Origin: a virus
Length of the DNA stretch: 55,325 nucleotides
Strand: one strand, 5' to 3'
Virus record (IMG/VR): IMGVR_UViG_3300042691_008074
Coordinates: 1-55,325 of that record
The notes beneath the pieces were generated by a model that saw only the letters and a list, made by a program, of their open reading frames with translations, was not told the origin of the DNA and did no database searches. The translations under genes and the position numbers were made by a program. Positions 1-55,325 of the stretch are shown in pieces. Numbering within the stretch: position 1 is the stretch's first letter; each line of letters opens with the position of its first letter.

Positions 1-509
1 CTTCTTTTAGAGGGTTTAAAGTATTCATCTAACTTAGAGTAAATACTCTGATAGTCCACTTCTTTATCTTTCTTTTTAAGATTAACTGTAACAGCATAAT
101 TTGTCTTTTTAATTGGTGTAAGTACTTTTTGACCATCTTTAATTTCTTCTATCTTCATAGAAGTATCCCAAGATTTACATTTCCAATCTTTTACATCCCA
201 TATAGTAGTATCTACTTCAAAGTATTCAATAGCTTCCTCTAAAGAAGTAATAGATTTCTCACCTTTGTATTCAATAACTTTATCGGTTTCACTTTCAGTA
301 ATAATTTTATTATCAGAAAAATTAGATATATTAGTACTATTATCTTTAGCTACTGGTACATAAGCTAATCTTAATTGTTGAACTGATAATGGTGAATTAG
401 TTTTATTTTTATACTCTCTTGCTATTTGTAAATCATTGCATAGTTGTGGGTTAGCTTGTATAAATTCTCTTAAATTATTTATTATTTGCTCATTTAATCT
501 ACTTGGCAT
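1..509 (-). CDS. Conserved phage protein, N-terminal part only (runs off the left edge)
   Basis: The frame opens at an ATG at 507-509 and stays open to position 1, giving about 169 residues with the C-terminus outside the window. The start overlaps the stop of the RNA polymerase gene by 11 bp, so it belongs to the same late operon. Around residues 88-105 there is a pattern of the type SLEEAIEYFEVD, IWDVKDW, KSWDTSMK, followed by a YAVTVNLKKK strand. I know this pattern from phage proteins that continue into a calcineurin-like metallophosphoesterase domain, but that domain would lie beyond the window, so the enzyme assignment is only inferred. No signal peptide is seen. Confidence 0.7.
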   Translation of the reverse strand, partial: MPSRLNEQIINNLREFIQANPQLCNDLQIAREYKNKTNSPLSVQQLRLAYVPVAKDNSTNISNFSDNKIITESETDKVIEYKGEKSITSLEEAIEYFEVDTTIWDVKDWKCKSWDTSMKIEEIKDGQKVLTPIKKTNYAVTVNLKKKDKEVDYQSIYSKLDEYFKPSKR

Positions 510-3500
510 AAAATCTAAGTTGTTCTTCTGGAGTTATAAAATTATAATATGTACCTACTAATGGAACTAATTCCATAGTACTAACTTCAAATTTAGTTAA
601 TCCTTTATATTTACCTCTTTCATATTCATCTGTCCATTGAGTAAAGTTTAATAATCTAAATATCTTTTCTGTTTGATTAACAGCAGCAGCAGGTGATTTT
701 AATACTCTTAATGCTTCTGGTACTGACCAGAAAAACGTCATTTCTGTTATAAATCTATTAGCTTCATAAGCAGCTAAATTAAAAATATAATCTTCATCAT
801 CATCTTCTGCAAGATTTGTCATGGCATTAGCTACAATAGCCATACCAATTAATAATCCTACTTCTGTAAGTGTTCTAAATACATTTTTCTTTTCTATTTC
901 TGATAATTTATTCCAATTTTTAATTAAGTTAAATTGTAAGCTTTTTATATCTTTACCTAATAATCCTACAAATCTTGCAGTAGTATTATAATATCCTTCT
1001 GTCCAAATTTCACCTTCTTCATTATAAGTAAGTTTTTCCCATCTTCTATTCCAACCTGGTTTTATAAATTTACGGAACATAATAGCTAATCTACCTAAAG
1101 CATATTGTTGTATAGCAGATTTATCTACTTCATTATAAATACCGTTTAATCTTTTATTTAACCAATTTTGTCTATTAATTACACGTATAATATCTTTTTG
1201 TGTAAATTCTTCACCTTCCTCACTCTCTTTAAATAAATCAGTACTTTTATCTCCTTTTACCTTAGTAATTCCATTAGGAAATACTAGTTTACCATTTTGT
1301 ACTTCTGCTACTTCCCATAAATTCTTTATATCACCTTCTTTAGTTTTAACTTTTATTCTATTAGCTAAAGCTATTGAAGTAGTAGATTGTAAATAAAATT
1401 CTCCTGCATGGTTAATAAAATATAAACTAGATTCTTTAAATAACCTTTGTACTAATTTACTTTGAGCAGCATTAACATTTCTAAGTATATTATTATAATC
1501 TTGATTAACATCAAAGTATTCATTCCATAAATGTATTTTACTTTCTGATAATCTTTGACCCATATTAGCTATTGCATTAGGTATTTGATTTGTAAATTCC
1601 TTTTCGGCATATAATAAGTCTTTCTTATTAATAGCTTCACCTGCAACAGCTTCTACTAGTTGTTGTGCTTTACCAACTGTAATGTTAGATAAACCAGAAT
1701 ATACGTTTAATGCTAATGAACTTAAAGATGTATATCTATTAAAAGTATCAGCAGCTTTTGATAAATTAATAGTAGTGCCAAATACTTCTAATTCTTCTTT
1801 CTTAGATTGTTGTCCATAATATATCATATTTAGATAATCTTGGAATCTATCATAAGCTTTAGAATTAATACCTTCAATAGTAATTTCTTTATATGGTTTT
1901 TTACCAAATAAAGTTTCTTTACTACTATTAGATAATAAAACTGTAAAATCTAGTTTACCTGTTTTTACTTGTCTTTCACCTATTATATCTTTAGTAAATT
2001 CCATAGTATCAACTAATTTACTTAATTCAGTAAATTTGTATGCACTACTCATAAAAGATATTAAACTATCAACACCTGCTAAAGATAATTGATTCATATC
2101 TTCTTTAGGTAATTTCTTATTATAAAATACTGGTATAAAATTAACTAAATTACCTTTTTCATCTGTTATACCAAATTGTGTATCATTTTCATTTTCTATA
2201 ACTAATTCAGAAAAAGATTTTTTTACATCTTTTAATAGTGAATTTGTATAAGTTTTAGTACCATCACTATTTTCAATAAATAATCTATCGAAAAAGTCTT
2301 TTCTAACTTGTGGCATTAAATTACCTAATTTTTGCTTAGTAGGTAATAAACTATCTACTTTTTCTTTTAAATCAGTATAATCTTTATAAAATTTATATAA
2401 AGCTGGGTTATTTTTGATAGTTTCAAATTGACTTGAACGATATTTATCTGATGGACTTACAAGTTCTTTTATAAATTTAGTTTCTATACTCTCTTCTCCA
2501 CTAACTTCATAAGTTAAATAACTAACAGTATTTTCTGAATACCATTTGTTAAATAATTCAGTTCCTTTATTTTGTCCGTATTGGTTAATAAGTTGTTCTC
2601 TTTTGTTATTAATAAGATTTTCTCTATTAGGATGTGCTTGAGTATTTTCATCAAACCAAATTCTAACTTTAATATCCCATTGTTTAGCTTCATTAATATT
2701 AGTAGGTCTTTTACCTAATTTAGCAAAAAAGTTCTCCTTATTTCTATACCACTCACCATAGTTAAATTCACTAACTATATTACCTGTAAGTTCACCATTA
2801 CTATATCTTTCATATAAAAATGAAACTCCAGATTTCCACTCTTTTTCTAGCTCTTTCTGACTAGCTAATAATTTCTTACCATCTTCAATTAATCTAAATC
2901 TCGCTCTTTGTAATGCTTCTTTAGTCATTACATCTGCAATTTTTAAAATACTATCATTAGCTTCTGCTAAAGAATCTAAGTGTCTTTGCCAAAATGATAT
3001 ATCATTATCTACAAAGTCTAATAACTTATCCCACATATCCCCTGTAATAGAAGTATTCGTGGAGTTAAGTTGTAGTATGTCTTTTAGTATAGGTTTTCCT
3101 ATTGTAAAATATTCATTTTGCAATCTTTTAATATCACCTGCTAGTTTATCTGCTTCTGTAACTAAAGAAGTAAGTTCAGGTGTTTCCTTTTTTAAGGTAG
3201 TAATATCATTTATAGTATCTGCAAAACTATTAACATAAGAATTTACTAATCTTAATGTTTTAATAGTATCATGTTTTTCTTCGATAGTATTCGGATTTGT
3301 ATTTATTTTATTATATCTTTCAGCAACTTTACCTAATTCTTCTTTAGCAGTTTTAATATAATTTGCTATACCAATCTCATAATCTTTTTTCTCTAATTGA
3401 GTTAATAAATCTTGTATTATTTGTTCTCTCTTAGTTCTAAATTCTTCACTACTAGTATCTTGATATTTTTTTAATTGCTTGTGAATACTATTAGCTGCAT

Positions 3501-6500
3501 CTTCTAATGTCTTAACTTTCTTAATAGTTTCATCAGTATTAATTTGATACATTACTCCATTTATTTTAACACCATTATCTTTAGTGTTACCTTTCATAAA
3601 TTGTTTTGCTAATGTATTTGTGATACTTTCAATTTCTTTCTGAATATCTTTATTAAATCTTTGTGATTTAAATAAATTAACTACACGCTCCCAAAATCTT
3701 TTAATTAAAGAAATAAACCTTTCTCCTATTGATTTTTGTGTATCATTAAAATTATCAATTAATGCTTGACCTATTAATTGTCCTATTGCTTCTCTTTTAA
3801 TAAGAGTTTCATTTTCTTTATAAATATTATTGTATTTTTCTTTAACTTCCTTATATATAGGATGTTCAGTTATATTAGCCATTAATGTACTATGAAAAAT
3901 GGTATCTCTATTAAAAGCTTCAATAAAGTGTCCAGCTTCTTCTGGTAATGTATCAAGTTTTTCTTTTCCTTCTACAATATTAATAACCCTATTAGTATAA
4001 TCAGCTAATGCTCTAATACCTAATCTATTAGTAGTATCAGTTATATATTCTATTTTAATACCTAAATTATTTAATTGTTGTTTAATTAAATCATTTAATT
4101 TCTGATTTGCTATTTCATCTTCTTTAATAACTTGTCCGTCATCTATTTGAGCTAAATTATCTTGATTAAATAAACTCTTATCTTTTAAATCGTCTGGTAA
4201 TTTATTTAATTTAATTACACTTTGTTCAGTAAATTCATAAACATTAGAATTACCTTTAGTTTCTATTAAGTCATAATAGAAAGTATTTTCATATCTTCCT
4301 GCATAAGAATAAGTTCTTATTACATTATTATATCTATATTTAAAATATTTTAATTTTACATTACCATCTTCATCTAAATTTGACGCATCTAATTTATCTT
4401 TAGGAATACTAATAGAAGTAATAAATTTTCTATTACCTGATTTTACTACTTTTGTACTTCCAATTTTTTCTCTATTTAATAATGGAGTAAATGATTTTTC
4501 AATACTATGACTATGTAATATTGGTATTAATTCATTAAAATAATTATTATTTTCTGCATTATCTATTAGTTTATATAGATAATCTCTATAAGAAACACCT
4601 TTACTATCTACTAAATTTTCAATGATTTTTGTCGGTATTAAATGACTAAAACCTGTTGGAGTAAAACTAAATTGATTTGTATAGAAACTATATTTAGCTA
4701 AATTATTAGCTAACTTCCTAATTTCTTCATTAGGAGAAACATACATTTCTTCCCATGATTGAGTAATTAATTCTCTTTGCTCATTTGTAATAGAAGCTGA
4801 TGAAGCTATACCTAATCTTTCTATATTACCATCTTTAGCAGGAAATACTTTTATAAAATTTAAAATGTAATAACCTTTATATACAGAATTATCTTTTATA
4901 TTTTTAGCATAAAATTTAGGAAAGTCATTTATAAATTTACTTCTTTCTTCTTCCTTAAACGCATCAAATTTACTAACTACATAATTAACAGTTATGTTAT
5001 TAATAAAATTAATTTCATCTTCTGATAAAGAATCACCTTTATTTTCTTCTAAATTTGTGATTAAATTTCTATAAGCATTTTTACCATAAGGAAAATATTT
5101 TTCTAATAAAACTTGTGGTAAATCAAGACCATATTTTTTTGATACAGCTACTAAGGAGTACTTATTATCTAAATTAAATAATTCTTCTACACCAGTAATC
5201 TTAGTATCTAATAACTTTTGTACTTGATTTTGATAAAAATTATTTGTTGCAATAGTTTTTCCTACACCATTAGTATCTATTTTTGTAGCTGTTGTTAATA
5301 AGCTAACATCAGTAGCTAATTTTTTATATTCTAGAAAACTAAATAAAACTTTAATTTGTGATTCTATTGCATTATCTTCATTAAAATCATTTAATCTATA
5401 ACCTGCTGTTTGTTTTAAATTTTCAGTATTAAAAGAATATATGTTATTTTCAACATTAATTCTTCTTCCTGTTAATAATTTTTGTAGTATTTCTTGTTTT
5501 GCTTTTGTTTCAGCAAACTTAGTTTTACCATATTTATTATATAATCTACTAAGTTCTCTTATTATAGGTTGATTTAAGAAATATATTACAGTATCTAACT
5601 CATAACCTACTCTTGTTAATAACATAGCAGTATTAATTGTGTAGTCATTAAGATTAATTTTACCTGCTACTGGGTCTTTAGCATTATCAACAAATGCTGC
5701 TAAATATTCTGCTATATTTCTTGATATATAATTATTTTTTATAGATTTAACTTTACTTAAATTATTAAATTTTTTACCATCAAATCCTACTGGTTTTGGT
5801 AATTTAATATCAAAATATTGCATAATAGCATGATTACTATTATGATTAGCAGCTATACCAATAAGATTTGCTCCATTGAAGTTACGCATAATCATTGCAA
5901 CTTCATCAGATAATATTAAAGGATTATAATTTTCACTAGCTCCAGACTTAGGTAAAATTTCTTTAGCTAGTTTTGACAATGTATCAAAACCACCTTTATT
6001 TAATACTTGGTCTGACATACTAGGATGTGACCATATTTCTTTAATAATATCTTGTAGATAATTATCTCTCTGTTCTTTTGTTAGTTTAGAAATATCTCTT
6101 GTATTATATTTAATTTTTTTAATTGTACCATTTACAATTTCTGTATTAGGTATCATTAAATATATTTTATCAATATCAAAATCTTCACCGGCAATAGAAG
6201 TAATTTCAGCTGGAAGCATTGCAATACCTCCCATTACATCTGGTGTAAATCCAACAACTTTAATTCTTTTAATAGAATATTTATGTTCAGTAGGAATACG
6301 ATAACCTATTAAATCTAATACATCATCAGATATATCTTCAATTTTAACTTCACCATTTTCATCTCTAGTAAACTTATCTTTACTCCAAGCAGGAAGCATA
6401 GCTTCCATATATTCTACTCCTTTAGTTTTTTCATTATACACAATTCTTAATGAATCACTTAAACCAACACTTGCTGTTAATACTAAACTAGCACCATTCA

Positions 6501-9500
6501 TCTTTTGTTTAGTAACTCTATTACGAACCATAGAGTTCATTAAATTTTGCATACGTCTAGTTAATAAACTATCGTATAGAGGTAAATTAAAAACTTTATT
6601 ACCTTTAGCATCTTTCTTAATTTCTAATGCTCTCTCAAATTCAACTCCAAGATTTCTATTTCTAACTTCTTGTAATAGTACTGATTGTAAATTTTCTATT
6701 GTACCAAATTCTTGTTCTAATTCATTATAAGAATCAATTATATTATACTTTAATAATTCATTATAAGTTTCAACTATTGAATTTCTATCTAACTTACCAT
6801 CAAAAAATTTAGCATCTAAAGGTATATCTGCAATAGCTAATTTCTTTAATTGAGTTCCAAATAATACTTCTGTATCAACGTGTTTTGAAGGTACTTCAAC
6901 TTGAATACCGTAATACTTATTTAAGAAGTTATGAACTACTGCATCATTAATTTTATCAATTGATGTTGTTCCCCATTCTCCTGCTTTAACACTTGAGTTA
7001 AATTGAACACTATCAACTTCTTGTAATTTATTATATATACTAGCTAATTCAGGTGAAATATATTTACCATCTTTTTTAGCTAAAGCTAATTGTGGTAACA
7101 ATACTACTTCACTGTTTTTATTTTGTACTGGTATATATAAATCTCCTATTATTTCATGGTCAAAGTAAAAAGGTTTTACTGGTTGAAAAAATATACTTAA
7201 TTCTTCATTAGTTAAAGATTCTTCATTTTTAACTTTATTATATACATTTTCAAAATTTTGATTCCACTCACCTAATCCTATTTTAATCTTCTTAAATCTA
7301 TCTAACGATATAAATGTTTGAGCATCAGTATGATTTGTATTTGCTAAAGCATCTTTTGCAATTTTAGCTTGTTCATCTGAATATCCTCTTTCTTTTAATA
7401 AATTATAAACGCTATTAGATAATTTGGAATTAATTTCAATATCTTTTAAATATATAGTACTATAATGTGTTCCTACATTATATCCATTCCAACTTGCACT
7501 ATCATCTATTCTTTTTGTAAATTTAAATATTTGACCGTTACGTTTTTGAAATAAATCATAGTTCTTATAAAAAGCAAAATCTACTGATGTTAGTTGTATC
7601 ATCATAGCTTTTGCTAACATATTATTAGGTATAAATTGTCCTAAAAATTGTCTAGCACTACCAGCTCTACTAGCTAAAGCATCACCAAAACTACCATCTT
7701 CTCTAATAACTCCTGCTTCTTTAAATTTAAAGAACTCGTTTTCAATAACACTTTCTAAGTAATCATTTATAAATTTTTTAGTTTCTACTGGATTATTTAT
7801 ACTTCCAGTATAAAAATTCATTACATCTAAAAATTGATATTTTAATCCTTGTGTATCATAATTTTTAACTCCTGTTTTATTATTACTTACTAATTCAATT
7901 CTTTTCTTTTCAGCTAAGACTAAATTATATAAAGCATCTAGTATTTGTTCTCTTTCATATTTTTTAAATGTAATATAAGGAGCTTGTGTTGAATCAGATA
8001 AAATTGGAACTCTATATCTTGCAAGTTTCTGTGAACCGTTGTTATAAAAAGCATTTATATCAGCATAATATATATCACCTTCAACTAAATCATCAAATTT
8101 AGTTCCTGTTGAATCATTATTATATTTTATACTATCAAATAAAGCAACATTAAATTGTTCTACTAAATCAGTATTACCCTCATCATTTAACTCATTTAAC
8201 CATAAGTTATTTTCAAACCACCAATTATTAAGGTAAGATTGTCTTATTATAGGGTCTTTAAACTCTGATAACTTCTTTGTTAAGAAAGTAGGCATAGTAT
8301 AACTATATACTGATTTACCTTCACCATTGATAAAACTATCTTGTACTAAATTAGGTGAACGTCTAGCTACTCTTCTAGTAACATAATCTACTGCAAAACT
8401 TTCTTTATTATCACCAGTAAAAGGATTATTACCTTGAGTTATAGCTAATAATATGGTTTCTATTGATGTACCTGAACCATATAGTAATTTAGCAAGACTT
8501 TGAAAAGGAGTTAATTTAATACCTGATAAAGTTCTTGAAACAGAATATTCATTTAATAAAACATTAGGTTCAATAATAATACCAAAAGCCTTTAAAGAAG
8601 AAGAAATTTTAGTTGCTAATTCAGGTGTAATATCTTTCTCACTTTTAAATTCTTCAACTAAATTTCTATATTGTTCATAAGCCTTTAATGCTTTCTCTTT
8701 ATCAATATTATTATCAGCATCAGTAACACTATTTCTAAAATTATTAGTTAAATTGTAAAACCATTCATCAGATAATAATCTTTTTAAGTTAGTTCTATTA
8801 CTAGGAAATACTACATTTCTTGTAACTTTAATACTTTCACCACTCATATCTGAATATTCAATAAATTGTTGAACATTAAAATAGTCATAGTATTCTTTTA
8901 CAAAAGACGTAAACATTTGAGTTGCTAAAGTATCATCTTCTTCTAGCATATCTCTAATAATAGTATATTCAGGCTTAATTAAAACTTCCTCTGATAGTCT
9001 ATCTATCATTTCTTGTTTGGTTTCTGAACCTGCTAATATTGACATTAACTCATTTGACACTTCATCAAATGGTAAAAATTGACTCATACCTAACCATGAA
9101 TCAGGTACATTCTCCATATTAGAATTAATAAGAGGTATTCTTCTTAACATCTTCTTAACTCTATATGAAATATTATCTTTAGGATTCTTAAATACTTGGT
9201 CTAATTGCCAACTTTCAAATATTCTTTTTTCTTCATCTATGTCATCACCTAACTCGTCTTGAATATCTTGCTTTTCAGGTGTTACCTCATTAAAGTCTAG
9301 TTTAAAATCTTTTGATACTTTAGTCATTATACCAAACTTAGATAAGTCTGCTAATGCTCTAAAATATAAATCACCAGGAATTAAATTATCATTAACTACA
9401 TTATATAAGTTTGTAGCTGTAATATCTAATCTATTAGCCTTTTCAGGATTAGTACCTTTAATTTTATCTGATGTAGCTATAAATGTATAATATATACTTT

Positions 9501-9927
9501 CATATATACTATTAATAACATCAACTGGTTTACCTAGTTTCTTTAATAACTCAATATCATCTAAATCCTGATAATCAGGATTAGATTGTCTATAATTATC
9601 TAATTGTTCAAAGAAATAATAATTTATGACATTTACAGAACTTTTAACTTGATAAGGGGTCATATTAGATACTGACCTAACTGCATTATCATTATAAGTT
9701 TCAGAACTAATCTCTTTTGATTCTGTAACGTTTATTGTTTCTACACCTGCTTGTTTATAAATACTTAATAATTCATTTTTTAAACTTTCTTGTAGTGAAT
9801 TAATTACTTTTAATTCTGCCTCTTCAACTGGAACACCACTATCTATTAATTGAGTTACTTGTCTTACAATATAATTTTGTTCGGCTTCACTGAAAGAAGT
9901 CTTTAATAAGCAATTAGCTATTTTCAT
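499..9927 (-). CDS. Giant virion DNA-dependent RNA polymerase fused to a degenerate zincin-like domain and a C-terminal ejection-protein-like region
   Basis: This 3142-residue protein carries the crAss-like virion RNA polymerase signature DFDID at residues 1249-1253. It sits in a GEDFDIDKIYLM context preceded by GYRIPTEHKYSIKRIKVVGF, which matches the second double-psi beta-barrel of YonO/phi14:2-type single-subunit polymerases; the three Asp bind catalytic magnesium. Such polymerases are packaged and injected to transcribe early genes. At 1996-2000 there is EEAGH in the position where the neighbouring 1495-residue protein has HEAFH, followed by a helical segment resembling that protein's zincin tail. 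The C-terminal third is helical with a KPGWNRRWEK-type motif and one hydrophobic segment at about 3024-3040. It is larger than stand-alone crAss polymerases, consistent with a fusion. It overlaps the small upstream gene by 14 bp. The polymerase call is firm; the protease-like part is probably inactive. Confidence 0.93.
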   Translation of the reverse strand: MKIANCLLKTSFSEAEQNYIVRQVTQLIDSGVPVEEAELKVINSLQESLKNELLSIYKQAGVETINVTESKEISSETYNDNAVRSVSNMTPYQVKSSVNVINYYFFEQLDNYRQSNPDYQDLDDIELLKKLGKPVDVINSIYESIYYTFIATSDKIKGTNPEKANRLDITATNLYNVVNDNLIPGDLYFRALADLSKFGIMTKVSKDFKLDFNEVTPEKQDIQDELGDDIDEEKRIFESWQLDQVFKNPKDNISYRVKKMLRRIPLINSNMENVPDSWLGMSQFLPFDEVSNELMSILAGSETKQEMIDRLSEEVLIKPEYTIIRDMLEEDDTLATQMFTSFVKEYYDYFNVQQFIEYSDMSGESIKVTRNVVFPSNRTNLKRLLSDEWFYNLTNNFRNSVTDADNNIDKEKALKAYEQYRNLVEEFKSEKDITPELATKISSSLKAFGIIIEPNVLLNEYSVSRTLSGIKLTPFQSLAKLLYGSGTSIETILLAITQGNNPFTGDNKESFAVDYVTRRVARRSPNLVQDSFINGEGKSVYSYTMPTFLTKKLSEFKDPIIRQSYLNNWWFENNLWLNELNDEGNTDLVEQFNVALFDSIKYNNDSTGTKFDDLVEGDIYYADINAFYNNGSQKLARYRVPILSDSTQAPYITFKKYEREQILDALYNLVLAEKKRIELVSNNKTGVKNYDTQGLKYQFLDVMNFYTGSINNPVETKKFINDYLESVIENEFFKFKEAGVIREDGSFGDALASRAGSARQFLGQFIPNNMLAKAMMIQLTSVDFAFYKNYDLFQKRNGQIFKFTKRIDDSASWNGYNVGTHYSTIYLKDIEINSKLSNSVYNLLKERGYSDEQAKIAKDALANTNHTDAQTFISLDRFKKIKIGLGEWNQNFENVYNKVKNEESLTNEELSIFFQPVKPFYFDHEIIGDLYIPVQNKNSEVVLLPQLALAKKDGKYISPELASIYNKLQEVDSVQFNSSVKAGEWGTTSIDKINDAVVHNFLNKYYGIQVEVPSKHVDTEVLFGTQLKKLAIADIPLDAKFFDGKLDRNSIVETYNELLKYNIIDSYNELEQEFGTIENLQSVLLQEVRNRNLGVEFERALEIKKDAKGNKVFNLPLYDSLLTRRMQNLMNSMVRNRVTKQKMNGASLVLTASVGLSDSLRIVYNEKTKGVEYMEAMLPAWSKDKFTRDENGEVKIEDISDDVLDLIGYRIPTEHKYSIKRIKVVGFTPDVMGGIAMLPAEITSIAGEDFDIDKIYLMIPNTEIVNGTIKKIKYNTRDISKLTKEQRDNYLQDIIKEIWSHPSMSDQVLNKGGFDTLSKLAKEILPKSGASENYNPLILSDEVAMIMRNFNGANLIGIAANHNSNHAIMQYFDIKLPKPVGFDGKKFNNLSKVKSIKNNYISRNIAEYLAAFVDNAKDPVAGKINLNDYTINTAMLLTRVGYELDTVIYFLNQPIIRELSRLYNKYGKTKFAETKAKQEILQKLLTGRRINVENNIYSFNTENLKQTAGYRLNDFNEDNAIESQIKVLFSFLEYKKLATDVSLLTTATKIDTNGVGKTIATNNFYQNQVQKLLDTKITGVEELFNLDNKYSLVAVSKKYGLDLPQVLLEKYFPYGKNAYRNLITNLEENKGDSLSEDEINFINNITVNYVVSKFDAFKEEERSKFINDFPKFYAKNIKDNSVYKGYYILNFIKVFPAKDGNIERLGIASSASITNEQRELITQSWEEMYVSPNEEIRKLANNLAKYSFYTNQFSFTPTGFSHLIPTKIIENLVDSKGVSYRDYLYKLIDNAENNNYFNELIPILHSHSIEKSFTPLLNREKIGSTKVVKSGNRKFITSISIPKDKLDASNLDEDGNVKLKYFKYRYNNVIRTYSYAGRYENTFYYDLIETKGNSNVYEFTEQSVIKLNKLPDDLKDKSLFNQDNLAQIDDGQVIKEDEIANQKLNDLIKQQLNNLGIKIEYITDTTNRLGIRALADYTNRVINIVEGKEKLDTLPEEAGHFIEAFNRDTIFHSTLMANITEHPIYKEVKEKYNNIYKENETLIKREAIGQLIGQALIDNFNDTQKSIGERFISLIKRFWERVVNLFKSQRFNKDIQKEIESITNTLAKQFMKGNTKDNGVKINGVMYQINTDETIKKVKTLEDAANSIHKQLKKYQDTSSEEFRTKREQIIQDLLTQLEKKDYEIGIANYIKTAKEELGKVAERYNKINTNPNTIEEKHDTIKTLRLVNSYVNSFADTINDITTLKKETPELTSLVTEADKLAGDIKRLQNEYFTIGKPILKDILQLNSTNTSITGDMWDKLLDFVDNDISFWQRHLDSLAEANDSILKIADVMTKEALQRARFRLIEDGKKLLASQKELEKEWKSGVSFLYERYSNGELTGNIVSEFNYGEWYRNKENFFAKLGKRPTNINEAKQWDIKVRIWFDENTQAHPNRENLINNKREQLINQYGQNKGTELFNKWYSENTVSYLTYEVSGEESIETKFIKELVSPSDKYRSSQFETIKNNPALYKFYKDYTDLKEKVDSLLPTKQKLGNLMPQVRKDFFDRLFIENSDGTKTYTNSLLKDVKKSFSELVIENENDTQFGITDEKGNLVNFIPVFYNKKLPKEDMNQLSLAGVDSLISFMSSAYKFTELSKLVDTMEFTKDIIGERQVKTGKLDFTVLLSNSSKETLFGKKPYKEITIEGINSKAYDRFQDYLNMIYYGQQSKKEELEVFGTTINLSKAADTFNRYTSLSSLALNVYSGLSNITVGKAQQLVEAVAGEAINKKDLLYAEKEFTNQIPNAIANMGQRLSESKIHLWNEYFDVNQDYNNILRNVNAAQSKLVQRLFKESSLYFINHAGEFYLQSTTSIALANRIKVKTKEGDIKNLWEVAEVQNGKLVFPNGITKVKGDKSTDLFKESEEGEEFTQKDIIRVINRQNWLNKRLNGIYNEVDKSAIQQYALGRLAIMFRKFIKPGWNRRWEKLTYNEEGEIWTEGYYNTTARFVGLLGKDIKSLQFNLIKNWNKLSEIEKKNVFRTLTEVGLLIGMAIVANAMTNLAEDDDEDYIFNLAAYEANRFITEMTFFWSVPEALRVLKSPAAAVNQTEKIFRLLNFTQWTDEYERGKYKGLTKFEVSTMELVPLVGTYYNFITPEEQLRFYAK

Positions 9928-10141
9928 ATAAGAACTGATTAAGTATTATGATTAATTTATCTTTAACCTCATCTTGAGGAACATTATTCTCTCTTAATTC
10001 AGATAAACCTATTACTATATTAGATTTATTCTTTTTAGTTTGTGGTATTACAACTGGTTTAATTCTAAGATAACCTCTTGTAGCAACACTAAGAGGGTTG
10101 CTTAAATAACCCCTTGTCGCAATATATAAAGGTTTACTCAT
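9914..10141 (-). CDS. Small phage protein with a duplicated ATRGYL motif
   Basis: A 75-residue protein whose N-terminus is built from two near-identical 12-residue units, PLYIATRGYLSN (residues 4-15) and PLSVATRGYLRI (16-27). A short helical C-terminal part follows, ending in LIIILNQFLYENS. The ATRGYL repeat is common in small proteins next to phage tail and fibre genes; no function is established to my knowledge. The gene sits between the fibre module and the RNA polymerase gene, overlapping the latter by 14 bp, so the two are probably translationally coupled. There is no membrane segment or signal peptide. A structural or assembly role is a guess from position. Confidence 0.75.
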   Translation of the reverse strand: MSKPLYIATRGYLSNPLSVATRGYLRIKPVVIPQTKKNKSNIVIGLSELRENNVPQDEVKDKLIIILNQFLYENS

Positions 10142-10144
10142 TTT

Positions 10145-10693
10145 TTATAATCTTTGTATTGTTTTATTAGTAATACCATCACCACTAAGTTCTAATATAA
10201 TACTTCCAGCTACTTGTGAATCTTCTGTAATTATAACTGGATTAGCAACATCTAATCCAAGTAATCTATGTATCTCATTTAATTTTTGTGTTTCTTCTGG
10301 TGTTAGTCCACCTGAACCTCCACCTGTTGAAACAGTAATAGCTTGTACTGGTTGTTGATAATTAACCCTTACTCTAAAATTACCTATTGTATCTATAAAT
10401 GGGTCACCTCCACCTTGAACAAGTAATATACCATCATTAACAATTAATGTATGATTTGCTTCTTGTGGTCTAAGTCGCCATCCGTTTTCTAAATAAATAT
10501 AAATTGGAATTGAAGTACCTGATATAACGTCAATAGGATTACCACCTACCTGTGATAAAGCAAGTTGATATTTACTATTATCACTAGTTGTAAACCAATC
10601 TACATAAGCTGTCCATAATTCTCTAACACCTAAAGTAGTAGTACCTAGCGTTAAACTTATAATTTTATTTGGACCATCAAATACTAATGCCAT
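10145..10693 (-). CDS. Fibre-module structural protein with a phage tail-associated beta domain
   Basis: A 182-residue protein opening MALVFDGPNKIISLT and continuing with ELWTAYVDWF, SDNSKYQLAL, VGGNPID and LENGWRLRP. This series is typical of small phage tail or baseplate-associated proteins in which an 'NGW' strand follows a VDW helix. A flexible GGGSGGLTPEET linker at about 125-135 leads to a helical hairpin (QKLNEIHRLLGLD) that often ends such proteins. The related 451-residue neighbour carries the same LYxxFxxLW ... NGWR arrangement, so the two are probably paralogous. I infer a virion appendage role. Confidence 0.65.
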   Translation of the reverse strand: MALVFDGPNKIISLTLGTTTLGVRELWTAYVDWFTTSDNSKYQLALSQVGGNPIDVISGTSIPIYIYLENGWRLRPQEANHTLIVNDGILLVQGGGDPFIDTIGNFRVRVNYQQPVQAITVSTGGGSGGLTPEETQKLNEIHRLLGLDVANPVIITEDSQVAGSIILELSGDGITNKTIQRL

Positions 10694-10695
10694 TA

Positions 10696-12051
10696 TTAAG
10701 GATTTAAGTATGCTCTATCTTGTTCAGCAACTACCGAAATATTTTGATTAACTGCTCTTGTTATAGTAAATACTGTAACAGCAGGTTTTGCAGAATTTCT
10801 TCTACCAGCTACTACAACAACTTGTGCATCAGTAGCAGGAGTTCTACCACCTTGACTATTACTATCATAAGCAAAAGTAAATGGAATACTACCGCTAGGT
10901 ATTGTTCCAGTTATAGGATTACCATCTTTATCATTAACGGTAACTGCACCACTTTCACCATAGTCATTACTAGCACCAGGTAATGTATTAAAATACATTC
11001 TGTAATATGAATTAGCTCCAACTAAAAAACTATTGAAGTTAATAGTACCACTTGCTGTAAATGGTTCTGTTCTTTGAATATTATTTTGGTCAGTAAATAC
11101 TAATCTATTAATGTCATTAGCATTATAATTGTCAATATAAACTCCTTGAGTTGTTATTAACGTATCTCCTACAAAATTTAATAAAGCATTAGCTGTTTTA
11201 CCAATTACTGTACCTGCTCCTGCATCAATATCACTATTTTGTCTTAATAGGTATTGAATTTTAGTATATATTTGTTCTGCTGTTGCTCCATTTCCTTGTA
11301 TAATAACTCTAAATGGATAATTAACTCCACCTATTAATCTATTTTGGTCAGTACCAAAATATGTTACTGTAATTCCTGTATATGGCGCATTGGCTATGAC
11401 AGTTGCATCATTAGCTTGTATTTTTAAATCATCACCATTACTTACTGGTAATTGTATTTTAAATGCTCCAGTTCCAGTTTCCCCAACATCTGCTAATACA
11501 GCATCATCGTAAGTTTTACCTGATTCTCTACTATATAATTTAAAGAAAGTTCTTGTATCAAAATTACCATTAGAAGCATCACCAAAAACTTGTATGCCTT
11601 CATTAACTTCATCAGTAAATGTAAAATTAATAGCTGTACCACCATTAGCTCTTTGATAATACATTTGAGCACCAGCATTAACTTCACCTAATTGTACTAT
11701 ACCAACATATTGTCTTTGTAAAGCTGCTCCTGCTGAAAACTCACTCCATCCACCATCTCTAAGCATTTGTCTAGTAACGTCATTTGCAGGTCGCCATCCA
11801 TTATAAGTTATACCATCATAACCGAATTGAAATTGACCAGAACGAGCATCAATAACATACATTGGAAATGGAAATCTATTGTATGTATTTGATTCCCATA
11901 ACTCATAAAACTTTGTATATAGAGCCTGTAATGAAACACCATCTTTAGCAATTAAATTTCCTGCTTGTATAAGTGTAAAAGTTCTATTTGTAGTATCTAT
12001 TGTTATTTCTGTACCAACAACTAATAAGTCGGGGTCTATTATCTTTGCCAT
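10696..12051 (-). CDS. Tail fibre/appendage structural protein
   Basis: A 451-residue, beta-rich, Asn/Thr/Gly-rich protein without signal peptide or membrane segment. The N-terminal 120 residues contain SLQALYTKFYELW, FPFPMYVIDARSGQFQFG and YNGWRPANDVTRQMLRDGGW. This is the domain shared with the 182-residue protein encoded 3 bp downstream and with many phage appendage proteins. The rest looks like beta-sandwich material with no recognisable enzyme motif. Spacing to both neighbours is only a few bases, so it belongs to fibre module B (about 10.1-15.1 kb). Exact position in the virion is unknown. Confidence 0.65.
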   Translation of the reverse strand: MAKIIDPDLLVVGTEITIDTTNRTFTLIQAGNLIAKDGVSLQALYTKFYELWESNTYNRFPFPMYVIDARSGQFQFGYDGITYNGWRPANDVTRQMLRDGGWSEFSAGAALQRQYVGIVQLGEVNAGAQMYYQRANGGTAINFTFTDEVNEGIQVFGDASNGNFDTRTFFKLYSRESGKTYDDAVLADVGETGTGAFKIQLPVSNGDDLKIQANDATVIANAPYTGITVTYFGTDQNRLIGGVNYPFRVIIQGNGATAEQIYTKIQYLLRQNSDIDAGAGTVIGKTANALLNFVGDTLITTQGVYIDNYNANDINRLVFTDQNNIQRTEPFTASGTINFNSFLVGANSYYRMYFNTLPGASNDYGESGAVTVNDKDGNPITGTIPSGSIPFTFAYDSNSQGGRTPATDAQVVVVAGRRNSAKPAVTVFTITRAVNQNISVVAEQDRAYLNP

Positions 12052-12054
12052 ATA

Positions 12055-14658
12055 TTAAGGATTGTTATAAGCTAAATCTATTTGTGGAAACACCGGTATT
12101 TCAATATTATTTGAACCGTAAGTTAAGTCTATTCTTTGGTATTTTAAACCTCTTTTTATAAGAGTTATATAACCTTGTTGACCAGATACAGATTGTGTAA
12201 AAGTAAAACTTGTACCACTAAATTCTGTAACTGCAATTTCTGTATTAGTTAATGGGTCAGTACCAACATAGGCGTGAATTTCTGTACCTGCTTGTATTCC
12301 TGTTAATGTTATATTAGCAACATTTAAAGGATATTGTATATCTTGAGCAGCTGCATTACTATTAGTAAGAGCATATATAACTGTAAGAATATTAGCAGCA
12401 TTAGTAGCTGTTGCTGTTGCCCTAATCTTAAACTTAAATCCAATACTAGGATTAACTATTTCCGCACTTAAATTTGCTGCATTAAATGTTTTCCATATAC
12501 TATAACCAGAACCAGTATCAATTTGATACTCAATTAACATATTTGTTGCAGTAGTAATTATTGGAGCTACATTTTGAAAACTATCAATACCAAGAATTGT
12601 ATATGGAAATTCAAATATACAACTATCACCAGAATTAATAAGTGCTAAACCACCATTAGAATTAAATCCAGATATACCAGTAGCAGATGATGTAAAATTT
12701 GTTGTAACAAAAGCTGCATATTCAGCTGATGGTTCATTTAATGTTATACCTAATCTACCTGCTGTTATTGAAGTAAATATATGATACCAAATACTACCAT
12801 AAATTGAAGCTCCAGAATTAGGTCTTGATGCAACTGCTAAATTCTTTATAAGAAGATTTAAACCTGCTTGTGTATCTGCATCAGCATAATCACCTGCACA
12901 ATTTTCTATAATAATATTTTTACTAGAGTTAGTATTTGCTATTAATGCCGTTGCAATATTATTCATATAAACTCTTTGAATTTTTATATTAGCAGAGTTA
13001 CCTGCATCATTCATAAAGTTTAATATAGCATTTACAGTACCTCCATTTAAAGGAGATGTTCTAGTTCCAATACTTCTACATACTACTCCAACAGCAGCAG
13101 ATAAATAAACTACACAAGTATCAGGATGTATATTAGCAGTACTAGTAAAATATCCAAAGTTATCTATAATAGTATCTGTTGTATAATTTACTAACATTAT
13201 TGCACCTAAAGGTGCATTAGTACCTGATGATACTGCTTGAAAACTATCAGCATATAATAATGTATTAATTCTTGTACCAAAACAAGTCGAAAATTGAATA
13301 CCACTACCAATTGTAATACAATCACTTAATGTAATATTATTACATTGTGAAAAGTTAGCTGTATAACTAGCAGCATTAGTTCTTAAAGTTCTATTTTGAA
13401 AATGACAATTATTAAAATTAAAGTTATTACATAATGTAGTGTTTACACCAAAGTCACTTGCTGCAATAGTACCTGAACGACCAAATTTACAATTGTTAAA
13501 TACACCTCCTGCAAAGTTTGATGTTAATACTAAAGCTGGGGCATCTTGAGCAATAGTATAATTACCATTATGGGTATCTTCTAAAACTATTTGTGAAGCA
13601 CATTCTGTAATTGTATATTGGTCAAACAAAGCTAATCTTTTTAATGATATAGAAAAAGCCTGACCTAAATTCATTTGCCAATGACCTATTGCTCCATCAA
13701 CATCTATTTGTCCTGCATTTGTTACTGTAAAATCAGGTCTTGTTGTTAATGTACCATTTGGAACACTATCTGATGCTCTAGTAGCAGTAGCACACGATTT
13801 TAATAATATATTAGGTATTCTTATTCTACAACCACTAGGAGGTAAATGACCAATGTTATTTGTTCCATCACTACCAATTCTTATAATACCTCCTGCTAAA
13901 CATTGAACAAACTTGGACCTTTCATCTATACCAAGATTTGCAGTAGTCCAAGGACTTCCTGTACCTGCTAGAACAGCAGGATAAAATTCATATTGATTAG
14001 TTGCAACACCAGTTTCTATCCATACACCAGGAAGGAAAAAATTTGCTCCACCATAATTAGGTAATTGTATTTGTTGACCTCTACTACCATTTGTAGTAGT
14101 TTCACTTACATACCAATCACCTCTTACTGTAAATTTTTGTGAGCGAGCAATAGTAAAACCTGCTGCATCATCCATTACTACTTCAAGAAAACCTCTAGCA
14201 CCAGCATTAACTGATACAGCAATAGTAGTAGGACCAGGTATTCTAAGATTTTCTCCTATACTAAATACACCTACTCTTGTTTTTAATTTAATATAACCAG
14301 TAGCAGGCATTGGAGAACCACTTGCTGTCGGTGCTGCATTTATAGCTGATGAAATATTCATTATTTCACCCGTTGCTCCTGATGTTTCACCAGTTAATAT
14401 AGTACCAGAAGATGGAACATTACCTACGCCACCATTATAAGGAATTAACCATACTTGAGTTCCATCTATATAAAACTCACCACCAGTTGCGGCTGTCATT
14501 GTTATAGAACCCATAGAACCAACACCAGCAGCAGGAGCATTTTTATGATACCTAGTATCAGTATTTAGAGTTAATCTAGCACCATTCTGTATGGTATGAG
14601 CTTCACCTGCTGCTCTAGCTGCACTATCAAAATCTTGTGATGTAGATATGGTTGCCAT
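12055..14658 (-). CDS. Beta-helix tail fibre/spike-like protein
   Basis: An 867-residue protein starting MATISTSQDFDSAARAAGEA, a phage tail-protein N-terminus followed by an 'IDGT.V..I.Y..G.G.VPSSGT' segment that I recognise from metagenomic phage fibres. The middle (roughly residues 320-560) is rich in short turns ending in Asn/Cys (NNCKFGRSGTI, NFNNCHFQNRT, NFSQCNNITLSDC), the look of a right-handed parallel beta-helix such as those of receptor-binding spikes and polysaccharide depolymerases. I cannot point to catalytic residues, so depolymerase activity is unproven. Its stop overlaps the start of the coiled-coil protein gene by 1 bp. Confidence 0.72.
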   Translation of the reverse strand: MATISTSQDFDSAARAAGEAHTIQNGARLTLNTDTRYHKNAPAAGVGSMGSITMTAATGGEFYIDGTQVWLIPYNGGVGNVPSSGTILTGETSGATGEIMNISSAINAAPTASGSPMPATGYIKLKTRVGVFSIGENLRIPGPTTIAVSVNAGARGFLEVVMDDAAGFTIARSQKFTVRGDWYVSETTTNGSRGQQIQLPNYGGANFFLPGVWIETGVATNQYEFYPAVLAGTGSPWTTANLGIDERSKFVQCLAGGIIRIGSDGTNNIGHLPPSGCRIRIPNILLKSCATATRASDSVPNGTLTTRPDFTVTNAGQIDVDGAIGHWQMNLGQAFSISLKRLALFDQYTITECASQIVLEDTHNGNYTIAQDAPALVLTSNFAGGVFNNCKFGRSGTIAASDFGVNTTLCNNFNFNNCHFQNRTLRTNAASYTANFSQCNNITLSDCITIGSGIQFSTCFGTRINTLLYADSFQAVSSGTNAPLGAIMLVNYTTDTIIDNFGYFTSTANIHPDTCVVYLSAAVGVVCRSIGTRTSPLNGGTVNAILNFMNDAGNSANIKIQRVYMNNIATALIANTNSSKNIIIENCAGDYADADTQAGLNLLIKNLAVASRPNSGASIYGSIWYHIFTSITAGRLGITLNEPSAEYAAFVTTNFTSSATGISGFNSNGGLALINSGDSCIFEFPYTILGIDSFQNVAPIITTATNMLIEYQIDTGSGYSIWKTFNAANLSAEIVNPSIGFKFKIRATATATNAANILTVIYALTNSNAAAQDIQYPLNVANITLTGIQAGTEIHAYVGTDPLTNTEIAVTEFSGTSFTFTQSVSGQQGYITLIKRGLKYQRIDLTYGSNNIEIPVFPQIDLAYNNP

Positions 14659-15113
14659 TATTCTATTGCCTTAGCTGTTGCTCCGTATATACCTGTATTA
14701 TCTCTATCAAAAATAAATTCCCACTTCTTATATCTTTTACCAACCTTTTCAATAGCTTTAGTATTATTATCTATTACTTTAGTTAAATCAGAAGGTAATT
14801 CTACTTGTTTAACTTTAGATAACTTTACTAATTGGTCTAATAATAATTTATTTTGCTTTTCAGTTCTCTCAAGTATATTAGTTAAATTATTATTACTATC
14901 TTTTAATGATAGTAAAGTTTCTTTTATATATAAAAATACATTTGAATAATCAGTTTTATCCTTGTTAACTAAGTCAGTTAATGTTTTGTTTATAACGTTA
15001 AGACATTCTTCAATACCATTTGTATCAAGTTTTTTATCAATAACTTTAGGTTCCTCTTTTGGAGGAATTATATCATCAACTTTATCTACCTTCTTTGGTC
15101 TAGTAGTTAACAT
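14658..15113 (-). CDS. Coiled-coil phage protein of the fibre module
   Basis: 151 residues with a charged, Pro-rich N-terminus (KKVDKVDDIIPPKEEPK), a long predicted coiled coil from about residue 35 to 125, and a C-terminal motif KKWEFIFDRDNTGIYGATAKAI. Many phages encode a small coiled-coil protein with this 'W-F-(x)-RD-x-x-G-x-I' ending next to their tail or fibre genes. It lies between the zincin-bearing internal protein and the beta-helix fibre, overlapping the fibre start by 1 bp. A fibre-assembly or trimerising role is inferred only from shape and place. Confidence 0.65.
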   Translation of the reverse strand: MLTTRPKKVDKVDDIIPPKEEPKVIDKKLDTNGIEECLNVINKTLTDLVNKDKTDYSNVFLYIKETLLSLKDSNNNLTNILERTEKQNKLLLDQLVKLSKVKQVELPSDLTKVIDNNTKAIEKVGKRYKKWEFIFDRDNTGIYGATAKAIE

Positions 15114-18100
15114 TTAAGACAATTTAGTACAATTTAATAAATTTTCTAATAATTTGCTCTGCTTTTTTATATCAACAATAGCATCTTTAATAGGTAATTC
15201 ATTTTGGAAAGTTTCACCTGTTTCAGCATCAATTTGAGTAATTGTAATATTATTAGATATATCTGGATTTAAATTACTAGCAGATAGATTAAGTAAATCC
15301 TCTGTATCAAATTGATTAACTGGAATTTGTTTTGTTTTAACAATATTATTAATTATTGGAATTACTACTTGTGTATTTTTAAATTTACCAATATTAATTC
15401 TTTCAAACAATTTATCAATAGTAATTTTATTATTAAATAATGATACAATACTATCTAATAATCTTTTAAAAAAATTAAGTATTTTATTAGGTAAACTTCT
15501 ATTAGATTTAGACATATAATCAGCAAAATCATCCGCTAATTGTTCTTCTAATTCTAAATCAGTTAGTACTTTACCATTTATATTATAAAGTTGTTTAGCT
15601 TCATTTAATATATCTGTTTTTTCTTTTTCAGTTAGATATAAATTAAATACAGCATGAAAGGCTTCGTGAAATTCAGTACCTACTGGAGCATATTTATATA
15701 ATGTAATTCCAGCATTACTAAAAGTTCCCCATGCTTTTGCTCCCCCTTTTTTTGCTATATTAATTACATCATTGACCCAAATAACATCAACATTAAGATT
15801 ATCTTTTAACCATCTATTAGCTTTTTCTACATCTATTGGAGTTGTTACTTCACCATTAACTAATTTAGTTAATTCTCCAAAAAAATCTGTTGCATTTATT
15901 ACAGTCTTTTTGCCTATATTTGCAACTTGTTCTTCAAATGATACTTGTTTACCAAAAGTAATATCTAAGTCATCTGATGGTTGTGGTTTAAGTTCTTTAC
16001 CTATAACTTCTTGAGCATTATCATTAAAAAAATCATTAGCACTAACTATCTGCTTAGATGGTGTAGAACCCTCTAAGAAAGATTGCATAGATGGTATTAC
16101 TTTACCAACGTTTCTTTTAACTTGTGGTGTAGGTAATGTATTATTCTGTTGCTTAGTTTGTGGAACAGCAATTTTAGTTTGTGTAATTTCAGGTTTAGGA
16201 TATGAAATAGGTTCTATCTCTATTGTCGTAGAATGAAAATGTTCAACTGGATTTAAATCAGTTGATAAATAACCTTTCTTCATTACCTCAACGTTATAAT
16301 TACCTTTGTTAATTTTATCGTAATTAACTTGAGCAATTAGAGTTCCAATATCTTCTAATGGTATCTTTGTACCATCTGCTTTTACTAGAATTACTTCATT
16401 ATCTTTCTTAATTATATCTTTAACATACACATAATCTTTCAAATCAGATAATACCTTCTTTAAAGGCATATTACTAGTTCTAAAATCAAATATTATATCT
16501 AATGCAGCTTGTTTAACTTCTGGCAATTCTTCTAATTTCTTTGTAAATAATTTATGTGGTATATAGTTTTCATTATTAGGTTCAAGTATAGCCATATAAA
16601 CTTGACCTTCATCTGCTTCATTACCACCAGACCATAAAGTTAAATCTTGTGCAGGGTGTCCATTAAACAGTAAAGATAATTTACCATTAATTCTCTTAGT
16701 TATTCCTAATATTGGTTTTTTACCTTGTTCTAATACATCTAATGGATTTTTATATTCACTATTTTGCAATATATGTCCTGCTATTACTTTTTTAATTTTA
16801 CTAGTTTTATTAAATGTAAAATTACTTGTCCTAGCAAATCCACCATTACTTAGTAAATCATTAAATAATTGTTGTCTAAAAGTACCTAAATTATACTTAT
16901 CTAGTTCATTAAATTTTGAATTAACAGAAGGTAATACACCAACTACAATTCTATTATTAGAACTTTTGTTTAAAGGATTTTTATCTAAGTAAACTACTTC
17001 TTCAATCAAAACTCTTTGTGGTGTTTGATTTTCTTTAATTATATTAAATTCATTGGGAGAATATTCAAAATAAATAGTATCACCTTTTTTAACTAATCCC
17101 TTATTTAAAGCAGACCAATTAATTAATTTTGAACTAGTAAATTCACTAGGTTTACCTAAATTAAATTGTGTAACTCCATTAACTTTTACAATAGCACCAT
17201 TTTCATCTCTTAAAAAATCATATTGTGGAGTACTAGAAGTCCATGTAGTATCAATTATTTTTTTAGTCTCTGATTGTGGTGTATTACTATTATTATCGTT
17301 TACTTTTGGTTTAGTAGCTTCTTTATTTGGTACTTCTAATACTTTAAAATAATTATCAACTGCTTTCTTTAATTTTTCATTTTCTTTATATGCTTTTTCT
17401 AATCTTTCCTGAAATGGTATATTAGCATCAGTTTCTTGAACTCCACCATTCTGTATCATTAATACTTCTAAATCTCCTTGTTCTTCATCAGAAAGTATTT
17501 CACTTTTCCATCTATCATTTAAGGATTGAGTAATATTATTAGGATTAAAATTTGTACTTTTATCTTTTAATGATTTTAAAACTTCTGATTTCTTTTTATT
17601 AAATTCTTCTTGCGCTCCTAATTCATTAGAAATTTTTTGTATTTCTTTTAATTCTTGTAATGTAGAGTTTTCATTAAGTCCTTCTACTATTTGTTCTTTC
17701 TGTGATTTCTCTGCTTCTTTTCTATATTTCTCAATTTCTTTCTTAACTTCTTTAACACCTTCTTTAGTATTATATTTATTAAAGTCAGAATCACTTTGTC
17801 TAATATTAATATCAGCTATTAAATTAGGAAATTTAATTGATGCTAAATTAGATACATTAATTTTATCTAATTTAGTAAAATCATAATTAGGACTATTAGT
17901 TTTAAGAGTATCTTTTAATAAATTTTGTTTTTCTTCTAACTCCTTTCTTTTATTTTCTAATACATCAGTAGAATAAATATTAAGTTCATTTTTAAATGAT
18001 GGTTCATTTAAAAAAGCTAATTCTAATTGTGTATTTAATAATAGTGTTTCAGTAGGGTCAAGTTTATTTCCTTCTTGTACTTCTTGTAAAGTAGCTGAAA

Positions 18101-19601
18101 CTAATTTATCTGTATTAGTATAAAGTTCTTTATGGTCAAGATTTTTTAATCTATTAATAACAACCATACCCAATATTTCTGGGTCATAATTTTTAGATTG
18201 ATTATTAACAATATTTTCAACTACTTCTAATCTTTGTAATCCTTTATTAGCTTTATTAATAATTTCGGCATTTTCTTCTTTACCACCGGCATTTTCTAAT
18301 ATAGCTTCATACATATTTTTTAATGATAAAGCATTACCACTTGTAGAAGCATTTATAGCCATTACATCTAATACTTCATTAGATGTATGATTGAATTTGT
18401 TTATATCATTTTGAAATACAGCTAAAGATTGTTTATAATTATCAACTTCTAATTGTATTTTTTGTATTCTATTTTGTTCATCTTTACTACTTAATGCACT
18501 ACCTATACCTTCAAAAATAACACCACCACCGAAACCAAAAACCATTGAAGTCCATAGATTTTTATCAGTACCATATCTTAATAGTCTTTGACCATAAGTA
18601 GAATAATCATCTTTCTCAATACCTGCTTTTATTTTAGCGGCTCTACTTGATTCTTCACCAATTACAAATTGGAAACCTTCTTCTCCTGCTTCTGATGTTC
18701 CTTGTAATAAATATTTTTGTATAGTACCTAATGTACCTTTCTTTTTTGCTTGGTCAAGTATTTCATCTTTTGCTCTTGATAATTTACTAAATGATTTACT
18801 TGCCATACTAAATTGCATAACATCCATCATTAATAAACTCCAATTAGAAGTATATGTATCTTGTGCTGCTTTTAAACCAGCAGCTTTAGCAGCATCTTCA
18901 CTAAAACCTTTACTAATTGCTTCTTCAAAAACTCTATCATATTGTTCTTTACCCTCCATTATACCTTCCATCTGTCTTGAAATTATAGCAGATGAAATAG
19001 GTTCTGCAACAGTACCTATGTTTTTTAGTATTCCTGCATTTTTAGCTAATCTAGCACCACCTAAAGTTTTTGCTAATATACCTAAACCTCTAGTAGCACC
19101 CATAGCAGGTATCATTAATGATACTGCTGTACCTAAACTTGGTATATTTTGAAATACCCATTCACTAAATCTTTGATTATCTTGTTGACTATATATAGGA
19201 ACTATTTCTTGTTGAAATTGTTCATTAACAGTTCTAGCCCAATCAGATAACTGATTACCAAATTGTTCTTCATTATTAGTTACTTTATCATATATAAAAT
19301 CAGGTGTATCTAATAAATATCCAACACCTTCTACTGTACCAAGTAATATTTCTGATAATAATTGTGCAGAACTATTAGCTGCTTCTGACCATGCTCCTTG
19401 AAATGCAGCTTTAGTTTTAGTAGGGTCACTTTCACTACTTAAATTTGATAAGTATTTTGAATCACCAAAACCTGCACCACTAAGTCCAGTATAAGGACTT
19501 ATATTTTTCATAACATCTTCAATACCTAAACTTTTATTAGAAGTTTTAGGAGTATATTTTGGTGTTGGGTCTGTATTTAATACGTCAGCTAAACCTGCCA
19601 T
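15114..19601 (-). CDS. Large internal virion protein with a C-terminal zincin metallopeptidase domain
   Basis: A 1495-residue protein placed after the muzzle and two other large proteins, where Crassvirales encode packaged 'cargo' proteins that are ejected with the DNA. The N-terminal 400 residues have a GLSGAGFGDSKY element and Gly/Ala-rich amphipathic stretches (IPSLGTAVSLMIPAMGATRGLG) of the sort seen in membrane-acting ejection proteins. The middle is a long charged coiled-coil region. The C-terminus has a complete zincin motif, HEAFH at 1312-1316 within TEFHEAFHAVF. A LEEQLADDFADYM segment about 40 residues later probably gives the third ligand, followed by FFKRLLDSIVSLF. Likely roles are cleaving virion or host proteins during maturation or entry. 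The start codon overlaps the upstream gene's stop (ATGA-type). Confidence 0.85.
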   Translation of the reverse strand: MAGLADVLNTDPTPKYTPKTSNKSLGIEDVMKNISPYTGLSGAGFGDSKYLSNLSSESDPTKTKAAFQGAWSEAANSSAQLLSEILLGTVEGVGYLLDTPDFIYDKVTNNEEQFGNQLSDWARTVNEQFQQEIVPIYSQQDNQRFSEWVFQNIPSLGTAVSLMIPAMGATRGLGILAKTLGGARLAKNAGILKNIGTVAEPISSAIISRQMEGIMEGKEQYDRVFEEAISKGFSEDAAKAAGLKAAQDTYTSNWSLLMMDVMQFSMASKSFSKLSRAKDEILDQAKKKGTLGTIQKYLLQGTSEAGEEGFQFVIGEESSRAAKIKAGIEKDDYSTYGQRLLRYGTDKNLWTSMVFGFGGGVIFEGIGSALSSKDEQNRIQKIQLEVDNYKQSLAVFQNDINKFNHTSNEVLDVMAINASTSGNALSLKNMYEAILENAGGKEENAEIINKANKGLQRLEVVENIVNNQSKNYDPEILGMVVINRLKNLDHKELYTNTDKLVSATLQEVQEGNKLDPTETLLLNTQLELAFLNEPSFKNELNIYSTDVLENKRKELEEKQNLLKDTLKTNSPNYDFTKLDKINVSNLASIKFPNLIADINIRQSDSDFNKYNTKEGVKEVKKEIEKYRKEAEKSQKEQIVEGLNENSTLQELKEIQKISNELGAQEEFNKKKSEVLKSLKDKSTNFNPNNITQSLNDRWKSEILSDEEQGDLEVLMIQNGGVQETDANIPFQERLEKAYKENEKLKKAVDNYFKVLEVPNKEATKPKVNDNNSNTPQSETKKIIDTTWTSSTPQYDFLRDENGAIVKVNGVTQFNLGKPSEFTSSKLINWSALNKGLVKKGDTIYFEYSPNEFNIIKENQTPQRVLIEEVVYLDKNPLNKSSNNRIVVGVLPSVNSKFNELDKYNLGTFRQQLFNDLLSNGGFARTSNFTFNKTSKIKKVIAGHILQNSEYKNPLDVLEQGKKPILGITKRINGKLSLLFNGHPAQDLTLWSGGNEADEGQVYMAILEPNNENYIPHKLFTKKLEELPEVKQAALDIIFDFRTSNMPLKKVLSDLKDYVYVKDIIKKDNEVILVKADGTKIPLEDIGTLIAQVNYDKINKGNYNVEVMKKGYLSTDLNPVEHFHSTTIEIEPISYPKPEITQTKIAVPQTKQQNNTLPTPQVKRNVGKVIPSMQSFLEGSTPSKQIVSANDFFNDNAQEVIGKELKPQPSDDLDITFGKQVSFEEQVANIGKKTVINATDFFGELTKLVNGEVTTPIDVEKANRWLKDNLNVDVIWVNDVINIAKKGGAKAWGTFSNAGITLYKYAPVGTEFHEAFHAVFNLYLTEKEKTDILNEAKQLYNINGKVLTDLELEEQLADDFADYMSKSNRSLPNKILNFFKRLLDSIVSLFNNKITIDKLFERINIGKFKNTQVVIPIINNIVKTKQIPVNQFDTEDLLNLSASNLNPDISNNITITQIDAETGETFQNELPIKDAIVDIKKQSKLLENLLNCTKLS

Positions 19602-21649
19602 TATCTTGAACTTTTATTACCTAAGAATCTTGCTGCTTCTGATTTACCAAAAGTAGTTAACATATAATCTTGAAATTCATCTAATGCCCAAGTATTACCA
19701 ACATTACCATCACTCTTAATCTCACTAACTGTTGTAAAAAACTGTGGTTGTCCTTCTGGTAAACCAGTTGGACTATTTCTAACTAATAGATTAACATTAT
19801 TACCAACATTAACTTTACCTCCTTGACTATTTAAAGATAATTTACCAACTTGTTGAATTATATTTAAAACTGGAACTTGGTCTTGGTCTGTAAGTGAAGC
19901 AACTAGATTTAATTGTCTAGTTCCTTTATCTGGATGTGAAATAGTCATAGTCATACTAGTACCAGGAGCATCCATTAAAGGATTAACTTTTAATATACCA
20001 TTTTCTACTAAACTTTTAATCTCCCAACCATTATCACCAACTGCTTTTAATATACTATTTATATCAGTTGAACCACCATCTTCTTGAAATCCTTGTTGAA
20101 CTATATCATTAATTTCTTTATCCTTATTAGCAACCGCTATTGACCTACCTTGTAAACCATTAGCAATAACTCCTGTATCTGTAATAGCAGAACCACCTAA
20201 TAATTTATAATCTGTTACATTTTTCTTTAACCATTGAGAAGTAGATACTTGAACATTATTTTTAACAGAATTTTTATATCTATTAAAGAATTGATTCTTA
20301 TATTCAATAGGTATTTTTCCTTTAGCTAACATATCACTAGCATAATTTAGCTGTTGTGCAGGAGTTAAGTTTTCATAATCTGTATGTAAACTACCTAACA
20401 ATGCTCTACCTTGTGGTGAAATAGTTAAATCTTGTAACAATAAATCATTAGCAATAGTTTGATTTTGTTTTACAACTTTATTTAATTCATCTTTAGATAA
20501 AGGAATTTTATCAACAAGATTTCTAATATTTATACCAGAAGTCATATTACCGAATGTTCCTTTAAATTGGTCATTAAACAATTGTTTACCTTTATTTATA
20601 TCTAATTGATTGCCATTTTTATCTACATATTTATAGTAAGTTCCATTTGTGTATTCATACATTTGTGTACTAGCATTAACAGTACCATCAGGTTTTAACT
20701 CCATACCTTCTAAAGCATCTTTATTAAAGATATTTTTTGTAATAGAACTAGGAGCAGAGTTAGGATTTTGAACGTATTGATTTAATCCTAATCTTTCAAA
20801 AACATAATCAGGTAAGAAATCGCTATTTTCTTTTATATTATTAAAATATGCAGCTTCTGTTGTAGATAATAAAGCATTATCTAATTCTGATTCAAATCTA
20901 CCAGGTCTAAGTTGAGCTTGTGTATTATAATAATCTTTAACTTTAGGATTAGACATTAAATATCTTTGTCCTGCCATTTTCATAATATCTTGTCCACTAT
21001 AGTATTTACCTCCAATAGTAGCACCTTTTTGTGCTTCTTCCCAAGTTATAGTTTTAATTAATCCAGTATTATTATCAATAATTTGTCTTGAACCACCATC
21101 TGCTTTCCAACCCTTATAATAATCAGATAATTCTTTATTTAACTCTACATCATCAGAAGGTGAGAAACCTCTAAACAAAGAGGTTGTATCATTTGGATTA
21201 TCTAATGATAGACCTTGATAACCATCAACTGATTTTCTTAAAGCATCGTTATAAGTTGTTTGACTAATTTTACCTTGTTTTAATCTTTCATCTAGTTCTT
21301 TCTTATAACTATCATATAATGCTTTATTTTGTAATAAAGGCTGTGCTTTACTACTAAAATTTCTAGCAGTATTCTTAATACCTCTTAAAGCATTTTCATA
21401 ATCACCATTTTTTGCTCTACTACTAATATCTTGTCTAGCTTCATCCATTAGTTGCATTGCATAAATTCTATCATTCTGAAATGGAGTTATAGAATTAGAA
21501 AATGTATCAACTTGTTGGGATAGTATATCATCAGCTTCTATGGCTGTATTATAAAGATTTAAGCGACTACCTATGGCATCGCTTAATTCCTTATTTGCTG
21601 AACCTATATATGGTGCAGAATACGGTGTAAAATTAATTTGTCCTAACAT
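19601..21649 (-). CDS. Large internal/structural virion protein (cargo candidate)
   Basis: 682 residues, mostly helical and hydrophilic, starting MLGQINFTPYSAPYIGSANKELSDAIGSRLN. Its N-terminal third resembles a coiled-coil bundle (QNDRIYAMQLMDEARQD, ALRGIKNTARNF). No enzyme motif, signal peptide or membrane segment is visible. It overlaps both neighbours by one base and is flanked by two other large candidate ejection proteins, the usual place of crAss-like cargo proteins. I do not recognise a specific named family, so the call is from position and composition. Confidence 0.65.
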   Translation of the reverse strand: MLGQINFTPYSAPYIGSANKELSDAIGSRLNLYNTAIEADDILSQQVDTFSNSITPFQNDRIYAMQLMDEARQDISSRAKNGDYENALRGIKNTARNFSSKAQPLLQNKALYDSYKKELDERLKQGKISQTTYNDALRKSVDGYQGLSLDNPNDTTSLFRGFSPSDDVELNKELSDYYKGWKADGGSRQIIDNNTGLIKTITWEEAQKGATIGGKYYSGQDIMKMAGQRYLMSNPKVKDYYNTQAQLRPGRFESELDNALLSTTEAAYFNNIKENSDFLPDYVFERLGLNQYVQNPNSAPSSITKNIFNKDALEGMELKPDGTVNASTQMYEYTNGTYYKYVDKNGNQLDINKGKQLFNDQFKGTFGNMTSGINIRNLVDKIPLSKDELNKVVKQNQTIANDLLLQDLTISPQGRALLGSLHTDYENLTPAQQLNYASDMLAKGKIPIEYKNQFFNRYKNSVKNNVQVSTSQWLKKNVTDYKLLGGSAITDTGVIANGLQGRSIAVANKDKEINDIVQQGFQEDGGSTDINSILKAVGDNGWEIKSLVENGILKVNPLMDAPGTSMTMTISHPDKGTRQLNLVASLTDQDQVPVLNIIQQVGKLSLNSQGGKVNVGNNVNLLVRNSPTGLPEGQPQFFTTVSEIKSDGNVGNTWALDEFQDYMLTTFGKSEAARFLGNKSSR

Positions 21650-23655
21650 TATCTATTGAAATATTTACGCATCCATTCTGGCATTTGTTCAAATAATCTA
21701 GTATCTACTCCAGTATTACCTGCTTGTGAAGATACTAACCATGATTTAGCTAAATCTAGCTTTCTCATTTCATTACTTGTATAATTACCCATTAAACCTT
21801 TTATGGTATTATCTATATTTTGTTGTTTTAATCCAGTCTTTTGATTTCTATTAATCATTGATTGAGTTAAAGCATTATTTCGGATTTGCGTATTTGCAGC
21901 ATTAGTTTGCTGTAATTGATTATTAAAATTAGCATCAATAGCATCTTTACGTGATATTTCACTATCATATGCTTGATTCATTTGATTAAGAGTTTGAGCA
22001 TATAAGCTACCTCTTAATCCTGCATTATATTGTTGTGAACCTGTTTTAACTGCATTATTTGCATCTCTAAATGCAGATAAATACATATTTCTTAGACCAG
22101 GAACTCTACTTGTATAATTATATCTTGGTCCAGCAACTTCTGTATATGGAACTTCTGTTTCCATTTTATTAATAAATCTATTATTAATAAGTTGTCCTGC
22201 TATTGGCATTAAATTATTAAGACCTGACAACAAACTATCAGGATTAAAATTAAACTTTGATGCACTTGGAGTAGCATTTTGAAATGGTGCATCCATAACT
22301 CCACCATCATTAAAAGATTTCTTTTTCCATTCAGCACCACCAACTGAATATGAACCTCCTTTACCAGGACCATCTCCTGCATATCCAGATTTTTGTGGTT
22401 CTCTTACCCACTTAAATCTGTCCATTTTACCTACAAAAGTATCAAGTTCTGGTGATTCAAATTCAGGAACTTCAATAGTTAATGCTTCACCTCTTTTAGC
22501 TACACCTGATGTATATCTTGGACCATCAACTAATCCTTTAGTATCATATTCACCAAACTTTAACTTTCTTAATGCAGGAGCATTATTAAATTCTTTTATT
22601 GCACTTTGTCTAGCAGGAGTTTCAGTTCTTAATAAAGGATTTTTCATACTCTCTGTAAAGTGCATATTATTAACAACTTCTTGATAATCTTTATTTGTAA
22701 CGTCAAATGCAGTAATAGCATTTGCTGCATTTGGATTACTCATTAATCTAGCTAAACCTTCATTCTCTAAACTATACAATAATTCAGGTCTTGATGGGTC
22801 AAATTTATTAGTTCTATTAAACTTATTGTATAAGTAATTAGGTTTAGTTTCTGATTCTACTCTATCAACAGTTGGGTCAATTACAAATTTCTTACCTACT
22901 AATGGAGTAGATGATTTAAATTTACCACCATCTCTATATTGACCAAATTTAAATTTCATTTTACTTTCTTCTTGTATGTTAAATAAAGACTCCAATTTAT
23001 TATCATATTTAATACTCATTAATTTAGCAGTAGTAGCTTTAGTTTGATTAGGTGAATTTAAATCACTATCATATTTTCCTTTTTTTCTACCTAGTTCTTC
23101 TGCTAATTCAGCATAAGTTTTACTAGAGCCTTTAGGTTTTAAAGAATCTGAATAAACTTTATCTTCTTTAATTACTTCTGCATCTTCAATTTCAGCATTA
23201 TTAGGTAGTAATATACCACCTTGTTCATGTGTTCTTCCGTCATATAATGTAACTCCATCAGCTAATGGTATTGCTCTGCCACCTTTTATTGGTGACATAT
23301 AACCACCAAAATTAAATCTACCACCATATTTGGCTTCAACTATTCCTTGTGATGGATAACCTGCTAATACTCCTTGTGAGTTACTAATTATATTTTGATA
23401 ATTTCTTGCTCTTATTTGTTCTTGAAGTTTACGTTCTTCATCTTTACGTTTTTTAGCACCAAAGAATCCTGCTGCACCACCAATAACACCACCAGCTAAA
23501 GCACCCCAAGGACCTAGAGCCATACCAATAGATGCACCTTGTAAAGCACCACTAGCAGTACCACCACCAATACTATCTTGTGGTATAAAACTATTAATTA
23601 TAGGTGCTGCTTGTTGAGCAATACCTGCATAACTACTTAGTGGTAATCCTGCCAT
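21649..23655 (-). CDS. Glycine-zipper internal virion protein (cargo/ejection candidate)
   Basis: 668 residues. Residues about 29-67 form a Gly/Ala-rich hydrophobic zipper (GGTASGALQGASIGMALG, GALAGGVIGGAAGFFGAKK) followed directly by a basic helix KKRKDEERKLQEQIR, a pattern typical of phage proteins that insert in membranes during DNA ejection. Next comes a KYGGRFNFGGYMSPIKGG and HEQGGILLPNNAEIEDAEVI block, a module seen in Bacteroidetes phage virion proteins. The C-terminal third is Gln/Asn-rich and helical. The gene directly follows the muzzle gene, the position of the first cargo protein in phiCrAss001-like genomes. Confidence 0.75.
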   Translation of the reverse strand: MAGLPLSSYAGIAQQAAPIINSFIPQDSIGGGTASGALQGASIGMALGPWGALAGGVIGGAAGFFGAKKRKDEERKLQEQIRARNYQNIISNSQGVLAGYPSQGIVEAKYGGRFNFGGYMSPIKGGRAIPLADGVTLYDGRTHEQGGILLPNNAEIEDAEVIKEDKVYSDSLKPKGSSKTYAELAEELGRKKGKYDSDLNSPNQTKATTAKLMSIKYDNKLESLFNIQEESKMKFKFGQYRDGGKFKSSTPLVGKKFVIDPTVDRVESETKPNYLYNKFNRTNKFDPSRPELLYSLENEGLARLMSNPNAANAITAFDVTNKDYQEVVNNMHFTESMKNPLLRTETPARQSAIKEFNNAPALRKLKFGEYDTKGLVDGPRYTSGVAKRGEALTIEVPEFESPELDTFVGKMDRFKWVREPQKSGYAGDGPGKGGSYSVGGAEWKKKSFNDGGVMDAPFQNATPSASKFNFNPDSLLSGLNNLMPIAGQLINNRFINKMETEVPYTEVAGPRYNYTSRVPGLRNMYLSAFRDANNAVKTGSQQYNAGLRGSLYAQTLNQMNQAYDSEISRKDAIDANFNNQLQQTNAANTQIRNNALTQSMINRNQKTGLKQQNIDNTIKGLMGNYTSNEMRKLDLAKSWLVSSQAGNTGVDTRLFEQMPEWMRKYFNR

Positions 23656-23657
23656 AC

Positions 23658-26600
23658 TTATATTTCAGATTGTAGTATTTTTGCTTTAAGGTCATACAAA
23701 TATATAATATTTTGGTTTCCAAGCAAATCTAAATTATTATCAACTATAAATTTAACTTTTAAGTATTCACCTACTAGTGGTCTTTTCTTAAATGGGTCAG
23801 AATTACTTTCTTTAAGTTTATTAAAATTCCATCTATTACGTTCTCTCCTTATATTATAGTTAACACCAAATCCTGTAAATGGTATTAAATTTATTTGTCC
23901 ACTAGTTTGAGTAGGAGTTTGCATTATAACTTTATCAAATGTTTTCTGTACTTGAAATCCAAATTCAGCTGGATTTGTACTAACTATATGTGCTTCTGTA
24001 ATCCAATTTAATTGATAAAATTCTTTATTTACATCTTTATTATCATTAAGAACAATAGTAATTTCAGAAGGTCTTTGAACACCTTCATAATTAGCTACAT
24101 TGTTTACTCTCATTTTTCTAAAGTTATTATTACTATCAATATATAATGTATTTTCTAATCCATTAAAATATATCTTTGGTGTATAACTATGTCTTGAAAT
24201 AAATTTATTACTTTCTAATTCCATACTTATAGTATTACCATTAAAACTAGTAAAATAAACTATCTCTTGTATTGGGTCATAACCAACTCTAACTTGTGTA
24301 GCCAAACTATCTGCTACTTTATAATATTCTCTAAAGAATCTAAAATTACCTTCTTTAGAGGCTTCTATTATATTTTGTGCAGATAAAGAAAATACTCTAC
24401 CTTCTTTAGTATTTACCCAAATATATCTATCTTTACATCTTTTAGCATTAAATACACTAATTAATCCTAAGTAACCTAGCTTAGATGCTACTAACTCTTT
24501 TGGAGTTTGCTCAAATAAATCAGCTGTACCTAAGTATATTTCAGTAACCTCTAAAGAAAGCTTATCTTTACCTGTTGTTCTAAATAATCCAAATTCTTGA
24601 TGTATTAATAATACATCATCTAAAGTTTCTAGATTAACTATCTTGCCTCTACCTCTATTAGTAGTTGTTCTATTAGCTACTCTAAAAGTTTTCCACTTAC
24701 CAATAATATTATCATCAGATTTATCTGACCTAATAATTAAATTAGGGTCTTTTGTAGATACTTCTAAAGTGTTACTACCATTTATTTCTGCTTGATTATA
24801 TTCATTCAATTTACTATAATCATCTGGTAAATTATATAGGTTCCATGTTCTACTTACATCAAATAGACTAGATTTTGTTGCTCTATCTGTAACGTATTCC
24901 CCTAATTCACTTAAAGGAAAAAATTTAGAATTATTATCACTACCTTCTGCTCTTGCACTTAAATTATATTTATCTTCACATATGTAAGTTTTAACTGCTC
25001 TGAAAGTTTTGCCTTGTTCAGTAGGATTAATATCAGTATTATTTCTCATACTACTTCTAATAATAGAGTTTATACCAATAAATTTATCTCCACCATATAT
25101 TATAAAATCTGATATAGTAGGTATTTCTGTACTAAATATCATATTTGTAGATACTAATTGTTGATTAGTATATTGATTATGAACATTTGTTAATAATTGC
25201 CTTATTGTATATAATCCAGTTGCTTCACCTACTGGGTATCTAGCTCCTTCTAATAAAACATCTCTGGTATTATCATAGTTTATAGAAGAAGGTTCTGTTA
25301 TAAAATCAGCTTGTAATTGTAAAGATAAATTTTCTTCACCTTTATAATTATTATATTTACCATCAATAACATTAGCAGGAACATATCTACTTTCTATAAT
25401 TCTTCTTCTATTAATGGCAGCCCATGTAAAGTCATCTAAAAAAGGTTGAATAGAAGTATATTGCATATTAATTGTATATACTTCCCATAACATAGAATAA
25501 TATCCATGTCCATTGACTTCACTAGGTCTAATAAATTGGTCTGCACCGAAAGGTCTAAGTCTTTTTCTAATTTCAATTTCACTTTCTACATATCCTGTAA
25601 CAGTTGATATAGGTGGTTTATCTTTTATTAGTCCGAATGAATTACATCTTAAATAATCTCTTTTAGAATTAAATACATTACCAGATGGTAATGTACGATG
25701 TGACCAATTCATAGGATTTGCATATATAACACTAGTATCAACTCCATTAATACCTACATAATTTATATAATCAGTTCCTAATACTCTACTATTACTATAA
25801 TCTTTTTTTGCATAAGCTATAAACCATCCTGATATTTTAGATTTAACTTCTGGTGGTAAATTAAAATTAGATACTCTAATACCTAAAACATCTAACTTTC
25901 TTGTACCATACTCATTATCATCAGAGTAATGAGTTATTTTACATTGTTTAATGCTAGGAAAAACATGATGCCTAACTTTTTGATTTGCAAATAATGGAAA
26001 ATTAGAAGGATAAGTTTCATTTTCATTTTCCCAATATCCCATATTAATATTAAAATTACTTATAATTTGATTTATTCTAGTACCATCAGGAAGTGAAGAA
26101 TAAAAAGAACTTCTATCACAAGTATTTTCTATTTGAAATCTCTTACATAAAAAACCTGTATCTGTTTCTGTAATAATAGTAGTTTCACTACCACTAGCTT
26201 GTCTACCAGGAATATGAAATGCTTTTGCTATTGTGTTATTATTAAATAAAGCAACTAGATACATAGCATATACTTCACCATGTCCAAATCCAGCAGGTTC
26301 TCTACCATTACTATGATTAGAAGTACTCATTGCATCTTGTAATCTAGTAGTATAATCAATTCTTATTTGATTAACATATTGTTGTAAATCTAAATCTTCT
26401 TCACTAGATAAGTCTGCAAATAATATTTCACCATTATATTTAGTCATAGCACCAGCTTTTGTGTAAGAAGCTAATGGTGTTAATACTTCTGATAAGCTTA
26501 ATGTACCAAGATTTTCACTACCAATATAGTTAAATTCAATAGTTGTAATAGAAGCTGTAATATTTAATCTACCAATTTTTATTGCAGTAGTAATACCATT

Positions 26601-27401
26601 AATTGTTTGTAAAGCTATTACATTTAAAAAATCAAATGATTTATCTAAATTACTGAAAGTCATTCTTATAGAATAAGAACTATTAGCACCAGGTTGTAAA
26701 GATGCATGACCTCCTTCATTAATAGCAGTATTAGAACATACTATTACTGAACCAAATGCAGGTGTAAAGCTTGTTACTTGTCCAGTTAAACTTTCATACT
26801 GTGTAACAAAACTATAATGTCCTGCTTTTACATTACCTCCACCTTTAATTAATCCTATATTAGTGTTCGGACTAAATACGCTGTTATATAAGGTATTTGG
26901 ATAATTAATTTTACTAAAAACATATAAATCTTTAATTTGAGTTGGGTCAACAAGAGCTTTATTTCCATCTAAAGTAAAAGGTATATTATCAATATTTAAA
27001 ACACATGGACTATTATTATTATCTGTCCAAACTATAATTCTTTCTCCTAAATAATTAAATTCAAATTCAATTTTAAGTATTGGATAGTTTATATTAAAAT
27101 TTAAAAGATTATCAACTATTAAATCAGTATATACATCTGTATTTACATTATATAAACCAATTCTATCAGAGCCACCTAATTTACCTGCACCAAAAATAAC
27201 AAATTCTTCATTATTTAATTCACCAATATTAAGAATATCAGTAGTAGTAGATGGAAAGCTATTATTTACTCTAACATTACCTTTTTCAGTAGCTAACTTA
27301 TTTTTAGTTAACCTTGACCTTACCATATTTAAAGCATCAGGATAACTATTATTAGGTTGGTCAATAGGGTCGTAATCTGTAATTAATCCATTTTCTAACA
27401 T
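23658..27401 (-). CDS. Muzzle protein (P22 gp10-like tail stabilisation/hub protein)
   Basis: A 1247-residue beta-rich protein starting MLENGLITDYDPIDQPNNSY and continuing with PDALNMVRSR, the hallmark N-terminus ('G...DYDP..QP..SY..ALNM') of the large crAss-like tail protein called muzzle in the phiCrAss001 structure and 'tail stabilisation' or tubular protein in older annotations. Size and placement between ring protein and cargo genes agree. It closes the end of the short tail and guides DNA out. Later blocks such as LEVTEIYLGTADLFEQTPKELVASKLGYLG and GKGKIV-like strands fit a propeller-like fold, as expected for P22 gp10 relatives. Confidence 0.88.
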   Translation of the reverse strand: MLENGLITDYDPIDQPNNSYPDALNMVRSRLTKNKLATEKGNVRVNNSFPSTTTDILNIGELNNEEFVIFGAGKLGGSDRIGLYNVNTDVYTDLIVDNLLNFNINYPILKIEFEFNYLGERIIVWTDNNNSPCVLNIDNIPFTLDGNKALVDPTQIKDLYVFSKINYPNTLYNSVFSPNTNIGLIKGGGNVKAGHYSFVTQYESLTGQVTSFTPAFGSVIVCSNTAINEGGHASLQPGANSSYSIRMTFSNLDKSFDFLNVIALQTINGITTAIKIGRLNITASITTIEFNYIGSENLGTLSLSEVLTPLASYTKAGAMTKYNGEILFADLSSEEDLDLQQYVNQIRIDYTTRLQDAMSTSNHSNGREPAGFGHGEVYAMYLVALFNNNTIAKAFHIPGRQASGSETTIITETDTGFLCKRFQIENTCDRSSFYSSLPDGTRINQIISNFNINMGYWENENETYPSNFPLFANQKVRHHVFPSIKQCKITHYSDDNEYGTRKLDVLGIRVSNFNLPPEVKSKISGWFIAYAKKDYSNSRVLGTDYINYVGINGVDTSVIYANPMNWSHRTLPSGNVFNSKRDYLRCNSFGLIKDKPPISTVTGYVESEIEIRKRLRPFGADQFIRPSEVNGHGYYSMLWEVYTINMQYTSIQPFLDDFTWAAINRRRIIESRYVPANVIDGKYNNYKGEENLSLQLQADFITEPSSINYDNTRDVLLEGARYPVGEATGLYTIRQLLTNVHNQYTNQQLVSTNMIFSTEIPTISDFIIYGGDKFIGINSIIRSSMRNNTDINPTEQGKTFRAVKTYICEDKYNLSARAEGSDNNSKFFPLSELGEYVTDRATKSSLFDVSRTWNLYNLPDDYSKLNEYNQAEINGSNTLEVSTKDPNLIIRSDKSDDNIIGKWKTFRVANRTTTNRGRGKIVNLETLDDVLLIHQEFGLFRTTGKDKLSLEVTEIYLGTADLFEQTPKELVASKLGYLGLISVFNAKRCKDRYIWVNTKEGRVFSLSAQNIIEASKEGNFRFFREYYKVADSLATQVRVGYDPIQEIVYFTSFNGNTISMELESNKFISRHSYTPKIYFNGLENTLYIDSNNNFRKMRVNNVANYEGVQRPSEITIVLNDNKDVNKEFYQLNWITEAHIVSTNPAEFGFQVQKTFDKVIMQTPTQTSGQINLIPFTGFGVNYNIRRERNRWNFNKLKESNSDPFKKRPLVGEYLKVKFIVDNNLDLLGNQNIIYLYDLKAKILQSEI

Positions 27402-27402
27402 A

Positions 27403-28191
27403 TTATCCTCTATCTATATATTCAGGTTGTTCTAAGTGCATATAAAAATCACTACCAATTTCTACATTTCTAACAGCACGTAAGTAAGAATTTCTAAATC
27501 TCTCTGCTCCATCTATTCCCATCATCTTTACAGCATTTTCTGCTTTATATCTATATTCTTCCCATTTGGCATCAGCATATTGAAAATTAATATTAGGATT
27601 ATTATAACCTTTTAATATCATATTTCTGATACAAAACCATATTACTGCTTCCTTATAATTAAAGTCATCTATTACTTTTGGTAATCCATCTTTATCAGTA
27701 TCAAACCCTATATAATGTAATTTTATTAAACCTTCTGTAAATGAAGTTATTAAATAATTACTATTAATTAAGTAGTATTCACTATTTGGTTCTATTAGAG
27801 TAGTTCTTGGTGTACGTTCTCCTAATGATAGTCCACTAGTATCACTACCTAATCTTAATCTTACTCCTCTATATTTTTTATTTGATGAATACTCATAATC
27901 AGTAGTTCCATCTGGATTTAATACTGCTTCTGTTTCATTTTCAGGTAATAACTTTTCTACGTGTAATATTCTTTCTACATCACAAGGTATTTCTAATCTA
28001 TTATTAGCAATTCTTAAATATGGTGGTTCAGTAGCTTTATTAATAAAACCTGCATGATAACCAATACCTTGTATTGCCCATCCAATATCTTCTATTGCTT
28101 CATTTACCCATGAACTATTAGAAGGTTTTAACCTCATATAAATAGCTGCAATAATTGTTTTTGCACTAGCTTTTTTGTGTATATAATTCAT
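27403..28191 (-). CDS. Tail ring/collar protein (P22 gp4-like stabilisation protein candidate)
   Basis: 262 residues beginning MNYIHKKASAKTIIAAIYMRLKPSNSSWVNEAIEDIGWAI. An N-terminal helical pair is followed by a PYLRIANNRLEIPCDVERILHVEKL strand block and a C-terminal helix-rich part (YKEAVIWFCIRNMILKGYNN). This layout matches the crAss-like ring protein encoded immediately before the muzzle gene, which belongs to the P22 gp4 / gp6-type connector family. The 1-bp spacing to the muzzle gene and the 26-bp overlap with the IHF-like gene show tight coupling. Role: part of the tail barrel connecting portal to muzzle. Confidence 0.72.
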   Translation of the reverse strand: MNYIHKKASAKTIIAAIYMRLKPSNSSWVNEAIEDIGWAIQGIGYHAGFINKATEPPYLRIANNRLEIPCDVERILHVEKLLPENETEAVLNPDGTTDYEYSSNKKYRGVRLRLGSDTSGLSLGERTPRTTLIEPNSEYYLINSNYLITSFTEGLIKLHYIGFDTDKDGLPKVIDDFNYKEAVIWFCIRNMILKGYNNPNINFQYADAKWEEYRYKAENAVKMMGIDGAERFRNSYLRAVRNVEIGSDFYMHLEQPEYIDRG

Positions 28192-28639
28192 ATAATAAAT
28201 CTACGTCTTTACTAGTTTTAACCACAGTACCTAAATCTAATCTATTATCTTTAGTAGTTTTATAAACATAATATTTTATATTGCCAATATATTTTACATT
28301 ATTAGGTTTATTCCATAACCATTTAAAATAATCTCCTTCAAAATATATAAACCATTTCTCACCATTTGGATTATCCTTACTGAATGGAATTTTACCTTGT
28401 TTTATTATTTCTTGTTTTAGTTGTTTAGATTTAGCCCAATCAATACTTTGACCTCTTCTAACATCTTGAACTATCTTTAATTCTCCAAATCCATTAAATT
28501 TAAATTTATATCCTTTTAATATTTCTTTTTTTAATTCAATATTAAAATCATTAATAACATTATTAAAGGTACTATATGTTGTACCTTTTAGTTTTTCTTT
28601 ATTTAAATTAAATATTGACCTAGTATTATGTTTATTCAT
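28166..28639 (-). CDS. IHF/HU-like DNA-binding protein of the tail gene cluster
   Basis: 157 residues. The N-terminal 55 residues read as the helical dimerisation half of HU/IHF leading to a FKFNGFGELKI strand, the 'gfG.f' turn of that fold. The rest (SIDWAKSKQLKQEI, NGEKWFIYFEGDYFKWLWNK) is a conserved extension found in many Bacteroidetes phages. Crassvirales encode two IHF-like proteins among the structural genes, and a second, shorter one lies at about 48.9 kb here. It overlaps its upstream neighbour by 8 bp and its downstream neighbour by 26 bp. Likely roles are DNA bending in packaging or host-like transcription control. Confidence 0.65.
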   Translation of the reverse strand: MNKHNTRSIFNLNKEKLKGTTYSTFNNVINDFNIELKKEILKGYKFKFNGFGELKIVQDVRRGQSIDWAKSKQLKQEIIKQGKIPFSKDNPNGEKWFIYFEGDYFKWLWNKPNNVKYIGNIKYYVYKTTKDNRLDLGTVVKTSKDVDLLYELYTQKS

Positions 28640-29273
28640 TTATCTTAATTTCTCTGTCATCAATAGGTTCATTTGGATTTCCTAATCTTTCAGTTATAAA
28701 TTGATGTATTAATCTTTTCATATCATCTTCAATTAATACTTCTTCTTTACATGGTTTACCATCACAATTCTTTAATTCTAATAATTCAAAAGGATTTGAA
28801 GCTACTAATCTAATACCTACTTTTTCATTTGGTGTATTAAAAGCATAAATATATCCATTTAAAAAAGTATAAAAAGTAACACTACTCATAAATCTTGAAC
28901 CTTCTAATATATGTTTAACTGCATCAGAATTTGCAAAACTCCAAGATTTCTCCATATTGCCTGTACCTACAAATAAAAATGGTTCGCTATTAAAATTATT
29001 TCTAACTTGCGAAGGTACTTTATCAACTGTTCTAGCAACTCTACAATCTAAATCTTCACCTACACAACATTCTACTGGTGATACTCTCTTTAAAGGTAAG
29101 CATATAGATTCTTCACTACCTGCTGGAAATCTACCATATTTATCATATTCTTGTTTAAGAATAGTTGCTCTATAACCAATAATTAAACTTTTAATAAACT
29201 CTAAATAAGGTTCATCAAATTGCTTATTATATATTATAGCAACTTCTTCTGCAAATGTATTAATATTAATCAT
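28632..29273 (-). CDS. Tail ring/neck structural protein candidate
   Basis: 213 residues with a central Cys-containing block (SPVECCVGEDLDCRVARTVDKVP) followed by NFNSEPFLFVGTGNMEKSW and SVTFYTFLNGYIYAFNTPN. The start has a helical 'AEEVAIIYNKQFDEPYLEFIKSLIIGYRATILKQEYDKYG' character. Proteins with this block (short helical N-terminus, 'PF.FVG' strand, 'YT..NG.IYVF') are widespread in Bacteroidetes phages next to ring and portal-associated genes, and Crassvirales carry several such ring proteins. It lies at the upstream end of the muzzle cluster, right after the lysis cassette. The exact ring identity is not resolvable here. Confidence 0.6.
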   Translation of the reverse strand: MININTFAEEVAIIYNKQFDEPYLEFIKSLIIGYRATILKQEYDKYGRFPAGSEESICLPLKRVSPVECCVGEDLDCRVARTVDKVPSQVRNNFNSEPFLFVGTGNMEKSWSFANSDAVKHILEGSRFMSSVTFYTFLNGYIYAFNTPNEKVGIRLVASNPFELLELKNCDGKPCKEEVLIEDDMKRLIHQFITERLGNPNEPIDDREIKINE

Positions 29274-29278
29274 ATAGC

Positions 29279-29644
29279 CTATAATAGAAGTCCAAGTAGA
29301 AATGCCAAAATTACTAATCCAGTTCCACTAACTTTTAATTCTTTAATTCTTTTATCTTGATTATTAATCACTATTTGTTGATTTTCTATAATTAAATCTT
29401 TTCTTTTAATTACTTCATTATACAAAGTACTATCTATCTTATAAGTATTTATAATAGAATATAATTCTACTATTTTATTGTCTTTTAACGGTACAATAGT
29501 ATCAGAATAATGAACAATTATTTCTTTTAATTTCTTATTTTCATCATCTTTTTGTAAAGCCCATTTTAGAATTTTACTATCTAAATCTTGAGCATAACTT
29601 ACATTAGTGATTATTAAAAGTAGTATCAGAGTTAATACGCGCAT
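29279..29644 (-). CDS. Secreted membrane-anchored coiled-coil protein, outer spanin-like candidate
   Basis: 121 residues with a clear type I signal peptide (residues 1-18, ending VSYA before QD), a periplasmic coiled coil (LKEIIVHYSD, KDLIIENQQIVINNQDKRIKEL) and a hydrophobic C-terminal segment (GTGLVILAFLLGLLL, about 107-121). It overlaps by 41 bp the gene for a protein with an N-terminal membrane anchor and coiled coil, the arrangement of spanin gene pairs. There is no lipobox cysteine, so it is not a classical Rz1. The spanin label is inferred from topology and context. Confidence 0.6.
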   Translation of the reverse strand: MRVLTLILLLIITNVSYAQDLDSKILKWALQKDDENKKLKEIIVHYSDTIVPLKDNKIVELYSIINTYKIDSTLYNEVIKRKDLIIENQQIVINNQDKRIKELKVSGTGLVILAFLLGLLL

Positions 29645-29972
29645 AAATTAATTTATATAAACTATCTTTAGACACATTATAAGAATTTACATCTTTTAAT
29701 TTTTCATACTTTCTAGCTAATCTTTGCATAGCTATTGTAGTTTGAGTATTTAGACTATCAATTCTTTTTAATGATTTATTTCTTACTATATTTGTACTAT
29801 CTAATTTTAAATACAGACTTTTAACTTCTTTATTTAATCTAACATTTTGCTCAATTAGTCTTTTATTCTCATTATTTAAATCTAATGAATTACTATAAAA
29901 ATAAGCTACTAATACTAAAAGTATAATAGCTGTAATTAAAGTTAATATTAATTTACTATTTGACTGCTTCAC
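29604..29972 (-). CDS. Inner-membrane coiled-coil protein, Rz-like (inner spanin) candidate
   Basis: 122 residues: a short cytoplasmic head (MKQSNSK), one transmembrane helix (about residues 8-27, ILTLITAIILLVLVAYFY), then a long periplasmic coiled coil (NNENKRLIEQNVRLNKEVKSL and onward). This is the Rz/i-spanin topology. It overlaps the outer partner candidate by 41 bp and the upstream holin-like gene by 17 bp. In a Gram-negative host, the spanin pair would fuse inner and outer membranes at the end of lysis. No direct sequence match to a named spanin is claimed. Confidence 0.6.
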   Translation of the reverse strand: MKQSNSKLILTLITAIILLVLVAYFYSNSLDLNNENKRLIEQNVRLNKEVKSLYLKLDSTNIVRNKSLKRIDSLNTQTTIAMQRLARKYEKLKDVNSYNVSKDSLYKLIYARINSDTTFNNH

Positions 29973-30336
29973 TTATATTTTCTTTATTATTTATGTTTTC
30001 TTTAAGATTACCTGAAAATTTTTTATTTATATAATTATCTAAATTACTACTTCCTAAATTAGCTATATAAATAAAATCAAAAGTAGTCCATACATGGTCA
30101 CTAGCTTGTGCCCCCATAATATCAGCTATACATAATATTGGAAATAATATTAACCATATTATAGCTGATAATTCTTTTAATTGCCAAAATAAATCTTTAC
30201 CTCTTAAATCTATTATAATATTTTTCCTTAATACAAAAAATATAATAAATATTTGTATTAAGGCTATTATACCTAATAAATATCCTATTAGTTTTACAAC
30301 ACCAATTTCATTTATGTAACTAATTATTTGTTCCAT
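29956..30336 (-). CDS. Holin-like membrane protein
   Basis: 126 residues with two strong hydrophobic helices (about 12-36, VVKLIGYLLGIIALIQIFII, and 57-75, LSAIIWLILFPILCIADI) and a third weaker one (FDFIYIANLG). The C-terminal tail is charged (KKFSGNLKENINNKENISEAVK). Small size, multiple helices, charged tail and a place between the endolysin candidate and spanin-like genes fit a holin. It shares a 1-bp overlap with the upstream gene. Phage holins diverge too far for a family call by eye. Confidence 0.55.
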   Translation of the reverse strand: MEQIISYINEIGVVKLIGYLLGIIALIQIFIIFFVLRKNIIIDLRGKDLFWQLKELSAIIWLILFPILCIADIMGAQASDHVWTTFDFIYIANLGSSNLDNYINKKFSGNLKENINNKENISEAVK

Positions 30337-30689
30337 TATTTCTTAATTTCTTTTAATTTATCTTCTATATGTTTAATACTAGTTTCCAACTTACCTAGTG
30401 ATACATATATTTTACCTAATGTTTCAGTAAATTGTAATTGATTTTCATTTCTTTCAGAAATAAAATTATCATATTTAGATAATAATTGAGAATGTTCTTT
30501 ACTTAAAGAATCATAATCTATTTGTAACGATTTTATTTTAATATCTTGAATATCTAATGCCACCTTTAAATCATTATTTCTACTAAATAAAATATAAAAA
30601 CCTATAACTACACCAGATATACATGGTACTATTACTGCTATAAATACAGTTAACGTTACGAATTGCTCCATATTTGATACTTGTTCCAT
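30336..30689 (-). CDS. Single-pass membrane protein with coiled coil (lysis cassette)
   Basis: 117 residues: an N-terminal transmembrane helix (about 11-34, VTLTVFIAVIVPCISGVVIGFYI) followed by a long coiled coil to the C-terminus (SLQIDYDSLSKEHSQLL, LGKLETSIKHIEDKLKEIKK). One-base overlaps on both sides link it to the endolysin candidate and the holin-like gene. It could be a second Rz-like protein, an antiholin or an endolysin-release accessory protein; the sequence does not decide. Confidence 0.55.
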   Translation of the reverse strand: MEQVSNMEQFVTLTVFIAVIVPCISGVVIGFYILFSRNNDLKVALDIQDIKIKSLQIDYDSLSKEHSQLLSKYDNFISERNENQLQFTETLGKIYVSLGKLETSIKHIEDKLKEIKK

Positions 30690-31159
30690 TAGTCTAAATC
30701 TATTATGTTAATAATTACTTGGTCGCCTTTTTTAAGCATAGGGTAAACTAATTCATAGAATCTCTTATATGCTGATACTGAATTTGATATTCTACCATTT
30801 TCTAATGTATTATTATTAGGAGTATCACCCACTAAAATACATCCATCTGTATCATCATCTGTATTACCTAAATGTATGTAAACACCTACAAAATTAGGTA
30901 CATTTAATAATTCAATATGTCTTTCAAAAAACGGTAATCTCTTATCATCTAAATATTTTTGAGTAAGAGGAGTTACTTCTTGTCTAATACCTAGTCTATA
31001 TGAACCTGCTGGTATTCTTGTTTCTCCTTTTATTTTATTAGTTCTACGTTCATCTTCACAAGTATAAGCTAAATAATTAAACATTACATTTCTTAATACT
31101 CCTAATGTATCATCTTTCTGTGATGAATATCTATGTAAATTAAATTGTATCATAATCAA
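30689..31159 (-). CDS. DUF5675 family protein, endolysin candidate
   Basis: 156 residues with the DUF5675 pattern: TLGVLRNV near the start, TCEDERRTNKIKGETRIPAGSYRLGIR, then FERHIELLNVPNFVGVYIHLGNTDDDTDGCILVGD, and a C-terminal SVSAYKRFYELVYPML helix. The family is frequent in lysis regions of phages of Bacteroidetes and is regarded as a putative peptidoglycan-active enzyme; the conserved His (YIHLGN), Asp (DTDGC) and Cys are the best candidates for an active site. The neighbours (holin-like, spanin-like) support a role in lysis. Family call firm, activity inferred. Confidence 0.78.
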   Translation of the reverse strand: MIMIQFNLHRYSSQKDDTLGVLRNVMFNYLAYTCEDERRTNKIKGETRIPAGSYRLGIRQEVTPLTQKYLDDKRLPFFERHIELLNVPNFVGVYIHLGNTDDDTDGCILVGDTPNNNTLENGRISNSVSAYKRFYELVYPMLKKGDQVIINIIDLD

Positions 31160-31388
31160 TTATTAATTTATTTGCTTCTAATTTATAACCTTTAATTTTT
31201 TTTGTATCTAAATTACTTATTTCAAAAATAACTTTCATAATATTAATCTCATCATTACGAAGTTTTTCTAATGCTTCGTTATGAAATTTTGCTTCTTGAC
31301 TTAAATTAGATAATACTTGTAATGTAGTTTCTTTAAGTTCAATTACTTGTCTAATAGGTGTATTAAGTTTTGCATCCTTATTTTCCAT
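31140..31388 (-). CDS. Small coiled-coil protein
   Basis: 82 residues, almost entirely helical and charged (RQVIELKETTLQVLSNLSQEAKFHNEALEKLRNDE), ending in a short strand segment KGYKLEANKLIIDYDTI. No signal peptide or membrane helix. It starts the lysis cassette after the only sizeable gap of this region (51 bp) and overlaps the DUF5675 gene by 20 bp. I do not recognise the family. Confidence 0.6.
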   Translation of the reverse strand: MENKDAKLNTPIRQVIELKETTLQVLSNLSQEAKFHNEALEKLRNDEINIMKVIFEISNLDTKKIKGYKLEANKLIIDYDTI

Positions 31389-31416
31389 ATTTTGTTTTTA
31401 ATTTAGTTGGTTATTG

Positions 31417-31447
31417 CTAAGATACGGATTATCAGGAATTTACAAAA
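31417..31447 (-). promoter_or_regulatory. Possible Bacteroidetes-type promoter for the lysis cassette
   Basis: On the minus strand, TTTTG (31443-31447) and TATCTTAG (31417-31424) are separated by 18 bp. This resembles the Bacteroidetes -33 TTTG and -7 TAnnTTTG boxes with one mismatch in the -7 box. It lies in the 51-bp gap before the 82-residue gene, so transcription would start about 20 bases upstream of its ATG. In so AT-rich a sequence such a match can arise by chance. Confidence 0.28.
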
Positions 31448-31874
31448 TTTGCATACTATTATCTGGGTATTTCTTTTGCCACCATTTTTTACCACCTATT
31501 CTAACACTAAAATAAAATAGTTCAGCTTTCCATTTCTGAACACCTGACTTAATCATAGTTATTAAGAAATCAATATCAGCAAGTAATCTACTACCAATTT
31601 TAAATACATATAAATAATCGTGAAAAATAGCTGCTTTAGTATATTTACCTAACTGTGGTACTAACCATCTAAAATAAAATGGAACACTTGCTCCATCGCT
31701 TTTAAATCCTTTAGGTACTGTAATATATTCTCTAGTAGTATATCTATAAAATGATAAATCTTTAGTTAATACTAATATAACTTGGTCAGTATAAAATGAC
31801 CAAAACAGAAATTTTCTTTTTCTTCTTTCTGTTATTATATCAAACATATTAATCTGGAAAGAATTGTTCTTCAA
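31440..31874 (-). CDS. DUF1353 family phage protein
   Basis: 144 residues with the DUF1353 core: YITVPKGFKSDGASVPFYFRWLVPQLGKY (Gly-Phe-x-(S/T)-Asp-Gly-Ala-Ser-x-Pro) followed by AAIFHDYLYVF. These conserved Asp and His residues define the family, found next to tail and lysis genes of many phages and suspected to be involved in peptidoglycan binding or cleavage, without firm proof. It stands between the lysis cassette and fibre module A, and overlaps the upstream Ig-like gene by 26 bp. Confidence 0.75.
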   Translation of the reverse strand: MKNNSFQINMFDIITERRKRKFLFWSFYTDQVILVLTKDLSFYRYTTREYITVPKGFKSDGASVPFYFRWLVPQLGKYTKAAIFHDYLYVFKIGSRLLADIDFLITMIKSGVQKWKAELFYFSVRIGGKKWWQKKYPDNSMQIL

Positions 31875-32190
31875 AAGTTAAAGTAAATTGACTACCAGAG
31901 CCAATACTTATAGTTTTACTTTCATTATCTTTATATAAAGTAATTGAGTTAGGATTAGTATTATCAGCCTTTAATAAACAATTACCTTGACTATCAGTAA
32001 ATGCTTCAAAAGGGTCTGCTGTATTTGTATTAGCTATAACAACTCTAACATTAGATTGACCTCTACCTCTTTCATCTACAACCCTAATAGGTAAATTCAA
32101 TTGTAAACCAACAACAATACCTCTAAAACCTATTACTGGTTTATTAGAATTTCCTCTCTTAGTGATAACATTTATACCTTTAAATGCCAT
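31849..32190 (-). CDS. Small beta-sandwich (Ig/carboxypeptidase-regulatory-like) structural protein
   Basis: 113 residues. Residues 30-110 read as a beta-sandwich of the carboxypeptidase regulatory or bacterial Ig-like type: LPIRVVDERGRGQSNVRVVIANTN, then EAFTDSQGNCLLKADNTN, the 'V.V.d..g.pv.gv.V.......tT d.dGnf.l' rhythm. Such domains commonly decorate phage virions and help adhesion to gut glycans or mucus. It overlaps the beta-helix gene by 11 bp and DUF1353 by 26 bp. Confidence 0.55.
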   Translation of the reverse strand: MAFKGINVITKRGNSNKPVIGFRGIVVGLQLNLPIRVVDERGRGQSNVRVVIANTNTADPFEAFTDSQGNCLLKADNTNPNSITLYKDNESKTISIGSGSQFTLTFEEQFFPD

Positions 32191-33850
32191 TGCTAGAATA
32201 ATTATCTCTTAAATAAACACGCACATTTAACCATCTTGCTTCTATTTCTTGAGTAGTTGCGCCTATTGGTCTTTCACTATCTCCACCGCCATATACAATA
32301 CCTCCTTGTATTGCATATATAGGTCTTAATCCCCACTCTTGAGTAAAGAATGTTCCTGCTTGTAAATAAGCTGGGTCTAAATCATTATCCCATTCTGAAT
32401 TAATAGTAGGTCTTGTACTTTGTACACTTGTTCTTAATTGATAAGTTAAGCGATTAGGATTTAATGCTCCAATTTGATTAGCTGTTCCATAAGTTACAGT
32501 TACACCACTACCAACATTTGCTCTGAAATTAGATGCAACTGTAATTGTATCATTAGGAGAACCAGGTGTAACTATTGTAACTTGTCTATATTCTCCTGCT
32601 ATTCTTACAAACATTCCTACTGTAATTAAACCTGTTGGAACAATGAATTGATTCTGTACTCCAGAAGCAGCACTTGTATTTACTTTATCAGCATAATCTA
32701 AAGTTAAAGGTTCACTATCAGGTACATTTTCGTTTTGAATAGAACCTCCTGCAAAATCACTATCAAATTTTAATTCAGCTTTAAGGTCAATAAAATCTAA
32801 AGGGGAAATTCCTCCTAAATCAAAAATGTAATCAATATAACCTTCCGTTTCACCAACGTTAAGGATATATGATGAAGGAACACTTGTATCAATCTGTGAA
32901 GTTGGTTGTACTAAAACAGTAGTACCATTGTTATCAGTATTTAAAACTGACCTTGCAATTTTAGTTCCACCAATATTATCTACACCATTAGATGCCCTTC
33001 TTATATGTGGAGAATCTGATTGTAGGGTAAAATCTTCTCCTGCGACATCATTAAATCTTGGGTCACGATTAATACAAGTTGCTACTGCTGTATTCCAACC
33101 AGATACTGTACCTGTATATCCATCTGCTGTAAGATTACTTTCATTTAACCAATTAACTCCTACTGCATAACCATTTGCTTGTGGTGTACCTACAAATTGG
33201 TCTTGAATAGCATATTGTTTGAATAATCCCCCTGTAATTGGTAGAGAAATAATACCACGAACATTATTATTTCTAAAAGTATCTCTAAAAGTTGTAGAAT
33301 TATCACCCTGCACAATGCTATCAAAATCAACAAAACTATCTTTTAATGTAAAAAAATTTGTAAGTGAAGAATTTATAACAATTGAATTATCAATAATACC
33401 TGCCGCTGCTCCAGCAAAAGATGTTGCAAAATTACATGATATAAAAACTGAATTAAATCCTCTGAATCTCCTTTGGCTGTTTGAACCTGCTGTATAGGTT
33501 CCAGTAATACTTTTAAAAGTACAATTTATAAAACCAGGTGGTAATACAACACTATTAGAGCCAGTCCAAGAGCCATTTCTAATTTCAATAAAATTATAAG
33601 TATTGTGAAGACAGTTTATTGTTCCACCGTTTAAGTTAATTATTACTTTACCATCACCAAATAAACTTCCAGTAAGTGTACCTAAAGTGGGAAGATTTCC
33701 TACATATATACCTGCTCCAATTACATTTTTTACACTAAGAGCAATTGTTGATAAAGACCTTTTAGGCTCATTCAAAGTACCTGCATTGCTATCATGTCCA
33801 GCTTTAGATATGTAATTAGCACCATCTGTTATTCTCCAATTGTTAGCCAT
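32180..33850 (-). CDS. Beta-helix (pectate-lyase-like) tail fibre/spike protein
   Basis: 556 residues starting MANNWRITDGANYISKAGHDSNAGTLNEPKRSL, the usual entry sequence of a right-handed parallel beta-helix of the pectate-lyase superfamily ('yvs..G.D.n.Gt...P'). Repeated short turns follow (NFIEIRNGSWTGSN, GFINCTFKSITG, NSVFISCNFATSF, DNSIVINSSLTN). From about residue 330 a C-terminal beta-sandwich region begins. Such proteins act as receptor-binding spikes or depolymerases; I see no definite catalytic set. It overlaps its neighbours by 11 and 8 bp. Confidence 0.7.
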   Translation of the reverse strand: MANNWRITDGANYISKAGHDSNAGTLNEPKRSLSTIALSVKNVIGAGIYVGNLPTLGTLTGSLFGDGKVIINLNGGTINCLHNTYNFIEIRNGSWTGSNSVVLPPGFINCTFKSITGTYTAGSNSQRRFRGFNSVFISCNFATSFAGAAAGIIDNSIVINSSLTNFFTLKDSFVDFDSIVQGDNSTTFRDTFRNNNVRGIISLPITGGLFKQYAIQDQFVGTPQANGYAVGVNWLNESNLTADGYTGTVSGWNTAVATCINRDPRFNDVAGEDFTLQSDSPHIRRASNGVDNIGGTKIARSVLNTDNNGTTVLVQPTSQIDTSVPSSYILNVGETEGYIDYIFDLGGISPLDFIDLKAELKFDSDFAGGSIQNENVPDSEPLTLDYADKVNTSAASGVQNQFIVPTGLITVGMFVRIAGEYRQVTIVTPGSPNDTITVASNFRANVGSGVTVTYGTANQIGALNPNRLTYQLRTSVQSTRPTINSEWDNDLDPAYLQAGTFFTQEWGLRPIYAIQGGIVYGGGDSERPIGATTQEIEARWLNVRVYLRDNYSSNGI

Positions 33851-34439
33851 ATATTAAATTAAAACGTCCAATATTATCTAACTCTATTACTCTTGCATCA
33901 AGTAATTGATAAGGTGTAAATCCTGCATTGGTAAGTAAATCCCAATAACTTCTTTCTCCCATTTGTGCAGGATAGCCTTGTGCAACGAAAGCAGCATCTA
34001 CATTAATTAAAAAATCATCTTCAGCAGTAAGTGTTGTGAATTTATCTGCAACAGGAGCTTTTATATTTCTATCAGCAGTAGTAAAATGTTTGACAACAAC
34101 TGAAACACGAACTCGTATGGCATCTACTTCAAGTTTAACAAGGTCAACTCGTCTAAAAATATTTTGTAAATTTGGATGATTACTAATGTTCCAGCTTCTA
34201 TAAACTGGTAATTCTTGTAAATCACCTTCACTAAATGTTTGACTTTTAATAGAAGCCCAACCATCAGATGTTGCAGGATTCTGATATTCAATAGTTTCTA
34301 TAACTATACCATTTTGATAAATGTATCTTTTTTTAGTTATCCTAAATCCACCTGATACTTGTTCTTGGTCAATTATGTCTGGCACTATGCCTTCAATTAA
34401 TAATTGTAAATTTTCCATAATTATTGATAGGTTATCCAA
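33843..34439 (-). CDS. Fibre-module accessory protein
   Basis: 198 residues, mixed alpha/beta, with RKRYIYQNG-like strands (FRITKKRYIYQNGIVIETIEYQN) and a VDLVKLEVDAIRVRVSVVVKHFT block. It lies between the collagen-like fibre gene (19-bp overlap) and the beta-helix protein (8-bp overlap). Phages often encode a chaperone or connector protein at this spot, but no motif proves either. I do not recognise the family with certainty. Confidence 0.55.
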   Translation of the reverse strand: MDNLSIIMENLQLLIEGIVPDIIDQEQVSGGFRITKKRYIYQNGIVIETIEYQNPATSDGWASIKSQTFSEGDLQELPVYRSWNISNHPNLQNIFRRVDLVKLEVDAIRVRVSVVVKHFTTADRNIKAPVADKFTTLTAEDDFLINVDAAFVAQGYPAQMGERSYWDLLTNAGFTPYQLLDARVIELDNIGRFNLIYG

Positions 34440-36970
34440 ACAGATACTTTACCAGATGGTGTATATTCCATATTAACTATATTCCATGTATTTAGAGTAT
34501 TAAGCCAATTATCTCTCTGTATTACAAAATCACTTGAAAATGTTGGTTTATTAACTCCATTTGCTCTTAAATATAATTTACATTTTTTGTTATTTCTAGC
34601 ACCAGTATTATTTAAAGTAAAATTAATTGCTCCAGTTATAGTATGAGTTATTACTCTGTTTATATTAAATTGTATTGTAGATGTAAATGAAGTAGTTAAA
34701 AATCCACCTTCTTTCATTACAAATTCAGTAGAAGCAAGCTTAGAAGTATTATCTTCATTAGAGGGTGTAACACTAGTAGGAGAGTTAACAAAGCTCCATA
34801 TACCTATATTACTTAATGTTGCTCTAACTATACCATTTGTAGTAAAATCAATATCATTATTACCAGTTTGTAAAGTTAATCTAAAGTTATCTGTTAAACC
34901 TAATATTGAATTTACTCCAAAAGCATTACCACCTCTCTCATATATTTGGTTAGTTATACCGTAACCAGATAATGTAGTTGGTTTACCACTAATTGTAGTA
35001 TTCCAATCTTGAGTACCAGTATGATTTGCTCTATTTAAATAATAAGAAGGTAATTGACCATTTAATTGTGCTGCATTAGCAGCTGTTCCTGCTGTATATT
35101 CTCTAAAACCAGCAGCAACATTTAACTGTGTATCGTCAATAACTTTCCACATCCTTAAATGATTAGGATTAGAAACGTTATCTATTTGTACTGTATCTCC
35201 ATTTTGAACATTGGATATAGTTAATCCCATGTTCTGTGGAAGCGTTTGAACTCCTACATAAGTATAAATTCTTTCTAAAGCAGCAGCAGGTATAACACTT
35301 AAAGGTAGTGTACCAGTTGTAATTTTAGCTGCATCCAATGCTGTAATCCATGTTGGATTTGAGTATGAACCAGATGTTAAAACATCACCTACTGAGTAAG
35401 TCCTATTAGCAGATAAATCTTGTGAAACACCATTTATAGTTATTGTTCTAGCTAAAGGTACTCTTCCATTTAATGCAGATTGTAAATCAGCTTGGTCACT
35501 TAAAGTTCCAGTAATTGAACCCCAAGTACCACCACCTCCACCTCCACCAACTTGTAATGAGATATTCCAAGTAGAGTAAGTTCCTGTACCGCCAATAGTA
35601 GTAGCATTAATTGTTAATTGTCCAGTAGCTCTATTATATGCTACAACTGGACCACTTAAATATGTAGTTGGGTCACTAGGTAAAGCAACTATAACTAATT
35701 GTCCAGTAGAATAAGCTAAATCAGTTTCTACTTGAAATGTTTTATTACCAGTTGTTACACCTATAACAGAAGTTGAGGTTGTTGTCCATCTATCTCCTGC
35801 TCCTTGATACCTAACCCATTTACCTGCAAAATCTGCATCAGTTATTGTTGCACCAATAGCTGTATTAGTTAATAATATAGCTATAAATTCTTTTTCTGCG
35901 TCAAATGTACCTAATGTAGCAGTGACATCATTACTTGATACTAATTCATAATTATCACCAGTACTATTTGTAGCATAAGCAATATATACAAAACTACTTA
36001 TACCATCTGTTCCATCTATACCATCATTACCTGCATCACCTACATCACCTTGAGGACCAATAGGACCAACTAAAGATATACTTGTTGTCCATACACCACC
36101 TGTTTTTGGTCCATATAATGTATAATTATCAGTATTAATATACCAATCATTATTTACACCTACTAAATTACTTGGAACACCAGAACCATATAATATAGTG
36201 TTACCGTTAGTACCGTTAGTACCATTAGTACCATTAATACCTAAATATCTTTGCCATAATCCATTAAATAATGCAGATGGTGGATTTACTCCATAATCAA
36301 CTAAAGAAACAGCTATGGCAATAAATGGTCTAGTAATATCTGGAGTACTTGATATTCCACCACCTGTACTATCTTGAGCATATCTTATGTAAGGATATAA
36401 ATTATTTCCATCATCTCCATCATTACCATCATTACCATCATTACCAAAAAATCTTACCCATAATCCTGTAAAAGAAGAAACTTCAAACGGTATAGGTACA
36501 TTAGCACTTTTAAATGCTATAAATGGTCTTGCAGGTGAAGGAGTTGCACTAAAATTAGCTCCTGTATTATCTTCTGCAAACGCTATACTAAAATAAGCAC
36601 TTACACCATTAGTACCTGCTGGACCTTGTATAACATTACCTAATATTATTTCAGAAACATTTTTTGTAGGTATAAAAGGAGCAATAGGAAAATTAGTAAT
36701 ATCTGAATAAATAATTAACTGTGCTAGAAGTTCATTCATTTCCTGCACTGTTATATTAACTATTCTATATACAGTATTATTGTTTTTTACTTCAATATGA
36801 TTATCTACTGTATTAAGTAAATTTAGAATAATGATACCTTTATTCCAAAGTTCATTATTTTCTCTTGTTCCATCTAATCCTCTTTCAGCGTGTTCACTTA
36901 ATTGTAAACCAATTTCACCTAATCTTTTATAAGATTGATAAATTATGCTGTCAATGTTTCTATTTAACAT
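34421..36970 (-). CDS. Collagen-like tail fibre protein with three sequence repeats
   Basis: 849 residues. After a helical N-terminus (1-100, probably the virion-anchoring part) come collagen-like Gly-X-Y stretches at about 116-122, 176-189 (GNDGNDGNDGDDGN), 244-256 (GINGTNGTNGTNG) and 302-323. These separate three copies of a 50-65 residue module with the pattern '(Y/F)xxIAYAxDSTG ... RPFIAI ... FxGLWxRYxG' (about 125-175, 191-243, 326-395). The C-terminal half has typical fibre segments (WGSITGTLSDQADLQSALNG, WNTTISGKPTTLSGYGIT) and a beta-rich tip. It is a trimeric receptor-binding fibre or appendage by analogy. Confidence 0.75.
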   Translation of the reverse strand: MLNRNIDSIIYQSYKRLGEIGLQLSEHAERGLDGTRENNELWNKGIIILNLLNTVDNHIEVKNNNTVYRIVNITVQEMNELLAQLIIYSDITNFPIAPFIPTKNVSEIILGNVIQGPAGTNGVSAYFSIAFAEDNTGANFSATPSPARPFIAFKSANVPIPFEVSSFTGLWVRFFGNDGNDGNDGDDGNNLYPYIRYAQDSTGGGISSTPDITRPFIAIAVSLVDYGVNPPSALFNGLWQRYLGINGTNGTNGTNGNTILYGSGVPSNLVGVNNDWYINTDNYTLYGPKTGGVWTTSISLVGPIGPQGDVGDAGNDGIDGTDGISSFVYIAYATNSTGDNYELVSSNDVTATLGTFDAEKEFIAILLTNTAIGATITDADFAGKWVRYQGAGDRWTTTSTSVIGVTTGNKTFQVETDLAYSTGQLVIVALPSDPTTYLSGPVVAYNRATGQLTINATTIGGTGTYSTWNISLQVGGGGGGGTWGSITGTLSDQADLQSALNGRVPLARTITINGVSQDLSANRTYSVGDVLTSGSYSNPTWITALDAAKITTGTLPLSVIPAAALERIYTYVGVQTLPQNMGLTISNVQNGDTVQIDNVSNPNHLRMWKVIDDTQLNVAAGFREYTAGTAANAAQLNGQLPSYYLNRANHTGTQDWNTTISGKPTTLSGYGITNQIYERGGNAFGVNSILGLTDNFRLTLQTGNNDIDFTTNGIVRATLSNIGIWSFVNSPTSVTPSNEDNTSKLASTEFVMKEGGFLTTSFTSTIQFNINRVITHTITGAINFTLNNTGARNNKKCKLYLRANGVNKPTFSSDFVIQRDNWLNTLNTWNIVNMEYTPSGKVSVWITYQ

Positions 36971-37671
36971 TCGCTACAAAGATTTTCTAAAGTTCTAGTT
37001 ATTTGTTCTGCTTCTTCAAATTTATTATCATCAGCTTTTGCATTAGCACCAGCTAATAAAACAGCTTTTTTAAAATAAGGTAATAATACTTTTAAATCAG
37101 CACAATTAGGTAATTTAGGAGTTAATTTATATAACTCGTCTTTAGTACAAACTCTACCTCTACCTTGAAACAAAGTATTATAAATACCAACTGTTAAATT
37201 AGTATTACTTCTAAGTTCAGAATTTTTGAAATCTGTAATCTCTGTCCAATATAAGTTTCCGTTAATAGCATCTGGAGCTATACTATTTGTTGTTTGAATA
37301 TTTTTATAAAATTTACCATTTGTTGAATACCAAACTACACTTGCATAAGTAGTAATAATAGTATTAATATCTCTAACTTCTGGTACATAAGATGTTAATG
37401 GAGAAGGTTGCCATATTGGAAACCTTAATAATTCAAAATAATAATGACCATCAATGGTATTATTAATTTCATATTCTAATTTAGAGGTATATGGAGTAGA
37501 ATCAATATTAACAAAACTTAATATTTGAGAACTATCTAAATGTCCACCAATTAAAACAGAAGCAAAGTCACCTCTATTTGGTTCAGCACCTCCATAAACA
37601 GTAATATCCTTAACTCTAAATAAGGATAATATATCTGTATATACTGTTTGAAATTTATCTACTAATGCCAT
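36964..37671 (-). CDS. Conserved structural protein (ring/neck or fibre-anchor candidate)
   Basis: 235 residues starting MALVDKFQTVYTDILSLFRVKDITVYGG, with a TVGIYNTLFQGRGRVCTKDELYKLTPKLPNCADL block and a helical C-terminus. The 'G.G.VCT..D......P.C...' pattern is familiar from small conserved proteins next to crAss-like neck genes, but I cannot name it securely. It is the first gene after a strong terminator, so its expression depends on read-through or an unseen promoter in the 65-bp gap. It overlaps the collagen-like fibre gene by 7 bp. Confidence 0.55.
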   Translation of the reverse strand: MALVDKFQTVYTDILSLFRVKDITVYGGAEPNRGDFASVLIGGHLDSSQILSFVNIDSTPYTSKLEYEINNTIDGHYYFELLRFPIWQPSPLTSYVPEVRDINTIITTYASVVWYSTNGKFYKNIQTTNSIAPDAINGNLYWTEITDFKNSELRSNTNLTVGIYNTLFQGRGRVCTKDELYKLTPKLPNCADLKVLLPYFKKAVLLAGANAKADDNKFEEAEQITRTLENLCSEC

Positions 37672-37690
37672 ATTTACGTTGTTAATAATA

Positions 37691-37716
37691 AAAACAGAGG
37701 GGTACTCGACCCCTCC
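37691..37716 (-). terminator. Rho-independent terminator after the 424-residue virion protein gene
   Basis: A perfect 7-bp stem, GAGGGGT / ACCCCTC (37697-37703 with 37709-37715) with a 5-nt loop. On the minus strand it is followed by CTGTTTTTATT, a good U-run. It lies about 20 bp past the stop of the upstream gene. Its GC content stands out against the AT-rich surroundings. Confidence 0.85.
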
Positions 37717-37736
37717 AGTTTAACCACTAAATCCAA

Positions 37737-39011
37737 TTATGAAATTGAAGGAAAAAGACTTGTGCCAAATATAGCTTGCATTATATCTTCATAGTCTGAT
37801 TGATTAAAGTTTGTAGTATCAGCTACACCACTAGGGAAAGCGACAAACAAATAATTTAACACTCTAAATACAGAACCAATTTCACCTTTTGGATGATTAT
37901 CATTCTGTATTTCATGGACGTATAAATCATAATTTACACCACTATTTAAAGCACGTAATGTATCTTTAGGAATGTAAGAAGTAATTAAATCTTCTGTACC
38001 TTTCTTTGGTAAAGCATCTCTTTCTAAATCAAGGATAAGTGCATTAGCACCAGCACCTCTAGTAGATTGAGTTGTCTTAGCAAATGTTGCATTTTCATTG
38101 ATACCTTGTAAAGTAACAACTGTATTCATAAAATCAGCTGCTTCTGCAAACTCAATACCAAATTGAGTAGGAGCTCCTGTAATATCTAATGTATTAGCAT
38201 TAGCAATAGTTGCTGTTGGACCTTGATATGGTCTATCTAAAACAATTGTAGTACCAGTTGTACCTGCAATTGCTTGATATAAATCATTATTTAATGAAAT
38301 AAAATCACCTGCTGTAATACCATGAGCTGCACTTGCTGTTAAAGTAGTAGCACCGTTTACACCTGCAACAGTTGCAGATGTTGTAAATACTGCACCAGTA
38401 CCATTATGTCTAATTTTTAAAGTTGCTTTATCAATTAGAATATAGTCTGTTCTACGATTCATATCTGCTACAAATCTAGCTAGTAATTGATACACACTAG
38501 GATTTTGAATTACTGCTTGAGTAGCAAGTAACACAGATTGACCAGGTTGACCTTCACCAGAGATAGGATAATTTCTATCAGTAACAGAAATACCAAATTC
38601 ATCTCCTCTATTTATTGTAGCAGGTAAATTTAAAGCACCACTAGTACCATTCCATCCAATATTGTGAACACCACGTACAGGAGCAGAATAAGCTGCACCA
38701 GATACTCTTTTTAGACCTGCTTTAAATTGTATAGGATTAGATTGTTGCGCACCTCTTAGTGTACCAAGAGCTACAAAAATTTCATCACCAACAAATGTTG
38801 AAGCAGGAACTACACCAGCAGCTTCTGAACCACCATCTATAATTAATACTAATCTATTTAAATTTGTTGCACCAGCTTTATGAATACCATAAACACCAAT
38901 TGCACCATCAGCTAAATCAGCAGGATTAACAGCAGTATTTTGCGTTGCAGACGCTTTACTTGCTCCATAGTTTACAGCTTTCGCTACAAAAACTTTTCTA
39001 TTTTGTGACAT
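37737..39011 (-). CDS. Abundant virion protein candidate (auxiliary capsid or neck protein)
   Basis: 424 residues, rich in Ala, Gly and Thr, starting MSQNRKVFVAKAVNYGASKAS. It has a beta-domain insertion (about 195-275, KIRHNGTGAVFTTSATVAGVNGATTLTAS). It has no membrane segment or signal. It is one of the few genes with clear gaps on both sides: an A-rich 14-bp leader and a strong terminator immediately after it. This suggests high, separately limited expression, as for a major structural protein. It lies two genes after the capsid gene, where Crassvirales encode an auxiliary capsid protein and neck proteins. The exact role is not settled by sequence. Confidence 0.6.
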   Translation of the reverse strand: MSQNRKVFVAKAVNYGASKASATQNTAVNPADLADGAIGVYGIHKAGATNLNRLVLIIDGGSEAAGVVPASTFVGDEIFVALGTLRGAQQSNPIQFKAGLKRVSGAAYSAPVRGVHNIGWNGTSGALNLPATINRGDEFGISVTDRNYPISGEGQPGQSVLLATQAVIQNPSVYQLLARFVADMNRRTDYILIDKATLKIRHNGTGAVFTTSATVAGVNGATTLTASAAHGITAGDFISLNNDLYQAIAGTTGTTIVLDRPYQGPTATIANANTLDITGAPTQFGIEFAEAADFMNTVVTLQGINENATFAKTTQSTRGAGANALILDLERDALPKKGTEDLITSYIPKDTLRALNSGVNYDLYVHEIQNDNHPKGEIGSVFRVLNYLFVAFPSGVADTTNFNQSDYEDIMQAIFGTSLFPSIS

Positions 39012-39025
39012 ATTTTAATTTGTTT

Positions 39026-39748
39026 TTAAATTGGTTCGTTTTCTAAATTTACTATTTTCTGAGGATTACTTTCTAATATTTTACCGATATGTTTTACAGT
39101 CATATCAACAATAGTATAATGAGTATTCTCAGGTAAATCACAATCAACAGAACCGGTACTGGTAAAATCACCATTGCCATCTTTATTATATAAAACGACA
39201 GCCGGTTTCTTGATGTAATTTATAAAAAGTTTTGAATGTGTAAAAACACCATCGTTATAAAGATATACTGTATTTCCTGCTATATCAATAACACTACTTT
39301 TCTTAGTAGGTTTATAAAAAGCACTACTTAATATATATTCTAAATTTTGTGTTTCAACAACTCTAACGTTTTTATTTGTTTCTGTTTTTGTAATAAGTAC
39401 TTTGTTTTCAATACATTGATAACTAATATCACAAAGAAAAGATATATAATGACGATAATTATTAGGTAACGAACCTTGTTTATGTGTACCAAAATTAGAT
39501 AAAGATATTTCAAGATTTTTAACTTGTAAAGTTCTTAAATCATCTAATCTAGGAACACTTTTTTGAACACCTTGCTTCATACCAGTAGTTCTAGCACCTT
39601 TCCAAATATCAACTATATTATCAATAAACCTATTTATTTGTTTATTAATTTGTAAATCTATTTGTTCAGTTTCTAAACTACGATAGTTGAGGTATCCTAA
39701 TTTCTGGATACCTTCATCTATCAATATGTGCATTTGTTGGATATTCAT
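39026..39748 (-). CDS. Conserved head-tail/neck structural protein candidate
   Basis: 240 residues beginning MNIQQMHILIDEGIQKLGYLNYRSL, with a helical first half followed by strands (NYRHYISFLCDISY, NVRVVETQNLEYILSSAFYKP). It ends in LPENTHYTIVDMTVKHIGKIL. The final 'LP...H..IVD..V..i.e..e' element is common to phage structural proteins of the neck region. It has a 1-bp overlap with the upstream gene. Which ring or collar part it forms cannot be told here. Confidence 0.55.
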   Translation of the reverse strand: MNIQQMHILIDEGIQKLGYLNYRSLETEQIDLQINKQINRFIDNIVDIWKGARTTGMKQGVQKSVPRLDDLRTLQVKNLEISLSNFGTHKQGSLPNNYRHYISFLCDISYQCIENKVLITKTETNKNVRVVETQNLEYILSSAFYKPTKKSSVIDIAGNTVYLYNDGVFTHSKLFINYIKKPAVVLYNKDGNGDFTSTGSVDCDLPENTHYTIVDMTVKHIGKILESNPQKIVNLENEPI

Positions 39749-40689
39749 TATTTTCTATACTCTTTAATCTTAAATTGTATAACTTGTTTCGTTTTAGCCT
39801 TTTCAGGTTCTTTAGCTAACAAATAACCTAATGTTTCTTCATAATTATCACCTAGTAATAAGTTATCATACCAATAAGAATTACCTGTTACTACAATTAT
39901 TCCATATTTAACTGCTTCTGCTAAAAGTGATTTAGCTTCTAAGTTAATATCTGAAATAGCCTCTAAGAAAGCTTTATTATCATCGTCCTTAATTTTCTCC
40001 AAAGCCATTTCTTTATCTGCATCTGTCATCTTTCCGATAAATTGTGTACCTAAAAGATTTAACAGATAATCAATTTTAGCTTTTTCATTTACATCATCAG
40101 AATTAACTAGTTTTAAGAAGGCTCTATCTGCTTTCTTCCTAGTTTCATATTCTGATATATCTCTTTGTTTAATCTCACGTAAATCCTCCATGTAGAAGTC
40201 ATAAGTTGCTTTATTGATAACTTGGTCTTTTCTCCATGCTACTTTAGAGCTAAGTTTTGCAAAATTATACTTCATATAATCATTTAGATTAATCGGTACA
40301 ACTTTATTACCATCTTTGGTAAAACCTATTTCTAGCTGTAAAGGTTTATCAGTAGGAACTGCAACTTTAAAGTCTGCCCAAAATTCTTGGGTTTTTTCAT
40401 TCCATTCCTCAGAATTTGGTGATATACCTATAATCTTTGATAGATACATTTCTTCTTCTTGAGGAGTTAAACCTCTTATAACATCTCTAGTACCTTTTCT
40501 CCATTCAGAACCAATATTTCTTACAATACTATCTCTTAAATATTGTGCTTGTGGTTCTTTAGGTAATAGATTAAACTTTTCTACTTGGTTTAGAACTACG
40601 ATATGACTACCTAGTTCAACATCAACTCCAAAATACTTATAAACAGTAGGAGATTTCTCCCCTACTGTTGGATTTTCAATACTATTCAT
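39748..40689 (-). CDS. Conserved virion-region protein downstream of the capsid gene
   Basis: 313 residues, largely helical. Recognisable blocks are RGLTPQEEEMYLSKIIGISPNSEEWNEKTQEFWADFKVAVP, an IGFTKDGNKVVPINLNDYMKYNFA strand-helix segment and a long helical C-terminal half with LLNLLGTQFIGKMTD. Similar proteins follow capsid genes in Bacteroidetes phages; no enzymatic motif is seen. A strong RNA hairpin falls inside codons 7-16. The gene overlaps the next by 1 bp. Confidence 0.6.
   Translation of the reverse strand: MNSIENPTVGEKSPTVYKYFGVDVELGSHIVVLNQVEKFNLLPKEPQAQYLRDSIVRNIGSEWRKGTRDVIRGLTPQEEEMYLSKIIGISPNSEEWNEKTQEFWADFKVAVPTDKPLQLEIGFTKDGNKVVPINLNDYMKYNFAKLSSKVAWRKDQVINKATYDFYMEDLREIKQRDISEYETRKKADRAFLKLVNSDDVNEKAKIDYLLNLLGTQFIGKMTDADKEMALEKIKDDDNKAFLEAISDINLEAKSLLAEAVKYGIIVVTGNSYWYDNLLLGDNYEETLGYLLAKEPEKAKTKQVIQFKIKEYRK
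40642..40669 (-). promoter_or_regulatory. Strong RNA hairpin at the start of the gene after the capsid gene
   Basis: The minus-strand RNA reads AACAGTAGGGGAGA, AA, TCTCCTACTGTT: a 12-bp stem with a two-G bulge, 20-47 bases inside the coding start and about 45 bases after the capsid stop codon. No U-run follows, so it is not a standard terminator. It could lower translation of the downstream gene relative to capsid or protect the capsid mRNA 3' end. Confidence 0.45.
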
Positions 40690-40711
40690 AATTAGTGTGG
40701 TTTAGTTTATA

Positions 40712-42178
40712 TTATTGTCCAAATGTATTATATACTTTGAAACAGTTTGTGGCTCTCATAATAGCAATACCATGAGTTTTTAACCATTCAACTGATGAAG
40801 CATCAATATCAGATGAAGCAAATAATGATTCAGTATAACCATCTGGTGAACCTGACATACCTGCTACAACTTTATTAATTTCTTCACGACCTGCTTCTGA
40901 TACATATTGAATATTCTTCATGCCATCATAAGTTGACATATCTAAACAATACATATTGTGTGATTCTAAAGGTAAATCACTTAAAGGGTGTCTAGCAGAA
41001 ATTTCTGCCATAATACCTTTATCCATTAAAGGTAACTTACGGAAAGTTACTGTATGACCATCTACGTGACGATATACATTGAAGTAAGCACCAAATGATA
41101 ATTTACCAGGAGCTTGTCCTTGAACTATTTTAGTATCTACTAATGTAAATTGATTAGAAGCATTTTTCATTGCATTGTCTGCATCTTCTAAACCACCTGT
41201 ACCAGTGAATATTTCTACATCCACTTTATCAGCATCAGAAGCATTAAAGAAAATATCTCTTACAAGGGTAGAAATCTTCTTAGTTGTTAAGATACTGAAA
41301 CTATCTTGGTTAGGAATTTGTTGTAAAACACCTGCACCGGAAGGTACAACTTCACCTGAATCTTCATCAGTTAAGTGAATAACACCATCTAAATCTTTGT
41401 TATATTCAGAGTGCCATAAATCATGTTCTAACTGCTCCTTATATTCAAGTTGCTTTAAGAACATTTCAAACTGTGTCCAAAACTTAAACGTTTTACCATT
41501 AGCACGAATTTCAAGAACCATTACTTTGTTCTTAATATTACCTGCTATATTATAAGTAGCACGAGTTACTGTGATTTGGTTTTGAGTTTGGAAAGGAGTG
41601 TAGCTACGAGATTCTACACCTCTAGAACGTTCCTTACCAACTTTAGCAACACCACCTCCCCATACTGCACCAGCAAGAACATCACTTGCAGGAATAAAAG
41701 CATTTGGGTCTGGATTCATCAACTGTAATGAATATTCCCATCCATTACCTGATGCAGATGCTTTAGGCACACTTTGAACACGACATTCTATTCTTGATGG
41801 TGAATAAACTGACTGTGATTTGTAGAACCAACGGTCTGCAAATGTTACAGTGAATTTAGTTCTACCTCTACCTAATTGACTACCAACACTAGAAATTGCT
41901 ACTGTTGAAGTTTTCTTAGGACGACCCATTACAGCCATTTTGTAAGATAAATCAGTTGAACTGATTTTCTTTACTGCACCCATACCTTCTGTTAAAAATG
42001 AAAGTGGAAAATTTCTACCTCCAAAATTAGCAGAACTACCGTATGCGTGAGTAACCATAGGAGCAAGCCATTCACTTTGAGTAAGCAATGCTTTACTCAA
42101 GTGATTGGAACTAGTAAACTCCTTATCGTTAAATTGCGCTTCATATAATTTAAGAAACGGTTGAACTACTTGCGACAT
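40712..42178 (-). CDS. Major capsid protein (crAss-type HK97 fold)
   Basis: 488 residues, close to the usual crAss-like capsid length. The N-terminus (FLKLYEAQFNDKEFTSSNHL, then SEWLAPMVTHAYGSSANFGGRNFPLSFL) is the recognisable crAss MCP start. Further conserved blocks include MGRPKKTSTVAISSVGSQLG and, near the end, EINKVVAGMSGSPDGYTESLFASSDID. It forms the icosahedral head shell. It sits after portal and scaffold-like genes in canonical order, preceded by an A-rich leader (AATTAAAACAAGTAAATT) with no Shine-Dalgarno site, as in Bacteroidetes. Confidence 0.93.
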   Translation of the reverse strand: MSQVVQPFLKLYEAQFNDKEFTSSNHLSKALLTQSEWLAPMVTHAYGSSANFGGRNFPLSFLTEGMGAVKKISSTDLSYKMAVMGRPKKTSTVAISSVGSQLGRGRTKFTVTFADRWFYKSQSVYSPSRIECRVQSVPKASASGNGWEYSLQLMNPDPNAFIPASDVLAGAVWGGGVAKVGKERSRGVESRSYTPFQTQNQITVTRATYNIAGNIKNKVMVLEIRANGKTFKFWTQFEMFLKQLEYKEQLEHDLWHSEYNKDLDGVIHLTDEDSGEVVPSGAGVLQQIPNQDSFSILTTKKISTLVRDIFFNASDADKVDVEIFTGTGGLEDADNAMKNASNQFTLVDTKIVQGQAPGKLSFGAYFNVYRHVDGHTVTFRKLPLMDKGIMAEISARHPLSDLPLESHNMYCLDMSTYDGMKNIQYVSEAGREEINKVVAGMSGSPDGYTESLFASSDIDASSVEWLKTHGIAIMRATNCFKVYNTFGQ

Positions 42179-42198
42179 AATTTACTTGTTTTAATTGT

Positions 42199-43437
42199 TT
42201 ATTGTTGATTTATACCTTGAAAAAATTCAGTAAGATTAATTTTTGTAGGACTACCATTAGCATCTTTTTTACTTGATGTACTTCTAACTCTAGAACCACC
42301 TCTCTTGTTATTATCATCGGCAGCTTTACCAAAATTAAAAGTACTTTCAACTTTCTTCTGCGTTAATCCCTTAACCTTAAAGTCTTTCAGCACTAAGTAA
42401 TCAAGAAATAAATTCTTTTCCAAATTTAGTTTACTACGTTTATAATCGAGAAGTGTATTACCTCTATCATCAATAGGTTTAAGTAATGCTTCTTGAAACA
42501 TAGCAATATCTTCTGTTGGTATTTGTAATCCATCAAAATTATTAGACTGAATTATTTCTTTTACTTTTTCAATTGTTTGTTTTCTTTCTTCTTCTTGTTT
42601 AGCTAATTTAGCTTCTTCTTGCTTTAATATAACTTCTTTTTCTTTCTCATACATTTTTACTAATGTATCTTTTGCAGTTTTTGCTCTTTCAAAAAGTTTA
42701 CCAGTATCTTCTTGCAATTTAATAAATTCAGTAACATCACTTTCTTCCATTCCTTTTGCAATTAATTCCTGATATATTAAATTCTTCTGCAAATTTAAAG
42801 CAGTAGTTTTAGCATTATCATCCATAGTAGATGTAACTTCTTCTACTTTAATTTTAGCAAAATCAGGTGTTGTATTCTTTAATAAAAATGTATCTACACT
42901 TTTACCTTCAATAGCAACATGATTATAAAAATCCTTCATATAAGGAACTTCTGCTAAACTTTCAATAAAAGTCTTTTTTACTAGTTGAGGTAGAGCATCT
43001 TTAATAGCAGCTTTTAAACCACCTACTCCATTTTCATACTCACCTTCTAATTTAACACCAAAAGTACCTTCTAGTTCTTTTTTAACAGCAGTTATTTCAT
43101 CATCTTGATTGTTATATTTCTCAAGAAACTCTTTATCTTCATCTGTTAATTCTTCTTCTTTCTTAGCAGATATTTCTTCTAACTTAGTATTAATTTCTTC
43201 ATCACTAAGTTCATCTTCTTCATCTCCTTCATCATTAGGATTACCACCTTTATTAGCTTCATCATCTTTAGCTTTTTTATCTGCTTCTGCTTTAGCTTTA
43301 GCAGCATCATCAGCTGCTTTTTTAGCAGCTGCATCTTGTGCAGCTTTAGTAGTTGCTGCATCATCTGTTTTAACAGGATTACCACCTTCAGTTGGCATCT
43401 TGTTTAATAATACATCTGGGATTTCTATTCCTTCCAT
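42199..43437 (-). CDS. Scaffolding protein candidate
   Basis: 412 residues, highly charged. Residues about 25-75 are Ala/Lys-rich and helical (AATTKAAQDAAAKKAADDA), followed by an acidic region (DEGDEEDELSDEEINTKLEE). A long coiled coil lies around 240-300 (KTAKDTLVKMYEKEKEVILKQEEAKLAKQEEERKQ), and the tail is basic (GGSRVRSTSSKKDANG). Position between portal and capsid genes, charge and helicity fit a scaffold. No protease motif is seen. It could instead be an internal head protein. Confidence 0.65.
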   Translation of the reverse strand: MEGIEIPDVLLNKMPTEGGNPVKTDDAATTKAAQDAAAKKAADDAAKAKAEADKKAKDDEANKGGNPNDEGDEEDELSDEEINTKLEEISAKKEEELTDEDKEFLEKYNNQDDEITAVKKELEGTFGVKLEGEYENGVGGLKAAIKDALPQLVKKTFIESLAEVPYMKDFYNHVAIEGKSVDTFLLKNTTPDFAKIKVEEVTSTMDDNAKTTALNLQKNLIYQELIAKGMEESDVTEFIKLQEDTGKLFERAKTAKDTLVKMYEKEKEVILKQEEAKLAKQEEERKQTIEKVKEIIQSNNFDGLQIPTEDIAMFQEALLKPIDDRGNTLLDYKRSKLNLEKNLFLDYLVLKDFKVKGLTQKKVESTFNFGKAADDNNKRGGSRVRSTSSKKDANGSPTKINLTEFFQGINQQ

Positions 43438-43461
43438 AATTGTTATATTTAGTGTTAGTTG

Positions 43462-45780
43462 TTATTCTCCTGCTGTTTTATTTAATAGTGCAGTTCTATT
43501 ATTATCTTTATTCATTCTTTCTCTTGATGCAATTTCCTTCAATTTAGTTGCATTTTTAATTAGTTCTAAACTATTCTGTTGTAAACTATCTTTATAATTG
43601 TCTAGTTTTTCATTATAATCTGGACCTTTTTGTTTTTCTAATTTCTGCATATCTTCTACTATCTTCATACCTTGTTGTATTAAAGCAACTTGTATATCAG
43701 TAGCAGATTTTAAATCTTCTGAATATTTATCAAAGTTTAATTGTTTATCAGTAATAGCTTCTTGTGATTGCTGAATAGCAAGTTGTGTTTCTCTATCAGC
43801 TTGTAACCTAGCTTCTAAAGCAGCATCAGCTTTATCCATTAGTTGATGTATTTCAGCAAAATTATCACTTTCAATTAATCTTGATATACCACCACCACCT
43901 AAACCATTTTGTATAAAAGGTTGAACATTAGCTTTCAACTCTTTTAATTTTTCTAAAGTTCTAGCACCATTTTTAACAAATACTCCTAATTCAGCATTTA
44001 CATATTTTGTACCATTAATATTTAAAAATGCTTTTTGTCCATTAGTCTTTATATAAGTAGCTTGTTTCCCTTTATTAAAGGCGTATTTACTTAACTCTAA
44101 TAAACCAGTATATTCTCTATTTTCAAATTCTTCATATTCTAAATAGTATTCTTCTGACATTGTATAAGATTGACCTAAAGCAGCATTTGTAGTACCTAAA
44201 CCAGCACTAGGAGAAACATCTGCTTTTCTTTGTGGACTAAAACCACAAACTTGGTCCCATTCATTCTTAATTAATTGTACTATATTATAACTTTCTATAA
44301 GATGTTGTGTTATATCAACATTTAAAGATTTTAAAGCAGATACAATTTGAGCAGCATTACTTTTACTATCATCAAAAAATAAAAAGCTAAATGCTCTTAC
44401 ATAATACATTAACTTATATTCATCCCATCCTTCTTTATTAGGTATTAAACCTAGTGGAAATAATACAATGTTACCTAAATTCTTTAATAAAGTTTCTTCT
44501 GCTCTATATTTAATAATGTTAACATTCTTTTGATATGTTTCACCTTTTTTAACTAGTGATAATGGTACAGTATGACGACTAAATAAGTTTCTACCATTAT
44601 ATAATAACTTAGCTTTATTTGGTCTATTAAATCTACCTCTTTGTGTTGGTATTGCTCTACCACCAATATAATATCTATCTCCTATGCAATATACTTCATG
44701 TATTTCATCAACCCACTCCCACTCTATATTTTCACCAGGTTCAGGTTTATAATCTTCTGTAACATATAATATTTGTTGATTTCCAAACAAGTCTGTAACA
44801 GTTAGTTTACCTTCTTTAGTAGCACCTCTAAATACAATATGCTCTACATCAATACCATTATTGAATCTTTCACTCGGTAATTGACCAAATAAATTCTTAA
44901 ATAGTTGACCTTGTAAATCAATATCACTTAGACCATAGTAATAACCATCTGTCATACCATAGTCTATACCAGTATCATAAAATTCTAAAAATTCTTTTAA
45001 CTCTTTATCAAATTCTGGTAATGTTTGAAATCTATCGTAAATTTCTGATAATGAATATCTATGATGTACTGTAACTGCTTCACCATCTTCAATAAAATCC
45101 ATGTGAGGTGAGCATAAATATCTTACATTGATAGGAGATATAATTTCATAATGAGTTTCATCTTTAATTACATCTTTATATGAGAATACCATTGCAAGAC
45201 ATAGAAAATCATAAAATCCTTTTCTAAACTCTCTAGGTAAATCATTAAAACATATAATATATTCTAATGCTTGTTGACCCATTATAGCCAGTTCATCTGG
45301 CATATTTTTTACCTTATTTTGAATTTCTTCTAACTTAGTTGTTGTTTCTTCATCAAAAGACATTCCTAATTGTATAGCTTCATTAATGAATATTTTTTGC
45401 AACTCATTAATCATTAGCAATTCTTCTTTCTTTAATCCTTCTAATTCCCAATTAGAGTTTACAGCATATACAATAGGGTCAAAAAATCTTTTAGCTTTTT
45501 CACCTAACATTAATCTAACATTAGGAGATATAATATCATAGTTAGCTAACTTAGCTGGATAACCTTGTAATTCAAATCTTGTAGTATTAAGTGGATTAGT
45601 TACATGGACATAATCTGTTTCATCTATTTCACCATTAGCTAACCTGTAAAGTTTAATAGCTTCTGCTCTATCAATAGCATTTTCACAATTATCTTTATAA
45701 TACTTACCTACTTCTTCATACCATGCTTTAGTCTTTTGACTTTTAGGTATTCTTTGTTTTACTTTATTAAATTCACCCAT
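43462..45780 (-). CDS. Portal protein
   Basis: 772 residues. It starts MGEFNKVKQRIPKSQKTKAWYEEVGKYYK and has the crAss-like portal features: YRLANGEIDETDYVHVTNPL, PAKLANYDIISPNVRLMLGEKAKR, a long middle domain, the FSPQRKADVSPSAGLGTTNAALGQSYTMSE block before the crown, and a coiled-coil C-terminus. The dodecameric ring forms the DNA channel and binds the terminase. It is encoded 5 bp after the terminase gene, in standard order. Confidence 0.92.
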   Translation of the reverse strand: MGEFNKVKQRIPKSQKTKAWYEEVGKYYKDNCENAIDRAEAIKLYRLANGEIDETDYVHVTNPLNTTRFELQGYPAKLANYDIISPNVRLMLGEKAKRFFDPIVYAVNSNWELEGLKKEELLMINELQKIFINEAIQLGMSFDEETTTKLEEIQNKVKNMPDELAIMGQQALEYIICFNDLPREFRKGFYDFLCLAMVFSYKDVIKDETHYEIISPINVRYLCSPHMDFIEDGEAVTVHHRYSLSEIYDRFQTLPEFDKELKEFLEFYDTGIDYGMTDGYYYGLSDIDLQGQLFKNLFGQLPSERFNNGIDVEHIVFRGATKEGKLTVTDLFGNQQILYVTEDYKPEPGENIEWEWVDEIHEVYCIGDRYYIGGRAIPTQRGRFNRPNKAKLLYNGRNLFSRHTVPLSLVKKGETYQKNVNIIKYRAEETLLKNLGNIVLFPLGLIPNKEGWDEYKLMYYVRAFSFLFFDDSKSNAAQIVSALKSLNVDITQHLIESYNIVQLIKNEWDQVCGFSPQRKADVSPSAGLGTTNAALGQSYTMSEEYYLEYEEFENREYTGLLELSKYAFNKGKQATYIKTNGQKAFLNINGTKYVNAELGVFVKNGARTLEKLKELKANVQPFIQNGLGGGGISRLIESDNFAEIHQLMDKADAALEARLQADRETQLAIQQSQEAITDKQLNFDKYSEDLKSATDIQVALIQQGMKIVEDMQKLEKQKGPDYNEKLDNYKDSLQQNSLELIKNATKLKEIASRERMNKDNNRTALLNKTAGE

Positions 45781-45785
45781 ATAAG

Positions 45786-47798
45786 TTAGAAGTGTCTTTT
45801 ATTGAAAAATCCAGTAGGACTACTGTTAGAAACAGTAGGTTTAACATCTTTATATACCAATTCTTTTTGATAATACGCCAAAATACGCAATGCAGAGATT
45901 CTATCAAAGTTACCACCATCAGGTCTATACATTGAAATTTCTTTAAGTGTTGTAGGACATGGAATAGTATGTAGATTCCATCTTACATTACCATCTTCAT
46001 CCTTACCTCTTGGAGTAATAAGCCAATCACTTAAATATTTATCACCTTTGTTTTTTCTTAAATTATCTTTACCAGAACCAATGTGCATACCATAGTTCCT
46101 TCTTACCTTACTTTTAGGTAAATCAGAATCAAATGCTAATTCAAATTCTTCTGCTAATCTATCTAGCATTTTAAATCTCTTAGCGTATCCTATAACATCA
46201 CCTCTATCATTTTCAAAACCTATCTTAGCATTATAATATTGTGATAACATAAATAGTATCTTATTATAATCGTCAGTAGTTTTAGGCCTGCCAAAATAAG
46301 TTGCTACAATTTTATCTCCTGGTGGAACAAGATTATTAGGTTGCATATATACATAAGTAGCACCTATTGATTCCATGTCAGTACTTGAATCATAAGCATA
46401 TGGGTCATGTGCTATTATATATAAACCATCAGGTACTCTACCGTTAACTTTAAAAGGTGCATAATATTGTGTAACACAACCAGTTAAATCATCTTTTATA
46501 TTATGAGGAAACTTATCAACAGGTCTTATATTAGCTTTAGGTTCAAATTTAATTTCACCATTTGAATTAATTAATTCTCCATTTACACCCATGTTGTAAA
46601 TACCAGTGCTTATAACTTTGTGATACCAATCTAATGCTTCATTACTAGGTAAAACACTATAAGTAGTTCTAAGAATAGCTTCTTGTGGACTAAATGGTTT
46701 TTCTGCTTTAATTTGAATAATAGCATTTTGGTCAGGAGATTTTAATGCTTTTGTTCTTTCACCTTCATAATATTTTCTAGCTGTATCTTGTAATGAGTTA
46801 CCATTTTTATCTATAAATGCAATATCTTTTGCAGCAGTAGTAAAATATGCACATTTAGTTCCTTGCATACCTTCATCATATTCATTATTATAACATCTTA
46901 TGTTATAAGATTCTGGATTATAAAACATTTTTTCCATATCTCCAAAATCAGATGCTTCAGTACCACCAGTACCAAAACCCCATATTAAACCATATACAAC
47001 TGGACCTTCTTCAAATGAACTTCTAGCAATGTTAAATACTTTTTCAACATTAGGAAAAGCACCCATTTCTTCTACTAACATTAAATTACCTCTTTTACCA
47101 CGAGCTTTTTGAATATCATCTTTCATAGTGATACCCATTACTTCACTCATGTACCCTCTTTCTTCTCCATTAACATTAGTAGATGCTCTAAAGTGCATAT
47201 CATTAATATCCTTCTTATAATCAGAAGGTTTACCAAATGCTGTTCTATATCTATCTTCATCAGGATGAGGAAGATTAATGAATTGCCTATAAGAAAGGAA
47301 TTTTGAATAAAGACCATCACCTGTTAAAAATTCTGAACTAGAAGCTAACATATATGTCTTGCTTCTCTTTATTGTAAAGAAGTTTTTACTTGCTTTAGCA
47401 GCACCTTTATATGAAGCACCTACACCACGAGGTTTTAACCATAAAAAATGTTGACCATTTTTTTCACATAATTCTATTTCATTCCATACATGAAAATCTT
47501 CATCCCAAAAAGATGGAAAAGCTAATTCTCTTGAACCTTGTACTCTATTGTTTGTAACTTGTTTATATAATGTATCTTTGTTTTTCTTAGTTACCATAAT
47601 TGGCGAATAATTCAAATACCAATAATGGTCGCCAGTAATTCTCATACCTCCAACTTCATAACCATTTTTAACTCGATACATTTCTCTATCCCAGTATTCA
47701 TGGTAATGATAACTATCAAATATACCATCATCATAACAACCATGTTTTTCATGGTATAAAGCTGCTTCTCTAAAGTATTGTGTATTAACACTAATCAT
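45786..47798 (-). CDS. terL: Terminase large subunit
   Basis: 670 residues. The N-terminal ATPase has a terminase-type Walker A, PRGVGAS (R124 to S129), and a Walker B with two acidic residues, LMLVEEMG (E243-E244). The C-terminal RNase H-like nuclease begins with YIIAHDPYAYDS (D465 as first metal ligand), then IGFENDRGDVIGY and a late basic segment. The start YFREAALYHEKHGCYDDGIFDSYHYHEYWDRE is typical of crAss-like TerL. It translocates and cuts genome DNA at the portal. It lies 2 bp after the upstream zinc-protein gene and 5 bp before the portal gene. Confidence 0.95.
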   Translation of the reverse strand: MISVNTQYFREAALYHEKHGCYDDGIFDSYHYHEYWDREMYRVKNGYEVGGMRITGDHYWYLNYSPIMVTKKNKDTLYKQVTNNRVQGSRELAFPSFWDEDFHVWNEIELCEKNGQHFLWLKPRGVGASYKGAAKASKNFFTIKRSKTYMLASSSEFLTGDGLYSKFLSYRQFINLPHPDEDRYRTAFGKPSDYKKDINDMHFRASTNVNGEERGYMSEVMGITMKDDIQKARGKRGNLMLVEEMGAFPNVEKVFNIARSSFEEGPVVYGLIWGFGTGGTEASDFGDMEKMFYNPESYNIRCYNNEYDEGMQGTKCAYFTTAAKDIAFIDKNGNSLQDTARKYYEGERTKALKSPDQNAIIQIKAEKPFSPQEAILRTTYSVLPSNEALDWYHKVISTGIYNMGVNGELINSNGEIKFEPKANIRPVDKFPHNIKDDLTGCVTQYYAPFKVNGRVPDGLYIIAHDPYAYDSSTDMESIGATYVYMQPNNLVPPGDKIVATYFGRPKTTDDYNKILFMLSQYYNAKIGFENDRGDVIGYAKRFKMLDRLAEEFELAFDSDLPKSKVRRNYGMHIGSGKDNLRKNKGDKYLSDWLITPRGKDEDGNVRWNLHTIPCPTTLKEISMYRPDGGNFDRISALRILAYYQKELVYKDVKPTVSNSSPTGFFNKRHF
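45804..45838 (-). promoter_or_regulatory. Two mutually exclusive hairpins at the terminase-portal junction
   Basis: In the last codons of the terminase gene the minus-strand RNA can form hairpin I, CTACTGTT/AACAGTAG (45820-45838, 8 bp, 3-nt loop), or hairpin II, CAGTAG/CTACTG (45812-45825, up to 6 bp). Hairpin II is followed by GATTTTTC. Both use bases 45820-45825, so only one can exist at a time. Hairpin II with its U-run resembles a weak terminator just before the portal start. Confidence 0.4.
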
Positions 47799-47799
47799 A

Positions 47800-48258
47800 T
47801 TATGAACCTACTTCTTCATTAGTATCTTTCCAAACAAATTGACTTACTGGTAAATGTTTACCACAACCTACACAAAATGTAGAATTATAAAATTTAGGGT
47901 TAACAGCGTATGTTTCTGCAATACTATTATTCATTTTAGTAACAGTACCACATCCACCTGTAAATCCATTACCTTCTCTTATTTGATTTAATTCTTTTTG
48001 AGTAATATATTGTCCTCCTATAAATTTACCATTTTCATTTTGAACATAATATAATATAGCTGCATATTTTCCATCATCAGATGGTTTTATTTCATGTGGT
48101 GTTTTATTCCAATTTATACCTACATGAATGTAAGAATCTCTAAATGGTCTAATATAACCTTTAGATTTTTCTTCTTCTGTCATAACTAAATATGCTTCAT
48201 TTTGTCCATTATCTTTAACTTTATTTAATAATGGTTCATTCTTATCTGTTGTTGTCAT
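47800..48258 (-). CDS. Conserved phage protein with a zinc-finger-like C-terminus
   Basis: 152 residues. The middle, LVMTEEEKSKGYIRPFRDSYIHVG, and the end, GCGTVTKMNNSIAETYAVNPKFYNSTFC, then CGKHLPVSQFVW, form a pattern I know from many phage genomes ('G..RP.R.sYiHv.C ... T.M...IAETYAR.P..Y..TFC..C..HLPV.EF.W'). C129, C132 and H135 are probable metal ligands with an upstream Cys. No function is established. Here it directly precedes the terminase gene, so a role in packaging is possible. Confidence 0.75.
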   Translation of the reverse strand: MTTTDKNEPLLNKVKDNGQNEAYLVMTEEEKSKGYIRPFRDSYIHVGINWNKTPHEIKPSDDGKYAAILYYVQNENGKFIGGQYITQKELNQIREGNGFTGGCGTVTKMNNSIAETYAVNPKFYNSTFCVGCGKHLPVSQFVWKDTNEEVGS

Positions 48259-48269
48259 AATAATATTAT

Positions 48270-48845
48270 TTAATCATCTTCTTCAAACTTATTTAATGCT
48301 CTACCTTTTCTACCTTTTGCTAAAGCATCTTGTTCTTTTCTTAATGTTTCTTTTGCTTTATTCAGATTATCAATAGTCTTAGGTATTCTATCTAATATAT
48401 CTAAAAACTCTGTTACTGCTCTACCACTTTCAAGACCTGCGGTTGATAAATGTCCTTGAGCAGTAACAATAAAATTATTTAAACTTAAAATACTTTTTTG
48501 TATATTTTCAACTAGTGGTAAACTTTCTGTAAATTGTGTTTCTTTAAAATCTTCAATACATTTTTTAACTAATTGGTCTGGTTGCCAATCATCAGGTAAT
48601 CCTATCAACGTTTTAATAGCTTTATTTCTATCTTCTTCTGTTCTAATGAGTTTAAATCTACTATCATAAACTCCTTGATAATAAACATAAGCTAGTTCTT
48701 GTTCATTTCTTAACTTTCTTCTACCATCACTATCACCTTCAACTTTATTAAGTCTTTTTAATAAATCATTAAAAGATTTAATCATTCTAGCTTCTGCCGA
48801 TGCTTTAGGTAGTTTAGTTTCTTGGTCTATTTCAAATAGTTTCAT
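48270..48845 (-). CDS. Helical protein upstream of terminase, small-terminase candidate
   Basis: 191 residues, nearly all helical, with conserved-looking blocks EQELAYVYYQGVYDSRFKLIRTEEDRNKAIKTLIGLPDDWQPD and a C-terminal coiled coil (ILDRIPKTIDNLNKAKETLRKEQDALAKGRKGRAL) ending in a basic-acidic tail. Two genes before TerL and next to an IHF-like gene is the expected place for a small terminase subunit, and helical, oligomerising composition suits one. I see no clear helix-turn-helix, so this remains a positional guess. Confidence 0.5.
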   Translation of the reverse strand: MKLFEIDQETKLPKASAEARMIKSFNDLLKRLNKVEGDSDGRRKLRNEQELAYVYYQGVYDSRFKLIRTEEDRNKAIKTLIGLPDDWQPDQLVKKCIEDFKETQFTESLPLVENIQKSILSLNNFIVTAQGHLSTAGLESGRAVTEFLDILDRIPKTIDNLNKAKETLRKEQDALAKGRKGRALNKFEEDD

Positions 48846-49053
48846 TCTTTATATTTTGTTTCTTATTCTTCCAAAGTTCACTATAACTAAATCTTCCAAT
48901 ATAATTAACTTTAATAGTATTATCTGGTTGGTGTAATAATTCAGTAAGTTGTGTATAATAAGTATCTACAATTTTTGTAGCTTCATCAATACTAATTCTA
49001 TTTTTTAAAGCTACCTTTTCAATAATTTTTTCTAAAGTACTATCAGTTCTCAT
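48832..49053 (-). CDS. IHF/HU-like DNA-bending protein (short)
   Basis: 73 residues: helical N-terminus LEKIIEKVALKNRISIDEATKIVDTYYTQLTELLHQPD, then IKVNYIGRFSYSE. This is the HU/IHF order of two helices and the strand-turn 'GxF', but without the full DNA-binding arm, so it is shorter than a canonical 90-residue protein. Crassvirales usually have two IHF-like proteins near the head and tail genes; the other one here is at about 28.2-28.6 kb. It is the first gene after a strong terminator and overlaps the following gene by 14 bp. DNA bending for packaging or for the phage promoters is the likely role. Confidence 0.7.
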   Translation of the reverse strand: MRTDSTLEKIIEKVALKNRISIDEATKIVDTYYTQLTELLHQPDNTIKVNYIGRFSYSELWKNKKQNIKNETI

Positions 49054-49070
49054 ATACTGGCAATAAACAA

Positions 49071-49100
49071 AAAAAGATACCTTGTTGTCAAGGTATCTTT
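49071..49100 (-). terminator. Rho-independent terminator between the accessory and packaging genes
   Basis: An 11-bp perfect stem AAAGATACCTT / AAGGTATCTTT (49073-49083 with 49090-49100) and a 6-nt loop. On the minus strand it is followed by TTTTTTTGTTT, so it ends transcripts of the genes from 53.7 to 49.1 kb. The plus strand has a weaker T-rich tail. A promoter for the packaging genes should follow it, but I see no convincing box. Confidence 0.85.
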
Positions 49101-49121
49101 GATATTTATTTTTAACTACTA

Positions 49122-49667
49122 TTAATTTGCTGTTGGTAAATTTCTAATTCTACCTAATTCAAATCCTAACCAAATTTTAGCATTAGTAAGGTGAGATACT
49201 ACATTATTAGTATAAATACTATGTTTGTGATAATAAGTATTTACAGCTATCATGTTACCATCTACATTATAGTTTCTAATAATATTTTTATCAAACATAA
49301 TATAATAAAATCTATCCAGTATTAACTCAATATACTCCCTACATTTATCAACTTTAGTAATTAAAGTATCAGAATCATTAAAGATACCTAAATCACCTAA
49401 ATATACTTTATCAGTATTAGCTTCTTTCTCTATATCTTTAATTTCTACTCTTTTACCATCATTTTGATAAGGAGTAGGTTCTCCAAACAATCCTAATAAT
49501 TTTCCACAATAAGCCTTAGCTAATTTTAATTCATTGTCAGCTTTTGTAAGTTCGGGACTACCATTAGTACCTACTTTTAAATCAATTGTTAAAGTATAAA
49601 TTACCTGACTTAAAATTCTTAATTCACCATTAATTAATGGTGCATTTACTGTTTCATTATTTTCCAT
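49122..49667 (-). CDS. Helical protein of unknown function
   Basis: 181 residues, no signal or membrane segment. The first half is helical (ELRILSQVIYTLTIDLKVG, ADNELKLAKAYCGKLLGLFG) and the second has KVDKCREYIELILDRFYYIMFDKNII and a C-terminal LGFELGRIRNLP motif. Similar 'L...K.wLG..LG' endings occur in small phage proteins of unknown role encoded near packaging genes. It is the last gene before a strong terminator and overlaps the zinc-ribbon gene by 11 bp. Confidence 0.6.
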   Translation of the reverse strand: MENNETVNAPLINGELRILSQVIYTLTIDLKVGTNGSPELTKADNELKLAKAYCGKLLGLFGEPTPYQNDGKRVEIKDIEKEANTDKVYLGDLGIFNDSDTLITKVDKCREYIELILDRFYYIMFDKNIIRNYNVDGNMIAVNTYYHKHSIYTNNVVSHLTNAKIWLGFELGRIRNLPTAN

Positions 49668-49923
49668 AATTTCTAATTGTTTTACAAGTTAAACATATCA
49701 TTTTTTTCTTATCTGGATTATGTGCAAATGATTTAACATCATCACAAGTATCACACCATTGAGCTAATTGATGATAACTAGCAGTAGGAACTTTGTTACC
49801 AGGTTCAATAGTTTTAGCATCTCTTAACTGATTAGCAGTTAGTTTAGGTTTAATTATTTGTTTAAAATCAAGAGCAGTCTTAGTAGGACTGCTCTCAATT
49901 TTTATGTTATCAAAGTTAAGCAT
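49657..49923 (-). CDS. Small zinc-ribbon protein with shared N-terminal tag
   Basis: 88 residues. A C-terminal zinc ribbon with C57-x2-C60 and C77-x2-C80 (CDTCDDVKSF ... CLTCKTIRNYGK) suggests nucleic-acid or protein binding. The N-terminus LNFDNIKIESSPT closely matches that of the 106-residue protein at 51.2 kb (IDFSSLKIEQSPV). The ribbon resembles that of the 112-residue protein at 52.5 kb. Codons 10-18 contain a 9-bp hairpin (49871-49895). It overlaps both neighbours. Confidence 0.65.
   Translation of the reverse strand: MLNFDNIKIESSPTKTALDFKQIIKPKLTANQLRDAKTIEPGNKVPTASYHQLAQWCDTCDDVKSFAHNPDKKKMICLTCKTIRNYGK
49871..49895 (+). promoter_or_regulatory. 9-bp hairpin with U-run on the plus strand
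   Basis: AGAGCAGTC / GACTGCTCT with a 7-nt loop is followed on the plus strand by CAATTTTTATG, which looks like a terminator for antisense (plus-strand) transcription inside a minus-strand gene. On the minus strand it forms the same stem 28 bases after the start codon without a U-run. Confidence 0.4.
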
Positions 49924-50506
49924 TTGCAGGTGGTTCTATACGTTTTCTAGCTTCTTCTCTTGAAATCATAATACCTGATATATTTTCAGCTGCAATTTCT
50001 TGAAAAGTAACACCATTAAATTTACGTTCTACGTGCATAGGAAAAGCAAATTCAGCTTTACCTCCTCTACTTACAGTACTTGGTTTAAAAGTAATTATAT
50101 CACCCTTTTTATATAAATCATTATATAAAGGTGGAACCATCACAATAGCTTTTTTATCTTCAATAGTAGCTGATAGTAAAATTATTTTACCTTGTTTTAC
50201 TTCATCTTTAATAAATTTAACTAATATAGTATCAATAGTAGTATAATCTATATTAAAGCTATCAATACTATTTTTATCATTAACATTAAATCCATTTTTT
50301 AAATCTTCTTCATGTTCTTTATCAATTAAAGTTTTAAAAGCTGTTTCTGCTTTGTTAATCATATCTTCTTCTGATGTAAATTTTACATCACTACCTCTAC
50401 TTTTACTTAACGCTTGTTTATCAGCGTTATGATTAGCACTCCTATTAGATATGTTTATTTGAACATCCTTATCTCCAATTGGATTTCCTTTTGCATCTGT
50501 TAGCAT
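49916..50506 (-). CDS. Hypothetical phage protein
   Basis: 196 residues. The first half is charged and probably flexible (DADKQALSKSRGSD, EEDMINKAETAFKTLIDKEHEEDLKNG). The second half looks like a small alpha/beta or beta-barrel domain (KIILLSATIEDKKAIVMVPPLYNDLYKKGDIITFKPSTVS) ending in EEARKRIEPPANA. A KKGDxITFKP turn suggests an OB- or SH3-like fold, not proven. It overlaps the zinc-ribbon gene by 8 bp. Family not recognised. Confidence 0.55.
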   Translation of the reverse strand: MLTDAKGNPIGDKDVQINISNRSANHNADKQALSKSRGSDVKFTSEEDMINKAETAFKTLIDKEHEEDLKNGFNVNDKNSIDSFNIDYTTIDTILVKFIKDEVKQGKIILLSATIEDKKAIVMVPPLYNDLYKKGDIITFKPSTVSRGGKAEFAFPMHVERKFNGVTFQEIAAENISGIMISREEARKRIEPPANA

Positions 50507-50525
50507 ATATTTGTGGTTTAAATTG

Positions 50526-50813
50526 TTACTTTTTATCTGTTGTTAGTCCTCTTACTTGTGAAAATAAAATCTTTTCAATTAGGTCAAACAATACATCATC
50601 TTTTTGTCTTGTTGGATTATTTTTAACTATATCATAAGCTAAAGCAGTTCTAACAAAATTGTTTGTCGCTTTAACTTCTACATTATTAATCTTTACTTTA
50701 GGTAGTTTATCAGTTTTTTCAACATCTATAACATAGTTATTTTCTTCAAATTCTAATGTAGTATTAAATACATTACTTTGGTCTTTTACAAATTCAATTA
50801 CTTCTGTTCTCAT
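50526..50813 (-). CDS. Hypothetical small phage protein
   Basis: 95 residues: an N-terminal beta part (NTTLEFEENNYVIDVEKTDKLPKVKINNVEVKA) and a C-terminal helix (VRTALAYDIVKNNPTRQKDDVLFDLIEKILFSQ). No motif, signal or membrane helix. It overlaps the upstream Cys-rich gene by 20 bp. I do not recognise the family. Confidence 0.5.
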   Translation of the reverse strand: MRTEVIEFVKDQSNVFNTTLEFEENNYVIDVEKTDKLPKVKINNVEVKATNNFVRTALAYDIVKNNPTRQKDDVLFDLIEKILFSQVRGLTTDKK

Positions 50814-51204
50814 ATTTACTATTTTTAAAAGGTTTATTTAATAAAATCTTTTTAGTATAATTGTGTTCTGTCATTTTCTTATAAAAACAAATACCATCTA
50901 TATCTAGTACTCTTTTTTTATTACAATTACAGTTAACACATTTACCTATTGTTTCTTTTCTATTGTTTTTTATAATCTTATAACTGCTATTTGTATCTTC
51001 AAATCGCATTACAAAGTAATCATGTTTCTTTGTTTTTTCCAATATATAATCTTTTTCTACTGGTACTCCTGCAAAGTTATAATAATCAGATAGTATTTTT
51101 ACAAATCTACTTTCAGGAACTTCTATACTAAAATTACCTGAATTAGAATCATTATGTATTAATATATCTTTTAAATCAAATACTGTTAATTGAAGGTTTT
51201 CCAT
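50794..51204 (-). CDS. Hypothetical protein with a cysteine cluster
   Basis: 136 residues. A beta-rich N-terminal 80 residues (SIEVPESRFVKILSDYYNFAGVPV, YFVMRFEDTNSSYKII) is followed by a Cys cluster KCVNCNCNKK (C89, C92, C94) with another Cys at 106, a possible metal site. The C-terminus is basic. It overlaps both neighbours (29 and 20 bp). The frequency of Cys pairs in this block of small proteins supports a shared nucleic-acid-binding theme, but no function can be named. Confidence 0.5.
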   Translation of the reverse strand: MENLQLTVFDLKDILIHNDSNSGNFSIEVPESRFVKILSDYYNFAGVPVEKDYILEKTKKHDYFVMRFEDTNSSYKIIKNNRKETIGKCVNCNCNKKRVLDIDGICFYKKMTEHNYTKKILLNKPFKNSKYENRSN

Positions 51205-51496
51205 CTTTTATAAATTTAGTTGATACATAAAATTGATTTCTAGGTGTAGTATTAAATATTTTATATATAATTTCAACGGCATCATTGAAACTTTTCTTAG
51301 TAACCATTCTCATTGTATATCTCATATTAATTTTATCATATACTTTAAAAACATTACATACAACACCATTTCTAGTTTCATTCATATCAAATGGGTCTGC
51401 ACCTATGATATAAGTATTTCTGTTACTTAATAGTACTTCTTGTTTATAGGCTTCTACTGGAGATTGCTCTATTTTTAGTGAACTAAAGTCTATCAT
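51176..51496 (-). CDS. Small protein with a terminase-nuclease-like motif and shared N-terminal tag
   Basis: 106 residues. The start IDFSSLKIEQSPVEAYKQE matches the tag of the zinc-ribbon protein at 49.7-49.9 kb. It continues NTYIIGADPFDMNETRNGVVCNVFKVYD. The 'YIIGADPFD' strand resembles the first metal-binding strand of terminase large-subunit nucleases (compare YIIAHDPYAYDS in this phage's TerL). The protein is far too short for a whole nuclease. It could be a TerL-derived fragment acting as a regulator, or the likeness may be fortuitous. Confidence 0.5.
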   Translation of the reverse strand: MIDFSSLKIEQSPVEAYKQEVLLSNRNTYIIGADPFDMNETRNGVVCNVFKVYDKINMRYTMRMVTKKSFNDAVEIIYKIFNTTPRNQFYVSTKFIKDGKPSINSI

Positions 51497-51497
51497 A

Positions 51498-51962
51498 TTA
51501 ATTATAGTATTTTAAAAATCCATCAATATCATAATAAGTTCCTATATGTGCATATTTAGCAAATTTAGAATCATTGTTACTGTTACCTACCATTATACTT
51601 TCTCCTAACGCTAATTCTAATTCTAACGCTAATTGGTATGCCATACCAGGTTTAGGTTTTTTATAATAACTATCTAAATAACCACAAAAGGCTATGTTAA
51701 CAGAACATCTTAAATATGTTTCAAGTTCTTTCTGAATAGCATTAATCCTATTCTTAACTTGTTCCATAGTAGTATGTCCTGCTTGAATACCACCTTCATT
51801 AGATACAAGACAAACAATATAACCTTCATTATATGCCTTTTTAATTTTAGGTAATATACCTGTTACAAATTCCCAATCATCTTCATTTTGGGGATAATCA
51901 TTTCCACTCTTAGTTTTAACTAGAGTATTACTGTTTAAACTTACAAAAATTGCTTTATTCAT
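51498..51962 (-). CDS. HAD/PNKP-like phosphatase fold lacking the catalytic aspartates
   Basis: 154 residues with the layout of the small HAD phosphatases that remove 3' phosphates from DNA or RNA (PNK3P type): VSNEGGIQAGHTT as motif II (S54), KKPKPGM as motif III (K102/K104) and VGNSNNDSKFA as motif IV (D131). Motif I, normally hhhDxDGT, reads IFVSLNSNTLVKTKSG, so the nucleophile and the acid/base aspartates are both missing. Motif IV also has N for the first D. Activity is therefore doubtful; a binding or regulatory role is possible. It lies 1 bp from the upstream tag-bearing gene. Confidence 0.65.
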   Translation of the reverse strand: MNKAIFVSLNSNTLVKTKSGNDYPQNEDDWEFVTGILPKIKKAYNEGYIVCLVSNEGGIQAGHTTMEQVKNRINAIQKELETYLRCSVNIAFCGYLDSYYKKPKPGMAYQLALELELALGESIMVGNSNNDSKFAKYAHIGTYYDIDGFLKYYN

Positions 51963-51964
51963 AT

Positions 51965-52261
51965 TTATCTAATTTTATAATTTGGTGTATGTGGAGGTAT
52001 TCTAACTTTCTTACAATATTCTTCCCATTCTTTTAATAACTCTGTATATTTACCTTTTACTAATATATGGTCATTATCTAACATTATCCATATAGCTTCA
52101 CTATCAACTAATGTATTAAAATATTCACTAGATTCAGGTATATATTCTTCTAATGAAACTATATTTTCCCATAAGATAGCTATTATAGTAGTATGTAAAA
52201 CATTGTTATTTACAATATACCTAGTAAATTGTATTGGTAAATCATAATTAGTTTTATTCAT
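51965..52261 (-). CDS. Hypothetical small protein
   Basis: 98 residues. TIIAILWENIVSLEEYIPESSEYFNTLVDSEAIWIMLDNDHILVKG reads as an alpha/beta fold with no recognisable motif. It shares a 4-bp ATGA overlap with the upstream gene and is 2 bp from the HAD-like gene. Family unknown. Confidence 0.45.
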   Translation of the reverse strand: MNKTNYDLPIQFTRYIVNNNVLHTTIIAILWENIVSLEEYIPESSEYFNTLVDSEAIWIMLDNDHILVKGKYTELLKEWEEYCKKVRIPPHTPNYKIR

Positions 52262-52521
52262 AATTCAAACCTTATTATATTTTTGTCATTAGCATTGTTA
52301 ATAATAAACTCTACTTTATTATTATTTACTATTTGACATTTAATAAATACATCTGATAATTTCTGCATATTAAAAACAGTTTGACTTAAAGCAATAACAC
52401 TTGATACAATATTTTCTGTTTTCTTATTATCAAATTGTGGTTTACCATCTAATAACTTCTTATAATTATCAAAAGTTAAAGTAACTGTTTCTGGTTTAAT
52501 TTTTATATCTTCAAGATTCAT
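52258..52521 (-). CDS. Hypothetical small protein
   Basis: 87 residues. The N-terminus MNLEDIKIKPETVTLTFDNYK is a looser version of the 'xFxxIKIExSP' start seen in two other genes of this cluster. A helix (ENIVSSVIALSQTVFNMQKLSDV) and a C-terminal beta pair (KCQIVNNNKVEFIINNANDKNIIRFEL) follow. It overlaps both neighbours. No function can be assigned. Confidence 0.45.
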   Translation of the reverse strand: MNLEDIKIKPETVTLTFDNYKKLLDGKPQFDNKKTENIVSSVIALSQTVFNMQKLSDVFIKCQIVNNNKVEFIINNANDKNIIRFEL

Positions 52522-52849
52522 AAGGTATTACTGTGTTACAAGTTAAACATTTTAATTTATCTAAATTCTTATTTATTATATGTCTAGTATGTGTCTTACA
52601 CACTTTACATTCTCTGTTATGATAACCATTATTAGGTATAAATACTATTCTATTTCTTAATCTCCAACCATTACATTTTTCATCCCAATCAAATAGAACA
52701 CTATTTTCATTTTCAACATCTATAACTATTTCTAAAGTATCAGTTTTAGTTTCACTATTTATTTTATCTCTACTAGGTAAATTTCTTACTGCTTTAAGTA
52801 GTTCTATTGGCTCTATAATAGAACATCCATTTTTAGTTACATTATACAT
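52511..52849 (-). CDS. Small zinc-ribbon protein
   Basis: 112 residues with a C-terminal zinc ribbon, C81-x2-C84 and C101-x2-C104 (CKVCKTHTRHI ... KCLTCNTVIPYES), similar in sequence and in being the very C-terminus to the ribbon of the 88-residue protein at 49.7-49.9 kb. The N-terminal part has a beta segment (TLEIVIDVENENSVLFDWDEKC). Likely a nucleic-acid or protein adaptor; specific role unknown. Confidence 0.6.
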   Translation of the reverse strand: MYNVTKNGCSIIEPIELLKAVRNLPSRDKINSETKTDTLEIVIDVENENSVLFDWDEKCNGWRLRNRIVFIPNNGYHNRECKVCKTHTRHIINKNLDKLKCLTCNTVIPYES

Positions 52850-52850
52850 A

Positions 52851-53183
52851 TTAATTCTCGTTTAAATCTAAAGTTATTCTGTTACCAAACTTACCCATAC
52901 ATTGATTACAAGCTTTTTTACTACCTAACATAATATATTGATGTTCACATTCATATATATTTTGATTATGTCTTTCTAATATAGCATTATCAACATTTGT
53001 CATACATTGTTTCATAGTATCTATAAACAATGGAGTATTAAAATAATCATTTCTTAATTTAAAATTATTCATAATGATTAATCCATCTGTATCTATCTTA
53101 TTTATAACAATTTCAAATGTATTAGCATCACCACGCATTTCAATATAGAAACCTCTACTAGTTGCATCCATTAATATATTCAT
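52851..53183 (-). CDS. Small protein with a Cys/His metal-binding tail
   Basis: 110 residues. An N-terminal beta domain (GFYIEMRGDANTFEIVINKIDTDGLIIMNNFKL) and a helix precede CEHQYIMLGSKKACNQC (C79, H81, C92, C95), a probable zinc site. It is the second gene of the minus-strand block, 1-2 bp from its neighbours. Family not recognised. Confidence 0.55.
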   Translation of the reverse strand: MNILMDATSRGFYIEMRGDANTFEIVINKIDTDGLIIMNNFKLRNDYFNTPLFIDTMKQCMTNVDNAILERHNQNIYECEHQYIMLGSKKACNQCMGKFGNRITLDLNEN

Positions 53184-53184
53184 A

Positions 53185-53667
53185 TCACTTATTTAAACGT
53201 TTATATTTTTCATAAATTTCTTCAATAGAACCTCTACAAAAGTATTCTAAGTTCAAAAAATACTTGTCAGATATATCACTACAATAAATAATACCTTTTT
53301 CAATTAGTTCATTAATAGCATTATATGTAGTCTTTTCACTAACGTCATTATCTACCATATACTCCTTAACAAACATGATAAACTCATGTTTACCATAGTC
53401 TAATTTTTTATGTAGTATATAATCTAACATTATTCTACCAGTTTTACTTAAACTAGTAATAACTTTATATGCACTATCATACACTTTAATAAAAGTATTA
53501 ATTTCTTCAAAACCTTCAACAAATTCTTTTATATTAATCTTAGCATCAGTTCCTTTAAATTTACCTTCTCTACTTCTACTTCTTACAAGTTTTTCACCTA
53601 CATAAATAGTTTTACCTATTTGTTCTAAAGAAGGGTTAATTTTATATTTTATCGCTTCCTTTTTCAT
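53185..53667 (-). CDS. RepL-like winged-helix DNA-binding protein (replication initiator or regulator)
   Basis: 160 residues. After a basic N-terminus (KLVRSRSREGKFKG) come EGFEEINTFIKVYDSAYKVITSLSKTGRIMLDYIL, a wing-helix region with VSEKTTYNAINELIEKGIIYCSDISDKYFLNL (HTH about 105-125) and a short helical tail. This is the layout of the RepL family of plasmid replication initiators: conserved Lys-x-Gly, 'S.KT...AI..L..kgiI', then 'Y.LN'. In a phage it may start replication or act as a transcription regulator. It is the first minus-strand gene, facing a divergent control region with palindromes. A Bacteroidetes -7 box ends only 4 bases before its ATG, suggesting a leaderless mRNA. Confidence 0.72.
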   Translation of the reverse strand: MKKEAIKYKINPSLEQIGKTIYVGEKLVRSRSREGKFKGTDAKINIKEFVEGFEEINTFIKVYDSAYKVITSLSKTGRIMLDYILHKKLDYGKHEFIMFVKEYMVDNDVSEKTTYNAINELIEKGIIYCSDISDKYFLNLEYFCRGSIEEIYEKYKRLNK

Positions 53668-53671
53668 AGTA

Positions 53672-53710
53672 CAAATGTAGTGTTTTGTAACAAAATTACA
53701 ACAAAACTGT
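53672..53710 (-). promoter_or_regulatory. Predicted Bacteroidetes-type promoter with palindromic operator
   Basis: The minus strand has TACATTTG (53672-53679), an exact TAnnTTTG -7 box, with TTG/TTTTG upstream at 19-22 bp spacing as -33 box. The spacer holds TTTTGTAACAAAA (53683-53695), a perfect 6+1+6 palindrome. GTTTTGT (53682-53688) also pairs with ACAAAAC (53701-53707) as a wider dyad. A repressor bound here would block the promoter; the winged-helix product itself is a candidate. Confidence 0.55.
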
Positions 53711-53756
53711 ATAAATAAAGTTTAAATATGCCTTTTCCAGCCTATAAACAAAGATT

Positions 53757-53963
53757 TCAAGAAAAAGCATAGTACTTCTTGTGGTTTTGCATACTGTTTT
53801 TGTTACACATATCCAAATAATTATTACCAAAAATTTTACCAGTTTTACTGGCATCATACACCCCTACCATATTACACCTTTTAAATATACTCCCCTTTAT
53901 TATAGTGTTGATAATTATAGCCCCTTTGATACTACAATTTTTAATAATAAAATAGATAAACAC
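53757..53963 (-). CDS. Possible small repeat-containing protein
   Basis: 68 residues on the minus strand, read as MFIYFIIKNCSIKGAIIINT, then IIKGSIFKRCNM and VGVYDASKTGKIFGNNYLD. Hydrophobic residues recur in a spacing faintly like pentapeptide repeats. It lies in the divergent control region between the RepL-like gene and the plus-strand genes, with no detectable promoter. An overlapping plus-strand frame of similar length looks worse. It may be non-coding; I keep it as a weak call. Confidence 0.25.
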   Translation of the reverse strand: MFIYFIIKNCSIKGAIIINTIIKGSIFKRCNMVGVYDASKTGKIFGNNYLDMCNKNSMQNHKKYYAFS

Positions 53964-54054
53964 ACAACATTTAAAACATAGTTAAGTTAAAATTGGATTA
54001 GTTTAAACACAAATGAATAAACATAGTACTTTAAAATTTAAGTAGTTTAAACAC

Positions 54055-54110
54055 GGGGGTACCACCTACCACACCCACCTGTACTATATTTTGGTGAGGA
54101 CAATACCCCC
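54055..54110 (+). promoter_or_regulatory. GC-rich stem-loop upstream of the first plus-strand gene
   Basis: GGGGGTA (54055-54061) pairs with TACCCCC (54104-54110), and CACC (54063-54066) pairs inside with GGTG (54093-54096). It is 30 bases before the ATG at 54141 and is much richer in GC than anything around it. It could be a 5' UTR structure, an operator or, in single-stranded form, part of an origin. Confidence 0.4.
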
Positions 54111-54140
54111 ACTAATCTTAAACATAAAAATTCTAAAACT

Positions 54141-54425
54141 ATGGAAAAATTATTTAAAGTTATTCGTTCATCAGAAAGTACAAATGGTGGTTTCGTTACT
54201 ACACTTGAAACTGAACTAGCACATAAATGTCCTGTTACTGGTGAACCTAAAACTAGTAAGAAACTATTCGCAATTAAAACACCTGTTGTTGCTGAAGTTG
54301 GTAAAGAAGTAAAGATTGAACTTAATGATTACGAAGTTCATGTTTACGAATCTAAGTATATTGACGAAAAAACTGGTGAAGAAAGAACTGGTCAAAACAA
54401 CTGGTTACACAGAAAGGTAGCGTAA
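54141..54425 (+). CDS. Small conserved-looking plus-strand (early) protein
   Basis: 94 residues, mainly beta: KLFKVIRSSESTNGGFVTTL, HKCPVTGEPKTSKKLFAIKT, EVGKEVKIELNDYEVHVYESKYID. It has no signal or membrane segment and no enzyme motif. An OB-like or single-strand-binding role is conceivable from the strand pattern but unsupported. The start is preceded by AAACT, as in the two other plus-strand starts nearby (AACTATG), in place of a Shine-Dalgarno site. It ends in the stem-loop of its own terminator. Family not recognised. Confidence 0.75.
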   Translation: MEKLFKVIRSSESTNGGFVTTLETELAHKCPVTGEPKTSKKLFAIKTPVVAEVGKEVKIELNDYEVHVYESKYIDEKTGEERTGQNNWLHRKVA

Positions 54426-54440
54426 AGCTACTTTTCTTTA
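54411..54440 (+). terminator. Terminator whose loop contains the stop codon of the 94-residue gene
   Basis: An 11-bp stem AGAAAGGTAGC (54411-54421) / GCTACTTTTCT (54427-54437), with one G-U pair and a GTAAA loop. The TAA stop (54423-54425) lies in the loop. The trailing TTATTGTTT is a moderate U-run. Ribosomes reaching the stop would cover the stem, linking translation to termination. Confidence 0.65.
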
Positions 54441-54450
54441 TTGTTTACCC

Positions 54451-54498
54451 TTAATACGTGTTTACATTAAATACGTTCACACTTAATACGTGTTTTAC
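54451..54498 (+). repeat. Three tandem 16-bp iteron-like repeats (TTAATACGTGTTTACA type)
   Basis: Units start at 54451, 54467 and 54483 with exactly 16-bp spacing: TTAATACGTGTTTACA, TTAAATACGTTCACAC and TTAATACGTGTTTTAC. The first and third share TTAATACGTGTTT; the middle one diverges. Each contains TACGT. A fourth core TTAATACGTGT occurs at 54556-54566. Such evenly spaced direct repeats bind initiators or repressors. Confidence 0.65.
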
Positions 54499-54516
54499 TC
54501 CTAACTTATAACAACT

Positions 54517-54639
54517 ATGAAAACAATAACAACATTTGTTACTAATAGTTTAGTATTAATACGTGTACCTTTAACATTTGTTGTTATTGCAACTATTGTT
54601 ATTGGTACATTTCATTATATTAAACTATTGTTTAATTAA
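54517..54639 (+). CDS. Short membrane peptide
   Basis: A 40-residue frame preceded by AACT as in neighbouring plus-strand starts: MKTITTFVTNSLVLIR, then PLTFVVIATIVIGTFHYI and KLLFN. Residues about 18-35 form one strong transmembrane helix. The fourth copy of the TTAATACGTGT core lies inside it and an 11-bp inverted repeat (54524-54534, 54579-54589) spans it, so the segment may be selected partly for DNA or RNA structure. Function unknown. Confidence 0.45.
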   Translation: MKTITTFVTNSLVLIRVPLTFVVIATIVIGTFHYIKLLFN

Positions 54640-54660
54640 TTATTAGTAATTAAACTTATA

Positions 54661-54695
54661 ATATGAGTGATGGTACTAGGTTTCCTCACTCATAT
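54661..54695 (+). other. 10-bp inverted repeat (stem-loop)
   Basis: ATATGAGTGA (54661-54670) pairs with TCACTCATAT (54686-54695), loop 15 nt. It stands 21 bases after the 40-residue frame and 55 before the next. No U-run follows, so it is more likely an operator or an RNA stability element than an intrinsic terminator. Confidence 0.45.
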
Positions 54696-54749
54696 CTCAC
54701 TCATCCTACTACACTTAATCAATCTCAAACTCTTAAACATTAACATTCC

Positions 54750-54893
54750 ATGAATCCATCTGAATATCACCTACCAAATAACGCATACTGGGTATGTAAC
54801 TCTAAATACAACGGACTATCACAAATAAGCAAGCTAGATACAACTCGCTTTGCTACCATTGGTGAACTTGCTCGAATTAGTAAACTTAAATAA
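54750..54893 (+). CDS. Short hypothetical plus-strand protein
   Basis: 47 residues: MNPSEYHLPNNAYWVCNSKY, then NGLSQISKLDTTRFATIGE and LARISKLK. Hydrophilic, no motif or membrane segment. The balanced composition and a run free of the homopolymer bias of non-coding DNA here make a real small gene plausible. It ends 51 bp before the proposed intron. Confidence 0.45.
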   Translation: MNPSEYHLPNNAYWVCNSKYNGLSQISKLDTTRFATIGELARISKLK

Positions 54894-54944
54894 AATAAAG
54901 ATATAAACTATGACAAGTATATGCTCAACATATATTTTATAATG

Positions 54945-55325
54945 GTGCGAATGATTCTTGTTTACCTTGAGAAAGTAAAATCGTAAGAAAAAACCTAAGT
55001 TATAATAGTAGTTTATTTAAACATATAAAATTAATAATACATACTAATACTATTAACTAGTAATATTAGTAGAGTAATATAAAGTCATTGTGAAAGGCAA
55101 TTCACGACTAAGATGAATTGAAGATAACCTAAGTAACAATGATAGTGGCAGCATATAACGTTATAACAAAGTACTAGTTAATCGAAGAGAAAGTTAGGTG
55201 CAAATCCTATTATATGCCTTAAACATAGTAATATGTTTATAGTAGTTGTTAAATGGTGTAGAACTGTAGTATAGAAAACTATAACAACATTGTGCAGATA
55301 CCTTATGGTGAGGTATCAATATTAA
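54945..55325 (+). ncRNA. Group II self-splicing intron, 5' part (domain I), running off the right edge
   Basis: From 54945 to the window end there is no convincing gene but a chain of RNA-like elements. The segment starts GTGCGA, the group II 5' consensus GUGYG. Further on are TCGTAAGA and AACCTAAG, then TGAAGATAACCTAAGTAACAAT (about 55119-55140; compare the CGATGAGTTACCTAAAGACAAT stretch of the Ll.LtrB intron). Next comes TCGAAGAGAAAGTTAGG, closed by TGCAAAT and CCTA (about 55182-55209; compare TCGATAGAGGAAAGTGTC). Last is AACATTGTGCAGATACC with an aggtatc stem (55297-55317). TATTATA at 55208-55214 can pair with TATAATG of the 5' exon (54938-54944) as EBS1/IBS1. Comparisons are from memory. 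Domains II-VI, any reverse transcriptase and the 3' exon lie outside. A 10-codon frame (54910-54942) precedes it. Confidence 0.7.

Follow-up and report, generated by a model that had tools for sequence, protein, structure and literature searches.

What are the parts of a 3142-residue chain that holds a phage RNA polymerase (RNAP), where do they come from, and does the chain stay whole? The gene in question lies at 499..9927 of the window, by which we mean the entire stretch of DNA analyzed, a 55,325-base virus fragment of metagenomic origin in a single contig. A sequence-only reading had proposed a fusion of three parts, a virion polymerase, a degenerate zincin-like domain and an ejection-protein-like helical end with a hydrophobic segment, possibly cleaved into functional pieces after entry. 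The observation was correct and useful, and its interpretation is partly supported. Judged by sequence, an in-frame fusion has joined the gp50 gene, which encodes the virion RNAP, to the gp49 gene that comes next in relatives.

The gene and its phage

Because the best hits of TerL, the major capsid protein and the RNAP, all at roughly 25-35% identity to Crassvirales, point to different families from gene to gene, the phage is a deep-branching crassvirus, to which we assign no family. The fused gene, coding for a gp50-type virion RNA polymerase and a gp49-type virion protein, is one frame with an ATG start, open across 3142 codons of the minus strand. Its position and length agree with the sequence-only reading, in which the strand was absent; a plus-strand reading was rejected for its many stops. 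All features described below lie on the minus strand and are given in coordinates of the window.

BLASTP connects the product with proteins of crAss001, cr128_1, bajarodcaudo virus 1 and Dulem virus 41, and searches of Pfam and PHROGs with the whole 3142-aa protein gave no significant match. A single-sequence scan of viral contigs returned zero relatives; finding them took an alignment-based scan. A scan of bacterial genomes produced two contigs only, and no close relative with the same fused frame was found. Inside the gene, promoter-like sites were not more numerous than in shuffled sequences, and repeats were short and diverged.

The polymerase and gp49 modules

Residues ~170-1900 (4228..9420) form the gp50 module, the virion RNA polymerase, recognized by its gp50 profile match and by phmmer to the solved relative, gp66 (g066) of Cellulophaga phage phi14:2 (6VR4, E=1.2e-25). 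The BLASTP match to gp50 of four crassviruses covers residues ~160-1797, and the HMM match runs to ~1900. The conserved core was aligned to 18 relatives. Its catalytic metal-binding motif, DFDID, lies where it had been placed before, at residues 1249-1253 (6169..6183), and its three Asp recur without exception across 19 diverse gp50 sequences. The polymerase is of this DFDID type and does not show the T7-type RNAP domain of N4-type polymerases. In the phi14:2 structure, gp50 alone reportedly folds as a polymerase.

What, then, is the downstream part? Residues 1929/1941-3140 align over ~1270 positions to the entire length of separate gp49 genes (27-30% identity, BLASTP E 1e-119 to 1e-148), which bears out the suggestion that a second protein begins behind the polymerase. 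In the four genomes named above, gp50 and gp49 are neighboring but separate genes on the same strand, whereas here gp49, although homologous over its full length, shares the frame of gp50. Because the match covers gp49 from end to end, the zincin-like domain is its N-terminal part and there is no third partner. The fusion itself therefore stands and the three separate sources do not, the zincin-like domain and the helical end being one pre-existing gp49. The C-terminal parts are not common to all Crassvirales polymerases, a result that would have been at odds with a fusion; crAss001, cr128_1, phi14:2 and the majority of the rest encode them as a gene of their own.

The gp50 and gp49 profiles put the fusion border at residues ~1901-1930 (4138..4227), between the end of the gp50 profile (~1900) and the start of the gp49 profile (~1931), in a search that numbers residues in a frame counting 6 more than the 3142-aa chain. 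The border, at the start of a model of residues 1915-2125, has a pLDDT of 59-70, and residues 1781-1960 lack any Met. The start of gp49 is missing from the window, ~160 residues in comparison with crAss001 and ~540 in comparison with the nearest relative, L098, whose helical part is 37% identical and in which gp50 and gp49 are split. These extra ~540 residues of L098 hold an HExxH zincin (TALHEILHSIS at 163).

The zincin-like domain

The degenerate zincin-like domain of the sequence-only reading is present at residues ~1931-2109 (3601..4137), as supported by a profile match and AlphaFold2. Its motif LPEEAGH at residues 1994-2000 (3928..3948), continuing as LPEEAGHF to 2001, is the counterpart of xxHExxH; EEAGH at 1996-2000 stands for HExxH, and the first zinc ligand, His, is replaced by Glu 1996. 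Glu 2046 (3790..3792) corresponds to the third zinc ligand. Among 28 gp49 modules, with identities as low as 17%, the L, P, E, E and H of the motif and the downstream Glu never vary. None of 76 aligned sequences departs from Glu at 1997, His at 2000 or Glu at 2046, and position 1996 holds Glu, rarely His.

EExxH occurs in 81 of 82 distinct domains with a readable motif, a count biased by the first scan, which used LPEE[FA][AG]H as its search pattern. The invariance of LPEExxH was initially overrated owing to that pattern, and the scan was redone with C-terminal patterns only. At loci found by C-terminal patterns or tblastn, EE is still nearly always present where the domain is recognized, and Glu 2046 lay outside the search pattern. 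The motif is lost in cr111_1.

Is this domain a zincin at all? Two relatives, L117 (GHEFGH) and L120 (IHEYAH), carry HExxH in the same alignment column, residue for residue. Compared with the gp47 zincin profile, the EExxH-domain profile gave P=3e-5 (4e-6 in reversed order, 4e-4 with the motif masked), where negative and reversed controls did no better than 3e-3 and mostly fell near 1e-2. The AlphaFold2 model of 1915-2125, made from 76 sequences (mean pLDDT 80.5, with most of the core at about 90-96), orders a helix, strands, the active-site helix (1993-2005) and a helix with Glu 2046, which fits the zincin topology of a helix, a three-stranded sheet, the active-site helix and the glutamate helix; it remedied the poor zincin part (pLDDT 45-60) of a 1198-residue model. 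The highest-ranked Foldseek hits in the PDB were mostly zincins (selecase, IrrE, jannalysin, MATCAP) at non-significant E values of 0.3-3, and Pfam searches on the 76 zincin-like domains and on gp49 proteins gave no coherent family. The domain thus lacks HExxH, has the Glu third ligand and is homologous to intact zincins (L117, L120 and the gp47 profile). We conclude that it is a zincin by descent in which Glu has taken the place of the His first ligand, the other features being kept. Most likely it is not a conventional protease and serves instead in binding or as a structural element, or else has an altered metal site. Since Glu replaces the first zinc-binding His both here and in most relatives, the domain is unlikely to cleave its own chain.

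The helical end

The remainder of the gp49 module is a large helical part, residues 2110-3142 (502..3600), defined by the full-length gp49 alignment, a mostly helical model and hits to viral structures. A model of residues 1945-3142 (mean pLDDT 70.8) is nearly all helical. Its helical part matches viral models of crassvirus and other gp49 proteins, among them phi14:2 g065 at E 4e-36 and a phi17:2 structural protein at E 5e-19. Among solved structures in the PDB, the gp49-module model has no match with E below 0.4, and so the description of the C-terminus as ejection-protein-like finds no backing in resemblance to known ejection proteins there. The hydrophobic segment near the C-terminus, by contrast, is real. 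Hydropathy along the chain peaks at residues 3015-3041 (805..885; Kyte-Doolittle 1.48 in a 19-residue span), which the model also shows as helical. Since the same aligned place is the hydrophobicity maximum in 27 of 28 homologs, this helix is a genuine conserved feature. Its hydropathy of 1.1-2.0 across homologs is compatible with a membrane-crossing or a buried helix.

Frequency and origin of the fusion

How often are these genes joined? Loci were gathered by scans with the gp49 alignment and from annotated phages, giving 80 distinct loci, window counted in, with both modules in intact frames. In 68 of the 80, gp50 and gp49 are separate, either with gp47 fused to gp50 (34 loci) or as plain separate genes (a further 34). 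One ORF holds both in the other 12: gp50-gp49 at four loci, the window included, and gp47-gp50-gp49 at eight, where the longest chain reaches ~4800 aa. Contig ends truncate some loci, and the tally of gp47 fusions may therefore be too low.

A tree of the gp49 helical part places the window among split relatives, away from the fusions L020, L075 and L108; the Intestiviridae fusions were too diverged to be included in this placement. Forcing the four fusions together, a set grouped by gene arrangement rather than tree position, cost 59 log-likelihood units (AU test p=0.0003), long branches being a caveat. The window's fusion thus arose separately from the sampled fusions L020, L075 and L108. Because a fused RNAP gene has already been annotated in crAssphage LMMB (MT006214), as an 'RNAP catalytic subunit/RNAP subunit fusion protein', the principle of RNAP-gp49 fusion is known and the window is a new, independent instance of it.

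Relation to N4 and to gp49 without a detectable polymerase

The N4 virion polymerase (vRNAP) has a T7-type RNAP, an HExxH zincin (C1) and a ~1100-residue helical C2 of no known fold, in that order; the chain is ejected, and its C-terminal domain dampens transcription (PMC12633501). The DEV virion RNA polymerase, of the Schitoviridae, is a related case (PMC10925440). Does the window's chain belong to this family? Because neither its EExxH domain (P 0.07) nor its helical part (P 0.8) shows a relation to N4, it does not. Homology of the gp49 helical part to N4 C2 was rejected at an hhalign P of 0.8 with both profiles, and N4 vRNAP is absent among the PDB hits listed for the gp49 model, though its entries are in the PDB sequence copy. 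Intact crassvirus cargo zincins (gp47 and the N-terminal parts of some gp49), chosen by their HExxH pattern, matched N4 C1 at a profile P=8e-14, or 4e-9 with HExxH masked, with negatives near 1e-2; gp47 zincins chosen by profile gave P 1.6e-6, or 0.002 with the motif masked. These intact cargo zincins are homologous to the zincin of N4's unrelated virion polymerase. The window's chain is built like N4's yet stands outside that family, and the N4-type zincin occurs in other crassvirus cargo proteins rather than in this chain.

Cellulophaga phage phi17:2 (145 kb) has a clear gp49 homolog (profile E 7e-40, motif TEETSH), and neither the crassvirus RNAP core nor a T7-type RNAP was detected by profile in the whole record. 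The same RNAP profile recovers phi14:2 (E 6e-157), which is one of its rows, and the diverged cr108_1 (E 7e-66), which is not. As phi17:2 has gp49 without a detectable RNAP, it argues against gp49 being solely a polymerase subunit, with the proviso that a diverged RNAP was possibly missed. By this evidence, gp49 is possibly carried as a module in its own right, one that can take on a polymerase.

The neighboring cargo genes include an intact zincin. A gp47 homolog of 1495 aa (15114..19601; BLASTP to three gp47 proteins, E 1e-13 to 1e-24), the other RNAP-associated cargo protein, retains a C-terminal zincin with the motif HEAFH at residues 1312-1316 (15654..15668). A probable homolog of gp45 (cargo protein C1) lies at 21649..23655, with a weak BLASTP match to crAss001 gp45 426-557, the portal-bound domain (E=0.002). 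A possible homolog of gp46 (cargo protein C2) at 19601..21649 is named mainly for its gene position (BLASTP E=0.05).

Alternative explanations

Why join gp49 to the polymerase? In the reading we favor, and hold to be probable, the gene is an in-frame gp50-gp49 fusion whose product would be carried in the virion and ejected, and its zincin domain most likely serves a structural or binding role or holds an altered metal site rather than acting as a protease. By analogy with relatives, the chain would be packed in the head, exit through the tail ahead of the DNA, and refold in the host to transcribe early genes. Gp49 might be a carried, ejected module that accompanies the polymerase and is tied to it when fused, and the fusion might bring a fixed 1:1 ratio and co-delivery. 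The zincin domain, keeping its fold, catalytic Glu, second His and third-ligand Glu, would have the structural, binding or metal-site role. A competing account, which has a substantial chance of being right though short of even, makes gp49 a true subunit of the polymerase or its regulator, such as an inhibitor, a promoter-binding part or a nascent-RNA part, and has the fusion covalently join the complex. Gp49 adjoins gp50 in nearly all relatives and is fused to it in several lineages, public records label it an RNA-polymerase subunit, and the C-terminal domain of N4 vRNAP inhibits its own RNAP (PMC12633501). The phi17:2 genome speaks against this account, but may reflect secondary loss or an undetected RNAP. 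Somewhat more tentatively, gp49 could be a general injected carrier of Bacteroidota phages and no polymerase subunit, to which crassviruses attached the polymerase several times; together with N4, two unrelated polymerases would then each have acquired, on separate occasions, a zincin-plus-helical carrier of one kind, the first ligand of the crassvirus zincin having been exchanged.

Could the domain be an active metalloenzyme whose Glu-His-Glu ligands replace His-His-Glu? Its invariant residues, and Glu or rarely His at 1996, are what such an enzyme would need, but our analysis found no known zincin with these ligands, strict conservation may equally reflect a structural or binding role, and part of it was selected by the search pattern; we think this improbable. 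Somewhat more doubtful still is a polyprotein of ~360 kDa, packed or ejected whole and then cut near 1901-1930 in trans, by the HEAFH zincin of the gp47 homolog, into polymerase and gp49. For polyvalent phage proteins, processing by their zincins has been proposed, and DdrB of P1 undergoes cutting prior to packaging (PMC5512222); the same gene block encodes an intact zincin, and the border is poorly ordered in the model. Against this, the first ligand is missing from the in-chain zincin here and in nearly all relatives, N4 vRNAP, a comparable chain, is packaged unprocessed despite an intact in-chain zincin (PMC5512222), and in the lineage with gp47, gp50 and gp49 in a single chain the gp47 zincin is also degenerate (YWEAFRR). 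The proposed cleavage into functional pieces is therefore unsupported, and would be possible in trans only. Finally, the fused frame could be an assembly or sequencing artifact, with a stop missed between two genes, as the gene comes from a single fragment and L098 is split. More than a stop is missing, however: the start of gp49 is absent (about 160 residues of crAss001, about 540 of L098), no Met occurs in 1781-1960, and similar fusions arise independently elsewhere. An artifact is very improbable.

The favored reading, that of a carried and ejected gp50-gp49 fusion, assigns gp49, a protein of a very abundant virus group, an identity that can be tested, as a separate module with a conserved but altered zincin domain that one phage has without a detectable RNAP. 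The polymerase-gp49 fusion recurs in evolution. Homology ties the crassvirus cargo zincins to the virion polymerase of N4, and structural findings about N4 ejection can therefore guide crassvirus experiments. In mostly open-access literature we found no description of the conserved EExxH, of gp49 without an RNAP or of the zincin homology with N4; this does not establish novelty.

Comparison with known systems

The vRNAPs of N4 and DEV share the general plan, a ~3,500-residue ejected chain of RNAP, zincin-type domain and ~1,000-residue helical domain; they differ in their T7-type polymerase and intact HExxH, and the helical domains are not detectably related. Polyvalent proteins with zincin-like MPTase domains (Iyer et al. 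2017, PMC5512222) are likewise multidomain injected proteins with a zincin-like domain beside an enzyme, whereas the window has EExxH instead of HExxH and no other recognized effector domain. Closer are crAssphage LMMB (MT006214, Intestiviridae) and crAss002 gp33, which combine RNAP and RNAP-associated protein in one giant chain adjoining a separate RNAP-associated protein/zincin fusion. Their chains run to about 4070-4245 aa, however, with a strongly diverged gp49 part of which the window matches the last ~240-400 residues only. In phi14:2, the polymerase (g066, 6VR4) and gp49 homolog (g065) are both virion proteins by MS/MS annotation, but they are separate genes, and g065 has HEIMH and no recognizable EExxH domain. 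In crAss001 (Kehishuvirus primarius), whose gp47, gp49 and gp50 were found in virions (PMC10172136), the same two modules are adjacent in the same order, gp50 then gp49, with LPEEFAHF in gp49; there they are two genes, and gp49 is ~160 residues longer at its N-terminus.

Zincin degeneration and gene interruption

Degeneration of the zincin of gp47, the other RNAP-associated cargo protein, takes two forms, WEAFR and HEAFE. The WEAFR form is found in lineages that carry 47-50-49 as a single chain, and the HEAFE form, in which the second ligand His has become Glu, belongs to one group with fused 47-50. The loci given for these degenerate gp47 zincins are L016, L017, L018, L083 and L032, L036, L064, L070, plus others.

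Profile comparison shows the RNAP genes of several genomes to be broken at one common position near the DxDxD motif. The interruptions lie at 15611-16497 in locus L003, where an annotated endonuclease separates the parts, at 6048-6881 in L008, and at 5734-6610 in L010; the RNAP of the diverged crassvirus cr108_1 is split at the identical profile position. This position near the catalytic motif is a recurrent insertion site. In four other loci (L009, L023, L092, L097), in-frame stops under table 11 fragment the RNAP and gp49 frames into many pieces, as expected from the stop-codon recoding of some crassviruses.

In the window, the minus strand has a terminator-like hairpin at 10094-10113, in the gap that separates the RNAP gene from the gene at 10145-10693. 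Among the collected contigs, L155 (JAISIT010000128.1) is crassvirus-like, yet it is binned with an archaeal metagenome-assembled genome (Methanoflexus), most likely through a binning error.

Comparison with known phages

Cellulophaga phage phi17:2 is filed outside Crassvirales, yet it encodes a gp49 homologue (12230-17977) with EExxH present as DLTEETSHF; neither a crassvirus-type nor a T7-type RNA polymerase was detected when both were looked for across its whole genome. In phi14:2, profiles identify g066, the solved RNAP (6VR4), as the counterpart of gp50 and the separate neighbouring protein g065 as that of gp49.
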